Assembly (NCBI RefSeq): GCF_900188355.1
Contig: NZ_FZNX01000003.1
Location: 131,501 to 195,500, forward strand
Origin: Lutibacter flavus
Lineage (GTDB): Bacteria > Bacteroidota > Bacteroidia > Flavobacteriales > Flavobacteriaceae
DNA: 64,000 nt
Direction of reading: 5' to 3'
A program made the position numbers and the translations under genes. The notes under the pieces are model-generated. The model did no database searches. It had not been told where the DNA came from and saw nothing but the letters and a program-made list of their open reading frames with translations. Positions 1-64,000 of this stretch are shown here, piece after piece; positions within the stretch are counted from its first letter, which is position 1; each line of letters starts with the position of its first letter.

Positions 1-846
1 CTTTGGTAATAATAACATTACAAACATCCATGATACAAAATAAACAACTCTACCAATTAAAGCTAAAGAAGCATATAACCCTGCTTGTTCATTATCAAAA
101 TAATGTTTTACTAAAATAATATCGCTGTTATTAATAATAATTTGAGTTAACTCATAAAAAGCGGTTAATCCAAAAAAGATGATAATACTTTTTGTTTCAA
201 CTAATTTTTCGGTTACAACCCTGCTAGATTTAACAATTCTTTTTTGAAAAGGAAACAATCCAAAAATAAATGAAATTACAATTCCTATTGCAATTGCAAT
301 TGAAGATGGAATAGCTGGAATTAATAATACAATTCCAATTGTTAAAACCAATCTACTAATCATTTCAGATTGATAGGTAACAGATAATTTATTTAATAAA
401 TCTTTTCCCTGATACAAACCTCTGTTAACACTCATTAAAAAATAAAGAGGAAGACCTAAAGCAAAAATCCAAAACATAGACGATGTTTGGGTATGAAAAA
501 TTTGTTGTAATTCTTTGTGAAAGAAAAATATTAGAGCTCCAAATAGGAGCCCAAAAAAAGTTGCATATTTTGTAATTAACTTTAAAAAAGTAGTTAGTTT
601 TTCTTTTTTAAATAAAACTGCATATTTAGCTGTTACAATTTGAAATGTCATCCCTACAAAAGATAACACCAATAAAAATGTAATTAAAATGGCTGCATCA
701 GCAAATTCTGAAGGACCTAAAATTCTACCTAAAAGTAAATTATAAATATAATTACCCCCGTTCACTAACAAAATAGACAACATGAAAATTTGCTCTGTAC
801 TAATTTGCTTTGGAAATATTGAATTTTTAAATGCTAATGTTTTCAT
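1..846 (-). CDS. Polysaccharide (Wzx/MATE-like) flippase, N-terminal 282 codons; runs off the left edge
   Basis: I read this by translating the minus strand from the ATG at 844-846; the frame stays open for 282 codons to position 1, so the C-terminus lies outside the window. The protein starts MKTLAFKNSIFPKQ and then alternates hydrophobic spans with short charged loops, including VNGGNYIYNLLLGRILGP near residue 30. That is the opening typical of oligosaccharide flippases of the MVF/MATE superfamily, which move lipid-linked glycan repeat units across the inner membrane. Seven or eight membrane spans are visible. Only 25 bp separate it from the upstream STAS gene, so the two are probably one operon. 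A polysaccharide gene cluster may continue to the left. The family call is good; the glycan cannot be inferred. Confidence 0.82.
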   Translation of the reverse strand, partial: MKTLAFKNSIFPKQISTEQIFMLSILLVNGGNYIYNLLLGRILGPSEFADAAILITFLLVLSFVGMTFQIVTAKYAVLFKKEKLTTFLKLITKYATFFGLLFGALIFFFHKELQQIFHTQTSSMFWIFALGLPLYFLMSVNRGLYQGKDLLNKLSVTYQSEMISRLVLTIGIVLLIPAIPSSIAIAIGIVISFIFGLFPFQKRIVKSSRVVTEKLVETKSIIIFFGLTAFYELTQIIINNSDIILVKHYFDNEQAGLYASLALIGRVVYFVSWMFVMLLLPK

Positions 847-871
847 AATTGAGGTTATAAATTGGTGTTTA

Positions 872-1156
872 TTAATAAGTTGTTATTTCTTCTTTTTTAA
901 ATAACTGAACAACCTCTTTATTATTTAAGCCAACAATAAAAAACACTTTGTTTTTTGCAACTGCTTTTCTATATAAAGAAGCAATAAATTGAACTCCGTT
1001 TATATCTAAATCAATAATTTTATTTAAAGACATTTTAATATATGTTGATTGCTCAATTAATAATTCAAAATAATTTTTAATAGAACTCATGTTTTGAGGG
1101 TCCAACGCTCCATTTATTTCATAAATACCCGATTTTTTTGTAATTGCAAGTGCCAT
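872..1156 (-). CDS. STAS-domain protein (anti-sigma-antagonist fold) with Asn at the usual phospho-Ser position
   Basis: This 94-residue protein is a single STAS domain. It has beta strands around residues 2-17, a helix with QNMSSIKNYFELLIEQ, a strand KIIDLDINGVQF, and a second helix before KVFFIVGLNNKEVVQLF. In SpoIIAA-type antagonists the loop after the central strand reads DSSG, and the second serine is phosphorylated by an anti-sigma kinase. Here the loop is D51-I-N53-G, so the acceptor serine is missing and the protein is probably not switched by that route. It is the first gene of a likely operon with the flippase. A near-consensus -7 box GATATTTG lies at 1188-1195 on the minus strand, and three direct repeats lie further upstream. 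Confidence 0.82.
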   Translation of the reverse strand: MALAITKKSGIYEINGALDPQNMSSIKNYFELLIEQSTYIKMSLNKIIDLDINGVQFIASLYRKAVAKNKVFFIVGLNNKEVVQLFKKEEITTY

Positions 1157-1223
1157 AATTAATTGTTTTTATTGTTTATTTCTGATACAAATATCATCAA
1201 CATCTACTTGAAAGGGTTTTGTT

Positions 1224-1277
1224 ATTCGATGAAATGCGCCTTTTTATCGATGAATTATTAGTTCTTTATACTTAAAT
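1224..1277. promoter_or_regulatory. Three direct repeats at 21-22 bp spacing (candidate LytTR operator 1)
   Basis: Plus-strand 11-mers ATTCGATGAAA (1224), TATCGATGAAT (1245) and TATACTTAAAT (1267) have starts 21 and 22 bp apart. The same motif array occurs at 7586-7638 and 14247-14300. The array lies 68 bp upstream of the STAS start codon (minus strand) and just before the plus-strand TPR gene. Helically phased direct repeats of about 21 bp are characteristic of LytTR-domain regulators. The assignment to the LytTR protein at 7647-8351 is inference. Confidence 0.62.
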
Positions 1278-1301
1278 TGCAATACTTAATAACTTAAAAA
1301 A

Positions 1302-3368
1302 ATGAGAATGAAATTTCTTGAAAAAATATGCTTTTCAATAGCTCTAATTATTACGGCTGCGTGTTTTAGTCAAAACATGCAAGAAGGTTTTCAATACTTA
1401 GAAACAGGAAAATTTGATAAAGCTGAAGTCTTTTTTCAAAAAATACTAGTTGATTATCCCGAAAACAAAACCGCAAATCTATGTTATGGAAGAGCAGTTG
1501 GTTTAAATGGTAATGCTCAGAAAGCTGTTGGAATATTTACCGAATTATTAAAAGAATACCCTAAAGATCTTGAAATTGAATTAAACTATGCCGAATCTCT
1601 TTTATGGGGAAGCCAGTTTGAAAAAGCAAAAGGTTACTACACAACACTTGTTGAAGAAAACCCAACTAACTTCGCTGCTTTACTTGGATTTGCAAATACC
1701 TTTTCAAATTTAAAAGAATACGAAAACGCACTTATTTATGTAAATAAAGCGCTAGAAGTTTCAGTTAAAAACCCAAACGCTATGGTTTCTAAAAAATACA
1801 TTCGTTTAGGTTATGCAAATGAGTTTGTTCAAAAACAAAATTATAACAAAGCTCTTTCTCTTTTAAATGAAAATTTAATAGATTTTCCAAATGATAAAGA
1901 AACCTTATTAAATAAGGTAAATATTTATTTAATGACAAAAGAAACAGCTAATGCTACTAAAATTTATGAACAAATAGCAACCAACGCTAAAGACAGTTTA
2001 CTTGCCCTAAACGGATTGGCTTTAGTTGCACATATTGATGAAAATGATAAAAATGCTTTGGAAATCTCTAAAACTGCTTTATTAAAATCGGAAATTGTAA
2101 AAGACACTACTTTAACAAAACAAACTTTTGAACGGTACACACAAGCACTTATTTGGAATAGAAAATTTAAAGAGGCAGAAACCAACATCCATAATTTATT
2201 AACTGATTATGGAACTGAGAATTGGATATTAGCTCTGCGTGCAACTTTAGGAATGTATAGAAGCGATTTTAAAGAAACCATTGCTGATTATAAACAAATA
2301 TTAAAAAAAGATTCTCTCTCTTTTGATGGAAATTTAGGAAGTACTAACGCGTATTTTGCAAATGGAGAAATAAATAAAGCATACAAGGGAGTATTTAAAA
2401 CACTGGGTATTTTTAAAAACCAAAAAGATGCTCAGGGATTTTTAGAAAAAATAAACAAAAATTACACTCCTTTTATTGAAGAAAAACTGAGTTATACTTT
2501 TGATAACGGAGATAACGTTGCCTATTCAACTTTCACAAAAATTACGTTTCCAATTAATACAAGCTTAAGTTTTTCTGCCAATTACGAATATAGAAAAACC
2601 GAGAATACTGTTTCAAAAAATGAAGCAAAATCAAATAATTTTAATTTAGAATTACAATATCAATTTCATCCAAAAATTATATTTAATGCTAAAGCAGGTA
2701 TTTCTCGAGCAAATTCTTACAGTAACGAATATAATCAACTTTTAGCTGAAGTGTTTTTTAAAATGAAACCTCTTAAGCTTCAAGATTTAGAAATTGGATA
2801 TAAAAGAGAAGTACAAAATTTTAATGCCGACTTAGTTGACAAAGAAATTGCATCCAATAACCTTATTCTAAATTATAATCTAAGTACAAATTTTAAATTT
2901 GGCTGGTATACTCAGTATTTATATACAACACAAACAGATGATAATGAAAGAAATCTTTTATTTACTTCCTTGTATTATAATTTTTTATCAAAACCAGCAT
3001 TTAAGGGAGGTTTAAATTTTCAACATATAACATTTAAAAACCAGGTGCCAACTGTTTATTTTAGTCCTGAAAAATTTAATGCTGTAGAAGTATTTATTGA
3101 AATTTCTAAAAATGATAAAAAACTATTTTATAGTTTAAATGCTGCCACAGGTTATCAATATATTGAAGATCAACCAAAGCAATCTACTTATAGAATACAA
3201 GCTAAATTAGGCTATAATGTATCCGACAGATTAATAACAAATGTTTATGGAACTCGAAGTAATATTGCTTCTGCAACAGCAGCTGGTTTTACTTTTACAG
3301 AAGTTGGTTTTGTTTTAAAATGGTATTTAACCAGACAACCTAATTTCTTAAAGAAGTTTATAAAATAA
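1302..3368 (+). CDS. TPR-repeat protein with C-terminal outer-membrane beta-barrel (YaiO/BcsC-like architecture)
   Basis: This 688-residue exported protein starts with a signal peptide (hydrophobic stretch IALIITAACF, then SQN). Tandem tetratricopeptide repeats fill roughly residues 25-390, for example AEVFFQKILVDYP and KAKGYYTTLVEENP. From about residue 400 onward there are alternating aromatic strands such as LSFSANYEYRKTEN and FKFGWYTQYLYTTQ, ending in TEVGFVLKWYLT. TPR scaffold plus C-terminal barrel is the plan of outer-membrane exporters such as BcsC and of YaiO-like proteins. A role in glycan export would suit the nearby flippase but is inference. ATG 1302 is used; the ATG two codons later is equally possible. 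A hairpin follows the stop. Confidence 0.75.
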   Translation: MRMKFLEKICFSIALIITAACFSQNMQEGFQYLETGKFDKAEVFFQKILVDYPENKTANLCYGRAVGLNGNAQKAVGIFTELLKEYPKDLEIELNYAESLLWGSQFEKAKGYYTTLVEENPTNFAALLGFANTFSNLKEYENALIYVNKALEVSVKNPNAMVSKKYIRLGYANEFVQKQNYNKALSLLNENLIDFPNDKETLLNKVNIYLMTKETANATKIYEQIATNAKDSLLALNGLALVAHIDENDKNALEISKTALLKSEIVKDTTLTKQTFERYTQALIWNRKFKEAETNIHNLLTDYGTENWILALRATLGMYRSDFKETIADYKQILKKDSLSFDGNLGSTNAYFANGEINKAYKGVFKTLGIFKNQKDAQGFLEKINKNYTPFIEEKLSYTFDNGDNVAYSTFTKITFPINTSLSFSANYEYRKTENTVSKNEAKSNNFNLELQYQFHPKIIFNAKAGISRANSYSNEYNQLLAEVFFKMKPLKLQDLEIGYKREVQNFNADLVDKEIASNNLILNYNLSTNFKFGWYTQYLYTTQTDDNERNLLFTSLYYNFLSKPAFKGGLNFQHITFKNQVPTVYFSPEKFNAVEVFIEISKNDKKLFYSLNAATGYQYIEDQPKQSTYRIQAKLGYNVSDRLITNVYGTRSNIASATAAGFTFTEVGFVLKWYLTRQPNFLKKFIK

Positions 3369-3394
3369 AAAAAACCGAAGAAAACTTCGGTTTG
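3366..3394. terminator. Rho-independent terminator, stronger on the minus strand
   Basis: The stem AAACCGAAG / CTTCGGTTT has an AAAA loop. An eight-base A run precedes it on the plus strand, so the minus-strand transcript gets the U-tract. It sits just after the TPR gene and would also block readthrough from the FnIII lipoprotein gene coming the other way. Confidence 0.75.
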
Positions 3395-3538
3395 AATTGG
3401 GGTTGATTGGGGTATTAAATAATTTATTTATCTCATTATTAATTTAACCTAATTAATAAGCGCACTTCAAAATATGTTTTATAATAACTAATTTTATAAA
3501 TTTCGATTAAGCAATCCATTTTTTCAGACCAATATATT

Positions 3539-4234
3539 TTAATCCGTTTTAAAATTCCAAACCTGTCCAATTGATTGTGCTCCTTTCGAATCTTTAACAA
3601 CTACTTTCCAATAATACACTTTTGAAGATGCTACTTCAACATTTAAGATTGTTTCAGATTGATTAGCACTTAACTTTTGTAAAGGTGGATTATCTGTCCC
3701 GAAAAATATATCATACACTAAAGTATCATTATCAACATCATTAGCTGTCCACTCCAAAGTTGCAGTAGTTGTTTGAACTACAAAGCTTAATTCTGGGGAA
3801 ACTAAATCAGGTGAAAATGGCTGGTGATTTTCAGAAGCAATACCTTCAGTATAAAATTGAAAGGTAGATGAAAAACTACTTGAGTCATTTTTACTATCTG
3901 TTGCTTTTACTCTCCAGTAATATGCCTTTCCTATATCTAATGCAAAAACTGTTGTTGTTTTTTGAATGCTAGCATTGTGAACCATTTGTAAAAACTGAAT
4001 ATCTTTTGCAATTTGAATTGTATAATTAATAGTATCTCCATCCAAATCTAATGAAGATTCCCAATTAAAAGTAACTGTATTATCAATACACAGTAAATTA
4101 TCAACTGGAGCCATTAAAACCGGTACAGAAGGCGTTCTATTTTCAACAACAGAAATTGATTCTGGATCATCTCCTGATTCCCCGCAAGCTATTAAAGAAT
4201 TTACTACTAAAATTAAATATAAATATTTTTTCAT
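3539..4234 (-). CDS. Lipoprotein with two fibronectin type III-like domains
   Basis: The 231-residue protein begins with a short signal and a lipobox LIAC followed by GESGDDPES, an acidic stretch after the lipidated Cys like surface lipoprotein export signals of Bacteroidota. Two repeats of about 95 residues follow, each FnIII-like. The first has VTFNWESSLDLDGDTINY and AYYWRVKATDSK; the second has TLEWTANDVDNDTLVYD and VYYWKVVVKDSKG. There is no catalytic motif, so a binding or scaffold role on the cell surface is likely. It starts 3 bp after the stop of the large T9SS protein and is surely cotranscribed with it. The ligand is unknown. Confidence 0.8.
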   Translation of the reverse strand: MKKYLYLILVVNSLIACGESGDDPESISVVENRTPSVPVLMAPVDNLLCIDNTVTFNWESSLDLDGDTINYTIQIAKDIQFLQMVHNASIQKTTTVFALDIGKAYYWRVKATDSKNDSSSFSSTFQFYTEGIASENHQPFSPDLVSPELSFVVQTTTATLEWTANDVDNDTLVYDIFFGTDNPPLQKLSANQSETILNVEVASSKVYYWKVVVKDSKGAQSIGQVWNFKTD

Positions 4235-4237
4235 TTT

Positions 4238-7200
4238 TTATTGTTTTACAATTTTAAGAACAACTGGCTTATCTAAATTCAACTTAGCCAAATAAACTCC
4301 TTTTGGTTTATCATCTAAATTTAATTGAATGGTTCCATAAACATTTGAATAATTCTGTTTAGAAATTAACTGTCCATTCATATTATACATTTCAATAGTT
4401 ACTTCTTTTTGTAAAGAAGGCATTGAAATTTGAAACATCCCATTAGTCGGATTAGGATATGTAGTAAATAAATCTGTTGTTTCTATTATTTTTGAAAAAA
4501 CACCTTCACAAATCACATCCGATTTAACTATAACCTCATCACCAGAATTAACATCTAAAGCAAATGAAGTTGATAGTGTTTTTAAAATACTAATCCCATT
4601 TACAAACACATTATATGGTGCTGTTCCTTCCTCAATATCAATAGAAACTTTACCAGAATTCATACTCGCTTTACCTGCTAAAACATTTCCATTTAATATT
4701 TCAATAGAGAAGCAATTACTAACCTTTTCATTTGGATCAAAATCACCTAAAACATTAATACAAAAATTATATACACCTGGAGATAAATCGGAAATCGTAA
4801 TATCTTCAGTTGAAAAATTATATTTCACTCCGTTAATGGTAGTTTCGTAATTATAATTTTTATTAGCTGAAATTATTAATTGTCCATTTTTTATATTTGG
4901 ACAAGTTTCTCCAAATGCAGTAATATTAAAATTATCTGAAGGTAAATTAAAACAACCTGAGGTATTAATATCTGCACCATATGGAGTATTCATACAATTA
5001 TCAAATTCATCTAAAATACCATCTTGATCTGAATCTTGAAGAAAAGAAAGCTTACCTATTTCTAAATTAAAGGCCTTAAATTGGTTAAAATCACCTATTA
5101 CCGAAAATACAACACCAACTATTTTAGTGATTTTTTCAGGTTTACCATTTCCATTTTTAAAATTCTTAAATGCTATCTTATATTCTTTTTCGGATTCATT
5201 TGGTTCTATTTGAAATCTTAATCTATTATTCCAATCTGTTAAATCCTCAGTAACTATAACCACCTCAATAGGCAAATTATTTATAGTACTAAACTCCAAA
5301 ACCCCAAATTCCGCTGCTTCAAAAGCCAAATTACCAGCAATAATATTTCTAAATAAATTTACTACACCTTTAACATTACCTTTTACAGAAGATTTTCTTT
5401 CAATTTCATATTTAGTAGCATTTACTTCAACAGCTCTTTGCTGAACGTCAAATTTAATAGTATTGGCTTGATCTGCTAAATAATCAATTCCCCAAGGCCC
5501 ATCCGCCAAATAAATAGCATCGGTTTGCATAGAGTTTTCACCTTTTATAGAAAATCCAATATCAAATAAGTTTCCTGTTTCTAGAATTATTAATTCCTCA
5601 CTATTACCGGATAATTTTATGTTTTGCGATAAATACTCAGAATTAGACTTTTCTGTACTTCTTTTATTACCTTCAAAGTAAAAAGAACCATCATTTGATT
5701 TATTTTTTATATTTAAATATAACTTTCCATTTTTATATGATCCTTTTTTTACAAAAACAGAAGGAACTCTATTTTCATCCATTATAGTATCGCTAGTTAA
5801 ATTTACAATTGTAGAAGACTCTATATTTGTAATAATTTTATCGGCAATAAAATGTACCTGATCTTTGGTGCTTCCCCAAATTTGGAAATTCATATAATCG
5901 CCTGCTGGATATTGTTCAATACTCCAGTAACTACGTAATTTATTTTCATCAATTAAAAGTTCTATCGAAAAATTTAAAGCATATTCTATCAATCCATTAT
6001 CACGCTCTATTTGAAGCATAATTACTTGATGTTCTTTAACCATAGAAACTGTGGCATCAATTAAAGATGAACTATTTAATCTATCACAAATAACTTTTGA
6101 ATGATCATAAACTTTGCTTGTTGTTTCAGTTGCCAAAACAGCGGCAACTCTGTTTTCTGTATTACCTAGATAATAATCAACTCCAAAAATTTGTATTGCA
6201 TTTGTAACATTTAATAAATCTTCAGCTGTAGATATATGCGCAGTTTCTGTAGTATTGAATCCAGTTTCAGGGAATAAAGCAGCCAAGTTAATACCACTTT
6301 CACTTGATTTACTTTGAATTCCTTTTTTCGAAAATTTAGATTGTTTTTGCTTTTTATTTAGTTGATTGTTAGTTCTTATTCTATTAAAATTTCTTCTAGC
6401 AATAAGGTTTGCCAAGTCTCCATTACTCTCTAATCCTCCATCATTTGCAGAAGTAACTGTAGTAGTTGGTGGAGCTAAAATGACTACTTCTAAAGTTGTA
6501 GCATCTGATTTAGATTGACCATTGGATAACCTACTGGTTGTTGCTACAACCTCATAACTTCCTTCAATAAATTCTGGAGCTAAAATTGATAAACTCCAAG
6601 ATGTGTTATCTATAAGTAAGCCATTTTCTAAACCATATGTATATCCGTTAACGGTAACCGTTAAACTATCATCGCCTAACATCTCTCCACCCCAAGTACC
6701 TGTAAGAGTTGGTGTGGCATCTTCTGTTGTTAATTGATTTATTGTTGGTCTTAAAATTTCACCAGATGTAATATTATTTAAAGTCCCGTTAATAATAATC
6801 CCTAATTCTGCCCACGTTTTATCTAAAACACCAGGTTCCTTATCATTAATACCGCCAATATCACCATTTGATGTTTGACTTGTTGATGTAAATCCATATA
6901 AAGCGATTGCAGAATCGCCATTTATAGCAATTCCAAAAGTATTTAAAACATATGCTTTAATACTTTCTTCAGTAAAACCAAATTCTAACCAGGAATCTGC
7001 ACCTGCTCCATCAATATCCGTTCCTGCAGCATAGTTAAATATTCCTGCATTTCTATTTGTTAATTGTAGTTCAGCATTTTTTGTCCCATTTAACCAAGCC
7101 GTTTGAGATGGTGAAAGTCCTGTTTTTGAATAATCTCTTTGGTGAAAAGACACATAGGGAGTTTGGCTTTTCCAATTGGCTTCAACAAAAACATCGGCAA

Positions 7201-7531
7201 TCATATCTCCAGAAACATCAATTCCTAAATAAAAGGATGTTAATGGATTCATTTCTGCCATTCTTACTCTGAAAAAATAAACATCATCTGTAATTCCATC
7301 ACTAAAAGTAATCGTCTCTTTTTTGGTCTCTAGCAATGCATAATTCTCATTACCTACAAAGTCCTGATCTGCATTTGATTGTTGATCATCATTTGGATCA
7401 AAATTATCACCTTGCATAATTGATATCCATGCTCCACTTGTTTGTTCAACAATACTAGTAGTTTGTGAAAAACCAACTTGCATAACCAGTATTAAAGCAA
7501 TAAAATAAATGAAAAAGTATTTTTTAATCAT
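4238..7531 (-). CDS. Large secreted protein with type IX secretion C-terminal sorting domain
   Basis: This is a 1097-residue protein with signal peptide MIKKYFFIYFIALILV...GFSQ. Its C-terminal sorting domain of type A (about residues 1022-1097) contains TYPNPTNGMFQISMP and ends KPKGVYLAKLNLDKPVVLKIVKQ-like, which sends proteins through the T9SS to the surface or medium. Around residues 830-858 there is a calcium-binding thrombospondin type 3 stretch (DSDQDGILDEFDNC). Around 265-350 there is an Ig-like segment (TPTLTGTWGG, LTVTVNGYTYG). The N-terminal 250 residues look like a beta-rich module with acidic motifs; no protease or glycosidase signature was recognised. It is the first gene of a two-gene operon with the FnIII lipoprotein. 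Three direct repeats lie 55 bp upstream of its ATG. Confidence 0.82.
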   Translation of the reverse strand: MIKKYFFIYFIALILVMQVGFSQTTSIVEQTSGAWISIMQGDNFDPNDDQQSNADQDFVGNENYALLETKKETITFSDGITDDVYFFRVRMAEMNPLTSFYLGIDVSGDMIADVFVEANWKSQTPYVSFHQRDYSKTGLSPSQTAWLNGTKNAELQLTNRNAGIFNYAAGTDIDGAGADSWLEFGFTEESIKAYVLNTFGIAINGDSAIALYGFTSTSQTSNGDIGGINDKEPGVLDKTWAELGIIINGTLNNITSGEILRPTINQLTTEDATPTLTGTWGGEMLGDDSLTVTVNGYTYGLENGLLIDNTSWSLSILAPEFIEGSYEVVATTSRLSNGQSKSDATTLEVVILAPPTTTVTSANDGGLESNGDLANLIARRNFNRIRTNNQLNKKQKQSKFSKKGIQSKSSESGINLAALFPETGFNTTETAHISTAEDLLNVTNAIQIFGVDYYLGNTENRVAAVLATETTSKVYDHSKVICDRLNSSSLIDATVSMVKEHQVIMLQIERDNGLIEYALNFSIELLIDENKLRSYWSIEQYPAGDYMNFQIWGSTKDQVHFIADKIITNIESSTIVNLTSDTIMDENRVPSVFVKKGSYKNGKLYLNIKNKSNDGSFYFEGNKRSTEKSNSEYLSQNIKLSGNSEELIILETGNLFDIGFSIKGENSMQTDAIYLADGPWGIDYLADQANTIKFDVQQRAVEVNATKYEIERKSSVKGNVKGVVNLFRNIIAGNLAFEAAEFGVLEFSTINNLPIEVVIVTEDLTDWNNRLRFQIEPNESEKEYKIAFKNFKNGNGKPEKITKIVGVVFSVIGDFNQFKAFNLEIGKLSFLQDSDQDGILDEFDNCMNTPYGADINTSGCFNLPSDNFNITAFGETCPNIKNGQLIISANKNYNYETTINGVKYNFSTEDITISDLSPGVYNFCINVLGDFDPNEKVSNCFSIEILNGNVLAGKASMNSGKVSIDIEEGTAPYNVFVNGISILKTLSTSFALDVNSGDEVIVKSDVICEGVFSKIIETTDLFTTYPNPTNGMFQISMPSLQKEVTIEMYNMNGQLISKQNYSNVYGTIQLNLDDKPKGVYLAKLNLDKPVVLKIVKQ

Positions 7532-7585
7532 ATCTATATAAATTTCTATGTAAAAATATGTATAGAAACTTATTATAAAACGAAT

Positions 7586-7638
7586 TTTCGCTGATTACAA
7601 AAATACTATCGGTAAAGAGATGATATGTAAAGATGAAT
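7586..7638. promoter_or_regulatory. Three direct repeats at exact 21 bp spacing (candidate LytTR operator 2)
   Basis: Plus-strand 11-mers TTTCGCTGATT (7586), TATCGGTAAAG (7607) and TAAAGATGAAT (7628) are all exactly 21 bp apart. They are weaker copies of the motif at 1224 and 14247 but keep the same phase and orientation. They lie 55 bp upstream of the T9SS protein start codon, between it and the 3' end of the LytTR regulator gene. The role is inferred from the shared layout. Confidence 0.55.
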
Positions 7639-7646
7639 GAATTAAA

Positions 7647-8351
7647 CTACAGTAAATTAAGACGCTTCATTAATTCTGGTCTATTGGATCGGCTAACCGG
7701 AATAACATTATTTCCTATAAGAACACTATTATCTTCAATATCAATAATTTTTGTAGTATTGATAATAAACGATCTGTGTACTTTTAAAAATAAATCATCA
7801 GGTAATTTTTCTTCAATCTTTTTCATTGTAGAATGTACCGTATAATTTTTAGAATCTGTTTTTATTAAAATATAATCACCTTTTGCTTCAATTAAATTAA
7901 TTGTCGCAAAATTTATTTTAACCAATCTTCTATCAATATTTACATACAGTTCATTAATAACTTCGGTATCCTTTGGTTTTGACTCAACTTTATTGGTTTG
8001 AGAAAATAAAGTTGCTTTTTGAACTGCCTTATCAAAACGTTCTTGTGTAACAGGCTTCACTAAATAATCTACAATACAGTCGTATTCAAAAGCTTCAATT
8101 GCAAAGTTTTTATCGGAAGTGGTTAGAATTACTTTAGGTGGATTTTTTAATGTTTGCAACAAATCGAACCCTGTAAATGTTGGCATATGAATATCTAAAA
8201 AGATAAGATCTACACTATTTTGATTTAAATATTTAATGGCCTCAATTGCATTAGAAAAAGATTCAATTAAATTAAGATTTTTATTATTAGAACTTAATTT
8301 ATCGATAATAGCTCTTGCCATTTCTTCATCATCAATAATAATACTTTTCAT
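7647..8351 (-). CDS. LytTR-family response regulator, output of the NO-sensing operon
   Basis: This 234-residue protein has an N-terminal receiver domain (residues 1-120) with acidic pocket D7-D8, phosphoacceptor D53 in LIFLDIHMP, T/S at LTTSD and lysine in LVKPVT. A LytTR DNA-binding domain covers about 130-234 (INLIEAKGDYILIKT, FLKVHRSFIINTTKI). LytTR regulators usually bind two or more direct repeats about two helical turns apart. It is the last gene of the seven-gene operon, 10 bp after the Hpt gene, which suggests it receives phosphate through that relay. Matching repeats upstream of its own operon and two neighbouring operons suggest autoregulation plus control of local targets. Confidence 0.93.
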   Translation of the reverse strand: MKSIIIDDEEMARAIIDKLSSNNKNLNLIESFSNAIEAIKYLNQNSVDLIFLDIHMPTFTGFDLLQTLKNPPKVILTTSDKNFAIEAFEYDCIVDYLVKPVTQERFDKAVQKATLFSQTNKVESKPKDTEVINELYVNIDRRLVKINFATINLIEAKGDYILIKTDSKNYTVHSTMKKIEEKLPDDLFLKVHRSFIINTTKIIDIEDNSVLIGNNVIPVSRSNRPELMKRLNLL

Positions 8352-8361
8352 ACCAAAAAAT

Positions 8362-8685
8362 TTAAACCATTTTTATAAAACAAATCATAGAATTTAAGAT
8401 CTCTTCAAATTCTAATTTAAGATTTAAGTTATCTTGTTTTAACTCTTCTTCATAATCTATTGCAACCTGATAACTCTTTTCGAGACCTAAAATACTAATT
8501 TTATGTTTAATTTTATGCACAAGTTCTGCAGCTTGTTTAAAATTATTTTCGTTTAGAAATTTTTTATAGCTATTTATTTCTTCTGGAAGTTCTTTTTTAA
8601 CAATTATAAGCAGCTTTTCTTCAAATTCTAAATCGCCTCCAGAAATTTCTTTTAAATAATTTAAATTAGGTTTTTCGTATATCAT
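8362..8685 (-). CDS. Histidine phosphotransfer (Hpt) domain protein
   Basis: The 107-residue, all-helical protein carries the Hpt signature ELVHKIKHKISILGL, in which H57 is the expected phosphorylated histidine, followed by K60 and a glycine. Single-domain Hpt proteins shuttle phosphate between kinases or hybrid kinases and response regulators in multistep relays. It lies 2 bp after the second histidine kinase and 10 bp before the LytTR regulator. It may link the H-NOX/FIST kinases to that regulator or to the receiver at the operon front. Neither kinase here has its own receiver domain, so the standalone receiver at 13768-14181 is the natural intermediate in a His-Asp-His-Asp relay. Confidence 0.85.
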   Translation of the reverse strand: MIYEKPNLNYLKEISGGDLEFEEKLLIIVKKELPEEINSYKKFLNENNFKQAAELVHKIKHKISILGLEKSYQVAIDYEEELKQDNLNLKLEFEEILNSMICFIKMV

Positions 8686-8687
8686 AA

Positions 8688-9725
8688 TTATTTTGGAATT
8701 GTAAAATAAAATGTGGTTCCTTTTGAAACTTGACTTTCAAGCCAAATTTTCCCTCCATAAAAATCAATAATTCTTTTTACAATGGCTAAACCAATACCTG
8801 TTGCATTCTGATTATCATCAATTTTCTCAAAAATTTTAAATATTTTATTGAAATATTGTTCTGAAATTCCTTCTCCGTTATCTTTTACATAAAATTCCCA
8901 ATAATTCTCTTTTTCAACAGCACCAACCTCAACAAAACCTTTTTCTTTTTCAATACTTTTTATTGCGTTTTGTATTAAATTTTGAAATAATTGTTGGAGC
9001 CTAAATTTATCTCCTATTATTACAGGTAAATTATTTTTAATAGTTAAGGTTACGTTTTTTGGCACAAATAAAATCTCACTTAATTCTGTTACTAAGTAAT
9101 GAATATCAACATCATATCTATCCAATTCAGCCTTATCAATGGTAGAATAATTAAGAATCCCACTAATTAGGGCATCCATTTTTTCAACATTTTTCAATAT
9201 TAAATCTAGATGGCTTTTACTTTCATCATTAACAACATTTTTATCGTCTTCTAAAACCCAGTTAATTAATGAATCTATGCTTCGCAAAGGAGATTTTAAA
9301 TCGTGTGAAACAATGTGTGCATAATTATTTAATTCCCCATTTTTATTTTCTAGATGTTTTAATAAATCTTCTCGCTGTTTATTTACTCTTAAGATTTCTT
9401 TAGATTGTTCTTCTATGAAGCTCGTTAAATCAACAGCTCGCATAATTTCATCATTATTATCGAAAGGCTTTAACTTTAAAACTCTTACAACGTAATTAAG
9501 GCTTTTAATTATTTTCTTTTGATTTTCAGCATCCTCTCGAAGCTTCGAATTTGCTTCAAAAAGTTCATCAGAGCTAATTCTCATTGCTCTTTGCGACATA
9601 TTTAGCTGATCTTCATAATTATTATAGGAATTATTAATAGCCTCAAAAAAGTTTTTAAGATTTTCGTCCTGTGCTAATTCAGCTGGTAGATGTTTTTTTA
9701 ATTGTCTAATTAATAACGAATTCAC
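8688..9725 (-). CDS. Soluble sensor histidine kinase following the FIST sensor
   Basis: This 345-residue kinase has no membrane span. The N-terminal 130 residues are helical and coiled-coil rich (NMSQRAMRISSDELFEANSKL). A HisKA domain with H141 in YAHIVSHDLKSPLRS follows, then HATPase_c with N box FQNLIQNAIKSIEKEKG, G1 box VKDNGEGISEQY and G2 box ATGIGLAIVKRI. It lacks PAS or other input domains, so it presumably takes its signal from a partner protein, most simply the FIST protein encoded directly upstream, with which it overlaps by 1 bp. Known NosP proteins regulate a cognate kinase encoded beside them. Its catalytic half closely resembles that of the kinase at 10863-13226, so one may derive from the other. 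Confidence 0.92.
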   Translation of the reverse strand: MNSLLIRQLKKHLPAELAQDENLKNFFEAINNSYNNYEDQLNMSQRAMRISSDELFEANSKLREDAENQKKIIKSLNYVVRVLKLKPFDNNDEIMRAVDLTSFIEEQSKEILRVNKQREDLLKHLENKNGELNNYAHIVSHDLKSPLRSIDSLINWVLEDDKNVVNDESKSHLDLILKNVEKMDALISGILNYSTIDKAELDRYDVDIHYLVTELSEILFVPKNVTLTIKNNLPVIIGDKFRLQQLFQNLIQNAIKSIEKEKGFVEVGAVEKENYWEFYVKDNGEGISEQYFNKIFKIFEKIDDNQNATGIGLAIVKRIIDFYGGKIWLESQVSKGTTFYFTIPK

Positions 9726-10858
9726 TATTCACTAATTAAGGTTAAAGTCATTGTTTGATTGTGCAATTCACAATTTTGCGCTCCATAAAAAGGGGCCATT
9801 TCACCATAAGAGTAAAAACCTGCTATACTTGTTTTATCTCCTATACTATTAATTACCTCTTCTATTTCTTCTTCAACTCTTTGATCTAAAACCAATTTAC
9901 GTCCAATACAACTTACCAACAATGCCAATTGTGGATCATTTTTTCGATGTTCCATAGCTAATTTTGCGGCGTCATAGGCACCACCAACAATTGCATCAAC
10001 AGATGCCATCATTAGTTGAACTTTTGAACCTTCTGGAACATCTCCTGCTAAAGTCATTGAATTAATTTCCTTATCTATTGATAAAATAGTTCTTACCACG
10101 GGTTTAGATTTTCCTTTTGGAGTTACATTTAAAGGAAAAAGTAAAGATGCCTGTGGAAGTTCTGAAGCTTTATCACCCAAATATTTTGAATACAAATCTA
10201 ACGCTGGTAAATTGTCAATTTCAAATAAAACATTTCCTTCAGATTTTGTTATTATTCGTTCAGGACCAAAAGGACTCCAACCTCCAACACTGGAAAACGA
10301 AATTTCTAACCATGCTCCATAAAACCCAATAATTATAACTTCTCCTTCTTTAGGATCTTCTTTAAAAGACGCAACTGTTTTTTCAAACCTTGCATCATCA
10401 CCACACATTCCGCCAGTTAAGGAAATATTATTTTTAAAAGAAGTTTCAATGCCTTCAATTAAAGCGCTTCCATTTACAAAACTTCCTTCGGATAAAACAA
10501 AAACGTGTTTTAAGTTTTTTGATGGCAGTTCACTTATTAATTTTTCACCTAACTGTTTTGCGTTCTTATCAAAATCTAAAATATTCGCTCTTTTAATTTC
10601 AAAAGTACTTTTCTCAAACTCAATTGCAGTTACAACAATTGAATTATCATGTACATTTCCCTCTATGATTTCTCCTGAAGTTGATCCAAAAACAAGGTTT
10701 TCATAAGGAAATTGATTTCTAATATCATTTATTACTTCTTTTTGTTCTAATAAAAATCTATTCCCAAAAATTAATACTAATGGGTTATTTAATGGGATGT
10801 TTTCTGATAAAAATTCCCATTCTAAATTATTTATTTTTTGTGCTTGTACTACCTTCAT
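9725..10858 (-). CDS. FIST-domain protein, candidate NosP-type nitric-oxide sensor
   Basis: The protein has an N-terminal FIST domain (from about residue 25; LVFGSTSGEIIEGNVHDN, LTGGMCGDDARFEKT) and a FIST_C domain (about 200-377; LALLVSCIGRKLVLDQRVEEE, then FYSYGEMAPFYG and LHNQTMTLTLIS). FIST proteins were named as sensory input modules. A subset called NosP binds haem and senses NO, controlling an adjacent kinase. I place the start at ATG 10858 (MKVVQAQKINN, 377 codons), which lies just past the stop of the upstream kinase. A longer frame from 10897 would overlap that gene by 35 bp. Placement between two kinases in an H-NOX operon makes NO sensing plausible; haem binding itself is not visible in the sequence. 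Confidence 0.85.
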   Translation of the reverse strand: MKVVQAQKINNLEWEFLSENIPLNNPLVLIFGNRFLLEQKEVINDIRNQFPYENLVFGSTSGEIIEGNVHDNSIVVTAIEFEKSTFEIKRANILDFDKNAKQLGEKLISELPSKNLKHVFVLSEGSFVNGSALIEGIETSFKNNISLTGGMCGDDARFEKTVASFKEDPKEGEVIIIGFYGAWLEISFSSVGGWSPFGPERIITKSEGNVLFEIDNLPALDLYSKYLGDKASELPQASLLFPLNVTPKGKSKPVVRTILSIDKEINSMTLAGDVPEGSKVQLMMASVDAIVGGAYDAAKLAMEHRKNDPQLALLVSCIGRKLVLDQRVEEEIEEVINSIGDKTSIAGFYSYGEMAPFYGAQNCELHNQTMTLTLISE

Positions 10859-10862
10859 TCTT

Positions 10863-13226
10863 TTATTTCTTAATGCTAAAAAAGAAGGTTGTTCCAACGC
10901 CTACTTTACTTTCTAACCAAATCTCCCCTTTATATAATTCTACAACTTTTTTAACAATACTTAGACCAATTCCTGTTGATTTTTCATAATCACCAAGTGT
11001 ATTAAATATTTTAAATATTTTTTCATGGTATTCTTTTGGAATTCCAACTCCATTGTCTTTTATGGAAAAAATATAAAAATCTTTAGCATCTTCAAAATCG
11101 ACCTCTACCAACCCTTTTTCTTTATCAATATAATTAATAGCATTACTAATCAAATTTTGAAAAAGTTGTTGCAATCTGGTTGAATCAGCCTTTATTATAG
11201 GTAACTTATTTTTAATAACTACTTTAATATGATTTGGAATAAATATGGTATCAATAATTCTTTCAACAACCTCATTAACATTCACATCATTATTATTCAT
11301 ACCTTGATCTTCAATGCTAGAATAATTTAAGATATCTCCAATTAATTTATCCATTTTTTCAACCTTATCTTCCATCATGTTTAAATTGATAAGACTATCC
11401 TCTCCAATTTTTTCGGCAAAATCTTCTTTAGTCCAACTTAATAGCGCAGAAATACTTCTTAAAGGCGATTTTAAATCGTGAGATACAATATGCGCATATT
11501 CATTTAATTGCTCATTTTGTTTTTCTAAACTATTTAATAATTCTTCTTTCTGTTTTTCCAAATTTTTTTGTTCAGTGATATCTAAATGAATTCCTATAGA
11601 ACCTATTAACTTTCCATTTACATTGTAATTTGGAGCGCCACTTATAAGCCAATTCCGTGTTTCTCCACTTTTAGATGTTGCTTTTACTTCATAGGAATCG
11701 GAAATACCTCTTTCTCGCCTATTCATTTTTGAATCAAATACTACTTTACTATCATCAGTTAAAATTAAATCAGCTGCTTTTTTACCAACCAATTCGTTCA
11801 ATGAATATCCGCTTATATCACAAAAACTTTGGTTTGCTAATAAAATCACATCATTATTATCAACTTCAAGTAATCCTAAATTCATATTAGCAATTATACT
11901 GCTGTATTTTTCTTTTTGAGCTTCTAAACTCTCCTCATATCTTTTGCCAATAGTAATATCATAATAACTCCATAAATATCCTTTATAAACTCCATCCTGA
12001 ACAATTGGAATACCGTTTCTTTCAATAACTCTGCCGTCTAAAAGTTCTAATTCTTGCTTATAAACCTCATCATTTTTTTGCATTACAAGGCTATTTATAT
12101 CTAAAAATTGTTCAGGATATTTGAATAAATGTTTCACTTTCTCATGAAAATAAGAAACTTTTGACCCTTGGAATGAATTGTCATTTTCACATTGGCCAAA
12201 TAACGAATTGAACTTTTTATTTACTACTTGAATGTTTTTGTGGTTATCTTCTAATAGAATTCCTGATTGAAGATGAACAATTAAAGTTGACAATCTATTT
12301 TCAGAGTCTTTTAACTTTTCTAAAGCTCGCTTTTCTTTGGTAATATCTTCAATGGTTGTAACATGAAATTTCACTTTATTATTAGTATCCTTAACACCTG
12401 TTACAGAAGTTTTTGCCCAAACAATTTCTCCACTTTTTTTTATATACCTCTTATTTAAAGAATAAGATTCAATCTCATCATTATACAACTCACTACGTTT
12501 AATTTCTGAAATTTCTTTATCGTCATCAAAAGTTAAATCTTGAAGTTTTATTTTTTTAAATTCTTCCTGAGAAAAACCAAACATTTTGGTCAACGAATTA
12601 TTTGCCATGAGTAAACCAATGTCATCTTTTCTAGATAAAGAAATTCCAATTGGTGAATGATCCACAATTATATCTAACTGTTTCTTTTGTTGCTCTATAA
12701 GTTCTTTGTAAATATTTTCCTGAGTAATGTCTCTTAAAATACCTTGGGCGGCAATAGGTTTTCCTTCTTTATTATAAATAATACTTGAATTTACCTGAAC
12801 TAGTTTCTCTTCGTTGTTTTTGGTTTTAATTATTGCTTGGTAATTTTTATAAAAACCTTTTTCATATAAGTCTTTAAACGCTTTTTCTGTATACTCTAAA
12901 TACTCTTCCTTAACAATTGCAGTTAAGTTAAATGATTCTTTGCTTGCATCATACCCTAGCATTTCAACAGCAGCATCATTCATACTTAAAACATTACCCA
13001 TAATATCCATAACTATATAGGCATCAATAATATTTAAGAAAACACCTTCTAATTCAGACGTTTTTTGACTTAAAGATTCTTCTAGCTTTTCATTTGAAAC
13101 TTTTAATTCTTCAGAAACCATATAAAGTTCCCGAGATTTCTCTTCAAGAATTTTTTCAGCTGCCTTTCTTGCTGCCTTTTGCCTTTCTAGTGCTCTTTCT
13201 AATATCTCAATTTTACTATTTTCCAT
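10863..13226 (-). CDS. Multi-PAS sensor histidine kinase partnered with H-NOX
   Basis: The 787-residue soluble kinase opens with a charged coiled coil (residues 1-65). It then has about four PAS modules, recognisable by VLSMNDAAVEMLGYD, LMANNSLTKMFGFS, IQVVNKKFNSLFGQ and ILLANQSFCDISGYS with PAC tails such as AQGILRDITQ and GSIGIHLDITEQK. The HisKA domain carries H583 in YAHIVSHDLKSPLRS, and HATPase_c ends with STGIGLSIVKKVVEL. It overlaps the H-NOX gene by 11 bp. H-NOX proteins commonly inhibit a cognate kinase encoded in the same operon, which is the expected relationship here. The PAS set may add further ligands. There is no receiver domain, so phosphate must pass to separate partners. Confidence 0.92.
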   Translation of the reverse strand: MENSKIEILERALERQKAARKAAEKILEEKSRELYMVSEELKVSNEKLEESLSQKTSELEGVFLNIIDAYIVMDIMGNVLSMNDAAVEMLGYDASKESFNLTAIVKEEYLEYTEKAFKDLYEKGFYKNYQAIIKTKNNEEKLVQVNSSIIYNKEGKPIAAQGILRDITQENIYKELIEQQKKQLDIIVDHSPIGISLSRKDDIGLLMANNSLTKMFGFSQEEFKKIKLQDLTFDDDKEISEIKRSELYNDEIESYSLNKRYIKKSGEIVWAKTSVTGVKDTNNKVKFHVTTIEDITKEKRALEKLKDSENRLSTLIVHLQSGILLEDNHKNIQVVNKKFNSLFGQCENDNSFQGSKVSYFHEKVKHLFKYPEQFLDINSLVMQKNDEVYKQELELLDGRVIERNGIPIVQDGVYKGYLWSYYDITIGKRYEESLEAQKEKYSSIIANMNLGLLEVDNNDVILLANQSFCDISGYSLNELVGKKAADLILTDDSKVVFDSKMNRRERGISDSYEVKATSKSGETRNWLISGAPNYNVNGKLIGSIGIHLDITEQKNLEKQKEELLNSLEKQNEQLNEYAHIVSHDLKSPLRSISALLSWTKEDFAEKIGEDSLINLNMMEDKVEKMDKLIGDILNYSSIEDQGMNNNDVNVNEVVERIIDTIFIPNHIKVVIKNKLPIIKADSTRLQQLFQNLISNAINYIDKEKGLVEVDFEDAKDFYIFSIKDNGVGIPKEYHEKIFKIFNTLGDYEKSTGIGLSIVKKVVELYKGEIWLESKVGVGTTFFFSIKK

Positions 13227-13764
13227 TTGGTTCAGAAATTAAAAATCGAACCTCGGTTCCGTCTTCTTTCAATAATTCAAGAGTAAGATTAAAGTTTTTA
13301 CCATAATGTTCAAAAGTTTTCTCAATTAACGCTTTTGCAAACATATAAAGCCCCCTATCCGAATAATAAATCATTTCTAATGATTCATTATCTTTCCTTT
13401 TAATTTTAAAAGTTGGTAGTTCTGCTCCCGGATATAATTTTCTAACTTCAACATGAATATGATTCTCAATAGATTCTAATAAATCCATCGGTGTTTTGTA
13501 ATATTTAATAATATCTGGGTGATTACTATGTAATACTTTAAAAAAGTATAAACCATATGCATAAATTAAATCTTGCACGGGGACATTAACTTTTTCACTC
13601 AAATTTGAAATTAAACTTAACATTTCACCAAAATCATATGTTCCAATTGATGTATAAACCCCTTTTGATTTTAATTCTGATTTATAAATAATATAATCAA
13701 CTGTTTCTAGTCCAAAAGTTTCTTCAACCATTTCTAAAAACTCCGTAAATACAATTCCTTTCAT
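13216..13764 (-). CDS. H-NOX (haem-nitric oxide/oxygen binding) sensor protein
   Basis: This 182-residue standalone protein matches the H-NOX (HNOB) fold in length and motifs. MKGIVFTEFLEMVEETFG is the typical start. The proximal haem ligand is H104 in NHIHVEVRKLYPGAELPTF, with the conserved YPGAELP segment after it. The haem-propionate clamp YxSxR is Y133-x-S135-x-R137 in MIYYSDRGLYM. Such proteins bind haem in the cytosol, sense NO with high affinity and control a kinase or cyclic-di-GMP enzyme. The gene sits 3 bp after the receiver gene and overlaps the PAS kinase gene by 11 bp, implying translational coupling. I cannot tell by eye whether a distal tyrosine for O2 binding is present. Confidence 0.93.
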   Translation of the reverse strand: MKGIVFTEFLEMVEETFGLETVDYIIYKSELKSKGVYTSIGTYDFGEMLSLISNLSEKVNVPVQDLIYAYGLYFFKVLHSNHPDIIKYYKTPMDLLESIENHIHVEVRKLYPGAELPTFKIKRKDNESLEMIYYSDRGLYMFAKALIEKTFEHYGKNFNLTLELLKEDGTEVRFLISEPNGK

Positions 13765-13767
13765 TTT

Positions 13768-14181
13768 TTAACCTTTTATTAATTCGTTACAACTCCAATA
13801 ATCTAAAACTCTTTTGATCAATTCAACATAGTCACCAAATTTTAAAGGCTTTATTACATATCCTGCAACCCCAATTTTATAACACTCTAAAACATCCTTA
13901 CGATTATTTGATGTGGTTAAAATAATAGTTGGTATATACCTTAATTCGCTATCATTTTTAAGAATGCTCAAAAATTCTATCCCATTTAATTTTGGCATGT
14001 TTAAATCTAATAAAATAATATCAGGTAATCGATCTTTTTTAAATAGAATACTCAACGCTTCTTCGCCGTTTTTAGCCTCAATAATTTTATGTGGATATTC
14101 AAGTTTCGAAATTGTTCTGTTCAATTTCATAACTTCTATCATATCATCTTCTATAAGAAGAATTGTTAAGTTTTTTTTCAT
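13768..14181 (-). CDS. Single-domain response regulator (CheY/Rcp1-like receiver)
   Basis: The 137-residue protein is only a receiver domain. It shows acidic residues E11-D12-D13, phosphoacceptor D59 in IILLDLNMPKLNG, the switch threonine region IILTTSNN and lysine in YVIKPLKFGDY. It has the longer alpha4-beta5 form seen in receivers that partner phytochrome-type or PAS kinases. As the first gene of the signalling operon, followed after 3 bp by the H-NOX gene, it probably acts as the phosphate intermediate between a kinase and the Hpt protein, or as an output that binds a protein target. No DNA-binding domain is present. Three direct repeats lie 66 bp upstream of its start codon. Confidence 0.92.
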   Translation of the reverse strand: MKKNLTILLIEDDMIEVMKLNRTISKLEYPHKIIEAKNGEEALSILFKKDRLPDIILLDLNMPKLNGIEFLSILKNDSELRYIPTIILTTSNNRKDVLECYKIGVAGYVIKPLKFGDYVELIKRVLDYWSCNELIKG

Positions 14182-14246
14182 TTTAAATGGTGAATTCTAA
14201 TTAATACATGTAAAAATGCTGAAATAATTGGTATTTAAACCATAAA

Positions 14247-14300
14247 TATCGTTAAAAACTTAATTAACTATCGATGAATGGTAGATAAGTATCGTTAAAT
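14247..14300. promoter_or_regulatory. Three direct repeats at 22 and 21 bp spacing (candidate LytTR operator 3)
   Basis: Plus-strand 11-mers TATCGTTAAAA (14247), TATCGATGAAT (14269) and TATCGTTAAAT (14290) form the best of the three arrays; the middle copy is identical to the one at 1245. The last two copies continue with GGTA. The array is 66 bp upstream of the signalling operon start and about 87 bp upstream of tgt on the other strand. Equal distance and orientation at all three loci favour the minus-strand operon as target. Confidence 0.65.
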
Positions 14301-14372
14301 GGTAAACAATAAATTAAATTTAAACTAATTACTGAAGTTAATTATATTTTTTCTTAAACAAAACCGATTCTG

Positions 14373-14380
14373 TATCTTTG
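14373..14380 (+). promoter_or_regulatory. -7 box TATCTTTG of tgt
   Basis: This is a perfect match to the Bacteroidota TAnnTTTG element, ending 6 bp before the ATG at 14387. The transcript would therefore start at or next to the start codon. No clear TTTG -33 element is visible. Confidence 0.6.
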
Positions 14381-14386
14381 CCGACT

Positions 14387-15517
14387 ATGCAATTTGAACT
14401 AAAAACTAAAGATCCTAACAGCAAGGCTAGAGCAGGAGTTATAACAACCGATCACGGTACAATTGAAACTCCAATATTTATGCCTGTTGGTACTGTTGGA
14501 ACAGTAAAAGGGGTACATCAATCCGAATTAAAAGACGAAATAAATCCTGATATAATTTTAGGAAATACCTACCATTTATATTTACGTCCACAAACTAAAA
14601 TTTTAGAACAAGCCGGTGGTTTGCATAAATTTATGAATTGGAACAGTAATATTTTAACTGATAGCGGTGGTTATCAGGTTTATTCACTTTCTGAAAGAAG
14701 AAAAATTAAAGAAGAAGGGGTGAAATTTAAAAGCCATATTGATGGTTCTTATCATACATTTACTCCAGAAAATGTGATGGAAATTCAACGATCGATTGGA
14801 GCAGATATTATTATGGCTTTTGATGAATGCACTCCATATCCTTGTGATTATAGTTATGCAAAACGATCGATGCATATGACACACAGGTGGTTAGAACGTT
14901 GTATAACACATTTAGATAAAACACCTTTAAAATATGACTACAATCAAACATTTTTTCCAATTGTACAAGGAAGTACTTATAAAGATTTAAGAAAACAATC
15001 TGCAGAATATATTGCATCTGTTGGTGCTGAAGGAAATGCAATTGGTGGACTCTCAGTAGGTGAGCCTGCCGAGGAAATGTATGAAATGACTGAGGTTGTA
15101 ACAGCTATTTTACCTGAAGATAAACCTCGTTATTTAATGGGAGTTGGTACGCCAATAAACATTTTAGAAAATATTGCGTTGGGTATAGATATGTTTGATT
15201 GTGTAATGCCAACACGTAATGCCCGAAATGGAATGTTATTTACTGCTAATGGAACAATAAATATTAAAAATAAAAAATGGGAAAATGATTTTTCTGCTAT
15301 TGATGAAATGGATATAACATTTGTAGATACCATGTATTCTAAAGCATATTTAAGGCATTTATTTATTTCAAAAGAACTGTTAGGAAAACAAATAGCCTCA
15401 ATCCATAATTTAGGATTTTATTTATGGTTGGTTCGCGAAGCAAGAAAGCATATATTAGCAGGAGATTTCACAGATTGGAAAAACAGAATGGTAAAACAAA
15501 TGGATAAGAGATTATAA
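14387..15517 (+). CDS. tgt: tRNA-guanine transglycosylase (queuosine pathway), zinc cysteines replaced
   Basis: Bacterial TGT swaps guanine-34 of Asp, Asn, His and Tyr tRNAs for preQ1, a queuosine precursor. The sequence has the substrate/catalytic motifs LTDSGGYQVYSL, IMAFDECTPYP, GGLSVGEPAEEMYEM and MPTRNARNG (nucleophile region). The structural zinc site is normally C-x-C-x2-C-x25-H. A gap-free alignment by eye puts D309, T311 and D314 at the three cysteines, while H340 (IHNLGFYL) is kept. The start is set at ATG 14387 because the TTG nine bases earlier lies inside the -7 box. Length is 376 residues, normal for the family. It is followed 40 bp later by lptG. Confidence 0.95.
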   Translation: MQFELKTKDPNSKARAGVITTDHGTIETPIFMPVGTVGTVKGVHQSELKDEINPDIILGNTYHLYLRPQTKILEQAGGLHKFMNWNSNILTDSGGYQVYSLSERRKIKEEGVKFKSHIDGSYHTFTPENVMEIQRSIGADIIMAFDECTPYPCDYSYAKRSMHMTHRWLERCITHLDKTPLKYDYNQTFFPIVQGSTYKDLRKQSAEYIASVGAEGNAIGGLSVGEPAEEMYEMTEVVTAILPEDKPRYLMGVGTPINILENIALGIDMFDCVMPTRNARNGMLFTANGTINIKNKKWENDFSAIDEMDITFVDTMYSKAYLRHLFISKELLGKQIASIHNLGFYLWLVREARKHILAGDFTDWKNRMVKQMDKRL

Positions 15518-15557
15518 CCCTCTTTTTTATTTATTAAATAATATCAAATTACTATAA

Positions 15558-16646
15558 TTGAGAATTTTAGATAAGTATATATTAAAAAAGTTTTTATCCT
15601 CTTTTGCTTTGGTACTGATTTTATTATTACCTATCGCAATTGCAATAGATGTTTCTGAAAAAGTTGATAAATTTTTACGCCATTCGGATCTCTCTGTTGG
15701 TGAAATTATCAATGATTATTATGTGAATTTTATAATAATCTTTGGAAATACATTTATGCCATTGGCATTATTTATTGCAGTTATATTTTTCACTTCAAAA
15801 ATAGCTGGTAACACTGAAATAATTGCCATTCATTCTGCTAAAATTTCATTTACACGATTTTTAAAGCCATATTTTATTGGTGCCACTCTAGTTACATTAT
15901 TGGCTTTAATAATGAATCACTTTTTTGTTCCAAATAGCAATAAAATATTTAATGAATTTAGTAAAAAATATTTAAAAAAGAAGAACTATAGCCAAGATGT
16001 TTTAACAAATATAAACTTACAGTTGGGTCCAAACGATTATATTTATTTAAAAAGTTATAATTCAAAATCAAATAATGGACATAAATTTTCATTAGAAAAA
16101 TTTGAAGGCACCAAATTGAAGTATAAATTAATGGCTGAAAATATACGTTGGATTGAAAAAGACACGGTTTTTAGATTAAATACTTATAAAAAAAGATACA
16201 TTTTAAATAATCGTGATTCGATAGAATCCGGAATCAAATTAGATACATTATTATCTTTCTCACCAAAAGACTTAGTAAATGTAGACGGTTTAGCAAAAGA
16301 AATGACTTCATTTAAATTAATCGAATTTATAAATCAAGCTGAAGATCGAGGAATTAGTAATTTAAACACTTATTTAGTTGAGCTTTACAAAAGAACTAGC
16401 TTACCTATTTCAACATACATACTAACATTTATTGCGGTTTGTTTAGCCGCAAAAAAGCGTAGAGGTGGTATGGGAGTTAATTTAGCAATTGGGATATCAC
16501 TAATGTTTATATACGTGTTTTTCTTAAAAATAGCTGAAGTTTTAGGTGCTGGCGCCGAGACAAATTCACTAGTTATGGTTTGGCTTCCAAACATGTTTTT
16601 TGGAGCATTGGCAATTTACTTATATATAAAAAATGCCAAAAACTAG
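15558..16646 (+). CDS. lptG: LPS transport permease, LptF/LptG (YjgP/YjgQ) family
   Basis: The LptB2FG complex extracts lipopolysaccharide from the inner membrane and drives it along the Lpt bridge. This 362-residue protein starts MRILDKYILKKFL, the family opening. It has three N-terminal membrane spans (to about residue 120), a periplasmic beta-rich region (about 135-270) and three C-terminal spans including STYILTFIAVCLAAKKRRGG. The start codon is TTG at 15558; no ATG upstream or nearby in frame fits the family N-terminus. It overlaps the EamA transporter gene by 14 bp. LptG is slightly preferred over LptF from the MRILDKY start. Only the permease half is here; the ATPase lptB is elsewhere. 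Confidence 0.88.
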   Translation: MRILDKYILKKFLSSFALVLILLLPIAIAIDVSEKVDKFLRHSDLSVGEIINDYYVNFIIIFGNTFMPLALFIAVIFFTSKIAGNTEIIAIHSAKISFTRFLKPYFIGATLVTLLALIMNHFFVPNSNKIFNEFSKKYLKKKNYSQDVLTNINLQLGPNDYIYLKSYNSKSNNGHKFSLEKFEGTKLKYKLMAENIRWIEKDTVFRLNTYKKRYILNNRDSIESGIKLDTLLSFSPKDLVNVDGLAKEMTSFKLIEFINQAEDRGISNLNTYLVELYKRTSLPISTYILTFIAVCLAAKKRRGGMGVNLAIGISLMFIYVFFLKIAEVLGAGAETNSLVMVWLPNMFFGALAIYLYIKNAKN

Positions 16647-17511
16647 ATTAAAAAATTATCTCCATCTCCATTTACTTGTTTTTATTTGGGGATTTACAGC
16701 TATTTTAGGTGCGCTAATAACCATAGACGCCATACCATTAGTTTGGTATAGAATGCTACTCGCCACCTTATTTGTTTTTATATATTTATTATTTACCAAA
16801 TTACCTTTAAAAATATCACCAAAAAATATGGTGAAGTTTATAATTGGTGGAATTTTAATTGCATCACACTGGATCTTCTTTTTCTCTGCAATTAAAGTTT
16901 CAAATGTTTCAGTTGCTTTGGTTTCAATGAGCACAGGAGCTCTGTTTACATCACTTATAGAACCTTTCTTTTTTAAAAGAAAATTAATTCCAATGGAGCT
17001 CATTTTTGGACTCATCGTAGTTTCTGGATTGTACCTTATTTTTAATGTGGAAAGTGAATATACACTTGGTATAATTTATGCCCTAATAGCGGCTTTTTTA
17101 TCGGCACTTTTCACCGTTTTAAATGGATTATATATAAGAGATAACGATGCTTCTGTATTGTCATTCTATCAACTTTTGTTTGGTGTTGTATTTATTACGA
17201 TCTATATTTTAGCAACTACCGGATTCACTTTTGAAATTTTTAACTTAACAAAGTCTGATATAATTTACTTATTAATTTTAAGCAGTATTTGTACGGCCTA
17301 TGCCTTTGTTATTTCTGTAAAAATAATGAAGCATTTAACACCCTATACTGTTATGTTAACTATTAACCTAGAACCTATTTATGGAATTGTTTTAGCAGTA
17401 ATAATATTTGGTGAAAAAGAAAAAATGAGCCCACAATTTTATATTGGAGCATTGATTATATTTATAACCGTAATTATAAATGGAATATTAAAAAATAAAA
17501 AAAGGCTGTAA
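16633..17511 (+). CDS. EamA-family (DMT superfamily) transporter
   Basis: This 292-residue protein has ten predicted membrane spans in two EamA halves of about 140 residues. The first half contains [17 protein letters not shown] and [15 protein letters not shown]; the second contains [21 protein letters not shown] and [17 protein letters not shown] followed by [16 protein letters not shown]. The latter is the EamA hallmark at the end of each half. Members export amino acids or metabolites or import nucleotide sugars; substrate cannot be read from sequence. It overlaps the end of lptG by 14 bp, so it is translated in the same operon. Confidence 0.9.
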
Positions 17512-17538
17512 TTTAACAATCAAAATTGCAGAAGTTGT

Positions 17539-17546
17539 TATATTTG
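17539..17546 (+). promoter_or_regulatory. -7 box TATATTTG of accA
   Basis: The TAnnTTTG element ends 23 bp before the accA ATG at 17570. A TTTA lies at 17512 in the -33 region, a partial match only. Confidence 0.55.
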
Positions 17547-17569
17547 TAGTTACATCCAAAATAAAAAAT

Positions 17570-18523
17570 ATGGAATATTTAGATTTTGAATTACCAATTA
17601 AAGAGTTAGAAGAACAACTTGATAAATGCGAATTAATTGGTAAAGAAAGTGATGTTGATATGACTGAAAGTTGTAAAAACATTGAAAAAAAACTGCTAAA
17701 AACTAAAAAAGATATTTATAAAAACTTAACTGCCTGGCAAAGAGTTCAGTTGTCCAGACACCCAAACAGACCATATACTTTAGATCATATTAACTATCTA
17801 ACAAATGGTTCTTTTATGGAATTGCACGGTGATAGAACCGTAAAAGACGATAAAGCAATGATTGGGGGATTAGGTAAAATTGGAGATCAATCATTTATGT
17901 TTATTGGTCAGCAAAAGGGTTATAACACAAAAACTCGTCAATACCGAAACTTTGGAATGTCTAATCCAGAAGGCTATAGAAAAGCGCTACGTTTAATGAA
18001 AATGGCTGAAAAGTTTAGTATTCCAGTAATAACTTTACTTGATACTCCTGGGGCGTACCCTGGCCTTGAAGCTGAAGAACGTGGACAAGGTGAAGCTATT
18101 GCACGAAATATTTTTGAAATGACACGATTAAAAACACCTATTATTACCATAGTAATTGGTGAAGGCGCATCTGGTGGAGCATTAGGAATTGGTGTTGGAG
18201 ACAGAGTATTTATGATGGAAAACACTTGGTATTCTGTTATTTCACCAGAATCTTGTTCATCTATTTTATGGAGAAGTTGGGAGCATAAAGAAGAAGCTGC
18301 TGAAGCCTTAAAACTTACAGCTGAAGATATGAAAAAACAAAAGTTAATAGACGGAATAATAAAAGAGCCTCTTGGTGGTGCTCATTTTGACCGTGAAGGA
18401 GCTTTTAAAGAAGTTGAAAAAACGATCCTGAGTACATTTAAGGAGTTAAAAGATTTAACACCTAAAGATCTCGTAAAAAAGAGAATGGATAAATATGCTG
18501 AAATGGGCGTTTTTAAAGGATAA
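17570..18523 (+). CDS. accA: Acetyl-CoA carboxylase carboxyltransferase subunit alpha
   Basis: AccA and AccD form the carboxyltransferase that moves CO2 from biotin on AccB to acetyl-CoA, making malonyl-CoA for fatty acid synthesis. The 317-residue protein has the usual helical N-terminus (residues 1-45) and [12 protein letters not shown]. The crotonase-fold core includes [53 protein letters not shown] and [14 protein letters not shown]. All family landmarks are present and the length is normal. It has its own -7 box and a strong terminator, so it is monocistronic. Confidence 0.97.
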
Positions 18524-18533
18524 AAAAATAGTT

Positions 18534-18562
18534 AAAACCTCTCAAATTTGAGAGGTTTTTTT
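18534..18562 (+). terminator. Rho-independent terminator after accA
   Basis: A perfect inverted repeat AAAACCTCTCAAA / TTTGAGAGGTTTT starts 11 bp after the accA stop and is followed by a T run. It separates accA from nnr. Confidence 0.88.
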
Positions 18563-18576
18563 ATTAATTTTATTCT

Positions 18577-20133
18577 ATGTTTATTCTAAATTCAAAACAA
18601 ATTTCTGAAGCTGATAAGGCAACCATTTCCATCAATAATATTTCCTCTATTGATTTAATGGAACACGCTGCAACACAATGTTTTAATTGGCTTCATAGTA
18701 GATTACAAGGACAAGGAATTAAAATTCATGTATTTTGTGGTATTGGCAATAATGGTGGAGATGGCTTGGTAATTGCCAGACATCTTTATCAACATGGCTA
18801 TAATGTTAGTTGTTATATTGTAAATTTTAGCGATAAAAGAACTGACGAATTTTTAATAAATTACAATCGTTTAAAAGAATTAGGAGAATGGCCGCCTATA
18901 ATTAAATCTGAAAAAGATTTTCCCAAAGTAGCTTTTGAAGATATCGTTATCGATGCTATTTTTGGAAATGGATTAACAAGAGAACCTGAAGGTTTTACAA
19001 AAAAATTAATTCAGTATATTAATCATACCAGGGTATTTACCTTGGCTATCGATTTCCCTTCTGGGTTGTTTAGTGACGAATCCGTTATAGATACTGGGGC
19101 TGTGATAAAAGCTGGTCATACCCTAACATTTCAAACTCCAAAATTAGCTTTTCTTTTACCTGAAAATAAAGATTTTGTAAATACCTGGGAAGTTATTGAT
19201 ATAGGTTTGGATGAAAATTTTATTAAAAATTTAAATCCTAAATCACACTATATTACAAAAAACGAAATAATACCAATATATAAATCCAGAAACAAATGGT
19301 CTCACAAAGGCACTTATGGTCATTCACTTATAATTGGTGGTAGTTTTGGTAAAATAGGAGCTGTTACTTTAGCAACAAGGGCTGCACTAAAAATTGGCAG
19401 CGGATTGGTTTCTGCTTATCTTCCTAAATGTGGTTATAATATTTTACAAATTTCAGTGCCGGAAGCAATGGTTGAAGTTGACAATGATGCTGCTTTAGAA
19501 TATTATAACTTTAAAACAAAAGCAACTATAATTGGAATTGGACCTGGAATGGGAACTGTTGAGAAAACGGCTCTGGGCTTTGAACTTTTTATTAAAGAAA
19601 ATAAACTTCCACTTGTTATTGATGCAGATGCAATTAATTTGCTTTCAATTAATAAGTCTTTACTAAAATATTTACCAAAAAACACTGTTCTTACACCACA
19701 TCCAAAAGAATTAGAACGCCTTATTGGGTCTTGGAAAAATGATTTTGAGAAACTTGAAAAAATTACTGATTTTTCCAAAGACCATAATGTAATTGTTGTT
19801 TTAAAAGGTGCACATACTATTATAATTAATGAAGATAACAAATATATAAACTCCACAGGCAACCCAGCTCTAGCAACAGCAGGAAGTGGGGATGTTCTAA
19901 CTGGACTTATAACTGGATTAATAGCTCAAGGATACGAGCCTATTAATGCTGCCATTTTAGGTGTTTATTTACATGGTAAAACTGCAGATTTAGCACTTCA
20001 AGAAACTAGCTATGAAACTTTTACTGCATCATCTATTTTAGACTATTTATCTGATGCAATTTTGGATATTTTTAAACAAGATATGGACCAAGAAAAAATT
20101 GAAGATGATGAAGAAGTTGAGGATGGCAATTAA
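18577..20133 (+). CDS. nnr: Bifunctional NAD(P)H-hydrate epimerase / ADP-dependent NAD(P)H-hydrate dehydratase
   Basis: This enzyme repairs the damaged cofactors NADHX and NADPHX. The N-terminal YjeF_N epimerase domain (about 1-215) has VFCGIGNNGGDGLVIARHL and the catalytic-Asp region IDAIFGNGLTREP and LAIDFPSGL. The C-terminal ribokinase-like dehydratase (about 235-505) has SLIIGGSFGKIGAVTLATR, GPGMG, LTPHPKELERL and the catalytic NPALATAGSGDVLTGL. Length of 518 residues is normal for the fused form. The C-terminal tail is very acidic (DQEKIEDDEEVEDGN). It lies between two terminators and is therefore probably transcribed alone. Confidence 0.95.
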   Translation: MFILNSKQISEADKATISINNISSIDLMEHAATQCFNWLHSRLQGQGIKIHVFCGIGNNGGDGLVIARHLYQHGYNVSCYIVNFSDKRTDEFLINYNRLKELGEWPPIIKSEKDFPKVAFEDIVIDAIFGNGLTREPEGFTKKLIQYINHTRVFTLAIDFPSGLFSDESVIDTGAVIKAGHTLTFQTPKLAFLLPENKDFVNTWEVIDIGLDENFIKNLNPKSHYITKNEIIPIYKSRNKWSHKGTYGHSLIIGGSFGKIGAVTLATRAALKIGSGLVSAYLPKCGYNILQISVPEAMVEVDNDAALEYYNFKTKATIIGIGPGMGTVEKTALGFELFIKENKLPLVIDADAINLLSINKSLLKYLPKNTVLTPHPKELERLIGSWKNDFEKLEKITDFSKDHNVIVVLKGAHTIIINEDNKYINSTGNPALATAGSGDVLTGLITGLIAQGYEPINAAILGVYLHGKTADLALQETSYETFTASSILDYLSDAILDIFKQDMDQEKIEDDEEVEDGN

Positions 20134-20148
20134 ATTAATGATTTTTAA

Positions 20149-20193
20149 AGACATAAAAAAAAGTGCTATTAAATAGCACTTTTTTTTATGTCT
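20149..20193. terminator. Bidirectional terminator between nnr and the TlpA-like gene
   Basis: This is a perfect 22-bp inverted repeat with a single central base: the AGTGCTATT core is flanked by eight A on one side and eight T on the other. It can terminate nnr on the plus strand and the TlpA-like pair on the minus strand. Confidence 0.92.
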
Positions 20194-20202
20194 TTATTTA
20201 TT

Positions 20203-21213
20203 CTAAATTCCTAGCTCTAAAAGTAATTCCCTAAGCTCTGGATTAGAAGGTCTATTTGCATTTGCATCAACAATATTTCCTTCTGGATCTAATAAAATAA
20301 ATCGTGGAATAGAATTTATTCCATAAGCAGTTATAAAATCTGATTCAAAATTATTATCTGCAAATAATTGTACTCCTTTAAGATCTAAATCTTTAACCAT
20401 TTTTTTCCAGGTTTCATAAGCATTTAATTTGTCTACAGAAATACTTACAAATTCAATGTTTTTACCATGAAAATCGTTTTCTAAAATTTTTAATGAAGGA
20501 ATCTCATCTTTACAAGGTTTACACCAAGTTGCCCAAACATCTATATAAACATATTTACCTTTTAAGTCAGATAATGAAGTTGTTCCGCCATTAAAATTCT
20601 CATAATTTACAAATTCAGGAGAAGAGGTTCCCTTAGCAAAACGTAACAAATTTTCGTGCACTTTTTCATAATTAGATTCAACATATCTAAAAAACATTTG
20701 ATCATTTCTTGCATCCATTACACCAATAATCGAATCTAAATTTGGAGCATCATCTTTATAACTTTTTAATAAAGATTTGGCTGCTGTTAATTTGGCCTCA
20801 TACTCCTCTTTATCTAATTTAAAATAAGTTTTAGGATTTGCGTCCTCACTAACATAGAACATTCGTTTATTTTCAATAAAACTATTTGTTTCTGCTCCAT
20901 TCCCATTAAATAATGCTCCATCAGAAAGTTTTTCTCCTTTAAAATTCACATTTAAATTATATCCATTCTTTAAAAATAAAGTCAGTCTATCATTCCCATT
21001 TGAAATGGCATAAACCCCATCCAAAACTTTAAGAGTATCAGAAAAACTACCATCTTTAGATACTAAAATTTCTTTAGAGTAGTCTTTTCCTTGAACCAAT
21101 AATTTTTCAACACCTGAAGTTTTCAATTTCCCATTAAGCGTAACAAAATCGTTCTGTTCAGATTTACAAGAAACTATTAAAACTGCTACAAACAGCCATA
21201 TTATTTTTTTCAT
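20203..21213 (-). CDS. TlpA-like thioredoxin lipoprotein with DUF4369-type N-terminus (second of tandem pair)
   Basis: The 336-residue protein starts with a signal peptide ending in lipobox VSC at about residue 16. A beta-rich N-terminal domain follows (FVTLNGKLKTSGVEKLLVQG; DUF4369-like). The C-terminal thioredoxin domain (from about 195) has active site WATWCKPCKDEIPSLK and cis-Pro in GINSIPRFILLDPEG. Such proteins act in the periplasm as disulfide reductases or redox partners and are abundant in Bacteroidota. It lies 21 bp downstream of a longer paralogue, suggesting a duplication within one operon. The CKPC dipeptide differs from the CGPC of its neighbour, which could change redox potential. 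The substrate is unknown. Confidence 0.9.
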   Translation of the reverse strand: MKKIIWLFVAVLIVSCKSEQNDFVTLNGKLKTSGVEKLLVQGKDYSKEILVSKDGSFSDTLKVLDGVYAISNGNDRLTLFLKNGYNLNVNFKGEKLSDGALFNGNGAETNSFIENKRMFYVSEDANPKTYFKLDKEEYEAKLTAAKSLLKSYKDDAPNLDSIIGVMDARNDQMFFRYVESNYEKVHENLLRFAKGTSSPEFVNYENFNGGTTSLSDLKGKYVYIDVWATWCKPCKDEIPSLKILENDFHGKNIEFVSISVDKLNAYETWKKMVKDLDLKGVQLFADNNFESDFITAYGINSIPRFILLDPEGNIVDANANRPSNPELRELLLELGI

Positions 21214-21234
21214 CTATTATTACCTTATTAAATT

Positions 21235-22611
21235 TTAAATATTATTTTCGTTAAACATTTTAATCAATTTTGGGCTAGATGGTCTTGGTGCATTTGCACT
21301 AACAATATTTCCATTAGGATCAATTAAAATAAAGCGAGGAATACCTTTAATTAAATAACCATTAACAAAGTCCGAATCCCAACTTTTATCTGCAAATAAT
21401 TGAATTCCTTTTAACTCATCATCTTCAATCATTTTTTTCCATTTATCATGATCTTTCAAAGCATCAACAGAGACACTTACAAATTCAATGTTTTTCCCAT
21501 GATATTTTGCTTCAACTTCTTTTAAAGCAGGTATTTCAGCTTTACAAGGCCCACACCAAGTTGCCCAAACATCCACATAAACAAACTTCCCTTTCAAATC
21601 ATCTAAAGACGTTGTTCCTCCGGCAAAGTTTTCATATTCTTCAAATTTAGGAGATGGTTGACCCTTAGCAACTGTTTTTAATTTATTATAACTATCTGTA
21701 ATTTCTTTTATGTGCTCCTCATTTGTAGAGTTTTCCATAAACATTTTATAGTAATCCTCTAAATTTTCAGTATATGTTATTCCATATTTTGCATCGTCAT
21801 AAATTAAGTGGTTTTTTATTGTTTGATTTTCTGAATTAATTGCTGCAGATAAAAAGGCTAAATCTTCAGAAATAGAATCCACCTCCATTAATTTTTTTGC
21901 TTCTTTTCTAAAATGACTATTTACAATACTTTTATAACCTTGAGAAAATAAAAAGTCCTCTTCTTTATTAAAATCCGAAACCTGTTCAACATCTTTTAAA
22001 AAATCATCCGAAACTTTAAACCCTTTTTTCTTAGCATAGTGTTCATGATAACGTTCATACCGATTTAAATCTGAAATATAATCATATTCAATATTTCTCA
22101 ATTCTTTTGCTATAAAATCGGCAGGAAGGTCTTGAGCATTCTGTAATAACTGGGATACTGTATTTTTTAATTCTAATCTATTTACTTTATAGTCATTTTC
22201 TTCCTTTTTGTAAATTTCAGTTCCTTCACCAGTTAATTCGGTATATTTTTGAGATTTCAGCCAAATGTAATTTGAAATTTCAGATCCTTTTCCAGAAATT
22301 AAAAGTGTATTTTCAAAATCATTTATATCATAATTAATCCCTAAATTATCTCCATAATTAATATATAATTCGGCCATATTTTTACCGTCATAAAGAATAT
22401 AAGTTCCTTCCTCAGTTGTTAAGGTATCAATAAAACTACCATCTTCTAAAACTTTAACTTCTTTTTTAATACTTCTATCAGTGCTATTTAAAGTAAAACT
22501 ATCAATACTACTATTAGTAATTTTACCTGATAAAATTGCATAATCAATTTTAGCTTCTTCTTTGCAAGAAATAAAGGTTAAAATAGTAATTATCAGGGCG
22601 ATTTTCCTCAT
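21235..22611 (-). CDS. TlpA-like thioredoxin lipoprotein, longer paralogue (first of tandem pair)
   Basis: This 458-residue lipoprotein (signal then lipobox ISC at about residue 16) has an N-terminal DUF4369-like domain (AILSGKITNSSIDSFTLNS) and a long helical linker (about 120-310, rich in Lys and Glu). The C-terminal thioredoxin domain has WATWCGPCKAEIPALK and GIPRFILIDPNGN. The domain order is the same as in the 336-residue neighbour, with about 120 extra residues in the linker. The active site CGPC is the thioredoxin type. It is the first gene of a two-gene minus-strand operon; no promoter was recognised. A role in thiol reduction or cytochrome maturation is possible but not shown. Confidence 0.9.
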   Translation of the reverse strand: MRKIALIITILTFISCKEEAKIDYAILSGKITNSSIDSFTLNSTDRSIKKEVKVLEDGSFIDTLTTEEGTYILYDGKNMAELYINYGDNLGINYDINDFENTLLISGKGSEISNYIWLKSQKYTELTGEGTEIYKKEENDYKVNRLELKNTVSQLLQNAQDLPADFIAKELRNIEYDYISDLNRYERYHEHYAKKKGFKVSDDFLKDVEQVSDFNKEEDFLFSQGYKSIVNSHFRKEAKKLMEVDSISEDLAFLSAAINSENQTIKNHLIYDDAKYGITYTENLEDYYKMFMENSTNEEHIKEITDSYNKLKTVAKGQPSPKFEEYENFAGGTTSLDDLKGKFVYVDVWATWCGPCKAEIPALKEVEAKYHGKNIEFVSVSVDALKDHDKWKKMIEDDELKGIQLFADKSWDSDFVNGYLIKGIPRFILIDPNGNIVSANAPRPSSPKLIKMFNENNI

Positions 22612-22695
22612 GATTTTATGTTGTTTTTGAATTAATCTCTCAAAGATAAAACTATTTATTTAATTTAGTATTCTACAAATTACTTTAACAAATAA

Positions 22696-22727
22696 TTTGC
22701 ATATCTTGTTTGGATTCTTCAATTTTG
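22696..22727 (+). promoter_or_regulatory. Promoter of hutH (TTTG-N20-cAATTTTG)
   Basis: A -33 TTTG at 22696-22699 and a -7 box CAATTTTG at 22720-22727 match the Bacteroidota consensus except for one base. Transcription should start near 22734, so an upstream TTG at 22710 cannot be the start codon. Confidence 0.5.
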
Positions 22728-22745
22728 AATAAGCAAAAATCATAT

Positions 22746-24254
22746 ATGAACAACGTACATTATATAGATCAAAAAATATTAAATTTTGAAATATTACAAG
22801 ACCTAATTTATACAAAAAAGAAATTAGAACTTTCAAATAAAGCTATTGAAAATATTGAAAAATGCCGGAATTATCTAGACCAAAAAATTAAAGAGAATAG
22901 CGCTCCCATTTACGGAATTAATACAGGGTTTGGATCTTTATGTAATGTTAAAATTGACGCTAACAATTTACGTCAATTACAAGAAAATCTGGTAATGAGC
23001 CATGCATGTGGTACTGGTAAAAGAGTTCCTAAAGAAATTGTTAAGCTAATGTTATTGCTTAAAATTCAATCTTTAGGTTATGGTTATTCAGGTGTACAAT
23101 TAGAAACAGTAAAAAGACTTATAGACTTTTATAATAATGATATTATTCCTGTCGTTTTTACTCAGGGCTCTTTAGGAGCATCTGGAGATTTGGCTCCTTT
23201 AGCGCATTTATCTTTACCTCTAATTGGTAAAGGAGAAGTTTATTTTAAAAATAAACGTGTTTCTAGTTCCAAAGTTTTAAAGAAATTTAAATGGAATAAA
23301 ATAGAATTAAAATCTAAAGAAGGTTTAGCACTGTTAAACGGTACACAATTTATGAGTGCATATGGTGTTCAGTTAATTTTAAAATCTTTTAAACTTTCTT
23401 ATTTAGCCGATTTAATTGGGACACTTTCACTAGAAGCATTTGATGGTAGAGTTTCACCTTTTAACAAACAAATTCATGCTATAAGACCTCATAACGGCCA
23501 AATAAAAACCGCCAAACGTATAAATGAATTTTTAGAAGATAGTGAATTAATAAATCAATATAAAGAACATGTACAGGATCCTTATTCATTTAGATGTATG
23601 CCACAAGTTCATGGCGCAAGTAAAGATGCTCTAGAATATTGTAAAAATATTTTTCTAACCGAAATTAATTCTGTAACAGACAATCCAAATATTTTTATTG
23701 AAACTGATGAAATTATATCAGGTGGAAATTTTCACGGACAACCATTAGCATTGGCTTTTGACTTTTTAAGTATTGCAATGGCAGAACTTGGCAGTATTTC
23801 AGAAAGAAGAACATTTCAATTAGTTTCAGGACAACGAAATTTACCTCCATTTTTAGTTAAAAACCCTGGATTAAATAGTGGTTTTATGATTCCACAATAT
23901 ACAGCCGCAAGTATTGTAAGTCAAAATAAACAATTAGCAACACCTGCATCTGTAGATTCAATAGTTTCCAGCAACGGACAGGAAGATCACGTAAGTATGG
24001 GTGCTAATGGAGCAACCAAAGCAAAACAAATTGTAGACAATATAGAAACCATATTAGCAATAGAATTGTTAAACGCTTCACAAGCTTTATATTATAGAAT
24101 ACCAACAAAAACATCTCCTTTTTTAGAGTCGTTTTTAAAAGTTTATAGAAGTGAAATTCCTTTTGTAGAAAATGACATTGTTTTAAGTACAGAAATTAAA
24201 AAAACAGTTTCTTTTATCAACAGTTTAGATATAGATAACGAAGAATTATTTTAA
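22746..24254 (+). CDS. hutH: Histidine ammonia-lyase
   Basis: HutH deaminates histidine to urocanate using an MIO cofactor formed from Ala-Ser-Gly. The sequence has GINTGFGSL near the N-terminus, MSHACGTGK, the MIO motif GSLGASGDLAPLAHLSLPL, GLALLNGTQFMSA, YSFRCMPQVHGA, SVTDNPNIF and NGQEDHVSMGANGA. The ATG at 22746 gives 502 residues, normal for the family. No hutU, hutI or hutG is adjacent, so either the pathway genes are scattered or the enzyme serves another purpose. The MSHA context fits histidine better than tyrosine lyase, whose Bacteroidota form has RSHSSG here. A strong terminator follows immediately. Confidence 0.9.
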   Translation: MNNVHYIDQKILNFEILQDLIYTKKKLELSNKAIENIEKCRNYLDQKIKENSAPIYGINTGFGSLCNVKIDANNLRQLQENLVMSHACGTGKRVPKEIVKLMLLLKIQSLGYGYSGVQLETVKRLIDFYNNDIIPVVFTQGSLGASGDLAPLAHLSLPLIGKGEVYFKNKRVSSSKVLKKFKWNKIELKSKEGLALLNGTQFMSAYGVQLILKSFKLSYLADLIGTLSLEAFDGRVSPFNKQIHAIRPHNGQIKTAKRINEFLEDSELINQYKEHVQDPYSFRCMPQVHGASKDALEYCKNIFLTEINSVTDNPNIFIETDEIISGGNFHGQPLALAFDFLSIAMAELGSISERRTFQLVSGQRNLPPFLVKNPGLNSGFMIPQYTAASIVSQNKQLATPASVDSIVSSNGQEDHVSMGANGATKAKQIVDNIETILAIELLNASQALYYRIPTKTSPFLESFLKVYRSEIPFVENDIVLSTEIKKTVSFINSLDIDNEELF

Positions 24255-24286
24255 ATAAAAAAAGGGTTTTAAACCCTTTTTTTATT
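24254..24286. terminator. Terminator after hutH, also usable for the S9 peptidase gene
   Basis: The inverted repeat AATAAAAAAAGGGTTT / AAACCCTTTTTTTATT has one central base and starts at the hutH stop codon. A/T tracts on both sides make it bidirectional. Confidence 0.88.
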
Positions 24287-24325
24287 GATTAAACTTTTTA
24301 AAAATTATACTATTATTTCTTAATA

Positions 24326-26485
24326 TTATTCTGTAATATTTTCCAAATCAAACATAAATGCATATGTCAAAGCCGTTCGTTTATACCTTTCAAAACGTCC
24401 AGAAGCTCCTCCGTGTCCAGTTTCCATATTACAATCCATAATTAATAAATTATCATCTGTTTTTAATTCCCGAAGTTTTGCAGTCCATTTTGCAGGTTCC
24501 CAATATTGCACCTGACTATCCCAGTAACCAGTTGTTACTAAAATATTAGGGTACTCTTTAGCTTCAACATTATCATAAGGAGAATATGATTTCATATAAT
24601 CATAATATTCTTTAATCTTAGGGTTCCCCCATTCGTCAAATTCAAAAGTAGTTAACGGAATTGTTTCATCTAACATTGTTGAAACAACATCAACAAATGG
24701 TACGGCAGCCACAACACCATTCCATAATTCTGGTTTCATATTTAATATGGCACCCATCAATAATCCACCAGCACTTCCACCATAAGCATACATATGTTCG
24801 CTACTTGTATAACCTTGGCTTACCAAAAATTCACCAACACTAATAAAGTCTGTAAATGTATTTTTCTTTTTTAATAATTTACCCTCTTCATACCAATACC
24901 TTCCCATTTCTTGTCCTCCTCTAATATGAGCAATCGCATAAATAAATCCTCTATCTAATAAACTTAATCTGGTAGAACTAAAAGTGGGTTCAGAACTATT
25001 GCCATAAGAGCCATAAGAATATAGTAATAATGGAGTATTCTCATTTTTATTAATTCCTTTTTTATATACCAATGATACCGGTATTTTTGTTCCATCGTTT
25101 GCTGTGGCAAATAAACGTTCTGATGTATAATTATCTATTGAAAAATTAGGATCAATTACCTCTTGTTGCTTAAGCAATACTTGATCTTTTGTATCCATAT
25201 TTATTTCAAAAGTACTTCTTGGAGTTGTTAATGATGAATAATTATAACGTAAAATTGGAGTATTAAAATCCAAATTTGAAGTTGGATTTGCTAAATAAGC
25301 AGGATCACTAAAATCCAAATAATATTCATCTCCTGCCCATTTTTTAATTCGAATAGCGGTTAAGCCTTTAATTCTTTCGGTAAGTACTAAATAATTTTTA
25401 AAAATATCAAACCCTTCAAATAAAACTGATTCTCTGTGCGGAATAACATCTACCCAATTTTCTTTTGAAGTTTTAGAAATTGGTGTTTTTACTAATTTAA
25501 AATTCTTAGCATTTAAATTTGTTCGGATGTAAAAATTATCTTCAAAGTGATCTACATAATATAATAAATCTTTTTCTCTTGGTTGAATTAGTGTCCAACT
25601 TCCATTAGGATTGTCAGCATCTATATAGCTGTATTCAGTTGAAAGAGTATGATAACTTACTGTCATTATATACTTTTTAGATTTCGATTTAAAAACACCA
25701 CAGCCAAAAGTTTCATCTTTTTCTTCAAAAACTAATACATCTTCAGATTGGTCTGTACCCAAAACATGTTTATAAACTTTGTCAGTTCTTAAAGTAACTG
25801 GGTCTTTTTTAGTGTAAAAAACTGTTTTATTATCGTTTGCCCAGATCGCTCCCCCACTTGTATTGGTAAGAACATCAGGTAATAATTCTCCTGTATTTAA
25901 ATTTTTGAAATAAATTGAATACCTACGTCTTGAAACGGTATCTATTCCATAGGCCAATAAAGTATTGTCTGGGCTTACTGAACGCGTACCAATCCCATAA
26001 TACGAAAAACCTTTTGCCATTTCAGGGCCGTTAAGTAAAATTTCTTCCTCGTCATCATTAATTTTTTTTCTACAATATAATGCATAATCTCCACCCTCCT
26101 CAAATCTCGAATAATATGAATATCCGTTATCATTTACAGGAACGGATTGATCATCTTTTTTTATTCTTCCAACAATTTCATTATATAATTTTTCCTGAAA
26201 CAAGTCAGTATGTTTCATGGCCTCGTTTAAATAAGCATTCTCAGCATTTAAATAATTTAAAACGTCATTTGTTTGATTATCATGAGTTTCAGATTTTTTT
26301 TGTTCATCACTCAAACGCATCCAAAAATAATTATCTATTCTTGTATCACCGTGATTTGTTAATTGTTCTGGTATAATTTTAGCTGTTGGTGCATGTGGTA
26401 TGCTAATTACTGATTTTTCCTCATTTGTTTTACACGAAGATAAAAACACTAAAATTGTAAAAAGAAAATATAATGTATTTTTCAT
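24326..26485 (-). CDS. ptrB: Prolyl oligopeptidase family S9 lipoprotein (oligopeptidase B type)
   Basis: This 719-residue peptidase has a signal with lipobox SSC near residue 18, unlike the cytosolic enterobacterial PtrB. A beta-propeller occupies about residues 75-440 and includes YALYCRKK, GTRSVSPDNTLLAYGID and YTKKDPVTLRTDKVYKH. The C-terminal alpha/beta hydrolase has the nucleophile in YGGSAGGLLMGA (about residue 571), upstream AHIRGGQEMGRYWYEEGK, and the catalytic-His region METGHGGASGRFE. These are oligopeptidase B landmarks, an enzyme cutting after basic residues in short peptides. It is monocistronic and on the opposite strand to hutH, facing it across a shared terminator. Confidence 0.92.
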   Translation of the reverse strand: MKNTLYFLFTILVFLSSCKTNEEKSVISIPHAPTAKIIPEQLTNHGDTRIDNYFWMRLSDEQKKSETHDNQTNDVLNYLNAENAYLNEAMKHTDLFQEKLYNEIVGRIKKDDQSVPVNDNGYSYYSRFEEGGDYALYCRKKINDDEEEILLNGPEMAKGFSYYGIGTRSVSPDNTLLAYGIDTVSRRRYSIYFKNLNTGELLPDVLTNTSGGAIWANDNKTVFYTKKDPVTLRTDKVYKHVLGTDQSEDVLVFEEKDETFGCGVFKSKSKKYIMTVSYHTLSTEYSYIDADNPNGSWTLIQPREKDLLYYVDHFEDNFYIRTNLNAKNFKLVKTPISKTSKENWVDVIPHRESVLFEGFDIFKNYLVLTERIKGLTAIRIKKWAGDEYYLDFSDPAYLANPTSNLDFNTPILRYNYSSLTTPRSTFEINMDTKDQVLLKQQEVIDPNFSIDNYTSERLFATANDGTKIPVSLVYKKGINKNENTPLLLYSYGSYGNSSEPTFSSTRLSLLDRGFIYAIAHIRGGQEMGRYWYEEGKLLKKKNTFTDFISVGEFLVSQGYTSSEHMYAYGGSAGGLLMGAILNMKPELWNGVVAAVPFVDVVSTMLDETIPLTTFEFDEWGNPKIKEYYDYMKSYSPYDNVEAKEYPNILVTTGYWDSQVQYWEPAKWTAKLRELKTDDNLLIMDCNMETGHGGASGRFERYKRTALTYAFMFDLENITE

Positions 26486-26578
26486 AATTTATTTAAGTTA
26501 AAATTTCAATTTAACTAAAGTAGTGAAAAAAAATGAGGGAATAATTTTAAACTATATTTTACCCTTAATAATAACTAA

Positions 26579-26606
26579 AAAAGCGATAGGTATGCCTATC
26601 GCTTTT
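26579..26606. terminator. Terminator downstream of the 37-codon gene
   Basis: The stem AAAAGCGATAGG / CCTATCGCTTTT has a TATG loop. It ends the small minus-strand transcription unit at 26643-26756 and isolates it from the S9 peptidase gene. Confidence 0.85.
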
Positions 26607-26642
26607 AATTCAAACAATTTGTAATGATATTTGTGTCTACTC

Positions 26643-26756
26643 TTATATACCGAATCTTCTTTTACTATTCCATGTTATACTTTTAGCATTCTTAAAATCG
26701 ACTGCTGTCATTCTTTTTTTCTTGTCCTGAATTTTTACTTTTTTGATAATTTTCAT
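26643..26756 (-). CDS. Small, highly basic 37-residue protein with its own promoter and terminator
   Basis: Minus-strand translation from ATG 26756 gives MKIIKKVKIQDKKKRM, then a middle part TAVDFKNAKSITWN and the end SKRRFGI, followed by TAA. About a third of the residues are Lys or Arg. I do not recognise a family. The case that it is real rests on context: a consensus promoter (TTTG-N19-TAATTTTG) 32 bp upstream of the ATG and a strong rho-independent hairpin 37 bp after the stop, with nothing else in the unit. It could bind nucleic acid or ribosomes, or the transcript could be a small RNA whose open frame is incidental. Confidence 0.6.
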   Translation of the reverse strand: MKIIKKVKIQDKKKRMTAVDFKNAKSITWNSKRRFGI

Positions 26757-26787
26757 ATCGTGTTTTTTTTAGTAGTTATTTATTGTA

Positions 26788-26818
26788 CAAAATTACGATA
26801 TATTTAATATGTGGCAAA
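26788..26818 (-). promoter_or_regulatory. Consensus Bacteroidota promoter of the 37-codon gene
   Basis: On the minus strand a -33 TTTG (26815-26818) is separated by exactly 19 bp from -7 TAATTTTG (26788-26795). This is among the closest consensus matches seen in the window. Confidence 0.75.
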
Positions 26819-26929
26819 ATAATTATTACATATTTTGTAATTTTTTAACATAATAAGACATCATAATTAAATTATCCACAAAGTATGAAATATTAGCTTA
26901 GAATATGTTTAACAAATACAATTGTCACT

Positions 26930-27502
26930 CTATTTAACGCTATTTAAAATTTCGACAAAATTTGCTCTATTACTGTAGTCTGGATCATAATGAGCATAAC
27001 TTATTTTTTTATTATTATTTATTATATAGGTAGCAGGCACGGGTAGTATATTATTATTGATTTCGTTGTACTCTGTTATCTTTTTTTTAGTAAATGATAA
27101 ATATTTTGGAATATTCTCTTTATTAACTTCAATAGCAACCTTATAAGCATTCATAATTTTATTGTCAACATCATGAATAATTGAAAATGTAGCATTGAAA
27201 TTTTTAGTAGTATTTAAAATCTTATCAACTTTTTCAGGAGTTACTACAATAACATAAAGTCCTTTTTTAGTTAATCCCTCAAGGTTTTCCTTTAAACTTA
27301 ATAAATGTTTTTTGCAATGCGGACACCAATTCCCTCAATAAAAAAGTAATAAAACTTTGTTATTTTTTAATATTTCATCAGAATCAATATTAGAGTTAAA
27401 TTAATCCATGCCAGTAATTCTAGGTGTATTTTCACCAACTTTTAAATAATCATTATTTATTTGTGAAAAACTTTTGCCAAATGAAAACAAAAGGAAAAGC
27501 AT
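26930..27502 (-). pseudogene. Decayed exported peroxiredoxin-like (AhpC/TSA, thioredoxin-fold) gene
   Basis: Reading the minus strand in one frame from ATG 27502 gives a signal-like MLFLLFSFGKSFSQ, then YLKVGENTPRITGMD-stop. It continues NIDSDEILKNNKVLLLFY-stop-GNWCPHCKKHLLSLKENL and GLYVIVVTPEKVDKIL, and runs into an intact C-terminal part (from 27154) containing LPVPATYIINNNKKISYAH. Two in-frame stops interrupt it (TAA near 27402, TGA near 27336). The TGA replaces the Arg of the family motif FYRGNWCPxC, as a single CGA-to-TGA change would. The redox cysteines WCPHC remain. The frame is otherwise conserved, so decay is recent, or the assembly has errors. Confidence 0.85.
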
Positions 27503-27582
27503 TATTAAAATAATATCTCATTTTATTGTTTTTAAGATGTATGTACACAGTCGTAAATAACATAAAACAATTACAATAAAAT

Positions 27583-27903
27583 TTAGTCTTTAGAAGAATC
27601 AATAGAAATTTTTCCCGAAAGAATATCAAAATACATTTTAAAGTCTGATTTTAAACTCCAAAGTGGATATTTGAAAGTAGCAGGCTTATTTTTTTCAAAA
27701 AAGAAATGACCAACCCAAGCGAACCCATATCCGGCAATTGGTACTAAAATCCACAGTTTAGGGTTATTATGATATAGTGCTGTAATTGCCAATGCAAAAA
27801 CAAAAGTAGTTCCTATAACATGTAATAATCTACATGTTTTATTGCTATGCTGTTTTAAATAAAATTTATAAAACTCATTATAAGATTTAATTCTTTCCTT
27901 CAT
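27583..27903 (-). CDS. DUF962 / Mpo1-like membrane protein
   Basis: The 106-residue protein has the family features: an N-terminal MKERIKSYNEFYKFYLKQHSNKTCRLLHVIGT with conserved histidines, two membrane spans (TTFVFALAITALY and LWILVPIAGYGFAWVGHF), and the C-terminal HFFFEKNKPATFKYPLWSL. Yeast Mpo1 in this family is a dioxygenase that shortens 2-hydroxy fatty acids using Fe2+ bound by histidines. H-x-x-G and GHFFFEKN are the matching spots. Bacterial members are mostly uncharacterised; one may suspect a role with hydroxy fatty acids of the sphingolipids or lipid A of Bacteroidota. It stands alone between the pseudogene and the TonB receptor. Confidence 0.85.
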   Translation of the reverse strand: MKERIKSYNEFYKFYLKQHSNKTCRLLHVIGTTFVFALAITALYHNNPKLWILVPIAGYGFAWVGHFFFEKNKPATFKYPLWSLKSDFKMYFDILSGKISIDSSKD

Positions 27904-28175
27904 AATTTATTTTTTTTAACAATTACAATTTACAACTAATTACCAAATTGAAAATAAAAAAAGACGCACCTTTAAATTCGACTTTTATATTCGGTTACTA
28001 AATGCGTTCATAAATCTTATAAATAACACCCAACATTACATTCCCTTTAAGAATTGTAAATAAACTAGTTATGATATAATTTGAATTAACTTTACTGAAA
28101 TTTCTCGCCTCTCATTTCTGATTAGGATCATCAAGATCTGTCTTAGTCCAATCAATTAAATCTTCAGCATCTCTA

Positions 28176-30005
28176 TTAAAAAACCTTATAATTTAAACCA
28201 AGCATAAAATTACTTTTTGGCATTGGCAAAAAACCAGATTCTATATAATCTGCATCAAAAATATTATTGGCAGTAGCTATAAAACTGAATTTATTAACGT
28301 CAACAATTATAGAAGCATCCCAAACATTATAACTAGTTCCTATTGTTCGTTCAGCGTGTTTGTAAATAATGTTTTGTCTTACATTTTTAAATATTTTACT
28401 TGTAAAGCGTGTAATAAATTGATGTTTTAATGTATTTAAAGAATAACGTGATAAATCTTTATTTTGATCTAAAATATCATCATCTAATAAATTATATGAA
28501 AAAGATAAAGTTTGATTGAAATTATTTATCTTAAAACGATAATCTGTATTTAACTCAAAGCCTTTAGTATTTACTTTTGCAAAATTAGTGGCTACATATT
28601 TAGTTGCTGTAACATCTGGCTTCACAAAATCAATTAAATTAGTTGCATTTCTATTAAAGATTGCCACAGAAGAAGTAAACCTTTCTGAATTATATTTCAG
28701 CCCTAATTCTTGTGCAAAAGCTTCTTCTGGTTTTAAATTAGGGTTCCCATTTGTACTGCTATCATTGTAATACAAATCTGTATATGTTGGTATTCTGTAA
28801 GTTATCCCTAAATTCCCATATAATTTTAATTTATCCGAAAATTGGTAACCAATATCTAACCCTGGAAATGCATGAAATTTAAAGTCCGAAAAGTAAGTTA
28901 CAGCAACTCCTGGAGTTATATCTAATTTATCATGAGCCAATTTAAAACGATGTTCTAAAAACAAATTTGCCATTGTTCTATTTCTGTTCCCTAAATTATT
29001 ACTACTAATAAAAACTCGAGAAACATCAATACCAAAACCTGTTATTCCAAAATCTGATGTGTAAGCCGCATTTGTTTCTAAACCTACTTTATTAGTAATG
29101 TGTAAATTTCTATAAAAACTTGGATCGTCTCTTTTCAATAAAAATATGTCTTGACCTCTTTTCCAATAAAATCTAGGTGTAATTTTAAAATTTTCTTTTT
29201 TAAAGGTTGATGAAACACCTAATAAACTGCTCTGAGTTTCTTCATACTCCTTAAAACCCCATGAAATTGGTGTGTAAAAATTTTGTGCACCATATTTCTT
29301 GTCGAAAAAAGTAGCCAATACTTCTATAGGTTGCTTTTTCTTGTTGAAAACCCCTTTTAAGAAGTAGTTATAATTGTTATAATCAGAATTATCTCTATAA
29401 CCATCTGAAGTTAACGCACCAACATGTACAATGATTGATGAATTTTCAAACTCCTTTCCTACAGTTAGAGAACCGTTTAATTGTCCAAAAGAACCTGTTT
29501 CCATATTTGCAGAAACTGTGTCTTCTAATTTCTTTTTAGTAACAATATTTATTGCTCCAGTAAATGCATTCTGACCAAAAATTCTTGCTGCAGGACCTTT
29601 AATAATTTCTATGCGTTCAATAACCTCAATTGGTAAAGCAGCATTCATTGTGTGATGTCCTGTTTGAGAATCATCCATTTTAATACCATCAATTAAAAGT
29701 AACGTTTGATCAAAACCACCGCCTCTAATATATAAATCAGCTTGACTTCCTGCTGTTCCTCTTCTTCTTATATCTACACCTGCAACTTGTTGTAATAAAT
29801 CAGCAACATTGTTAGCTGCACTATTATTTATGTCTTTTGATGTGATAATATTTATTGTTCTAGAGTTTTCTTTAAAAGGTAAATCTATTCTTGTAGAAAT
29901 AATAATAACTTCTTTTAAGGTGTCTCTTTTTATAGGCTTATCTTGTGCATTTGCCTGTAAACCATAAAATAATATGGTAATTATTAATGTAATTTTAATT
30001 TTCAT
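28176..30005 (-). CDS. TonB-dependent outer-membrane receptor (BtuB-like size)
   Basis: This 609-residue protein has a signal peptide (ILFYGLQANAQ), then a TonB-box-like LKEVIIIS, a plug domain (about 45-160; NVADLLQQVAGVDIRRRG, DLYIRGGGFDQTLLLIDGIK, EVIERIEIIKGPAARIFGQNAF, INIVTKK), and a beta-barrel to a C-terminal phenylalanine (FMLGLNYKVF). Length is like BtuB rather than the large SusC type, and no SusD partner is present. Such receptors import vitamin B12, other cofactors or siderophores. It is divergent from a MocR-type regulator gene 67 bp away. Its -7 box TACTTTTG lies at 30028-30035. The substrate is unknown; the regulator hints at an amine or vitamin B6-related compound only by analogy. 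Confidence 0.9.
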   Translation of the reverse strand: MKIKITLIITILFYGLQANAQDKPIKRDTLKEVIIISTRIDLPFKENSRTINIITSKDINNSAANNVADLLQQVAGVDIRRRGTAGSQADLYIRGGGFDQTLLLIDGIKMDDSQTGHHTMNAALPIEVIERIEIIKGPAARIFGQNAFTGAINIVTKKKLEDTVSANMETGSFGQLNGSLTVGKEFENSSIIVHVGALTSDGYRDNSDYNNYNYFLKGVFNKKKQPIEVLATFFDKKYGAQNFYTPISWGFKEYEETQSSLLGVSSTFKKENFKITPRFYWKRGQDIFLLKRDDPSFYRNLHITNKVGLETNAAYTSDFGITGFGIDVSRVFISSNNLGNRNRTMANLFLEHRFKLAHDKLDITPGVAVTYFSDFKFHAFPGLDIGYQFSDKLKLYGNLGITYRIPTYTDLYYNDSSTNGNPNLKPEEAFAQELGLKYNSERFTSSVAIFNRNATNLIDFVKPDVTATKYVATNFAKVNTKGFELNTDYRFKINNFNQTLSFSYNLLDDDILDQNKDLSRYSLNTLKHQFITRFTSKIFKNVRQNIIYKHAERTIGTSYNVWDASIIVDVNKFSFIATANNIFDADYIESGFLPMPKSNFMLGLNYKVF

Positions 30006-30027
30006 AAATAGTGATTTAAAAACGATG

Positions 30028-30092
30028 CAAAAGTAGTAACTTTCCGGACGATTAACATAGTCCAGTTTTAAAATGATAGATAGTCCGGTTAA
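30028..30092. promoter_or_regulatory. Divergent promoter region with three CCGGAC/GTCCGG-type motifs
   Basis: Between and just inside the divergent genes lie CCGGACGAT (30044-30052, inverted), ATAGTCCAG (30057-30065) and ATAGTCCGG (30080-30088). The last two are 23 bp apart. Copies one and two overlap the -33 region of the receptor promoter, whose -7 box TACTTTTG is at 30028-30035 on the minus strand. The third copy falls in the first codons of the regulator gene. This is a likely binding site for the adjacent GntR/MocR protein. Confidence 0.55.
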
Positions 30093-31572
30093 TACTCTTT
30101 TTAAACAGCTAATTAGTTTAGATAAATCTTTATCACAACCTCTATATTTACAGGTCTCGGTACAAATTATAAATGCTATACAGCGCCGCTATTTAACTAA
30201 AGGTACAATGCTGCCAGGAACCCGTGTATTAAGTCAATTATTAAAAGTCCATAGAAATACTGCAGTTGCAATTTACGAAGAGTTATCTTCACAAGGTTGG
30301 GTTGAAATTATACCAAATAAAGGCACATTTGTTTTAGAACCAGAGAAAAATACAGCAAAAATAAAAGCAACTTCTCAAAAAATAAATGAGGCATATACAT
30401 ATGCTAAAACAACAGGATTTCATTTTCAAAATTCTTTTCATTTAGCATCAACTGTTCAGTATACAAATGCTAAGTATACAATTAATGATGGTAAACCAGA
30501 TTTACGCTTGCATCCTGTACATCAATTTACAAGATGGTATAGTGCTGCCATGAAACGAAAAACGTTAATAAATAAATGGAACAGATCACACGAAGTTTTC
30601 AACTCTTTATTCCAAACGCAGTTATGTAATTACCTAAATGCAACTAGAGGCTTTCATATAAGTCCAAATAACCTAATAAATACGCGTAGTACAGAAATGA
30701 GCTTGTACATTGTATCTCAACTCTTAATAAAACAAAACGATATAGTGTTAGTAGGACACTTAAGTAATTATGCATCTAATATGATTTTTCAACAAACTGG
30801 TGCAACCATAAAAACAATTCCTGTAGATAATGATGGTTTAGATATTGAGTACATAAAAAAACATTTTATAAAACATAGCATTAGATGTGTATATATATGC
30901 GCCCATAGAGATTATCCGACAGTAGTAAAATTAAGTGCAGAACGTCGTTTAGAGCTACTACAACTTGCTAAAGAGTATGGATTTGCCATTATTGAAGATG
31001 ATTTTGATTACGATTTTCAGTTTGATGGTTCAGCAATGTTACCTATGGCAAGTGCAGATGCAAACGGTATGGTTATTTATTTAGGAAAAATTGGGCAGTC
31101 CTTATTTCCTAGTTTTCAAACAGGATTTGTAATAGCCCCAGAAAATCTGATCGCAGAAGCTAAGAATTATTTAGAATTACTAGATAAACAAGGCGACCTA
31201 ATACAAGAACAAATACTATCAGAATTAATTAATGAAGGTGAAATATACCGCCTAATGAAAAAGAATATTGTGATCTATAAAAAAAGGCGAGATTTTTCAT
31301 GTAATCTTTTAACTAAATATTTTTCAGGAACTGCACAATGGGAAATTCCTATCGGTGGATTAGCCATTTGGTTACAATTTCATCCTAAAATATCGTTACT
31401 TAAACTAGCTGAAGAATCCGAAAAAAACGATTTACTTCTACCAAAAACAATTCTTTATCAGAATAAAAACACTTGTGCCATTCGTTTTGGTTTTGGACAT
31501 TTAAATGAAGAAGAAATAGAACTGGTTATTAAAAAATTAAAAAGAGCTTATGATAAGGTGATTTTAAAATAA
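30073..31572 (+). CDS. MocR/GntR-type regulator with aminotransferase-like domain lacking the PLP lysine
   Basis: The 499-residue protein has a GntR winged helix at about residues 15-90 (QPLYLQVSVQIINAIQRRYL, LPGTRVLSQLLKVHRNTAVAIYEELSSQGW). A fold-type I aminotransferase domain covers about 110-495 (ICAHRDYPTVVKLSAERRLELLQLA, FAIIEDDFDYDFQF, AIRFGFGH). In MocR proteins the cofactor lysine lies in YLGSFSKTLAP-like context. Here the same place reads YLGKIGQSLFP, giving Q342, and the phosphate-binding arginine of GLRLGY is Q349. It may therefore not bind PLP as a Schiff base, or may sense another ligand. It is divergent from the TonB receptor it probably controls. Confidence 0.9.
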   Translation: MIDSPVNTLFKQLISLDKSLSQPLYLQVSVQIINAIQRRYLTKGTMLPGTRVLSQLLKVHRNTAVAIYEELSSQGWVEIIPNKGTFVLEPEKNTAKIKATSQKINEAYTYAKTTGFHFQNSFHLASTVQYTNAKYTINDGKPDLRLHPVHQFTRWYSAAMKRKTLINKWNRSHEVFNSLFQTQLCNYLNATRGFHISPNNLINTRSTEMSLYIVSQLLIKQNDIVLVGHLSNYASNMIFQQTGATIKTIPVDNDGLDIEYIKKHFIKHSIRCVYICAHRDYPTVVKLSAERRLELLQLAKEYGFAIIEDDFDYDFQFDGSAMLPMASADANGMVIYLGKIGQSLFPSFQTGFVIAPENLIAEAKNYLELLDKQGDLIQEQILSELINEGEIYRLMKKNIVIYKKRRDFSCNLLTKYFSGTAQWEIPIGGLAIWLQFHPKISLLKLAEESEKNDLLLPKTILYQNKNTCAIRFGFGHLNEEEIELVIKKLKRAYDKVILK

Positions 31573-31602
31573 AAAAAGCCGAACATTAAGTTCGGCTTTT
31601 TT
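31571..31602. terminator. Bidirectional terminator between the MocR-type gene and the rpoBC operon
   Basis: The stem GCCGAAC / GTTCGGC has an ATTAA loop and is flanked by A7 and T6 tracts. It ends the regulator gene (plus) and the rpoB-rpoC-DUF3467 unit (minus). Confidence 0.9.
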
Positions 31603-31605
31603 ATT

Positions 31606-31920
31606 TTATGCTTGCCCTGTTGGACCAAAATTCATTGGTATTGGAGGTTGTTCATAATCTTTAATTTCTCCATGACTTTTCTCAAACCTTTGTACATTAT
31701 CCGCTAAGGCTTTAACCAATCGCTTCGCATGTTGAGGAGTTAAAATTATTCTTGATTTTACTTTAGCCTTTGGTTGCCCAGGCATTACGCTTATAAAATC
31801 AACGATAAATTCTGAAACAGAATGATTGATTATAGCCAAATTAGAATAAGTTCCTTCAGCTATTTTATCATCCAATTCAATATTAATTTGCCCTTCTTTA
31901 TTAGGTTTTTGATCACTCAT
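31606..31920 (-). CDS. DUF3467 protein cotranscribed with rpoC
   Basis: This 104-residue soluble protein (INIELDDKIAEGTYSNLAIINHS, VDFISVMPGQPKAKVKSRIILTPQHAKRLVKAL) fits DUF3467, a family of unknown function found widely in bacteria and phage. It begins 2 bp after the rpoC stop, so it is translated with the RNA polymerase operon. As I recall, this position directly behind rpoC recurs in Bacteroidota; that should be tested by comparison. The position suggests, but does not show, a link to transcription. The C-terminal tail PPIPMNFGPTGQA is proline/glycine rich. The terminator lies directly after it. Confidence 0.85.
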   Translation of the reverse strand: MSDQKPNKEGQINIELDDKIAEGTYSNLAIINHSVSEFIVDFISVMPGQPKAKVKSRIILTPQHAKRLVKALADNVQRFEKSHGEIKDYEQPPIPMNFGPTGQA

Positions 31921-31922
31921 AA

Positions 31923-34900
31923 TTAAAAACTTGAATCCATTTCTTCTTTAGACCCCACAATAATATTATCGTAAATTCTCATACCAGTTCCGGCAGGAAT
32001 ACGTTTACCAACAATTACATTCTCTTTTAGACCTTCTAAATCATCAACTTTACCACTTACTGCAGCTTCATTTAAAACTTTTGTTGTTTCTTGGAATGAT
32101 GCCGCTGAAATAAATGACTTCGTTTGTAAAGAAGCTCTTGTAATTCCTTGTAAAATTTGCTCACCCGTTGCTGGATTTGCATCTCTGGCTTCAACTAAAG
32201 CCTTATCCTCTCTCCTTAACACTGAGTTTTCATCACGTAATTGACGAGGTGTAATAATTTGTCCTTCTTTTAAAACAGTTGAATCACCAGCGATCTCAAC
32301 CACTTTCATTCCATAGATCTCATCATTCTGCTCTATAAAGTCATTTTTATGAACTAATTGATTCTCTAAGAATAATGTATCTCCTGAATCAATAATTTTC
32401 ACTTTACGCATCATTTGACGAACTACTACTTCAAAATGCTTATCGTTAATTTTTACACCTTGTAAACGATAAACCTCTTGAATTTCATTTACCAAATACT
32501 CCTGGACTTTTGCAGGTCCTTGGATATTTAATATATCATTTGGTGTAACTGAACCTTCCGAAAGAGGCATACCAGCTTTAATGAAATCATTTTCCTGAAC
32601 TAAGATTTGATTAGAAAGTTTAACTAAATACTTTTTAACATCGCCTAATTTAGATTCAACTATTATTTCACGATTACCACGTTTAATTTTTCCAAATGAA
32701 ACTACACCATCAATTTGTGAAACAACTGCTGGATTAGAAGGGTTACGCGCCTCAAATAACTCAGTTACACGAGGTAAACCTCCCGTAATATCTCCAGATC
32801 TACCTGATTTACGAGGTATTTTAACAATTATCATACCTGATGCTATTTCATCGCCATCTTCAACAATTAAATGAGCACCTACCGGTAAGTTATATGATCT
32901 AATAACGTTATCATTTTTATCTTTTAACAATAAAGTTGGTATCGTTTTCTTATTTTTAGATTCTATAATTACTTTTTCTTGGAAACCTGTTTGTTCATCA
33001 ATTTCAACAAGATAGTTAATTCCTCTTTCAATATTTTCAAATTGAATTGTTCCTGCAAATTCAGAAACAATAACACCATTAAATGGATCCCATTTACAAA
33101 TTAATTCACCTCTTTTTAGCTTTTGACCATCAGCAACATAAATATATGAACCATAAGGAATGTTATTTGTACTTAATATCAAACCAGTTTTTTCATCAAT
33201 TATTTTAATTTCTGAAGTTCGTGAAATAACTATATCAACATCATTTCCATCATTATCTTTTCCTTTTACAGTATTTAAATCTTCAATTAATGCTTTCCCT
33301 GCAAATTTAGTATCTACTGTATTGTTTTCAGAAATATTACCAGCTACCCCACCAACGTGGAATGTTCTTAAGGTTAACTGTGTACCAGGCTCACCAATTG
33401 ATTGTGCCGCAACTACTCCAACTGCTTCACCAATTTGCACCATTTTTCGTGTTGATAGACTATGCCCATAACATTTAGAACAGATACCTTTTTTAGCTTC
33501 ACAAGTTAATGCAGAACGAACTTCCACTGCACTAATAGCTGAGTTTTCAATGCGTTTAGCAACTTCAGTTAAAATTTCTTCACCTGATTTTACATAAACT
33601 TCTTCAGTTATTGGATCTATAATATCATGTAATGAAACACGACCGTCAATTCTTTCACTTAATGTTTCTACAATTTCATCATTCTTTTTAAGTGGCTCAA
33701 CATTAAGTCCTCTTAAAGTTCCACAATCAAATTCATTAACAATAACATCTTGAGAAACATCAACCAAACGACGAGTTAAGTAACCAGCATCTGCTGTTTT
33801 TAATGCTGTATCTGCTAATCCTTTACGAGCACCGTGAGTTGATATAAAGTATTCTAAAATTGATAAACCTTCTTTAAAGTTTGATAAAATCGGGTTTTCA
33901 ATAATTTCACCACCACCAGCTGTAGATTTTTTAGGTTTTGCCATTAATCCACGCATACCTGTTAACTGGCGAATTTGTTCTTTAGAACCCCTTGCACCAG
34001 AATCTAACATCATAAACACAGAGTTAAATCCTTGTTGGTCTTCACGTAAACGTTTCATTGAAAGTTCTGTTAAACGATTGTTAGTCGAACCCCAAATATC
34101 AATTACCTGATTGTAACGCTCTTTATTAGTTAACATACCCATATTATAGTTTGCCATAATATTGTCAACTTGTGCGTTTGCTTCAGCAATCATTGTATGC
34201 TTTTCTGGCGGAATAATAATATCACCTAAACTAAATGATAAACCACCTCGGAATGCGAATGTATATCCCATTCCTTTCATATCATCCAAGAATTTTCCAG
34301 TAGTTGGAACATCCGTCAGTTTTAAAACATGACCAATAATATCCCTTAACGATTTTTTATTTAAAACTTCGTTTACATAACCAGCAGCTTCAGGTACTAC
34401 TTCATTAAATAGCACTCTACCAACTGTAGTTGAAATTATTTGATTAACAAGTTTTCCTTCTTCATTAAAATCTTTAGTTCTAACCTTTATACTAGCATTT
34501 AAGTCTACTGCCTTTTCATTAAATGCAATAGTTACTTCTTCAGGAGAATAAAAAGTTAAACCTTCACCTTTAATTGGATATTCTGGAGTCGATTTTCTTT
34601 CTTTAGTCATATAATATAAACCTAATACCATATCCTGTGAAGGTACAGTAATTGGAGCCCCATTTGCAGGGTTTAATATATTATGTGAACCCAATAATAG
34701 TAATTGACACTCTAAAATAGCTTCAGGTCCCAATGGTAAATGAACTGCCATTTGATCCCCATCAAAATCGGCATTAAATGCCGTACATGCCAATGGATGT
34801 AATTGAATTGCTTTCCCTTCAATTAATTTTGGTTGAAAAGCTTGAATTCCTAGACGGTGTAACGTAGGAGCACGGTTTAACATTACAGGATGTCCTTTTA

Positions 34901-36197
34901 AAACATTCTCTAATATATCCCATACAACTGGTTCTCTTTTATCAATAATTTTCTTTGCAGATTTTACTGTTTTTACAATTCCTCTTTCAATTAATTTTCT
35001 AATTACAAAAGGTTTGTATAATTCAGCTGCCATATCTTTTGGCAATCCACATTCGTGTAATTTTAATTCCGGTCCAACAACAATTACAGAACGTGCAGAA
35101 TAATCAACACGTTTTCCTAAAAGGTTTTGACGGAAACGTCCTTGTTTACCTTTTAATGAATCTGATAATGATTTTAATGGACGGTTAGATTCCGTTTTTA
35201 CAGCAGAAGATTTACGTGTGTTATCAAATAATGAATCAACAGATTCTTGTAACATACGCTTTTCATTACGTAAAATAACTTCAGGAGCTTTTATTTCAAC
35301 CAATCTTTTTAAACGATTGTTTCTAATAATTACTCTTCTATATAAATCATTTAAATCTGAAGTTGCAAAACGACCACCATCTAATGGTACTAATGGACGT
35401 AATTCTGGTGGTGTCACCGGAATTACTTTCATTATCATCCATTCCGGACGGTTTTCTCTATTTTTGTTAGCATCTCTAAAAGACTCAACTACGTTTAATC
35501 TTTTTAATGCTTCAGTTTTACGTTGTTTAGATGTTTCTGTATTTGCTTTGTGACGAAGTTCATACGACAACTCATCTAAATCAATTCTATTAAATAAATC
35601 AATTAAACAAGACGCACCCATTTTAGCAATAAACTTATCTGGGTCATTATCATCTAAATATTGATTTTCAACTGGGAACGATTCAAGAATATCCAAATAT
35701 TCTTCTTCCGTTAAGAAATCCATTTTTTGCAATGGTTCTCCTTCCGCATTTTTTGCACCAGCAGGTTGAATTACTACATAACGTTCATAGTAAATTATCA
35801 TATCTAACTTTTTAGATGGTAAACCTAAAAGGTATCCCATTTTGTTAGGTAATGATTTAAAATACCAAATGTGAGCAACAGGAACAACTAAATTAATGTG
35901 TCCTACTCTATCTCTACGAACTTTTTTCTCTGTTACTTCAACACCACATCGATCACAAACTATCCCTTTATAACGAATTCTCTTGTATTTACCACAAGCA
36001 CATTCATAATCTTTTATAGGGCCAAAAATACGTTCACAAAACAACCCATCTCTTTCAGGTTTGTGCGTACGGTAATTTATAGTTTCTGGTTTTAATACCT
36101 CTCCTTTTGATTTCTCTAGAATTGCTTCTGGAGATGATAAACCAATTGAAATTTTATTAAACTTTTTTACAGTGTATTTATCGGTTTTTCTTGCCAT
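31923..36197 (-). CDS. rpoC: DNA-directed RNA polymerase subunit beta'
   Basis: The 1424-residue catalytic subunit carries the N-terminal zinc site [21 protein letters not shown], the invariant Mg-binding [12 protein letters not shown] and upstream [10 protein letters not shown]. The trigger/bridge helix region includes [23 protein letters not shown], and a second zinc site includes [15 protein letters not shown]. Length and order are normal for Bacteroidota, in which the subunit is separate from beta. It is transcribed after rpoB across an 84-bp spacer that holds a strong hairpin, and before DUF3467. Confidence 0.99.
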
Positions 36198-36241
36198 AAT
36201 AATATTGATGGATTCGAATTTTAAAAATGTAAAAATATATT

Positions 36242-36272
36242 AATAGTTAGGAGTGTTTAGCTCCTAACTATT
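36242..36272. other. Hairpin in the rpoB-rpoC spacer
   Basis: A perfect 12-bp stem AATAGTTAGGAG / CTCCTAACTATT has a 7-base loop. A T run follows on the plus strand, opposite to the operon, so for the rpoBC transcript it lacks a U-tract. It is more likely an RNA processing or pausing element than a terminator. Confidence 0.6.
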
Positions 36273-36281
36273 TTTTAGTTG

Positions 36282-39200
36282 TTATTCCTCTAATCTAACG
36301 TCTAATCCAAGACCTCTCAGTTCATGCATTAATACGTTAAATGATTCTGGCAATCCAGGTTCTGGCATAGGGTCTCCTTTTACAATAGCCTCATATGTTT
36401 TAGCTCTTCCTAAAACATCATCAGATTTTACTGTTAAGATTTCACGTAATGTACTTGATGCACCATATGCTTCAAGTGCCCAAACCTCCATTTCACCAAA
36501 ACGCTGACCTCCAAATTGTGCTTTACCACCAAGTGGTTGTTGCGTAATTAAAGAGTATGGCCCAATTGAACGAGCGTGCATCTTGTCATCAATCATATGA
36601 CCTAATTTAATCATATAAATAACTCCAACCGTCGCTTTTTGATCAAAACGTTGTCCCGTTCCACCATCATACAAATATGTATGACCATATTGCGGTACAC
36701 CAGCATCATCCGTTATTTGATTAATTTGATCAATTGTAGCACCATCAAAAATTGGTGTAGCATATTTTTTATCTAATTTTTGACCAGCCCATCCAAGAAC
36801 TGTTTCATAAATTTGACCAATATTCATACGAGATGGTACACCTAATGGATTTAATACAATATCAACTGGAGTTCCGTCTTCCAAGAAAGGCATATCTTCC
36901 TGACGAACGATACGTGCAACAATACCTTTGTTACCATGTCGTCCTGCCATTTTATCCCCAACTTTCAACTTACGTTTCTTAGCAATGTAAATTTTTGCAA
37001 GTTTTAAAATCCCTGCTGGTAATTCATCACCAACTGAAACTGTAAATTTCTCACGCCTTAAAGAACCTTGTAAATCATTTACTTTAATCTTATAGTTGTG
37101 AATCAATTCAGTAACCAAAGAATTTAAATGAGTATCTGTAGTCCAAACTCCTTTTGTTAAGTAATTGAAATCAGGAACTGCATTTAACATTTTTAAAGTA
37201 AACTTCTTTCCTTTTTGAAGAACTTCTTCACTTAAATCATTCTGAACACCTTGAGAAGTTTTTCCACTAATTAAAGTGAATAATTTTTCAATTAGAACAG
37301 TTCTCAAATCTTCTAGTTTTGCTGTATACTTACTCTCTAAATTAGCAATACTAACTTTATCCTGAGCTCGTTTAGATTTATCTTTAACGGCACGTTCAAA
37401 TAATTTCTTATCAATAACAACACCTCTTAAAGATGGTGAAGCTTTTAATGATGCATCTTTTACATCACCTGCTTTATCACCAAAAATTGCTCTTAGTAAT
37501 TTTTCTTCAGGTGTTGGATCAGATTCTCCTTTTGGTGTAATCTTACCAATTAAGATATCTCCAGGTTTCACTTCTGCACCAATACGAATCATTCCATTTT
37601 CATCTAAATCTTTCGTAGCTTCTTCTGAAACGTTAGGAATATCATTAGTTAATTCCTCAGCACCCAATTTAGTATCTCTAACATCCATTGAATATTCATC
37701 AATATGAATAGAGGTGAAAATATCTTCTTTAACAACTTTTTCAGAAATAACAATTGCATCCTCAAAATTATAACCTTTCCAAGGCATAAACGCAACTTTC
37801 ATATTTCTACCAAGAGCTAATTCACCTTTTTGTGTTGCATAACCTTCACAAAGAACTTGTCCTTCAACAACTCTATCACCTTTTTGAACAATTGGTTTTA
37901 GGTTTATAGAAGTTCCTTGGTTTGTTTTTCTAAATTTAATTAAATTGTAAGATTTGTTGTCGCCATCAAAACTTACCATACGATCTTCATCAGACTTATC
38001 GTATTTAATTTCAATCGTATCCGCATCAACATATTCTACAACTCCAGCTCCTTCAGCATTCATTAAAATACGAGAATCTTTTGCTACCCTTCTTTCTAAA
38101 CCTGTACCAACAATTGGAGATTCAGGTTTTAATAAAGGAACTGCCTGACGCATCATATTTGATCCCATCAATGCACGGTTTGCATCATCATGTTCTAAAA
38201 ATGGAATTAAAGATGCCGATATAGAAGCAATTTGATTAGGAGCTACATCCATAAAGTTAACCTTTGTTGGCTCAACCACAGGATAATCCGCTTCTTCTCG
38301 AACGATTACTTTATCTGCCACAAATCTCCCTTCTTCAGTTAAAGGTAAATTTGACTGTGCAAATTTCATTCCTTCTTCTTCCTCAGCACTTAAATATCTA
38401 GGCTCTTCAGTAATATTAACATTACCATCAATCACCTCTCTATAAGGAGTTTCAATAAATCCTAAATTATTTACTTTGGCAAATACCGCTAATGATGATA
38501 TTAACCCAATATTTGGACCCTCAGGTGTTTCAATTGGACATAAACGACCATAGTGAGTGTAATGAACATCACGCACCTCAAAACCTGCTCTTTCTCTAGA
38601 TAAACCTCCAGGTCCTAGTGCAGATAATCTACGTTTATGAGTAATTTCAGCTAATGGATTCGTTTGATCCATAAATTGAGATAGCTGATTTGTTCCAAAA
38701 AATGAATTTATTACTGATGATAACGTTTTAGCATTAATTAAATCAATAGGTGTAAATACTTCATTATCTCTTACATTCATTCTTTCTCTAATGGTACGAG
38801 CCATACGAGATAAACCAACACCAAATTGACTAGCTAATTGCTCTCCAACAGTACGAACACGACGATTTGACAAATGGTCAATATCATCAACTTCTGCTTT
38901 TGAGTTTACTAATTTTATTAAGTTTTTAATAATAGTAATAATATCAACTTTAGTTAAAACTTTTTGATCAACATCTTCATTCAAGTTTAACTTTTTATTC
39001 ATTCTGTATCGTCCAACTTCACCTAAATTGTAACGTTGCTCTGAAAAGAATAATTTATCAATAATACCTTTAGCCGTTTCAAAATCTGGCTGTTCAGCAT
39101 TACGTAATTGTCTATAGATATGCTCAACAGCTTCCTTTTCAGAATTTGTTGGATCTTTTTGCAATGTATTATGAATAATGGCATAATCAGCCATTTCATT

Positions 39201-40097
39201 ATCTTCTTTATGAAGTAAAATGGTTTTTGTACCTGATTCAATTATTTCTTCAATTTGCTCTTTTTCTAAAATTGTATCTCTATCTAATACAATTTCATTT
39301 CTTTCAATAGAAACAACTTCTCCAGTATCTTCATCCACAAAGTCCTCAAACCAAGTTTTTAAAACACGTGCAGCTAATTTTCTACCTAAATATTTTTTAA
39401 GACCACTTTTTGAAACTTTTACCTCTTCAGCAAGGTCAAAAATTTCAAGAATATCTTTATCTCTTTCATAACCAATTGCTCTAAATAATGTGGTTACCGG
39501 TAATTTTTTCTTTCTATCAATATAAGCATACATTACTTGATTGATATCTGTTGCAAACTCAATCCAAGAACCTTTGAAAGGAATTACTCTTGCTGAATAT
39601 AATTTTGTACCGTTTGCATGGAATGACTGTCCAAAGAATACCCCTGGAGAACGGTGTAATTGAGAAACTACAACTCTTTCTGCACCATTTATTACAAAAG
39701 TACCACTGTTAGTCATATAAGGAATTGTCCCTAAATATACATCTTGAACAATTGTCTCAAAATCTTCATGTTCTGGGTCAGTACAATAAAGTTTTAAACG
39801 CGCTTTTAAAGGAACGCAATAAGTCAATCCTCTTTCAATACATTCTTGAATCGAATATCTTGGAGGGTCAACAAAGTAGTCTATAAACTCTAACACAAAT
39901 TGGTTTCGAGTATCTGTAATTGGGAAGTTATCAAGGAAGGTCTTGTATAATCCTTCCGTACTTCGTTCGTCAGCTTTAGTTTTTAATTGGAAAAAATCTT
40001 GAAACGATTTTACTTGAATATCTAAAAAATCAGGATATTCAGTTACCAATTTAGCTGATGCAAAGTTTATTCTTTCGGTGAAATTTTTTGATGCCAA
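36282..40097 (-). CDS. rpoB: DNA-directed RNA polymerase subunit beta
   Basis: This 1271-residue beta subunit begins [16 protein letters not shown]; the start codon is TTG at 40095-40097, because no in-frame ATG or GTG fits the family N-terminus. Diagnostic segments are [16 protein letters not shown], the rifampicin region [33 protein letters not shown] (positions within it match wild-type sensitive forms), [42 protein letters not shown] and [21 protein letters not shown]. It follows rplL after a 119-bp spacer with an attenuator-like hairpin and precedes rpoC. Confidence 0.99.
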
Positions 40098-40157
40098 TGG
40101 ACAAAAACTTTAAGTTAAAAAACTATTAAAATATAAGAACGAATATATACGCAAAAT

Positions 40158-40191
40158 GGTTTAGGTCTTAGGATTACCCCAGACCTAAACC
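40158..40191. other. Attenuator-like hairpin between rplL and rpoB
   Basis: An 11-bp perfect stem GGTTTAGGTCT / AGACCTAAACC with a 12-base loop lies 25 bp after the rplL stop. A short T run (ATTTTG) follows on the operon strand. In many bacteria a partial terminator at this place sets the ratio of L12 to RNA polymerase subunits; that role here is inference. Confidence 0.6.
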
Positions 40192-40216
40192 TTAAATTGT
40201 TTTAGCTGTTGAAAGC

Positions 40217-40591
40217 TTATTTAAGCTCAACCTCTGCTCCAGCTTCTTCTAATGATGCTTTCAATGCTTCCGCTTCATCTTTAGAAACACCTTCTTTTAC
40301 AGGTGCGGGTGCGCTATCTACAACACCTTTAGCTTCTTTTAATCCTAAACCAGTTAATTCCTTAACTAATTTTACAACTGCTAATTTAGATCCACCTGCC
40401 GCTTTTAATATTACATCAAATTCAGTTTGTTCAGCTTCTGCTGAATCTCCTGCTGCTGCTGGTCCAGCTACTGCTACTGCAGCTGCTGCTGGTTCAATAC
40501 CATATTCATCTTTCAAAATATTAGCTAACTCGTTTACTTCTTTAACTGTTAAGTTAACAAGTTGTTCTGCGAAATCTTTCAAATCTGCCAT
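40217..40591 (-). CDS. rplL: 50S ribosomal protein L7/L12 (bL12)
   Basis: This 124-residue stalk protein has an N-terminal dimerisation part ([24 protein letters not shown]), an Ala-rich hinge ([14 protein letters not shown]) and a globular C-terminal domain ([35 protein letters not shown]). That domain recruits translation factors. The ORF on the opposite strand here is only a shadow of the Ala/Glu-rich codons. It is preceded by rplJ (46-bp gap) and followed by the hairpin spacer before rpoB. Confidence 0.98.
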
Positions 40592-40637
40592 TTCTCTTTG
40601 TTTAATTTTTATTATTTAGTTTATTAGTGCGCTTGTT

Positions 40638-41153
40638 TTATTTCTCTGATAATGTTTTAATAATACCAGATAGTTTATTACCACCAGACTGTAATGCTGA
40701 AACAACATTTTTAGCTGGAGATTGTAATAATGTAATAATATCTCCGATAAGTTCTTCTTTAGATTTAATGTTAACTAAAGCATCTAATTGGTCATCCCCA
40801 ACATAAATTGCCTCTTCAACATAAGCACCTTTTAATAAAGGCTTATCAGATTTTTTACGAAATTCTTTTATTAATTTTGCTGGAGCATTTCCAGTATCTG
40901 ATACCATTAATGAAGTATTTCCTTTTAAAACTGAAGGTAATTCTCCAAAATCTTTATCAGACTTTTCCATTGCTTTTTCTAACAATGTGTTTTTAACAAC
41001 TGCAAGTTTAATATTTGCTTTAAAGCAAGCTCTACGTAAGTTAGAGGTTTGTAAAGCATTTAATCCTGAAATATCTGCTAAATAGATAATATTTCCTTCA
41101 GTTAACTTTGTTGTTAAAGCTTCTATTACTTGTGATTTTTCTTCTCTCGTCAT
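40638..41153 (-). CDS. rplJ: 50S ribosomal protein L10 (uL10)
   Basis: The 171-residue base of the ribosomal stalk has the N-terminal MTREEKSQVIEALTTKLTEGN, the rRNA-binding core LRRACFKANIKLAVVKNTLLEKAM, and a C-terminal helix (AKNVVSALQSGGNKLSGIIKTL) that holds L12 dimers. It lies 19 bp after rplA and 46 bp before rplL, the conserved order. In other bacteria L10 represses translation of its own message; no leader structure was resolved here by eye. Confidence 0.98.
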   Translation of the reverse strand: MTREEKSQVIEALTTKLTEGNIIYLADISGLNALQTSNLRRACFKANIKLAVVKNTLLEKAMEKSDKDFGELPSVLKGNTSLMVSDTGNAPAKLIKEFRKKSDKPLLKGAYVEEAIYVGDDQLDALVNIKSKEELIGDIITLLQSPAKNVVSALQSGGNKLSGIIKTLSEK

Positions 41154-41172
41154 AATTTCTGAGTTTTAACAA

Positions 41173-41862
41173 TTAAACTGATTTGATATCAATATTTAAA
41201 CCTGGACTCATAGTACTTGATAAATAAATACTTTTAATATAAATTCCTTTTGAAGCCGTTGGCTTCAACTTTATTAAAGTATTTATTAATTCACTAGCAT
41301 TTTCAGCAATTTTATCTGCATCAAAAGACGCTTTTGCTATACCTGCATGTACAATACCTGATTTTTCAACTTTAAAGTCAATTTTACCAGCTTTTACTTC
41401 TGCAACAGCTTTTGCAACATCCATAGTTACAGTACCTGTTTTAGGGTTAGGCATTAAACCTCTTGGTCCTAAAACACGGCCTAAAGGACCTAATTTACCC
41501 ATAACACTCGGCATTGTAATTATTACATCAACATCTGTCCATCCATCTTTAATTTTTTGAAGGTATTCATCTAACCCAACATAATCAGCGCCAGCTTCCT
41601 TAGCTTCGTCTTCTTTATCTGGAGTTACTAATGCTAAAACTTTAACATCTTTACCGGTTCCGTGAGGTAATGTTACAACCCCTCTTACCATTTGATTTGC
41701 TTTACGAGGATCAACTCCCAATCTAACAGCTAAATCAATAGATGCATCAAAATTTACATTAGTAATTTCTTTTACTAAAGCAGAAGCATCTTTTAAAGAA
41801 TAAGCCTGATTTGCATCAATCTTTGCTTGCGCTTCTTTTCGCTTTTTAGTTAATTTTGCCAT
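41173..41862 (-). CDS. rplA: 50S ribosomal protein L1 (uL1)
   Basis: The 229-residue protein has the L1 landmarks [66 protein letters not shown] and the C-terminal [21 protein letters not shown]. It forms the mobile L1 stalk that moves deacylated tRNA from the E site, and in other bacteria it represses its own operon. It follows rplK by 14 bp. Confidence 0.98.
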
Positions 41863-41876
41863 TTTTAATAACTGTT

Positions 41877-42320
41877 TTATTTTTTAACTGGAGCTACTCC
41901 TTTTACTCTAATACCCATTGATCGTGCAGTTCCTGCCATCATTAACATAGCTGATTCTACAGTAAATGCATTTAAATCTACCATTTTATCTTCAGCAATT
42001 GTTTTCAATTGATCCCAAGTAACTGTAGCTACCTTATTTCTATTAGGTTCTGGAGAACCTTTTTTCACTTTAGCTGCTTCTAAAATTTGAACAGCCGCCG
42101 GTGGAGTTTTAATAACAAATTCGAAAGATTTATCTTTATAAACTGTAATTGCTACAGGTAAAACTTTCCCTTGTTTATCTTGAGTTCTTGCATTAAATTG
42201 CTTACAGAACTCCATTATATTAACTCCGGCAGCACCTAAAGCTGGTCCAACTGGTGGTGACGGGTTTGCCGCACCTCCACGAACTTGTAATTTTACTACT
42301 TTACTAACTTCTTTTGCCAT
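41877..42320 (-). CDS. rplK: 50S ribosomal protein L11 (uL11)
   Basis: This 147-residue protein carries [21 protein letters not shown], the Pro-rich N-terminal domain that contacts translation factors and thiostrepton. Its C-terminal rRNA-binding domain has [25 protein letters not shown]. It forms the GTPase-associated centre with 23S rRNA and is needed for stringent-response activation in other bacteria. It lies 70 bp after nusG and 14 bp before rplA. Confidence 0.98.
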
Positions 42321-42390
42321 TTTTAATTCTTAAATTAGATACTACACTTTTTTGGAAGCAAAATGCAATACCACATTATTTATGTAACTA

Positions 42391-42942
42391 TTATGAAATT
42401 TTATCTACTTGCATATAACTTAATTCTAATGGTGTTTTTCTACCGAAAATTTTAACCATTACTTCAAGTTTACGCTTTTCTTCATTTATTTTTTCAATAG
42501 TACCATCAAAACCATTAAATGGTCCATCTATTACTTTTACCGTTTCACCAACTACATAAGGTATTGAAAAATTATCATTTTGAACTGATAACTCATCAAC
42601 TTTACCTAGCATACGGTTTATTTCGTTAGGTCTCATAGGAACAGGGTCACCACCTTTCACTTCACCTAAAAACCCAATAACACCGGTAATTGATTTAATT
42701 ATATGCGGAAGTTCACCACTTAAGTTAGCTTCTATCATTACATAACCCGGAAAATAAACACGTTCTTTGTGAATTTTTTTTCCATTACGTACTTGAATAA
42801 CCTTTTCTGTCGGTACCATAACTCTATCAACATAATCTGTCATACCTAAACGAGCAATTTCATTTTCAATATAAGTTTTAACCTTATTTTCTTGCCCACC
42901 GATAGCTCTTACTACGTACCATTTTTTTACAGAATCAGACAT
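42391..42942 (-). CDS. nusG: Transcription termination/antitermination factor NusG
   Basis: The 183-residue factor has an NGN domain (KKWYVVRAIGGQENKVKTYIENE, PGYVMIEANLSGELPHIIKSI) and a C-terminal KOW domain (GETVKVIDGPFNGFDGTIEKIN). It binds the beta' clamp of RNA polymerase to modulate pausing and couples transcription to translation or Rho. It lies 15 bp after secE, the conserved neighbour order. Confidence 0.98.
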   Translation of the reverse strand: MSDSVKKWYVVRAIGGQENKVKTYIENEIARLGMTDYVDRVMVPTEKVIQVRNGKKIHKERVYFPGYVMIEANLSGELPHIIKSITGVIGFLGEVKGGDPVPMRPNEINRMLGKVDELSVQNDNFSIPYVVGETVKVIDGPFNGFDGTIEKINEEKRKLEVMVKIFGRKTPLELSYMQVDKIS

Positions 42943-42957
42943 ACTAAACTTTAATGA

Positions 42958-43146
42958 TTAAAATAATTTAAAATACTCACTTAAACCTGTTTGGAAAAAC
43001 TTATCTACCGCAAATACCGCTAATGCAAACAATACTGTAAATATAGCAACAACTACTGTAGATTTTTGAGCTTCAGCCCAAGGTATCCATGAGACTTTAT
43101 TACGTAACTCTTCAAATGAGTCTTTTATATATTTAACTAAATTCAT
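42958..43146 (-). CDS. secE: Preprotein translocase subunit SecE
   Basis: This is a short, single-span SecE of 62 residues: NLVKYIKDSFEELRNKVSWIPWAEAQ (amphipathic helix and conserved W-x-x-W area), then the membrane span VVVAIFTVLFALAVFAV and FFQTGLSEYF. The start is ATG 43146. The open frame extends upstream through the tRNA-Trp gene, but that part is not coding. SecE stabilises SecY in the protein translocase. Confidence 0.96.
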   Translation of the reverse strand: MNLVKYIKDSFEELRNKVSWIPWAEAQKSTVVVAIFTVLFALAVFAVDKFFQTGLSEYFKLF

Positions 43147-43160
43147 TTCATTAATTTTTG

Positions 43161-43233
43161 CACGGGTGGAGAGACTCGAACTCCCGACACCTGGTTTTGG
43201 AGACCAGTGCTCTACCAACTGAGCTACACCCGT
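43161..43233 (-). tRNA. trpT: tRNA-Trp (anticodon CCA)
   Basis: The minus-strand cloverleaf has acceptor stem ACGGGTG / CACCCGT, D-arm GTAGCTCAGTTGGTAGAGC, anticodon arm CTGGTCTCCAAAACCAG with anticodon CCA, and T-arm with GTTCGAGTC. The discriminator is G and the terminal CCA is not encoded. Its place between tuf and secE is the classic Bacteroidota arrangement. Confidence 0.97.
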
Positions 43234-43239
43234 AAATAT

Positions 43240-43266
43240 AAGGTGCCCCCAATAAAGAAGCACCTT
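43240..43266 (-). other. Weak hairpin between tuf and tRNA-Trp
   Basis: The 7-bp inverted repeat AAGGTGC / GCACCTT has a 13-base loop in the 59-bp tuf to tRNA-Trp spacer and no U-tract on the operon strand. It could be an RNase processing site that separates the tuf message from the tRNA and secE transcript. Confidence 0.4.
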
Positions 43267-43292
43267 AATTTTATTATTACTAGGTATATTTT

Positions 43293-44480
43293 TTAGTCTA
43301 ACATCTCAGTTACCTGACCTGCTCCTACTGTTCTACCTCCCTCACGAATTGCAAAACGTAGACCTACGTTTAATGCAATTGGTTGGTGTAATTCTACATG
43401 AATAGTTAAGTTATCACCTGGCATTACCATTTCAACTCCTTCAGGTAACATAATAGTACCTGTTACGTCAGTTGTACGTACGTAAAACTGTGGACGGTAA
43501 TTGTTGTGGAATGGCGTGTGACGACCACCTTCTTCTTTTTTAAGAACATAAACCTCAGCCTTAAATTTAGCATGAGGAGTTACAGAACCTGGCTTACAGA
43601 TTACCATACCTCTTTTTATATCTTCTTTTGCAATACCTCTTAATAAGATACCAACGTTATCTCCAGCCTCACCTCTATCTAATATTTTACGGAACATTTC
43701 AACTCCTGTTACAGTAGAAGTTAATTTCTCTGCCCCCATACCAATAATATCAACTGCATCACCAGTATTGGCAACACCTGTTTCAATACGACCAGTTGCA
43801 ACAGTTCCACGACCAGTAATTGAAAATACATCTTCAATTGGCATTAAGAAATCTTTATCAACATCACGTTTTGGTAATTCAATCCAAGTATCAACGGCAT
43901 CCATTAATTCCATGATTTTATCCATCCACTTTGGTTCTTTATTCAATCCACCTAAAGCAGAACCTTGAATAACAGGAGTATTATCACCATCATAATCGTA
44001 GAAAGATAATAAATCTCTGATTTCCATCTCTACCAATTCTAATAGTTCTTCATCATCAACCATATCCACTTTATTCATGAATACAACTAATCTAGGAATA
44101 CCTACCTGACGACCTAATAAGATATGCTCTCTAGTTTGAGGCATTGGTCCATCCGTTGCAGCTACAACGATGATTGCACCATCCATTTGAGCCGCACCAG
44201 TAACCATATTCTTTACGTAATCCGCGTGACCTGGACAGTCAACGTGAGCGTAATGACGATTAGCAGTTTGATACTCTACGTGTGCAGTATTAATTGTAAT
44301 ACCTCTTTCTTTTTCTTCCGGTGCATTATCGATTTGATCGAAATTCATTATTTTAGAAAGTCCCTTCTCTGCTAATACAACAGTAATAGCAGCTGTTAAG
44401 GTTGTTTTACCGTGATCAACGTGTCCAATAGTACCAATGTTTAAATGTGGTTTCGAACGATCAAAGGTTTCTTTAGCCAT
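43293..44480 (-). CDS. tuf: Elongation factor Tu
   Basis: The 395-residue GTPase delivers aminoacyl-tRNA to the ribosome. Visible motifs are the P-loop [10 protein letters not shown], switch I region [34 protein letters not shown] and GSAL. Domain 2 ([12 protein letters not shown]) and domain 3 ([36 protein letters not shown]) follow. It lies between tRNA-Thr(GGT) and tRNA-Trp and is transcribed from the tRNA-array promoter at 45048-45078. Confidence 0.99.
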
Positions 44481-44537
44481 AATTGTTAATTTTTAAATCT
44501 TAAGTTATATATAATGTTTAATTCAATTCTTTACTTG

Positions 44538-44609
44538 AGCCAATGACGGGATTTGAACCCGTGACCTCTTCCTTACCAAGGAAACGCTCTACCCCTGAGC
44601 TACACCGGC
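44538..44609 (-). tRNA. tRNA-Thr (anticodon GGT)
   Basis: Acceptor GCCGGTG pairs with CATTGGC (with G-T pairs), the D-arm is GTAGCTCAGGGGTAGAGC, the anticodon arm TTTCC-TTGGTAA-GGAAG has anticodon GGT, and the T-arm contains GGTTCAAATCC. The discriminator is U and CCA is not encoded. It is the last tRNA before tuf. Confidence 0.95.
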
Positions 44610-44620
44610 CAAAAAAATTG

Positions 44621-44693
44621 AGCGAGAGACCGGGCTCGAACCGGCGACAGTCAGCTTGGAAGGCTGAAGCTCTACCAACTGAGCTACTCTCGC
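44621..44693 (-). tRNA. tRNA-Gly (anticodon TCC)
   Basis: The perfect acceptor stem GCGAGAG / CTCTCGC comes with D-arm TAGCTCAGTTGGTAGAGC, anticodon stem TCAGC / GCTGA around CTTCCAA (anticodon TCC) and T-arm GGTTCGAGCC. The discriminator is U, as usual for glycine. It is 11 bp from tRNA-Thr(GGT). Confidence 0.96.
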
Positions 44694-44751
44694 AATAATT
44701 TTTTTTCAAATCATCACTGGTAATAAATACTTTATTCCAATTTTTTACTTG

Positions 44752-44832
<81 letters not shown>

Positions 44833-44932
44833 AATAATTTCAAAGATCTGAGTATAATCGAAGCCTAAGCCTCAATAAAACTACTCTTTCAATTTTTCAA
44901 TAGATAAAATTAATTATTTTTATCTATTTTTG

Positions 44933-45006
44933 AGCCGATAGAGGGACTCGAACCCACGACCTGCTGATTACAAATCAGCTGCTCTAGCCAGCTGAGCTAC
45001 ATCGGC
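44933..45006 (-). tRNA. tRNA-Thr (anticodon TGT)
   Basis: Acceptor GCCGATG pairs with TATCGGC, the D-arm is GTAGCTCAGCTGGCTAGAGC, the anticodon stem GCTGA / TCAGC surrounds TTTGTAA with anticodon TGT, and the T-arm is GGGTTCGAGTCCC. It is the first gene of the tRNA-tuf transcription unit. Confidence 0.96.
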
Positions 45007-45047
45007 ATTTTACTCCATAAAAGAAGCCCGCTATTTCTAACGGACTG

Positions 45048-45078
45048 CAAATGTATTAAAGTTTTAATTTTAAACAAA
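45048..45078 (-). promoter_or_regulatory. Promoter of the tRNA-tuf-secE-nusG unit
   Basis: On the minus strand -33 TTTG (45075-45078), a spacer of exactly 19 bp, and -7 TACATTTG (45048-45055) form a perfect Bacteroidota promoter 41 bp before the first tRNA. The -7 box is followed by CAGTCC, as at the rpsU promoter. Confidence 0.85.
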
Positions 45079-45103
45079 ACTTTTTCTAACTATTTTTTAT
45101 AAA

Positions 45104-45403
45104 TTATTTTGTTCTTACTTTTTCTTTAATCTGCTTTAGTTTTCTTTTTAGCGAATCCACTGCTAACATTGCCCCTTCCTCAAATGTTTTACACTGTTTT
45201 TTCACTACAAAATCATTCCCGGAAATGTTCAATTTTACATCTACAGTTTTATTTTCTTTCTCGCTTGTTTGTTGAACCTTTAAAAATACTTCTGCATCCA
45301 CAATTTTATCATAAAATTTTTCTAAACTTCCTACCTTTTTTTCAATGAATTCAATAAGTGATTTGTCCGCATTGAAATTAACAGATTGTACATGTACTTT
45401 CAT
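45104..45403 (-). CDS. hpf: Ribosome hibernation-promoting factor, short HPF/RaiA type
   Basis: This 99-residue protein matches the HPF/YfiA fold: MKVHVQSVNFNADKSLIEFIEKK, a beta strand with VDAEVFLKV, then TVDVKLNISGNDFVVKKQCKTFEEGAMLAVDSLKRKLKQIKEK. It binds between ribosomal subunits in starving cells and blocks tRNA and mRNA sites. It lacks the C-terminal dimerisation domain of long HPF. Its ATG overlaps the xerC stop by 4 bp (ATGA), giving translational coupling. The tRNA promoter lies just after its stop. Confidence 0.94.
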   Translation of the reverse strand: MKVHVQSVNFNADKSLIEFIEKKVGSLEKFYDKIVDAEVFLKVQQTSEKENKTVDVKLNISGNDFVVKKQCKTFEEGAMLAVDSLKRKLKQIKEKVRTK

Positions 45404-46296
45404 AAATCTAAATTTTTTTGGCTCCTTGGATGAGCTTGGTTATATATTTCTTTTAATTTACCCAAACTACTATGGGTATAAACTTGTGTTGACGCTAAAC
45501 TTGAATGCCCAAGTAATTCTTTTACTGAATTTAAATCAGCCCCTTCATTAAGCAAGTGTGTTGCAAAAGAATGTCTAATAACATGAGGGCTTTTTTTAAC
45601 TTTTGACGACACACTACTAAAATAATTATTTATTATACGATACACAAGTGTATCGTAAACTTTTTTCCCTTTTTTGGTTATAAACAAATAAGGTTCTTTA
45701 TTTTCTATTCGCTCTCTAAACTCTAAATATTTTTTTAACGATTGCAGTACTCGTTTTATTAACGGAATAATGCGTTCCTTATTTCGCTTACCAACAACTT
45801 TAACAGTTTCATTATTAAAATCTATACTACTTATTTCAATGTGAATCAATTCACTTCTACGAATGCCTGTCGAATAAAATAATTCTACAATTAATTTATT
45901 ACGAATCGATTCAAAATTAATTTCTTCATCATGTAAATTTAACACATCAATTATTTCTTTTTCCGAAAAAGGAACCTGAATTTGTTGTGAAACTTTTAGC
46001 GCTTTGTGCTTTGACAAAGGACTTATTTCAATTTGTTTTGTTTTTTGAAGAAATTTATAAAACGATTTTAACGAAGATATTTTTCTATTAATAGTTCTAT
46101 TAGATATTTCTAAATTAACTAAACTAACTATATAACTTCTAATTTGAGAATAATTTACCGAAGTTATACTCTGATCTTCACATTCACTAATACAAAATAA
46201 TTGAAAATCATTCAAATCCTTTTCATAAGCAATTATGGTATGCTTAGAATATTTTTTTTCAATTAATAAATAGTCAAGAAAGGAATTTATAAGCAT
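45400..46296 (-). CDS. xerC: Tyrosine recombinase XerC/XerD type
   Basis: The 298-residue recombinase has an N-terminal SAM-like core-binding domain (FLDYLLIEKKYSKHTIIAYEKDLNDF). Its catalytic domain has Arg in STGIRRSELIHIEI, Lys in VVGKRNKERIIPL, H-x-x-R in HVIRHSFATHLLNEG, His in LLGHSSLASTQ and the nucleophile Tyr in VYTHSSL. Such enzymes resolve chromosome dimers at dif. The start is set at ATG 46296 (MLINSFLDY), because the seven codons upstream lie within the rpsU terminator. xerC is 4-bp coupled to hpf. XerC versus XerD cannot be separated with certainty by eye. Confidence 0.92.
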   Translation of the reverse strand: MLINSFLDYLLIEKKYSKHTIIAYEKDLNDFQLFCISECEDQSITSVNYSQIRSYIVSLVNLEISNRTINRKISSLKSFYKFLQKTKQIEISPLSKHKALKVSQQIQVPFSEKEIIDVLNLHDEEINFESIRNKLIVELFYSTGIRRSELIHIEISSIDFNNETVKVVGKRNKERIIPLIKRVLQSLKKYLEFRERIENKEPYLFITKKGKKVYDTLVYRIINNYFSSVSSKVKKSPHVIRHSFATHLLNEGADLNSVKELLGHSSLASTQVYTHSSLGKLKEIYNQAHPRSQKNLDL

Positions 46297-46353
46297 AAAA
46301 AAACCGTTAGAAAACAAACATACAAATTGTAAATTGTTTTAACTAACGGTTTT
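46297..46353 (-). terminator. Long-loop terminator after rpsU, abutting the xerC start codon
   Basis: The stem AAAACCGTTAG (46300-46310) pairs with CTAACGGTTTT (46343-46353) around a 32-base A/T loop that can pair further (AAAAC / GTTTT). On the minus strand the U-tract ends directly at the xerC ATG. It should end most rpsU transcripts and throttle readthrough into xerC-hpf. Confidence 0.75.
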
Positions 46354-46372
46354 AAAGTTTTGGCTAAAATTT

Positions 46373-46570
46373 TTAGCCTTGCTCTTCTATTGTTCTTAAA
46401 TTCTGAACATATTGAGCTTTTATGTTTTGTGCGCGTTTTATAACTGAAGGCTTGTTGAATTGTTTACGATTTCGTAAATTTTTCATTGTCTTCGTACGAT
46501 CAAATTTTCTTTTATAACGCTTTAACGCTCTATCGATATTCTCTCCGTCTTTAACTGGTATGATTAACAT
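46373..46570 (-). CDS. rpsU: 30S ribosomal protein S21 (bS21)
   Basis: The 65-residue basic protein has MLIIPVKDGENIDRALKRYKRKFDRT and the Arg/Lys-rich tail typical of S21. In Flavobacteria, bS21 with bS18 and bS6 hides the 3' end of 16S rRNA, so most genes do not use Shine-Dalgarno pairing. This gene has a strong Shine-Dalgarno site 7 nt before its ATG. That matches the reported feedback in Flavobacterium, where ribosomes lacking bS21 translate this message. It has its own promoter and a terminator. Confidence 0.97.
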   Translation of the reverse strand: MLIIPVKDGENIDRALKRYKRKFDRTKTMKNLRNRKQFNKPSVIKRAQNIKAQYVQNLRTIEEQG

Positions 46571-46577
46571 ATTTTAG

Positions 46578-46587
46578 CACCTCCTTT
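46578..46587 (-). promoter_or_regulatory. Strong Shine-Dalgarno site of rpsU
   Basis: AAAGGAGGTG lies 7 nt upstream of the rpsU ATG and is nearly perfect to the anti-SD. No other gene start I inspected here has such a site. It is the expected sensor of bS21 level. Confidence 0.9.
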
Positions 46588-46616
46588 CAAGTCGTTCTCT
46601 TTTAATTTTTGGACTG

Positions 46617-46646
46617 CAAAGATACTATTATTTTTAATAAACCAAA
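46617..46646 (-). promoter_or_regulatory. Promoter of rpsU
   Basis: -33 TTTG (46643-46646), an 18-bp spacer and -7 TATCTTTG (46617-46624) lie on the minus strand, followed by CAGTCC. The 5' leader of about 40 nt contains the Shine-Dalgarno site. Confidence 0.8.
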
Positions 46647-46704
46647 ATAATATTACTTTTTTTAACCATAATAAAAATTCAATCTTAAAATACCTGTAAA
46701 CTGC

Positions 46705-47871
46705 TTATGTAACTGGCTTATATTCTTTTTTATCAATTACAATTTTTGAAATTATTTCTTTCAATATTTCTGATGTTCCACCTCCTATTGGACCTAATCT
46801 GCTATCTCTAAATAATCTTGCCATTGGATAATCTTCCATATATCCATATCCTCCTAACAATTGCAAACATTGATATATAACTTCATCAGCGATTTTAGTA
46901 GCCTTTAATTTAGCCATAGTTGCCTCTTTAACAACATATTGCCCTTTATTTAACCTATACACTATAGAATAATTAAATTCTTTACACATTTCAATTTCAC
47001 TTGCCATATCGGCAACCTTGTGACGTAATGCTTGAAACTGGTTAATTGTTTTACCAAAAGATTTTCTTTCAGACATATATTGAATTGCATAGTCCAAAGC
47101 ATATTCTGCTCTTGCATGCGCATTTACAGCCATAACAACTCGCTCCAACGCAAAATGCTGCATAATATATGGAAATCCTTTTCCTTCTTCACCTAATAAA
47201 TTTTCAGATGGAATAATCACATTGTCAAATGCTATTTCAGCTGTATCCGAAGCTTTCCAACCTAGTTTTTCTAAAGTAGTTGCTGAAAGTCCGGCAGACT
47301 CTCTATCTACTACAAAAATACTCAACCCTTTATTTCCTAACTCAGGATTTGTTTTTGCAGCAACTACTAAATAATCTGAATAAACTCCATTTGTAATAAA
47401 CGTTTTGGAACCATTTAATATATAGGTATCACCTTTTTTAGTGGCCGTAGTTCTCATTCCAGCAACATCAGATCCTCCAAATGGTTCTGAAATACAAAGG
47501 CAACCAACTTTTTTTCCACTAATACTTGGTGCTAAATAATTTTCTTTTATTTTTTGACATCCTTCTTTTTCAAGATGTGTCATGGCTAAATAAGTATGAG
47601 CCCACATTGCAGCAGCGAATCCTCCAGAATTCACTTTTTGCAGTTCTTCTAAAAAAATAACAGTGTAAAAAAGATCTAAGTTTAATCCCCCAAATTCTTC
47701 AGGATAATTCAGTCCGAAATATCCCATTTCTCCAAACTTGGTCCATATACCTTTATCAATAAACCCTGCTTTTTCCCATTTATCAATATTAGGAACAACT
47801 TCTTTTTGTAAAAAATCTCGAAAACTTTGTCGAAATGCCTTGTGCTCTTCAGTAAAATACATACTATTCAT
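46705..47871 (-). CDS. Acyl-CoA dehydrogenase, long-chain-like with catalytic Glu in helix G
   Basis: This 388-residue FAD enzyme oxidises acyl-CoA to enoyl-CoA. It has the N-terminal helices (FTEEHKAFRQSFRDFLQKEVVP), CLCISEPFGGSDVAGMRTTA, TYILNGSKTFITNG, MSERKSFGKTINQFQALRHK and LLGGYGYMEDYPMARLFRDSRL. The usual catalytic site YEGT reads GGGTSEILKEI here, so the Glu is absent there. By alignment with long-chain enzymes the base is the Glu of HARAEYALDY in the preceding helix. The chain-length call rests on that and is moderate. It is preceded by an HhH gene 31 bp upstream. Confidence 0.92.
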   Translation of the reverse strand: MNSMYFTEEHKAFRQSFRDFLQKEVVPNIDKWEKAGFIDKGIWTKFGEMGYFGLNYPEEFGGLNLDLFYTVIFLEELQKVNSGGFAAAMWAHTYLAMTHLEKEGCQKIKENYLAPSISGKKVGCLCISEPFGGSDVAGMRTTATKKGDTYILNGSKTFITNGVYSDYLVVAAKTNPELGNKGLSIFVVDRESAGLSATTLEKLGWKASDTAEIAFDNVIIPSENLLGEEGKGFPYIMQHFALERVVMAVNAHARAEYALDYAIQYMSERKSFGKTINQFQALRHKVADMASEIEMCKEFNYSIVYRLNKGQYVVKEATMAKLKATKIADEVIYQCLQLLGGYGYMEDYPMARLFRDSRLGPIGGGTSEILKEIISKIVIDKKEYKPVT

Positions 47872-47902
47872 TTACAGGCTAACTATTATAATTATTGTGA
47901 AT

Positions 47903-48775
47903 TTATTCTGCGACCAAATATAAGCTTATTCTCTCGAATTTTTCAATTGGAAAACCATCTATTTTCTTAAATTCATTTAACGATTGAATTTCAGCAACTT
48001 CATCTCTGTAGCTAAATATTTTCTTAGTTAGCTCATAATCAATATAAGCAATTGCTAAAACCTCTTTAAAAGTCGCTGTATTTATGTTTATTTTTTGAAT
48101 TTTAGGTAATTCAATAACCTTAAAAAAATTTAAAACTTCGTCAGCTACATTTTTATCTAAATACCAAACTTCATAAAGCTGATCATTAAAAGAAAACCCT
48201 TGCAATTTAGTTCTATAATCTAGTATTCTTTTAGCTAATTTAACTCCAACGCCTTTTATTTTAATCAAATCTTCCGAATCAACTAAATTAATATCTTTCT
48301 CTTTAATTATTACAAGACTTTTTTGAATATACTTTGTGGAAGGGCTTTCTTTTTTTGAATTAACCCATTCAGGAAATTTAAAATTGGGACTTATAGTATT
48401 TAACAAACTATCACTAACTTTAGTTAAAGCTTGAAACTCTTTAGCAGAGTTTACATATTTGCCAGATGCCCTAAAATTTAAAAGCCTATCAATTTCATCA
48501 ACAGACATTCCTAATTGATAACCTTTAAAATCTGATATATAATTTGGGTTAAACGGGTATATTTTTGGCTTTCTTTTTTCTAATTCAGCAATTTTTAAAG
48601 AATCCATTTCTTTTTTAAAATGAACAAACTCACTTTGTGAAACATCAATAGGTTCATTTGATGAAAAATCAACAATAAAGAAACCAATTTGAAGAACGAT
48701 AATAATTAATAATAAAAAGAAAATCCCATTTCGTTGGCGTTTGTTATACCTGAAATGGGATTTAAAAAAATTCAT
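47903..48775 (-). CDS. Helix-hairpin-helix (ComEA-like) membrane-anchored protein
   Basis: The 290-residue protein has a basic N-terminus, one membrane span (GIFFLLLIIIVLQIGFFIV, about residues 17-36) and then an extracytoplasmic part with helix-hairpin-helix units. These are FKGYQLGMSVDEIDRLLNF near 80, INLVDSEDLIKIKGVGVKLAKRIL near 175, and ININTATFKEVLAIAYIDYELTKKI near 230. ComEA-type HhH domains bind DNA during uptake. Here three or more such units follow each other, with weaker glycines in the last one (AIAYIDY instead of LPGIG). A DNA-binding role is inferred from the fold; competence genes are not nearby. Confidence 0.85.
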   Translation of the reverse strand: MNFFKSHFRYNKRQRNGIFFLLLIIIVLQIGFFIVDFSSNEPIDVSQSEFVHFKKEMDSLKIAELEKRKPKIYPFNPNYISDFKGYQLGMSVDEIDRLLNFRASGKYVNSAKEFQALTKVSDSLLNTISPNFKFPEWVNSKKESPSTKYIQKSLVIIKEKDINLVDSEDLIKIKGVGVKLAKRILDYRTKLQGFSFNDQLYEVWYLDKNVADEVLNFFKVIELPKIQKININTATFKEVLAIAYIDYELTKKIFSYRDEVAEIQSLNEFKKIDGFPIEKFERISLYLVAE

Positions 48776-48810
48776 TTTATGATAGAATAGTTTAATCTTA
48801 AATTATCAAT

Positions 48811-50436
48811 TTATTTTTTAACTGTCACAGTTTTAATAGCTTCTATATAGGTTTCCATTTCTTCTCTAACTCTAGGGAATAACAAAAGTAACCCAATCAT
48901 ATTTGGAAACACTAAAGCTAAAATCATAGCATCCGAGAATTTAATTACAGCATCAAGGGTTGCTGAAGCACCTATTACAACAAAAATTAAAAATAAAAAT
49001 TTATAAACTAAATCAGCGCTTTTACCTCTACCAAATAAATATTTCCAAGATTGTAAACCGTAATAAGACCAAGATATCATAGTTGAAAATGCGAATAAAA
49101 TAATAGCAATTGTTAACACATAACTAAATCCTGGGATTACAGAATCAAAAGCCATAGAAGTTAAGTCTACTCCTCCAATATATTGTTGAGTTTCATTTAA
49201 TAATACGGCGCTATTTACAGAATTTCCGTAATCAAAGGCTCCAGCATCCATATTAAAAAAGATAATAACTAAAGCTGTCATAGTACAAATAACTACAGTA
49301 TCTATAAAAGGCTCTAGTAATGCTACAACACCTTCACTTGCTGGATATTTTGTTTTCACTGCTGAATGTGCAATTGCGGCAGATCCTGCACCGGCCTCAT
49401 TTGAAAACGCCGCTCTTTGAAATCCAACTATTAATACTCCGAGAACACCCCCTAAACCGGCCTCAGGAGTAAATGCACCAGAGAATATCATTGAAAATGC
49501 ATCTCCAACATATTTTATATTTGCAAAAATAATTACTAGTGAAGCTATAATATAAATTCCAGCCATAAATGGCACTATTTTTTCGGTAATCTTAGCAATT
49601 CTCTTAATACCTCCAATAATCACAATTCCAACTAATATTGCCATAATTACACCAATAATAAATCCAGAAGCTCCACCTTCTAAACCTAACATTGATTCTA
49701 TTTGAACTGCTGCCTGATTGGATTGAAAAGCATTTCCCCCTCCAAATGAAGCTCCAACACATAATACTGCAAACATTACAGCCAAAATCTTACCTAAAAT
49801 AGCCTTATTCTGTGCTTCAAGCCCTCTTTTTAAATAATACATTGGACCTCCATATACTGTACCATCTTCACCTACATCTCTATATTTTACTCCTAATGTA
49901 CATTCTACAAATTTAGTTGACATACCAATTAAACCACAAACAACCATCCAAAATGTTGCACCAGGCCCACCAACAGCAATTGCTACTGCAACCCCCGCAA
50001 TATTACCTAATCCTACGGTACCTGAAACTGCTGTTGCCAAAGCTTGAAAATGACTTACTTCACCATCTTTACTTTCATCTCCTATAGTATCAACTAAATC
50101 TCCATCAACAATATTCAAATCTGCTTTTTCCACACCATGATGATCAATCTCATCGTATTTACCTCTTACTGTATTAATTGCCAACCTAAATTTTGTAACT
50201 GCTGGAAATCCAAAATATATTGTAAAAAAAGTTGCTCCAATAACCAAAAGCAAAACTACTAAAGGAACATTATTTCCAGCGATAGGAACCGTAGTTAATA
50301 CAAAACCTTCCCACCAAGTGGCGAAAGGCATAAAACCTTCATTTATTCTTTCATCTAATCCTTTTTCTGCTGATTCTTGGGCAAATGTTAAAAATGGCAC
50401 TACTAATAATAGAAGTGATAGAAGCTTTTTACTCAT
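48811..50436 (-). CDS. Sodium:alanine symporter (AGCS family)
   Basis: The 541-residue membrane protein has a signal-like first segment (KKLLSLLLLVVPFLTFAQ) and about ten to eleven spans. It shows AGCS landmarks AVSGTVGLGNIAGVAVAI, GPGATFWMVVCGLIGMSTKF, GGPMYYLKRGL, QRAAFSNEAGAGSAAIAHS and STMISWSYYGLQSWKYLFG. Members import alanine or glycine with Na+. The start is set at ATG 50436 (MSKKLLS); eleven upstream codons are possible but less likely. A hydrophilic insert of about 30 residues (YDEIDHHGVEKADLNIVDGD) follows the second span. It lies 35 bp upstream of the HhH gene. Confidence 0.92.
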   Translation of the reverse strand: MSKKLLSLLLLVVPFLTFAQESAEKGLDERINEGFMPFATWWEGFVLTTVPIAGNNVPLVVLLLVIGATFFTIYFGFPAVTKFRLAINTVRGKYDEIDHHGVEKADLNIVDGDLVDTIGDESKDGEVSHFQALATAVSGTVGLGNIAGVAVAIAVGGPGATFWMVVCGLIGMSTKFVECTLGVKYRDVGEDGTVYGGPMYYLKRGLEAQNKAILGKILAVMFAVLCVGASFGGGNAFQSNQAAVQIESMLGLEGGASGFIIGVIMAILVGIVIIGGIKRIAKITEKIVPFMAGIYIIASLVIIFANIKYVGDAFSMIFSGAFTPEAGLGGVLGVLIVGFQRAAFSNEAGAGSAAIAHSAVKTKYPASEGVVALLEPFIDTVVICTMTALVIIFFNMDAGAFDYGNSVNSAVLLNETQQYIGGVDLTSMAFDSVIPGFSYVLTIAIILFAFSTMISWSYYGLQSWKYLFGRGKSADLVYKFLFLIFVVIGASATLDAVIKFSDAMILALVFPNMIGLLLLFPRVREEMETYIEAIKTVTVKK

Positions 50437-50542
50437 AATTTTTTGGTTAATTTTTAAAAGTTGCTGCAATATGGCGAAAAAATGATGTTGCTACAAATAA
50501 ATAATAACTAAATCTTAAAAATGTTCGTTTTTTATTCCTTTT

Positions 50543-51538
50543 TTAAAAAAGCGCTCGTAACTTCAGAATTTGGTCTTTATCTCCTAAAACAATTAAATAA
50601 GTATCTTTTTCTAATTGAGTTTTTGCATCAGGATTTATTAAGTAATCACCTGCTTTGGTTTTAAAACCTATTACATTACATCCCGTTTTTTTGCGCAAAT
50701 CAAGATCCAAAATTGTTTTATCAATATACTCTTTAGGTAATTCATTTACAGAGATTTCTTCTAAATTAGCTTCAACATCGCCCGCAATAGTAAGTCTATC
50801 AACAAATTCAACTAAATCTGGAGTCACAACTAATGAAGCCATATGCGCCCCTCCTAATTTATCTGGCATTATAACATTTGTAGCTCCCGCAAATTTTAGC
50901 TTCCCGTATGAAGATTCATTAGAGGCCCTACTTATTATAGTGAAATCCTTATTAAATTGCCTTGCTGATAAAACAACAAATAAATTATCAGCATCAGATG
51001 GCAGAGCTGTTATTAAACTTTTTGCCCTATCCAAACCTAGTTTAGCCAAATCTTCATCTTTGGTAGCATCTCCATCAACAAACAAAATATTATCTCGTTC
51101 TAATTCAGCAATTTCAGCCGTTCTTTTTTCTATAACCACACAAGGCTGATTAAATTGAATTAATTTAGCAACCGCTTGTTTTCCATTTCTGCCATAACCA
51201 CAAACCACCGTATGGTTATTCATATTTTCAATTTTCTGTTCCACCTTTTTAATTTTTAATTGTTCTAAAAATTTTCCACTTGCCAAATATTCTGTTATTG
51301 CAGTTACTGCATAACCATAAGCTACTATACTTATTAATATTAAAAATATTGTAAAAAGTTTTTCACTCGGGCTAAAAGAGTGTATTTCACCAAAACCCAC
51401 AGTAGTCATGGTAATAACAGTCATATAAAGAGAGTCTACAAAATTATCTCCTGAAATTATCATGTAGCCAGAAATTCCAATAGCCATAACTATAAGTAAT
51501 AATGCAATTGAAATAGATAATTTGGGTCTCAATATCAT
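50543..51538 (-). CDS. Two-span potassium channel with TrkA-N (RCK) and TrkA-C domains
   Basis: This 331-residue protein has the membrane span ISIALLLIVMAIGISGYMI, a pore loop with selectivity filter TMTTVGFGEI (canonical TVGYG with F), and a second span TIFLILISIVAYGYAVTAI. A Rossmann RCK domain (TVVCGYGRNGKQAVAKL, FVDGDATKDEDLAKLGLDRAKS) and a C-terminal TrkA-C part (VNELPKEYIDKTILDLDLRKK) follow. It resembles MthK-like gated K+ channels. The RCK glycine motif GYGRNG binds nucleotides or ions. The gene begins 3 bp after the PspC-domain gene, so the two are coupled. Confidence 0.93.
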   Translation of the reverse strand: MILRPKLSISIALLLIVMAIGISGYMIISGDNFVDSLYMTVITMTTVGFGEIHSFSPSEKLFTIFLILISIVAYGYAVTAITEYLASGKFLEQLKIKKVEQKIENMNNHTVVCGYGRNGKQAVAKLIQFNQPCVVIEKRTAEIAELERDNILFVDGDATKDEDLAKLGLDRAKSLITALPSDADNLFVVLSARQFNKDFTIISRASNESSYGKLKFAGATNVIMPDKLGGAHMASLVVTPDLVEFVDRLTIAGDVEANLEEISVNELPKEYIDKTILDLDLRKKTGCNVIGFKTKAGDYLINPDAKTQLEKDTYLIVLGDKDQILKLRALF

Positions 51539-51541
51539 ATA

Positions 51542-51769
51542 TTATAAATCAAATACTGACCTTCTTTTAGTGTAAAACAAATCTTTTAAACGCAATAAAA
51601 AAGCCAATGTTAAGTATATCCCAAAAGAAAAACCTAAAGTTACAAATGAGATATATATAAAAAACAAACGAACGTTTGATACATTTATACCTAATCGATC
51701 AGCAAATCTTGAAGAAACAGCAAAACCGTGTTTTTCAAAAAAATGTCTTAAAGAATCTATCCACTTCAC
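51542..51769 (-). CDS. PspC-domain small membrane protein
   Basis: The 75-residue protein has an N-terminal soluble helix (MKWIDSLRHFFEKHGFAVSSRFADRLGI) and a membrane helix (VRLFFIYISFVTLGFSFGIYLTLAFLL), followed by a positive tail. The pattern SSRFADRLGINVSNVRLFFIY matches the PspC fold, whose members respond to membrane stress in other bacteria. It is the first gene of a two-gene operon with the K+ channel, 3 bp apart. uvrA diverges from it 104 bp away. A link between membrane stress and K+ flux is inference. Confidence 0.82.
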   Translation of the reverse strand: MKWIDSLRHFFEKHGFAVSSRFADRLGINVSNVRLFFIYISFVTLGFSFGIYLTLAFLLRLKDLFYTKRRSVFDL

Positions 51770-51847
51770 AGGCTTTAAATTTTAATGCAATATACTAATT
51801 TTCAAAATAAGATATAGTTGAATATCTAAATTGTAGTTACAATTTTT

Positions 51848-51855
51848 TAACTTTG
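51848..51855 (+). promoter_or_regulatory. -7 box TAACTTTG of uvrA
   Basis: A perfect TAnnTTTG lies 18 bp before the uvrA ATG at 51874. A TTG at 51853 falls inside the box and so cannot be the start codon. No LexA-type site was recognised. Confidence 0.65.
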
Positions 51856-51873
51856 CAACTTTCCAAAAATCTA

Positions 51874-54699
51874 ATGGCAAAACACGAAGAGTATATTGAA
51901 GTATTAGGAGCCCGAGTTCATAATTTAAAAAATATTGATGTTCGTATTCCTCGAGAAAAATTGGTAGTTATTACTGGCTTAAGTGGTAGTGGTAAATCTT
52001 CATTAGCTTTTGACACTATTTATGCCGAAGGCCAAAGAAGATACATTGAAACTTTTTCTGCTTATGCACGTCAATTTTTGGGTGGATTAGAAAGACCTGA
52101 TGTTGATAAAATAGATGGGCTTTCACCAGTTATTTCAATAGAACAAAAAACAACCAATAAAAGTCCGCGTTCAACAGTTGGAACCATAACTGAGATTTAT
52201 GATTTTTTAAGGCTACTATTTGCCCGTGCAGCTGATGCTTATTCATACAATACCAATAAAAAAATGGTAAGCTATTCTGATGAGCAAATTAAAGAATTAA
52301 TTCTAAGCGAATTTGAAGATAAAAAGATAGTAATACTTGCTCCAGTAATAAAATCGAGAAAAGGACATTATAGAGAATTATTTGAACAAATTGCTAAACA
52401 AGGTTTTGTTAAAGTTAGGGTTGATGGTGAAATTAGAGAAATTGAAAAAGGAATGCGTCTTGACCGTTACAAAATGCATGACATTGAAATTGTAATTGAC
52501 AGATTATTGGTAAATACAGCTTCAGAAAAAAGATTGGAAGAAACAATTACAACTGCTTTGTATTCTGGTGAAAATGTAATTATGGTTTTAGAGCACAATA
52601 CAAATACTCCTAGGTATTTTAGCCGAGATTTAATGTGTCCCGAAACAGGAATTTCATATCCAAATCCAGAACCAAATACGTTTTCATTTAATTCGCCAAA
52701 AGGAGCTTGCACAACTTGTAACGGATTAGGAAGAATTAATAAGGTTAATGTTCAAAAAATTATTCCTGATTCAAAAATTTCAATAAAAAGCGGAGGAATT
52801 GCTCCTATTGGAGAAGAAAAAAATAGTTGGATTTTTAAGCAATTACAATTAATTGGAGATCGCTATAATTTTAAACTTAGTGACCCTATTTCAAGTATTC
52901 CAAAAGAGGCTATTGATATTATTTTAAACGGTGGAAAAGAAAAGTTTGACATTGCTTCAAAAACAATGGGAATTACCCGAAATTATGAAATAGATTTTGA
53001 AGGAATTATCAATTTTATTGAAAATCAATATAAATTAAGTGAATCAACTTCCATAAAACGTTGGGCTAAAGATTTTATGAATGAAATGAATTGTGACTCT
53101 TGCAATGCAAATCGTTTAAAAAAAGAGGCTTTATATTTCAAAATAAATGATAAAAACATTTCGGAACTAGCACAGCTTGATGTTTTAGAACTTGCTGAAT
53201 GGTTTTCAAAAATTGAAGATAAATTATCAGAAAAACAACTAAAAATAGCTTCAGAAATATTAAAAGAAATTAGAACCAGAATTCAATTTTTATTGGATGT
53301 TGGTTTAGATTATTTAACGTTAGACAGAAGTTCTAAATCACTTTCCGGGGGTGAAGCTCAACGCATTAGATTGGCTACCCAAATTGGATCTCAATTGGTT
53401 GGAGTGCTCTATATTTTAGATGAACCAAGTATTGGGTTACATCAGCGTGATAATGAAAAACTAATTAAATCGCTTATAAACTTAAGAGATATTGGTAATT
53501 CTGTAATTGTTGTTGAACATGATAAAGACATGATTGAGCACGCCGATTACGTTTTAGATATTGGCCCGGGCGCAGGTGTACACGGGGGAGAAATTGTTAG
53601 TGAAGGAACTTTTGAAGAGTTAAAACAGCACAAAACTTTAACAGCCGATTATTTAAATGGAACTAAGGAAATTATGGTTCCTAAAAAGAGAAGAAAAGGA
53701 AACGGAAAAAAAATAAAATTATCTGGTGCAACTGGAAATAATTTAAAAAATGTAACCGTAGAATTTCCATTAGGGCAAATGATTTGTGTTACTGGAGTTT
53801 CAGGAAGCGGAAAATCTACCCTTATAAATGAAACATTATATCCAATTTTAAACAAGCATATTTATAGAGGTGTAAAAAAACCAATGCCTTACAAATCTAT
53901 AGATGGATTAGAACATGTAGATAAAGTAATTGATATTGATCAATCACCAATTGGAAGAACTCCCCGATCAAATCCAGCAACTTATACCGGGGTTTTTAGT
54001 GAAATTAGAAGTCTATATACCAAAACAAGTGAGGCTGCAATTAGAGGCTACAAAGCTGGCAGGTTCTCTTTTAATGTTAAAGGTGGAAGATGCGAGACTT
54101 GCCAAGGAGGTGGAGTTCGTGTTATAGAAATGAATTTTTTACCAGATGTTCATGTGGAATGCGAAACGTGTCAAGGGAAGCGTTTTAATAGAGAAACTTT
54201 AGAAATTAGATATAAGGGAAAATCAATTTCTGATGTTTTAAAAATGACTATTGAAGAAGCTGTCGTGTTTTTTGAAAACATTCCGAAAATTTACAGAAAA
54301 CTAAAAACAATTAACGATGTTGGTTTGGGTTATATAACGCTCGGACAACAATCTACTACACTTTCAGGTGGCGAAGCACAACGGATTAAACTAGCTGCAG
54401 AATTATCTAAAAGAGATACAGGAAATACTTTTTATATATTAGACGAACCAACTACAGGCTTACATTTTGAAGACATTCGCGTGTTAATGGAGGTACTTAA
54501 TACGTTAACAAATAAAGGAAATACGATACTTGTAATTGAACATAATATGGATGTAATAAAATTAGCAGATTACGTTATTGATATAGGTATGGAGGGTGGA
54601 AAAAATGGTGGCCAATTAATATGCTGTGGAACCCCAGAAGAGATTTGTTCTGATAAAAGAAGTTATACTGCTAAATTCTTAAAAAAAGAATTACATTAG
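51874..54699 (+). CDS. uvrA: UvrABC excinuclease subunit A
   Basis: UvrA recognises damaged DNA in nucleotide excision repair. The 941-residue protein (start at ATG 51874, MAKHEEYIEVLGARVHNL) has two ABC ATPase halves with P-loops GLSGSGKSSLAFDT and GVSGSGKSTLINETL. Its zinc modules contain CPETGISYPNP...CTTCNG and CETCQGGGVR...CETCQGKRF, the signature motifs are SLSGGEAQRIRLATQ and TLSGGEAQRIKLA, and the Walker B motifs are LYILDEPSIGLHQRDN and FYILDEPTTGLHFEDI. The insertion domain begins near ANRLKKEALYFK. Length is normal. A weak hairpin overlaps the stop codon. Confidence 0.98.
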   Translation: MAKHEEYIEVLGARVHNLKNIDVRIPREKLVVITGLSGSGKSSLAFDTIYAEGQRRYIETFSAYARQFLGGLERPDVDKIDGLSPVISIEQKTTNKSPRSTVGTITEIYDFLRLLFARAADAYSYNTNKKMVSYSDEQIKELILSEFEDKKIVILAPVIKSRKGHYRELFEQIAKQGFVKVRVDGEIREIEKGMRLDRYKMHDIEIVIDRLLVNTASEKRLEETITTALYSGENVIMVLEHNTNTPRYFSRDLMCPETGISYPNPEPNTFSFNSPKGACTTCNGLGRINKVNVQKIIPDSKISIKSGGIAPIGEEKNSWIFKQLQLIGDRYNFKLSDPISSIPKEAIDIILNGGKEKFDIASKTMGITRNYEIDFEGIINFIENQYKLSESTSIKRWAKDFMNEMNCDSCNANRLKKEALYFKINDKNISELAQLDVLELAEWFSKIEDKLSEKQLKIASEILKEIRTRIQFLLDVGLDYLTLDRSSKSLSGGEAQRIRLATQIGSQLVGVLYILDEPSIGLHQRDNEKLIKSLINLRDIGNSVIVVEHDKDMIEHADYVLDIGPGAGVHGGEIVSEGTFEELKQHKTLTADYLNGTKEIMVPKKRRKGNGKKIKLSGATGNNLKNVTVEFPLGQMICVTGVSGSGKSTLINETLYPILNKHIYRGVKKPMPYKSIDGLEHVDKVIDIDQSPIGRTPRSNPATYTGVFSEIRSLYTKTSEAAIRGYKAGRFSFNVKGGRCETCQGGGVRVIEMNFLPDVHVECETCQGKRFNRETLEIRYKGKSISDVLKMTIEEAVVFFENIPKIYRKLKTINDVGLGYITLGQQSTTLSGGEAQRIKLAAELSKRDTGNTFYILDEPTTGLHFEDIRVLMEVLNTLTNKGNTILVIEHNMDVIKLADYVIDIGMEGGKNGGQLICCGTPEEICSDKRSYTAKFLKKELH

Positions 54700-54714
54700 G
54701 CTCCTAATTTTTTT
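54695..54714 (+). terminator. Short terminator-like hairpin at the uvrA stop
   Basis: The inverted repeat ATTAG-GCTC-CTAAT overlaps the uvrA TAG stop and is followed by seven T. The stem is short, so termination is likely partial. Confidence 0.5.
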
Positions 54715-54756
54715 AAAATTAAATTATTAATATCATAGAAAAGACATTTTTGAAAT

Positions 54757-55467
54757 ATGACACCAAATGACGATAAAAAAATAAGAGAAAAGTTTCAACA
54801 AAAAACATGGAACCAAATTAAAGCCAATGACTCTTGGGCCATTTTTAAAATAATGGCAGAATTTGTTGAAGGGTTTGAGCGTTTGAGTAAAATTGGCCCT
54901 TGTGTTAGTATTTTCGGTTCTGCTAGAACCAAAGAAGACCACGCCTATTATAAATTGGCAGAAAATATAGCTTATGAGTTAACAAAAAACGGTTATGGAG
55001 TTGTAACTGGTGGTGGCCCTGGAATTATGGAAGCAGGAAATAGAGGTGCGCATCGTGGTAAAGGAACCTCAGTTGGCTTAAATATTGAATTACCATTTGA
55101 ACAACATGACAATCCTTATATTGATTCTGATAAAAGCTTAGATTTCGACTACTTTTTTGTTAGAAAAGTGATGTTTGTAAAATATTCACAAGGATTTGTA
55201 GTAATGCCTGGTGGATTTGGAACAATGGACGAATTATTTGAAGCCATTACGCTTATTCAAACAAAAAAAATAGGAAAGTTTCCAATTATTCTAGTTGGGC
55301 GAAAATTTTGGGCAGGTTTATTTGAATGGATTAAAAATACCCTACTTGAAGAAGGAAATATAAGTCCAAAAGATCTAGATTTAATTTCATTAGTCGATAC
55401 CGAAAAAGAAGTACTTGAGGTTATTGATAATTTCTATAAAAAATACAGTTTAAGCCCTAATTTCTAA
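54757..55467 (+). CDS. LOG-family Rossmann protein (TIGR00730, putative nucleoside monophosphate phosphoribohydrolase)
   Basis: The 236-residue protein has FGSARTKEDHAYYKLAENIAYEL, GYGVVTGGGPGIMEAGNRGAH and the LOG motif PGGFGTMDELFEAITLIQTKKI. LOG enzymes cut AMP-type cytokinin ribotides to free base; bacterial members are also general purine-nucleotide 5'-phosphate hydrolases. The long N-terminal extension (MTPNDDKKIREKFQQKTWNQIK) marks the larger bacterial subtype. It begins 57 bp after uvrA on the same strand and ends 11 bp before the M1-like gene. Function within the neighbourhood is unclear. Confidence 0.9.
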   Translation: MTPNDDKKIREKFQQKTWNQIKANDSWAIFKIMAEFVEGFERLSKIGPCVSIFGSARTKEDHAYYKLAENIAYELTKNGYGVVTGGGPGIMEAGNRGAHRGKGTSVGLNIELPFEQHDNPYIDSDKSLDFDYFFVRKVMFVKYSQGFVVMPGGFGTMDELFEAITLIQTKKIGKFPIILVGRKFWAGLFEWIKNTLLEEGNISPKDLDLISLVDTEKEVLEVIDNFYKKYSLSPNF

Positions 55468-55478
55468 ACTTAATTCTC

Positions 55479-58295
55479 TTGAAAAAGCACGCATTTTTAT
55501 TCTTAATTTTTATAACTATTTGTTTCAATAAAATAAATTGTCAAACAAATAATATAAGAATATTTGCGGCATTAAACTCAGAAACAAACGAAATTAAGAT
55601 TCAACAAGAAACTATTTTTTATAATAAATCTAAAAGTGTTCTAAATGAAATTTATTTTCATAATTGGCCTAATGCTTATAAAGACAAAAAAACTCCTTTA
55701 GCAAAAAGATTTATTGAAAATTATTCGAAAACATTTCATTTTGCAAACGATAAACATAGAGGGAATACCACCATTAACGGAATTTCTGCAAACTTTAACA
55801 CAGCAAATTTTGAAATTACTGAAGAAAATCCAGATTTTTTAAAGGTTAATTTATATGAACCTCTAAAACCAAAAGATTCAGTTAAAATATCTATCACTTA
55901 TTTAGTTAAAATCCCAAACGATAAATTCACTAAATACGGAGTAAATGAACTCGAATATAATTTAAGGTACTGGTATTTAACACCTGCCATTTTTGATACA
56001 AAATGGCAACTTTATAACAACTTAGATTTAGATGATTTGTATGTTGATTATACAGATTACAACATTAGTTTTAAAGTTCCAAAAGATTATGAAATAACTA
56101 GTGATTTAATCGGCTCCTATTATGTGAAAGATTCCATTAAAAGTTATGGCTTAACAGGTAAAAAAAGATTTGATATTGAATTAAATATTTCTAAAATTAA
56201 TGGCTTTAAGGATTATACTTTTGATGGTCAAACAATTACTAGTAATATTATTTCTGAAGATTTAAATGACGATGTAAAAGCAAGCATATTAAAACGAGAA
56301 TTTTATTTTATTAAAACATTTTTAGGTAATTATCCACATGATAAAATAGTGCTAAGCCAGATAGAATATGATAAAAATCCAGTTTATGGCTTTAATCAAT
56401 TACCTTCATTTTTAGCTGCTTACAATAACGCTTTTGAGTGGGATATTAAACTTTTTAAAATGCTTTCGCAAGAATATATAGACCAGCTTTTTCTTTTTAA
56501 TAAAAGAGAAGATTATTGGTTAGCTAATGGGTTACACACTTATTTAATGATTAAATATGTTGAAAAATATTATCCAGAAGTAAAAGCAATTGGAAATATA
56601 TCAAAACTTTGGGGAGTTAAAAATTTTAGCATAGCAAAAATAAATTTTAACGAAAAATATCATTTTGTATATCAATTTGCAGCACGAAAAAATTTAGACC
56701 AAGCGTTAGAAACACCAGCTGACTCTCTATCCAATTTTAACAGAAAAGTAGCTAATAGTTATAAAGCTGGTTTAGGTTTAAAGTATTTAGAAAATTATAT
56801 GGAAGACGCTTTTGTACCCTCATTAATTTGGAATTTTTCTTATGCAAATTCTGGGAAACAAGTAAAAAGTGAGCAATTTTTAAATTATTTAAAACAAAAA
56901 ACAGAGAAAGATTTGTCTTGGTTTGAAAATGATTATTTAAAGACCAACAAAAAAATAGATTATAAAATTCAAAAAATTACTGAGAAAAATGATTCACTAG
57001 AAATTAGCATTGCAAATAGAAGAAATTTTACAGCACCTATTCAATTATATGGAATTCAGGATAAAGAAATAAAATTTAAAAAATGGCTTACAGGAATCGA
57101 TTCTTTAACTACAATTACAATTCCTAAAAGTGGTTTTAATAAACTTTCATTAAATTATGAATCACAATTACCCGAATATAATTTAAGAAATAACTGGAAA
57201 GATCTAGATAGAAAAATATTTAATAGACCCTTACAATTAAAATTTCTAAAAGACATTGAGGATACTTACTATAACCAATTATTTTACACTCCTGTTTATA
57301 GATTTAATTATTATGATGGTCTCGTTTTAGGTATGGCTTTATCAAATAAAACACTTTTAAATAAAAATGTAAACTATAAAATAACACCATCATATAGTAC
57401 TAAAAGTAATACGCTTTCTGGTTCTGCCTCTTTTCAATATGAATACCTGCCAGAAAACAAAAAAATAAATCGATTTGCTTTAGGAATATCCGGTAGTAGC
57501 TATCATTATGCCCAAGATTTATCTTATACAACAATAAATCCATATGCATTATTAGAATTTAGGAGAAAAAGTTTAAGGGATGTTAGAAGTAAAGCTTTAG
57601 TTGCATCTTATACATTAGTAGATAGAGAAAAATCCCCAACACAAACTCAACATATAGAAACTAATAAATACAATATTTTTAGACTTGGTTATGGATATTC
57701 TAAACCTGCAATATTAGATGATGTTAGATTTTCAACCGGATTACAAGTTTCAAATAAGTTTAGTAAACTTTCATTAACAGCTAGATATAGAAAATTAACT
57801 GATGCTAACAGACAGTTTGACTTTCGGTTTTTCGCGGGTGCATTCTTAAGGAATAAAACAGAAACAAACTATTTTGATTTTGCACTGGACCGACCAACAG
57901 ATTATTTATTTCAATATGATTATTTGGGAAGGTCTGAAACTTCTGGTTTTTTCAGTCAGCAAATAATAATAAATGAAGGTGGTTTTAAATCTAAACTTCC
58001 CGTTTCTTATGCAAATCAATGGTTATCTACTTTAAATATTAGCGTTGGATTATGGCGTTGGTTTGAAGTTTATAATGACGTTGGCTTTGTTAAAAACCGA
58101 AACCAAAAAGTATACTTTGCACATGAAAATGGTGTTAGACTTAACTTTATTCAGGATATTTTAGAAGTATATTTTCCATTTCATTCTAATTTGGGATGGG
58201 AATTAGGTGCTCCTCAGTATAGTTCGAAAATTAGATTTGTATTGGTAATTAAACCAAAAAGAATTTATAATTTTGTTAAAAGAGGGTTTTATTAA
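55479..58295 (+). CDS. Degenerate M1-aminopeptidase-like domain fused to a C-terminal beta-barrel
   Basis: This 938-residue exported protein (signal FLFLIFITICFNKINCQ) has an N-terminal beta domain and a central region like M1 aminopeptidases (NEIYFHNWPNAYKDKKTPL, DYWLANGLHTYLMIKYVEKYYPEV). The zinc motif HExxH aligns with Q331-E-Y-I-D335, and the third zinc ligand Glu of the NEG motif aligns with N350, so it should not bind zinc or cleave peptides. From about residue 600 (LFYTPVYRFNYYDGLVLGMAL) to FVKRGFY it reads as alternating beta strands like an outer-membrane barrel. The start is TTG 55479. The role is unknown; it may be a surface binding or transport protein. Confidence 0.72.
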   Translation: MKKHAFLFLIFITICFNKINCQTNNIRIFAALNSETNEIKIQQETIFYNKSKSVLNEIYFHNWPNAYKDKKTPLAKRFIENYSKTFHFANDKHRGNTTINGISANFNTANFEITEENPDFLKVNLYEPLKPKDSVKISITYLVKIPNDKFTKYGVNELEYNLRYWYLTPAIFDTKWQLYNNLDLDDLYVDYTDYNISFKVPKDYEITSDLIGSYYVKDSIKSYGLTGKKRFDIELNISKINGFKDYTFDGQTITSNIISEDLNDDVKASILKREFYFIKTFLGNYPHDKIVLSQIEYDKNPVYGFNQLPSFLAAYNNAFEWDIKLFKMLSQEYIDQLFLFNKREDYWLANGLHTYLMIKYVEKYYPEVKAIGNISKLWGVKNFSIAKINFNEKYHFVYQFAARKNLDQALETPADSLSNFNRKVANSYKAGLGLKYLENYMEDAFVPSLIWNFSYANSGKQVKSEQFLNYLKQKTEKDLSWFENDYLKTNKKIDYKIQKITEKNDSLEISIANRRNFTAPIQLYGIQDKEIKFKKWLTGIDSLTTITIPKSGFNKLSLNYESQLPEYNLRNNWKDLDRKIFNRPLQLKFLKDIEDTYYNQLFYTPVYRFNYYDGLVLGMALSNKTLLNKNVNYKITPSYSTKSNTLSGSASFQYEYLPENKKINRFALGISGSSYHYAQDLSYTTINPYALLEFRRKSLRDVRSKALVASYTLVDREKSPTQTQHIETNKYNIFRLGYGYSKPAILDDVRFSTGLQVSNKFSKLSLTARYRKLTDANRQFDFRFFAGAFLRNKTETNYFDFALDRPTDYLFQYDYLGRSETSGFFSQQIIINEGGFKSKLPVSYANQWLSTLNISVGLWRWFEVYNDVGFVKNRNQKVYFAHENGVRLNFIQDILEVYFPFHSNLGWELGAPQYSSKIRFVLVIKPKRIYNFVKRGFY

Positions 58296-58410
58296 ATTTA
58301 TCGATTTTATAATTTAATTGAATTATCCTTATTCTTTCTTTGCTTTTAATATGTATTTTACAACAATCATCTGTTCTAAAGCTTAGTTTTTAATTATCAT
58401 TTAGAATCTA

Positions 58411-58418
58411 TACCTTTG
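58411..58418 (+). promoter_or_regulatory. -7 box TACCTTTG of the fused E1 gene
   Basis: The TAnnTTTG element ends 22 bp before the ATG at 58441. The -33 region has only TTTT-type sequence. Confidence 0.55.
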
Positions 58419-58440
58419 CAAAACTAAAAAAATTAAAAGT

Positions 58441-60891
58441 ATGCCGCTAGAATCATCTAAAACAAATCATGAGCAACTTTCATTTAATCAATTTAAAAAG
58501 GAAGTTTTACATGATTATAAAATAGCCGTAATTAGCAGAGAATGCAGCCTACTTGGACGAAGAGAAGTACTTACAGGAAAGGCAAAATTTGGTATTTTTG
58601 GAGATGGAAAAGAGATTCCTCAATTGGCTATGGCCAAAGCTTTTAAAAAAGGAGATTTTAGATCTGGTTATTACAGAGACCAAACTTTTATGATGGCAAT
58701 TGGTGAACTTACACCTCAACAGTTTTTTGCCGGATTATATGCACATCCAAGCTTAAAAGATGAACCTATGTCTGGTGGGAGGCAAATGGGAGGTCATTTT
58801 CTTACACATAGTTTAGATGAAAATGGTGAGTTTAAAAACTTAACTGAACAATACAATTCAACGGGTGATATTTCACCTACTGCAGGTCAAATGCCAAGAA
58901 TGTTAGGTGTTGCATATGCATCAAAATTGTTTAGAAGAATTCCCGATTTAGAAAACCCAAAATTTTCTGTTAACGGAAATGAAATATCTTGGGGAACAAT
59001 TGGTAATGCAAGTACATCGGAAGGTGTTTTTTTTGAAACCATCAATGCTGCGGGTGTATTACAAGTTCCAATGGTTATTAGTGTTTGGGACGATGCTTAT
59101 GGGATTTCCGTGCCTGCTAAATTTCAAACAACAAAAGAAAATATTTCAGAAATTTTAAAAGGATTTCAAAGAGATGAAAACAATAAAGGTTATGAAATTT
59201 TTATAGTAAATGGTTGGGATTATCCTCAACTTATTAATATATATATTAAAGCTTCAAAAATTGCTAGAGAAGAACATGTACCGGTTTTAATTCATGTAAA
59301 AGATTTAACTCAACCACAAGGACATTCTACCTCTGGTTCTCACGAACGTTACAAATCTAAAGAGCGTTTAGTTTGGGAAAAACAGCACGATTGTATTGCC
59401 AAAATGCGAGATTGGATTTTTGAATTTGAATTACAAGATGAAAAAGGTAATCTTTTAAAGTTTATCGATTCTGAAGCTGACCTTATTCAAATTGAAAAGG
59501 ATGCTAAAAAATTAGTTTCCCAAGCAAAAAGGGATGCCTGGAATGCATTTTTAACACCTATAAAGGAGCAAAAAATTAGATTAATAAATCTTTTAGAAAA
59601 ACTTTTATTAAAAAGTGAGAACAAAGTATTTATAAATAAATTAAAAAATGAATTATCAGCTATTTTAGAACCATCTAGAAAAGATCTATTATCAACAGCT
59701 AGAAAAGTGGTGGTTTATGTAAGAAATGAAAATTCAATAGAAAAAACACAACTTCAAAATTGGATTACAACGTTTTTAAGTTCGGAACAACCAAAATTCA
59801 GTTCACATTTATACAGCCAAACGAGTAAAAAAGTTTCGCATGTAAAAGAAGTTTTACCAACTTATAATGAAAATGCTGAATTGGTTGATGCCAGAATAAT
59901 TCTAAAAGATAATTTTGATACAATTTTTTCAAAAAATAAAAACGTTTTTATTTTTGGTGAAGATTCTGGAAATATTGGTGATGTAAATCAGGGATTAGTT
60001 GGACTGCAGGAAAAGTATGGAAAACTAAGAGTTTCCGATACTGGAATTAGAGAAGCTACAATAATCGGACAAGGAATTGGTATGGCGTTAAGAGGTTTAC
60101 GCCCAATTGCAGAAATACAATATTTAGATTATTTGCTATATGCAATACAAATATTAAGTGATGATTTAGCATCTCTTCATTATAGAACTGTTGGAACACA
60201 AAAAGCACCGCTAATTATAAGAACAAGAGGCCACAGATTAGAAGGTATTTGGCATTCTGGATCTCCAATGGGAGCAATTGTTCATTTATTAAGAGGTATA
60301 AATATATTAGTGCCAAGAAACATGACAAAAGCGGCTGGTTTTTACAACACATTGTTGGAATGTGATGAACCAGCATTAGTAGTTGAAAACTTAAATGGAT
60401 ATCGTTTAAAGGAGAAATTTCCTAATAATTTAGGAGAATTTAAAACGCCAATTGGTGTTGTTGAAACAATTAAAGAAGGTACAGATATTACAGTTGTATC
60501 CTATGGATCAACTCTAAAAATAGTGGAAGATGTTGTTAAAGATTTAAATCAGGTTGATATAAGTATTGAAATAATTGATATACAAAGTTTACTCCCTTTT
60601 GATGTAAATCATGACATTGTTAAAAGTGTTAAAAAAACCAACAGATTAATTGTTATTGATGAAGATGTGCCAGGCGGTGCATCGGCTTATATTTTGAATG
60701 AAATATTAGAAAATCAAAATGCTTATGAATATTTAGATAGCAAACCAATAACTTTAGCAGCAAAATCACATAGACCTGCTTACGGTACCGATGGTGATTA
60801 TTTCTCTAAACCAAATGCAGAAGATATTTTTGAAACAATTTACAGCATTATGCAAGAGACAAATCCATCAAAATTTAAAAAATTATACTAA
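58441..60891 (+). CDS. Fused alpha-beta E1 of a 2-oxoacid (branched-chain type) dehydrogenase complex
   Basis: The 816-residue protein joins both E1 subunits. The N-terminal alpha half (about 1-340) has GQMPRMLGVAYASKLFR, TPP-binding GNASTSEGVFFETINAAG and VWDDAYGISVPAKFQT. The C-terminal beta half (about 480-816) has VFIFGEDSGNIGDVNQGLVGLQEKYG, DTGIREATIIGQGIGMALRGLRPI, EIQYLDYLLYAIQ and IRTRGHRLEGIWHSGSPMG. It decarboxylates 2-oxoacids with TPP and passes the acyl group to a lipoyl E2. The fused form is common in Bacteroidota and is often annotated 2-oxoisovalerate dehydrogenase. No E2 or E3 gene is nearby. It is followed by a terminator and then the ferredoxin-dependent enzymes. Confidence 0.92.
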   Translation: MPLESSKTNHEQLSFNQFKKEVLHDYKIAVISRECSLLGRREVLTGKAKFGIFGDGKEIPQLAMAKAFKKGDFRSGYYRDQTFMMAIGELTPQQFFAGLYAHPSLKDEPMSGGRQMGGHFLTHSLDENGEFKNLTEQYNSTGDISPTAGQMPRMLGVAYASKLFRRIPDLENPKFSVNGNEISWGTIGNASTSEGVFFETINAAGVLQVPMVISVWDDAYGISVPAKFQTTKENISEILKGFQRDENNKGYEIFIVNGWDYPQLINIYIKASKIAREEHVPVLIHVKDLTQPQGHSTSGSHERYKSKERLVWEKQHDCIAKMRDWIFEFELQDEKGNLLKFIDSEADLIQIEKDAKKLVSQAKRDAWNAFLTPIKEQKIRLINLLEKLLLKSENKVFINKLKNELSAILEPSRKDLLSTARKVVVYVRNENSIEKTQLQNWITTFLSSEQPKFSSHLYSQTSKKVSHVKEVLPTYNENAELVDARIILKDNFDTIFSKNKNVFIFGEDSGNIGDVNQGLVGLQEKYGKLRVSDTGIREATIIGQGIGMALRGLRPIAEIQYLDYLLYAIQILSDDLASLHYRTVGTQKAPLIIRTRGHRLEGIWHSGSPMGAIVHLLRGINILVPRNMTKAAGFYNTLLECDEPALVVENLNGYRLKEKFPNNLGEFKTPIGVVETIKEGTDITVVSYGSTLKIVEDVVKDLNQVDISIEIIDIQSLLPFDVNHDIVKSVKKTNRLIVIDEDVPGGASAYILNEILENQNAYEYLDSKPITLAAKSHRPAYGTDGDYFSKPNAEDIFETIYSIMQETNPSKFKKLY

Positions 60892-60924
60892 GAAACAATA
60901 GTTACATCCACATAAAACATCAAT

Positions 60925-60949
60925 AAAAACCCCTTCTCTGGGGTTTTTT
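60925..60949 (+). terminator. Terminator after the fused E1 gene
   Basis: The stem ACCCC / GGGGT has a TTCTCT loop and is flanked by A5 and T6. It lies 33 bp past the stop and separates this gene from the kor/vor operon. Confidence 0.88.
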
Positions 60950-60973
60950 CATTCCCAAAAACACCAAAATTAT

Positions 60974-61005
60974 ATGATAATTATCATGTAATTGATATAT
61001 ATCAT
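60974..61005. promoter_or_regulatory. Two TGAT-N4-ATCA palindromes (FNR/CRP-like) upstream of the ferredoxin oxidoreductase operon
   Basis: ATGATAATTATCAT (60974-60987) and TTGATATATATCAT (60992-61005) share the core TGAT-N4-ATCA, and their centres are 18 bp apart. The second matches the FNR box TTGAT-N4-ATCAA at nine of ten bases. They lie just upstream of the operon -7 box at 61028, in the activator position. The regulator is inferred, not identified. Confidence 0.55.
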
Positions 61006-61027
61006 ACTTTTTACAATAAAATAGCTA

Positions 61028-61035
61028 TAACTTTG
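61028..61035 (+). promoter_or_regulatory. -7 box TAACTTTG of the 2-oxoacid:ferredoxin oxidoreductase operon
   Basis: A perfect TAnnTTTG lies 46 bp before the first ATG. A good -33 TTTG is missing, as expected for an activator-dependent promoter. Confidence 0.6.
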
Positions 61036-61081
61036 AGGATAATAGAATTACAAGTCGATATTCACTCAAAAAATTATTAAA

Positions 61082-61312
61082 ATGGCAAAAGTTAAAGGAG
61101 CGATTGTAGTTGATACCGAAGCGTGCAAAGGATGCGAAGTTTGTATTCCGGTTTGCCCAGAAGATGTAATTGGTATGACTTCAACTGTAAATAGAAAAGG
61201 ATATCATTATGCTTATATGAATAATCCTGAAGCCTGTACAGGTTGTACTAATTGTGCAATTGTTTGTCCAGACAGAGCAATATCAGTATATAGGGTAAAA
61301 GTAACTGCATAA
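61082..61312 (+). CDS. korD: 2x[4Fe-4S] ferredoxin subunit of 2-oxoacid:ferredoxin oxidoreductase
   Basis: The 76-residue protein binds two [4Fe-4S] clusters through CKGCEVCIPVCP and CTGCTNCAIVCP, the pyruvate/2-oxoacid oxidoreductase delta pattern. It delivers electrons from the TPP site to free ferredoxin. It is the first gene of a four-gene operon with the alpha, beta and gamma subunits; the next start is 18 bp away. The start ATG 61082 follows the family (MAKVKGAIVVDTEACKG). Confidence 0.93.
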   Translation: MAKVKGAIVVDTEACKGCEVCIPVCPEDVIGMTSTVNRKGYHYAYMNNPEACTGCTNCAIVCPDRAISVYRVKVTA

Positions 61313-61330
61313 CTAAAAACATTAATAAAA

Positions 61331-62431
61331 ATGTCAGAATTAAAATTAATGAAGGGAAACGAGGCATTAGCTGAAGCTGCTATTAGAGCAGGTGTTGATG
61401 CTTATTTTGGTTACCCGATTACACCACAATCAGAAGTTATTGAATATTTAATGACTGAACGTCCAGAGGATAGAACTGGAATGGTTGTGTTACAAGCTGA
61501 AAGTGAAATTGCAGCAATTAATATGGTTTATGGAGCTGCCAGTACTGGAAAAAAAGTATTGACATCCTCTTCTAGTCCGGGAATCTCCCTAAAGCTAGAA
61601 GGAATATCTTACTTGGCTGGAGCAGAATTACCTGCTGTTATTGTAAATGTTGTTCGTGGTGGACCAGGTTTAGGAACAATTCAACCTTCCCAGGCAGATT
61701 ATTTTCAATCAGTAAAAGGTGGTGGTCATGGAGATTATAAATTATATGTATTGGCTCCGGCATCTGTGCAAGAAATGGCAGATTTTGTTGAAGATGCATT
61801 TGATATTGCATTTAAATATAGAGCTCCTGTTTTAATCTTATCCGATGGATTAATTGGACAAATGATGGAAAAAGTTTTTCTAAAAGACCAGCAAGAAAGA
61901 CTAACAGATGAAGAAGTTATAAAAAGACATGACAGTTGGGCTGTAACAGGAAAAACTAATAGAGAAAGAAATATAATTACATCGCTAGATTTACAATCTG
62001 AAAAAATGGAAGCTCGTGTTCGTAGATTAATGAAAAAATATGAGCAGATGGAAAAAGAAGATTTACGATATGAAGAATATCAAACTGAAGATGCTGAATA
62101 TCTATTTGTAGCTTATGGATCAAGTGCAAGAATTGCTCAAAAAGCAGTTCAATTAGCACGAGCAAAAGGAATAAAGGCTGGTTTATTAAGACCAATAACT
62201 TTGTTCCCTTACCCAAAACAAGTTTTATTTGATTTAGCGGACCAAGTAAAAGGAATATTAAGTGTTGAATTAAATGCTGGGCAAATGGTTGAAGATGTTC
62301 GTCTTTCTGTTGAACATAAAGTGCCTGTTGAACATTTTGGAAGAACTGGAGGAATTATTCACACACCTGAAGAAGTATTAGAAGCATTAGAACTAAAAAT
62401 AATAAACAATGAATGTATTAGACATCATTAA
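61331..62431 (+). CDS. korA: 2-oxoacid:ferredoxin oxidoreductase alpha subunit (VorB/KorA)
   Basis: The 366-residue subunit has LMKGNEALAEAAIRAGVDAYFGYPITPQSEVIEYL, VLQAESEIAAINMVYGAAS, TSSSSPGISLKLEGISYLAGAELPAVIVNVVRGGPGLGTIQPSQADYFQ (domain I substrate/TPP contacts) and a C-terminal domain II with GLLRPITLFPYPKQVL. It decarboxylates a 2-oxoacid to its acyl-CoA with ferredoxin reduction. Substrate (2-oxoglutarate or branched-chain 2-oxoacid) cannot be decided by eye; database names for close families use both KorA and VorB. It overlaps korB by 23 bp. Confidence 0.88.
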   Translation: MSELKLMKGNEALAEAAIRAGVDAYFGYPITPQSEVIEYLMTERPEDRTGMVVLQAESEIAAINMVYGAASTGKKVLTSSSSPGISLKLEGISYLAGAELPAVIVNVVRGGPGLGTIQPSQADYFQSVKGGGHGDYKLYVLAPASVQEMADFVEDAFDIAFKYRAPVLILSDGLIGQMMEKVFLKDQQERLTDEEVIKRHDSWAVTGKTNRERNIITSLDLQSEKMEARVRRLMKKYEQMEKEDLRYEEYQTEDAEYLFVAYGSSARIAQKAVQLARAKGIKAGLLRPITLFPYPKQVLFDLADQVKGILSVELNAGQMVEDVRLSVEHKVPVEHFGRTGGIIHTPEEVLEALELKIINNECIRHH

Positions 62432-63182
62432 ACCTGAAAACCAAGTATTTTGTAAGTCAAAATTAATGACTGACAATACATTATCATATTGCCCTGGTTG
62501 CGGTCACGGAACTGCACATAATTTAACAATGGAAGTAATTGATGAAATGGGAATTTCTGAAGATACCATTGGAGTTGCTCCAGTAGGCTGTTCGGTATTA
62601 GCCTATGACTTTATGAATATAGATATAACTCAGGCAGCTCACGGACGTGCACCTGCAGTTGCAACAGCAATAGCGCGTACCTGGCCCGAAAAATATGTAT
62701 TTACGTATCAAGGAGATGGTGATTTAGCAGCCATTGGTACTGCTGAAACTATTCATGCTTGTAATAGAGGTGAAAATATTGTAATTATTTTTGTTAATAA
62801 TGGAATTTATGGAATGACTGGTGGTCAAATGGCACCAACTACTTTAGAAGGAATGAAATCTTCAACTTCACCATATGGTAGAGAAATTGAATCAATGGGT
62901 TCACCATTAAAAATGACTGAGTTAGTTGCCAATCTTCCAGGTGTGCATTATGTTACGCGTCAAGCGGTACATACACATAAACACGCTCGAAAAGCAAAAA
63001 AAGCAATAAAAAAAGCTTTTGAAAACACACGATTAAAAAAAGGGCTATCTTTTATTGAAATCGTTTCAAACTGTAATTCTGGTTGGAAAATGACTCCACT
63101 TGAATCAAATATTTGGATGGAAGAAAATATGTTTCCATATTTTCCACTTGGAGATATTAAAGTAAATGGAGTTTTAAAATAA
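62409..63182 (+). CDS. korB: 2-oxoacid:ferredoxin oxidoreductase beta subunit, TPP-binding
   Basis: The 257-residue protein carries the TPP-binding beta half: LSYCPGCGHGTAHNLTMEVI, VGCSVLAYDFMNIDI, AHGRAPAVATAIARTWP and the GDG...NN motif YQGDGDLAAIGTAETIHACNRG plus IFVNNGIYGMTGGQMAPTT. CPGCGH places the cysteine near the cluster. The start ATG 62409 lies inside korA; the next in-frame methionine would remove the conserved KSKLMTDNTLSY stretch. It is translationally coupled to korA. Confidence 0.92.
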   Translation: MNVLDIIKPENQVFCKSKLMTDNTLSYCPGCGHGTAHNLTMEVIDEMGISEDTIGVAPVGCSVLAYDFMNIDITQAAHGRAPAVATAIARTWPEKYVFTYQGDGDLAAIGTAETIHACNRGENIVIIFVNNGIYGMTGGQMAPTTLEGMKSSTSPYGREIESMGSPLKMTELVANLPGVHYVTRQAVHTHKHARKAKKAIKKAFENTRLKKGLSFIEIVSNCNSGWKMTPLESNIWMEENMFPYFPLGDIKVNGVLK

Positions 63183-63188
63183 GAAATT

Positions 63189-63752
63189 ATGACAGAAGAA
63201 ATTATTATCGCAGGTTTTGGTGGTCAAGGAGTATTATCAATGGGAAAAATATTGGCATATTCTGGAATAATGCAAGATCAAGAAGTGAGCTGGATGCCTT
63301 CTTATGGTCCGGAAATGAGAGGTGGAACAGCCAATGTTACCGTTATTTTAAGCGATGAAAGAATCAGTTCTCCTTACTTAAAGGTTTTTGATACTGCCAT
63401 AATCTTGAATCAGCAATCTATGGATAAGTTTGAAGAAAGTGTTAAGCCAGGTGGTATTTTATTATACGAGCCAAATGGGATTTCACAGCATCCTACCAGA
63501 ACTGATATCAACATTTATCAAATTGATGGGAATAAAATTTCCACTGAAATGGGAAATAAAAAAATATTTAATATGGTTGTTTTAGGCGCCTATTTAAAAA
63601 TTAAACCCACAGTTGAATTAAACAATGTTATAGAAGGATTAAAAAAGTCTTTACCTGAACGATATCACCATTTAATACCTTTAAATGAAGAAGCAATTAC
63701 AAAAGGTATGAACAGTGTTAAACTTTATACAATAGAAAATCAAGTTTGCTAA
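63189..63752 (+). CDS. korC: 2-oxoacid:ferredoxin oxidoreductase gamma subunit
   Basis: The 187-residue subunit matches the POR_gamma family: IIIAGFGGQGVLSMGKILAYSG, PSYGPEMRGGTANVTVILS and a middle part with IILNQQSMDKFEESVKPGG. It completes the alpha-beta-gamma-delta set of this oxidoreductase and interacts with acyl transfer to CoA. It begins 6 bp after korB. A 15-bp stem terminator follows before the next gene. Confidence 0.92.
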   Translation: MTEEIIIAGFGGQGVLSMGKILAYSGIMQDQEVSWMPSYGPEMRGGTANVTVILSDERISSPYLKVFDTAIILNQQSMDKFEESVKPGGILLYEPNGISQHPTRTDINIYQIDGNKISTEMGNKKIFNMVVLGAYLKIKPTVELNNVIEGLKKSLPERYHHLIPLNEEAITKGMNSVKLYTIENQVC

Positions 63753-63781
63753 ATTAATTAACAGTGTTAATCATTTTTAAT

Positions 63782-63826
63782 ATCGGTTATTTTGTAATAT
63801 CTTTTCCTACAAAATAACCGATTTTA
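63782..63826 (+). terminator. Terminator of the kor operon, just before the next start codon
   Basis: A perfect 15-bp inverted repeat ATCGGTTATTTTGTA / TACAAAATAACCGAT has an 11-base loop and is followed by TTTTA. It ends only a few bases before the epimerase ATG at 63828, so that gene needs a promoter within the hairpin region or partial readthrough. Confidence 0.8.
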
Positions 63827-63827
63827 T

Positions 63828-64000
63828 ATGGCTTCAATTTTAGTAACTGGTGGCACCGGATTAATTGGCAAATATCTATGCAATTTATTAAGACAAAAAG
63901 GACATTCAGTTTCTATTTTAAGTAGAAACAAAACTTCTCAATTAAATACTTTTTATTGGAATGTTGATGCTAATTATATAGACCCAGAAGCTCTAATAAA
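63828..64000 (+). CDS. TIGR01777-type NAD-dependent epimerase/dehydratase, N-terminal fragment
   Basis: Read from ATG 63828, the frame is open to the window edge (57 codons): MASILVTGGTGLIGKYLCN, LLRQKGHSVSILSRNK and NTFYWNVDANYIDPEAL. The TGGTGLIG motif is the Rossmann NAD(P) site. The W-(N/D)-(V/P) segment with IDPEAL matches the TIGR01777 family (YfcH-like), whose function is unknown. The rest lies outside the window. Confidence 0.82.
   Translation, partial: MASILVTGGTGLIGKYLCNLLRQKGHSVSILSRNKTSQLNTFYWNVDANYIDPEALI

Follow-up and report, generated by a model that had tools for sequence, protein, structure and literature searches.

A candidate LytTR operator connects a probable gas-sensing relay with exopolysaccharide and surface-protein genes in flavobacteria

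Three phased repeat arrays lie upstream of minus-strand genes in Lutibacter flavus

Do three sets of evenly spaced repeats in the genome of Lutibacter flavus (Flavobacteriaceae) serve as shared operators of one signalling protein, and if so, what does that protein control? We examined a 64,000-nucleotide stretch of contig NZ_FZNX01000003.1 (positions 131,501 to 195,500; assembly GCF_900188355.1), which we term the window. An earlier note had described three 11-mers near TATCGWTRAAT in each of three intergenic regions, with starts 21–22 bp apart. This observation proved correct: all nine copies were found at 1224/1245/1267, 7586/7607/7628 and 14247/14269/14290, with 21–22 bp between starts, and TATCGATGAAT is unchanged at 1245 and 14269. 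Matches to TATCG[AT]T[AG]AAT are 8/11/9, 8/9/9 and 10/11/11 of 11, so that two copies carry three mismatches. The three arrays are the top three independent triplets on both strands of the window (32, 28 and 26 of 33), although this consensus was derived from the arrays themselves. Between array and minus-strand start codon lie 65, 54 and 67 bp, and all three arrays share one orientation.

To test the arrays independently, we built a matrix from 24 operon promoters with the window's two sites removed. This matrix gave hits of 12 bits or more only at the three arrays (34.4, 17.8 and 16.7 bits), while an order-3 Markov null expects 0.074 such pairs per window at 14 bits and 0.029 at 16 bits. A blind direct-repeat search found only the array near 14.2 kb, so the other two rest on the matrix and on relatives. 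Single sites are not enriched in the genome: TATCGNTRAAT has 17 matches against 36 for the reversed pattern, and TRTCGAYGAATGG with up to two mismatches has 130 against 134. The signal is carried by the phased pairs, and by their recurrence in relatives.

The three arrays precede a sensing operon, a T9SS gene and STAS-flippase genes

The element is best described on the reverse strand, as gene-sense CCATTCRTCKACA repeated every 21 bp, with two strong copies and one degenerate copy ('CGAA') at the promoter end, rather than as three equal 11-mers. Where a TAnnTTTG -7 box is found, it usually lies 27–28 bp beyond an array. Array A (14247..14303, +; degenerate copy 14247-14260, then 14269-14282 and 14290-14303) precedes the minus-strand operon that runs from a receiver gene to the LytTR gene, and has no -7 box within one mismatch at 27–28 bp. 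Array B (7586..7641, +; degenerate copy 7586-7599, then 7607-7620 and 7628-7641) precedes a minus-strand gene for a T9SS-secreted protein (4238..7531, -; Por_Secre_tail). It is the weakest of the three (16.7 bits), but has a -7 box, TATTTTTA (7551..7558, -), 27 bp after the proximal copy with one mismatch to TAnnTTTG, and a counterpart before the T9SS orthologue at L048:3532, in one of the related loci described below.

Array C (1224..1280, +; copies 1224-1237, 1245-1258 and the weak 1267-1280) precedes a minus-strand STAS-domain protein (872..1156, -; Pfam STAS). The -7 box GATATTTG (1188..1195, -) lies 28 bp after the proximal copy, again with one mismatch. The STAS gene is presumably co-transcribed with a polysaccharide flippase-like protein (1..846, -; 420 aa in full, running off the window), which matches Polysacc_synt at E 2.5e-4, below the gathering cut-off. 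We considered the TPR-barrel gene at 1302 as the target of array C and rejected it, because array orientation and the -7 box both point to STAS. In a model search of the L. flavus genome, array C was found by a model not trained on it (E 0.010), and array B was not returned. The same array as array C was found before STAS in two other genomes, G011 and G033.

The operon encodes the parts of a proposed phosphorelay ending in a LytTR regulator

The first gene of the operon encodes a stand-alone receiver (13768..14181, -; Pfam Response_reg), in which D59 and K111 are invariant in 18 of 18 aligned sequences. It is followed by an H-NOX (HNOB) protein (13216..13764, -), a probable haem NO sensor whose nearest solved chain is 6bde (E 2e-62). 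Its H102, H104 and YxSxR motif are invariant in 15 of 15 aligned sequences. The proximal histidine and YxSxR define the haem pocket of this family; haem and NO binding were not measured. The next genes encode a PAS-rich histidine kinase (10863..13226, -; Pfam PAS, HisKA and HATPase_c), a FIST-domain sensor (9725..10897, -; Pfam FIST and FIST_C) and a second histidine kinase (8688..9725, -; HisKA and HATPase_c). The FIST protein is only distantly NosP-like, scoring 62.7 bits against a NosP equivalog cut-off of 450, so we call it a FIST sensor only. The operon ends with an HPt phosphotransfer protein (8362..8685, -; Pfam Hpt), with H57 and H61 invariant in 18 of 18 aligned sequences, and a LytTR response regulator (7647..8351, -; LytTR 9.9e-20 and Response_reg 8.5e-18), in which D7, D8, D53 and K99 are invariant in 17 sequences. 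We propose the latter as the operator-binding protein. The operon thus holds the kinases, receiver, HPt and response regulator of a four-step phosphorelay with conserved His and Asp residues, though the flow of phosphate is inferred.

To determine how constant these parts are, we searched 60 related operons by tblastn with the window's proteins. HPt and the PAS kinase are present in 60 of 60, H-NOX was recognised in 45, FIST in 41 and neither in 7, although distant sensors could be missed by this search. One or two kinase H-box motifs occur in 61 of 61. Short Lutibacter operons show only receiver, kinase and LytTR, with the array, and no HPt match. Nitric oxide is therefore a probable but variable input, and not the defining one.

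The arrays recur with fixed phasing across flavobacterial loci

We next asked whether the arrays recur beside the same LytTR protein elsewhere. We took the best 80 of 575 relatives as named loci and excluded eight that are the same contigs as training genomes, leaving 72 loci (1.38 Mb) for this test and for the surveys of operon content, H-box motifs and -7 boxes; congeneric species among the 72 are not independent. One locus, L058, in which the receiver is cut, was left out of the training set, and it has an array too. With the matrix from 24 orthologous operons we found 187 arrays of 15 bits or more, against 2–11 with ten column-permuted matrices, and 79 against 0 at 25 bits. With spacing left free from 8 to 64, 81 of 86 pairs of strong sites are exactly 21 bp apart. 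Arrays precede 60 of 64 receiver-gene matches (the exceptions being L159, L167, L210 and L228), 17 of 26 STAS matches and 18 of 26 GT4 matches, but only 1 of 9 receiver-GT2 matches. The earlier note had specified that triplets at random frequency and position would count against a shared operator; the model search of the L. flavus genome and the 72-locus comparison both approach this test, and neither refutes the reading.

We then examined what lies after the arrays, here using all 80 loci. Of 158 ORFs found after 172 arrays, 67 are receivers, 22 match the T9SS protein at least in part, 18 are STAS and 16 GT4, and others include UDP-glucose dehydrogenase and a mannose-1-phosphate guanylyltransferase. 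In the 72 loci, an exact TAnnTTTG lies 10–70 bp after the second copy in 63 of 156 arrays, and 93 have no exact box in that range. Of the 63, 22 are at 27–28 bp and 38 at 48–49 bp, against 0.46 expected per 4-bp window, so that 60 of 63 boxes lie 27–28 bp after a second or third copy. No conserved -33 element shows in the consensus of these two promoter classes.

The L. flavus genome itself contains more than the three sites of the window. Further targets are a receiver-glycosyltransferase, a GT4, two paralogous 70-aa proteins and a small RNA, the last after the array at C8:1087217. Rfam gives nothing at gathering level for the copies of this RNA that were searched. We considered Rfp18 as its identity and did not retain it; an sRNA with a third stem-loop that affects metalloprotease mRNAs has been described (PMC9723704), and no sequence comparison was possible. 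Two weaker own-genome hits stay undecided: C8:811378 (19.2 bits) has TAGTTTTA at 27 bp but no gene immediately downstream, and C6:333724 (20.9 bits) lies inside an ORF upstream of a guanylyltransferase-like gene, without a box at 27–28 bp. The null allows 0.78 pairs per genome at 19 bits and 0.39 at 20 bits. The GT4 gene occurs in 10 of 80 genomes, all among the 25 (L. flavus plus 24) with the regulator (P 2e-6, kinship ignored). Of these ten genes, four have an array of 13 bits or more, three a weak one at a similar place and three none.

Discussion

We consider it likely, with high confidence, that the three arrays are operators of the LytTR regulator encoded at 7647-8351. In this model, two copies of CCATTCRTCKACA on one face of the helix, plus a degenerate copy ending 27–28 bp before a Bacteroidota sigma-A -7 box, would place the phosphorylated regulator where a -33 contact would be, so that it recruits polymerase as an activator. 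The signal would come through a Spo0-like relay encoded by the operon itself, from H-NOX and FIST sensors to two histidine kinases, then the stand-alone receiver, HPt and the LytTR regulator. The regulator would activate its own operon and a set of exopolysaccharide (STAS-flippase, GT4, receiver-GT2), T9SS and small-gene targets, so that a diatomic gas such as NO tunes matrix and surface building. Our data show the arrays, their conservation, phasing, promoter placement, target classes and co-occurrence with the regulator, whereas binding, activation rather than repression, the order of the relay and NO as ligand are inferred, as we have neither binding nor expression data. The earlier note's interpretation, a self-contained LytTR regulon tying nitric oxide to glycan export and a secreted surface protein, is supported: the shared operator, its LytTR geometry, autoregulation of the sensing operon and the link to polysaccharide and T9SS genes are borne out and extend to dozens of flavobacterial loci. 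It requires correction in the form of the repeat, in the number of sites and in the constancy of NO as input.

Among alternatives, it is possible that the arrays are operators of this regulator but that the relay senses mainly something other than NO, such as PAS ligands, redox or a FIST ligand, with H-NOX as one optional input. The absence of a recognised H-NOX from 15 of 60 operons and of FIST from 19, and the short Lutibacter operons, favor this view, while the conserved haem-pocket motif, the presence of H-NOX in 45 of 60 operons and the presence of both sensors in the window's operon speak against it. Repression from these sites appears unlikely. CoxC represses from three LytTR repeats overlapping the -35 box (PMC11347149), and the proximal copy here lies near the -33 region, but the lack of a conserved -33 element suits an activator-dependent promoter, and most LytTR regulators activate (PMC11347149).

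We regard as more doubtful still that another regulator, co-inherited with the operon, binds the arrays while the LytTR protein acts elsewhere, even though up to 70 candidate homologous stretches were listed per genome. The geometry is that of LytTR sites, and the 60 of 64 receiver matches with an array are in loci picked for this LytTR gene. At E 0.02 or better, arrays occur in 20 of 25 genomes with the regulator (24 plus genome G050 with a 52% relative) and in 2 of 24 without; part of the 20 is circular because those arrays trained the model, and one of the two appears to be the same operon cut by a contig end. Chance phasing in AT-rich intergenic DNA could be invoked from the two copies with three mismatches and from the blind search, but we take it as refuted by the held-out comparison with permuted matrices, the 21-bp phasing and the preferred distances to the -7 box.

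Published LytTR operators (AgrA, YpdB, S. mutans HdrR/BrsR) are 9–11 bp direct repeats with 10–13 bp spacers, some triple, upstream of the core promoter and often before the regulator's own operon, and the arrays fit this definition in repeat spacing and promoter placement. The BrsR site ACCACTTAT shares 7 of 9 bases with ACCATTCAT here, with the same 21-bp period. In our arrays, the promoter-proximal copy is degenerate and is placed relative to a Bacteroidota -7 box. RcoM and CoxC also combine a LytTR domain, three direct repeats about two helical turns apart and a diatomic gas as signal, but control cox genes in response to CO as single proteins (PMC11347149), whereas here a multi-protein relay ends in a LytTR response regulator next to polysaccharide genes. 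In Shewanella and Vibrio (HnoC branch, HqsK-LuxU, NosP-VpsS), H-NOX or NosP lies beside a kinase, with phosphotransfer and control of biofilm, and the outputs described are c-di-GMP enzymes, HnoC or the LuxU/quorum-sensing path (PMC6769237; PMC8738867); here the proposed output is a LytTR DNA-binding regulator acting on EPS and T9SS genes, with two sensors in one operon. LytTR regulatory systems (LRS) likewise autoregulate through direct repeats before the operon promoter but pair the regulator with a membrane inhibitor (PMC6193735). LRS regulators have no receiver domain. The present system does not fit that class, as its regulator has a receiver domain and a relay, and no membrane-protein family was found among the seven operon proteins, for which no transmembrane prediction was run. 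Other literature consulted includes PMC4227749, PMC4847170, PMC10057207 and PMC7356049.

A broader reading, which we consider about as likely as not, is that Flavobacteriaceae share a conserved gas-sensing switch in which H-NOX and FIST sensors feed a Spo0-like relay whose LytTR output, through a promoter-anchored 21-bp repeat operator, turns exopolysaccharide export, T9SS surface proteins and, in this species, a sibling small RNA on or off together. It would be the family's counterpart of the c-di-GMP route by which NO controls biofilms in Proteobacteria. If our main interpretation is true, it gives an operator code for a LytTR regulator in Bacteroidota, of which we saw no earlier case in literature listings, not all of them followed to the papers themselves. 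This code can be read in genomes, so that from the array alone targets can be listed in many flavobacterial genera, and it makes directly testable how NO might control matrix and surface proteins in this family, through transcription of EPS and T9SS genes.

Phased repeat arrays in the window and in orthologous operons

The earlier note described nine 11-mers arranged as three arrays in separate intergenic regions. Our data confirm that observation: all nine 11-mers are where the note placed them, with 21-22 bp between starts, and the three arrays are the three best independent triplets on both strands of the 64-kb window. The distances from array to start codon are 54-67 bp. We refer to the arrays as A (upstream of the receiver-to-LytTR operon), B (upstream of the T9SS gene) and C (upstream of the STAS-flippase genes). 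Because the consensus used to rank the triplets came from the same arrays, an outside test was needed. The window lies in contig 6 of the 3.89-Mb genome of Lutibacter flavus, a member of the family Flavobacteriaceae.

The operon downstream of array A occupies the minus strand from 14181 to 7647, and encodes a stand-alone receiver, an H-NOX protein, a PAS-rich histidine kinase, a FIST-domain sensor, a second kinase, an HPt protein and a LytTR response regulator. In alignments, the likely residues of phosphotransfer are invariant: D59 and K111 of the receiver (18 of 18 sequences), H57 of HPt (18 of 18), and D53 and K99 of the LytTR receiver domain (17 of 17). The H-NOX protein retains H102, H104 and the Y-x-S-x-R motif in 15 of 15 sequences. 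Its nearest solved chains are 6bde and 6bdd, and 6BDD is listed as the Ka (Kordia algicida) H-NOX (PMC7356049). The FIST protein reaches 62.7 bits against the NosP model, far below the cut-off of 450, so we term it a FIST sensor rather than NosP.

To obtain a phylogenetic footprint, we searched 79 other genomes and found LytTR orthologs of 60% identity or more in 24 of them. The 5' end of the receiver gene could be placed in the window and in 23 of these 24 loci (in the remaining locus, L058, the gene was cut), and in these 24 we placed an array with a 21-bp period upstream of the receiver. Since the search maximized the score at this position, this count alone is not a test, and the arrays at two loci (L062 and L064) are weak. 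The matrix built from these sites has 15.7 bits. With the window's own sites removed, the matrix gives hits of 12 bits or more in the window only at the three arrays: 34.4 and 19.5 bits at array A, 17.8 and 14.9 bits at array C, and 16.7 bits at array B. A first null of 30 simulated windows contained no pair of 14 bits, and a larger null of 20 Mb gives an expectation of 0.074 pairs per window at 14 bits and 0.029 at 16 bits. A group of short Lutibacter operons (loci L052-L060 and L072-L074) shows only receiver, kinase and LytTR matches, without HPt or gas sensors, yet these operons keep the array.

The arrays recur in held-out flavobacterial loci

The earlier note had proposed a matrix scan of this genome and its relatives, with triplets at random frequency and position as the outcome that would count against its reading. 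We scanned a sequence collection with the LytTR alignment, which returned 575 relatives, and kept the best 80, whose records carry the names of flavobacterial genera or MAGs. Eight were the same contigs as training genomes and were dropped. In the other 72 loci (1.38 Mb), 187 arrays reach 15 bits, compared to 2-11 for ten column-permuted matrices and 5 for the reversed matrix; at 25 bits the numbers are 79 against 0. When spacing was left free between 8 and 64 bp, 81 of 86 pairs of strong sites were exactly 21 bp apart. Neither this comparison nor the model search of the L. flavus genome described below gave the random outcome.

We next examined which genes follow the arrays in these 72 loci. 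Arrays lie before 60 of 64 receiver matches, 17 of 26 STAS matches, 18 of 26 GT4 matches, 1 of 26 flippase matches (it follows STAS) and 1 of 9 receiver-GT2 matches, and 41 of 72 loci have an array within 450 bp after the LytTR gene. Some loci hold two receiver or STAS matches. The orientation of the arrays relative to the LytTR gene is 182 to 5. In Flavobacterium davisii (locus L167) and F. covae (L210), no array was found before the receiver gene, and some cluster genes match in separate pieces (T9SS, and TPR or kinase), as if the system were decaying; the split matches could also be an effect of how alignments were chosen. Parts of the block of TPR-barrel, STAS, flippase and GT4 genes stay next to the LytTR operon in several genera (L049, L051, L061, L064, L068 and many of loci L152-L231), so linkage as well as the operator is conserved.

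A degenerate third copy is positioned relative to the -7 box

We aligned 131 held-out arrays of 20 bits or more in the sense of the target gene. The alignment gives CCATTCRTCKACACTTAA...CCATTCATCGACA, followed again 21 bp on by a third, degenerate copy in which mainly CGAA is kept. This explains why the earlier note saw triplets with one poor member. TAnnTTTG is the sigma-A -7 box of flavobacteria (PMC9723704). Of 156 arrays of 18 bits or more, 63 have an exact TAnnTTTG 10-70 bp after the second copy: 22 at 27-28 bp, 38 at 48-49 bp and 3 elsewhere, compared to 0.46 expected per 4-bp window. The two positions are one 21-bp period apart, and when aligned on the box both classes show CGAA at the same place within 1 bp, so the promoter-proximal copy is anchored and arrays grow by whole steps away from it. 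No -33 element stands out in the consensus of either class. Published LytTR sites are 9-11 bp direct repeats with 10-13 bp spacers (PMC4847170; PMC11347149), and triple operators are known for RcoM and CoxC (PMC11347149). The BrsR site, ACCACTTAT-12 bp-ACCGCTTAT (PMC6193735), has the same period and 7 of 9 bases of ACCATTCAT.

Array-linked genes in L. flavus and its relatives

In the L. flavus genome, a search with the site model recovers array C, on which it was not trained (E 0.010), but not array B, and finds further arrays. The array at position 130786 of contig 6 precedes a GT4 glycosyltransferase, and the array at position 123559 of contig 6 precedes a fusion of a receiver domain to a family-2 glycosyltransferase; each has TACTTTTG 27 bp after the proximal copy. 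Counterparts of the fusion in genome G033 (14.3 bits) and in genome G045, from another genus (26.0 bits), also carry arrays. The fusion gene itself (L075:4834-5967; contig 6, about 122.3-123.5 kb) suggests direct phospho-control of a sugar transferase in the same polysaccharide cluster.

Two arrays on contig 8 (28.2 bits and 23.3 bits, the latter reaching only E 5.8 in the model search) each precede a member of one orphan family of about 70 aa (73% identical), with TAGATTTG 48-49 bp on. These paralogous proteins of 69 and 70 aa are encoded at L107:1609-1818 and L108:1705-1917, and the first has no Pfam match. Among 80 genomes, the only other genome with a match is G031 (44% identity), and a degenerate copy with stops lies beside the first gene. 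A third array on contig 8 (28.9 bits) precedes a small-RNA-like element (L108:1575-1658; contig 8, about 1087.3 kb). The element is multicopy, and consists of a variable 5' stem-loop, an invariant core CTTTTTCATAGCAATTTTC and a terminator hairpin. The exact core is found in all 38 same-genus genomes searched (1-7 copies) and in 40 of 80 genomes, and never with the reversed pattern. Fold z-scores are -4.0 to -6.6 in five copies, and no Rfam family was detected at gathering level in the copies searched. One L. flavus copy sits under a LytTR array, while nine other copies examined do not.

Across all 80 collection loci, 158 of 172 arrays of 18 bits or more have an ORF downstream. These comprise 67 receivers, 22 T9SS proteins, 18 STAS proteins, 16 GT4 proteins, 2 H-NOX-first operons, groups of 2-5 that include UDP-glucose dehydrogenase, a chain-length-determinant-like protein (below its cut-off), CAP and outer-membrane efflux proteins, and 12 singletons, one of which is a guanylyltransferase. 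The theme is exopolysaccharide and cell surface. The GT4 gene is found at E 1e-90 or better in 10 of 80 genomes, all of them among the 25 (L. flavus plus 24) that have the regulator (P 2e-6, which ignores kinship). Four of the ten have an array of 13 bits or more, three have a weak one at a similar place, and three have none.

We also asked whether regulator and sites occur together. With the site model, arrays at E 0.02 or better are present in 20 of 25 genomes with the regulator (the 24, plus genome G050 with a 52% relative) and in 2 of 24 without. Part of the 20 is circular, and five genomes with an array by direct reading were missed by the stricter filters. One of the two exceptions, genome G030, appears to be the same operon cut by a contig end. 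G050 has no array at its operon but two elsewhere.

A proposed relay and its inputs

The component parts of this system are of known kinds. Systems pairing H-NOX or NosP with a kinase and phosphotransfer act on biofilms in Vibrio and Shewanella through c-di-GMP, quorum sensing or HnoC (PMC6769237; PMC8738867). We found no paper on the present combination, or on a Bacteroidota LytTR operator, in a literature search confined to openly licensed articles and in which two papers containing the words LytTR, Bacteroidetes and direct repeat were not examined.

Overall, the earlier note's interpretation of a shared LytTR operator linking an NO-sensing operon to polysaccharide and T9SS genes is supported, with a wider set of targets and a less constant role for NO than it proposed. 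Most likely, the sensors act on the kinases, and phosphate passes to the stand-alone receiver, to HPt and to the LytTR regulator, which would bind the two good copies and the anchored degenerate copy and replace the missing -33 contact. In this view, the regulator activates its own operon and the EPS and surface genes. While the arrays, their phasing and their neighboring genes are read directly from the sequences, the order of the relay and the sign of regulation are inferred, and binding of the LytTR protein was not assayed. NO is the best guess for one input because of H-NOX. In tblastn searches with the window's proteins, H-NOX is found in 45 of 60 operons, FIST in 41 and neither in 7, while HPt and the PAS kinase are found in 60 of 60, so the sensors look like exchangeable modules on a fixed relay and operator.
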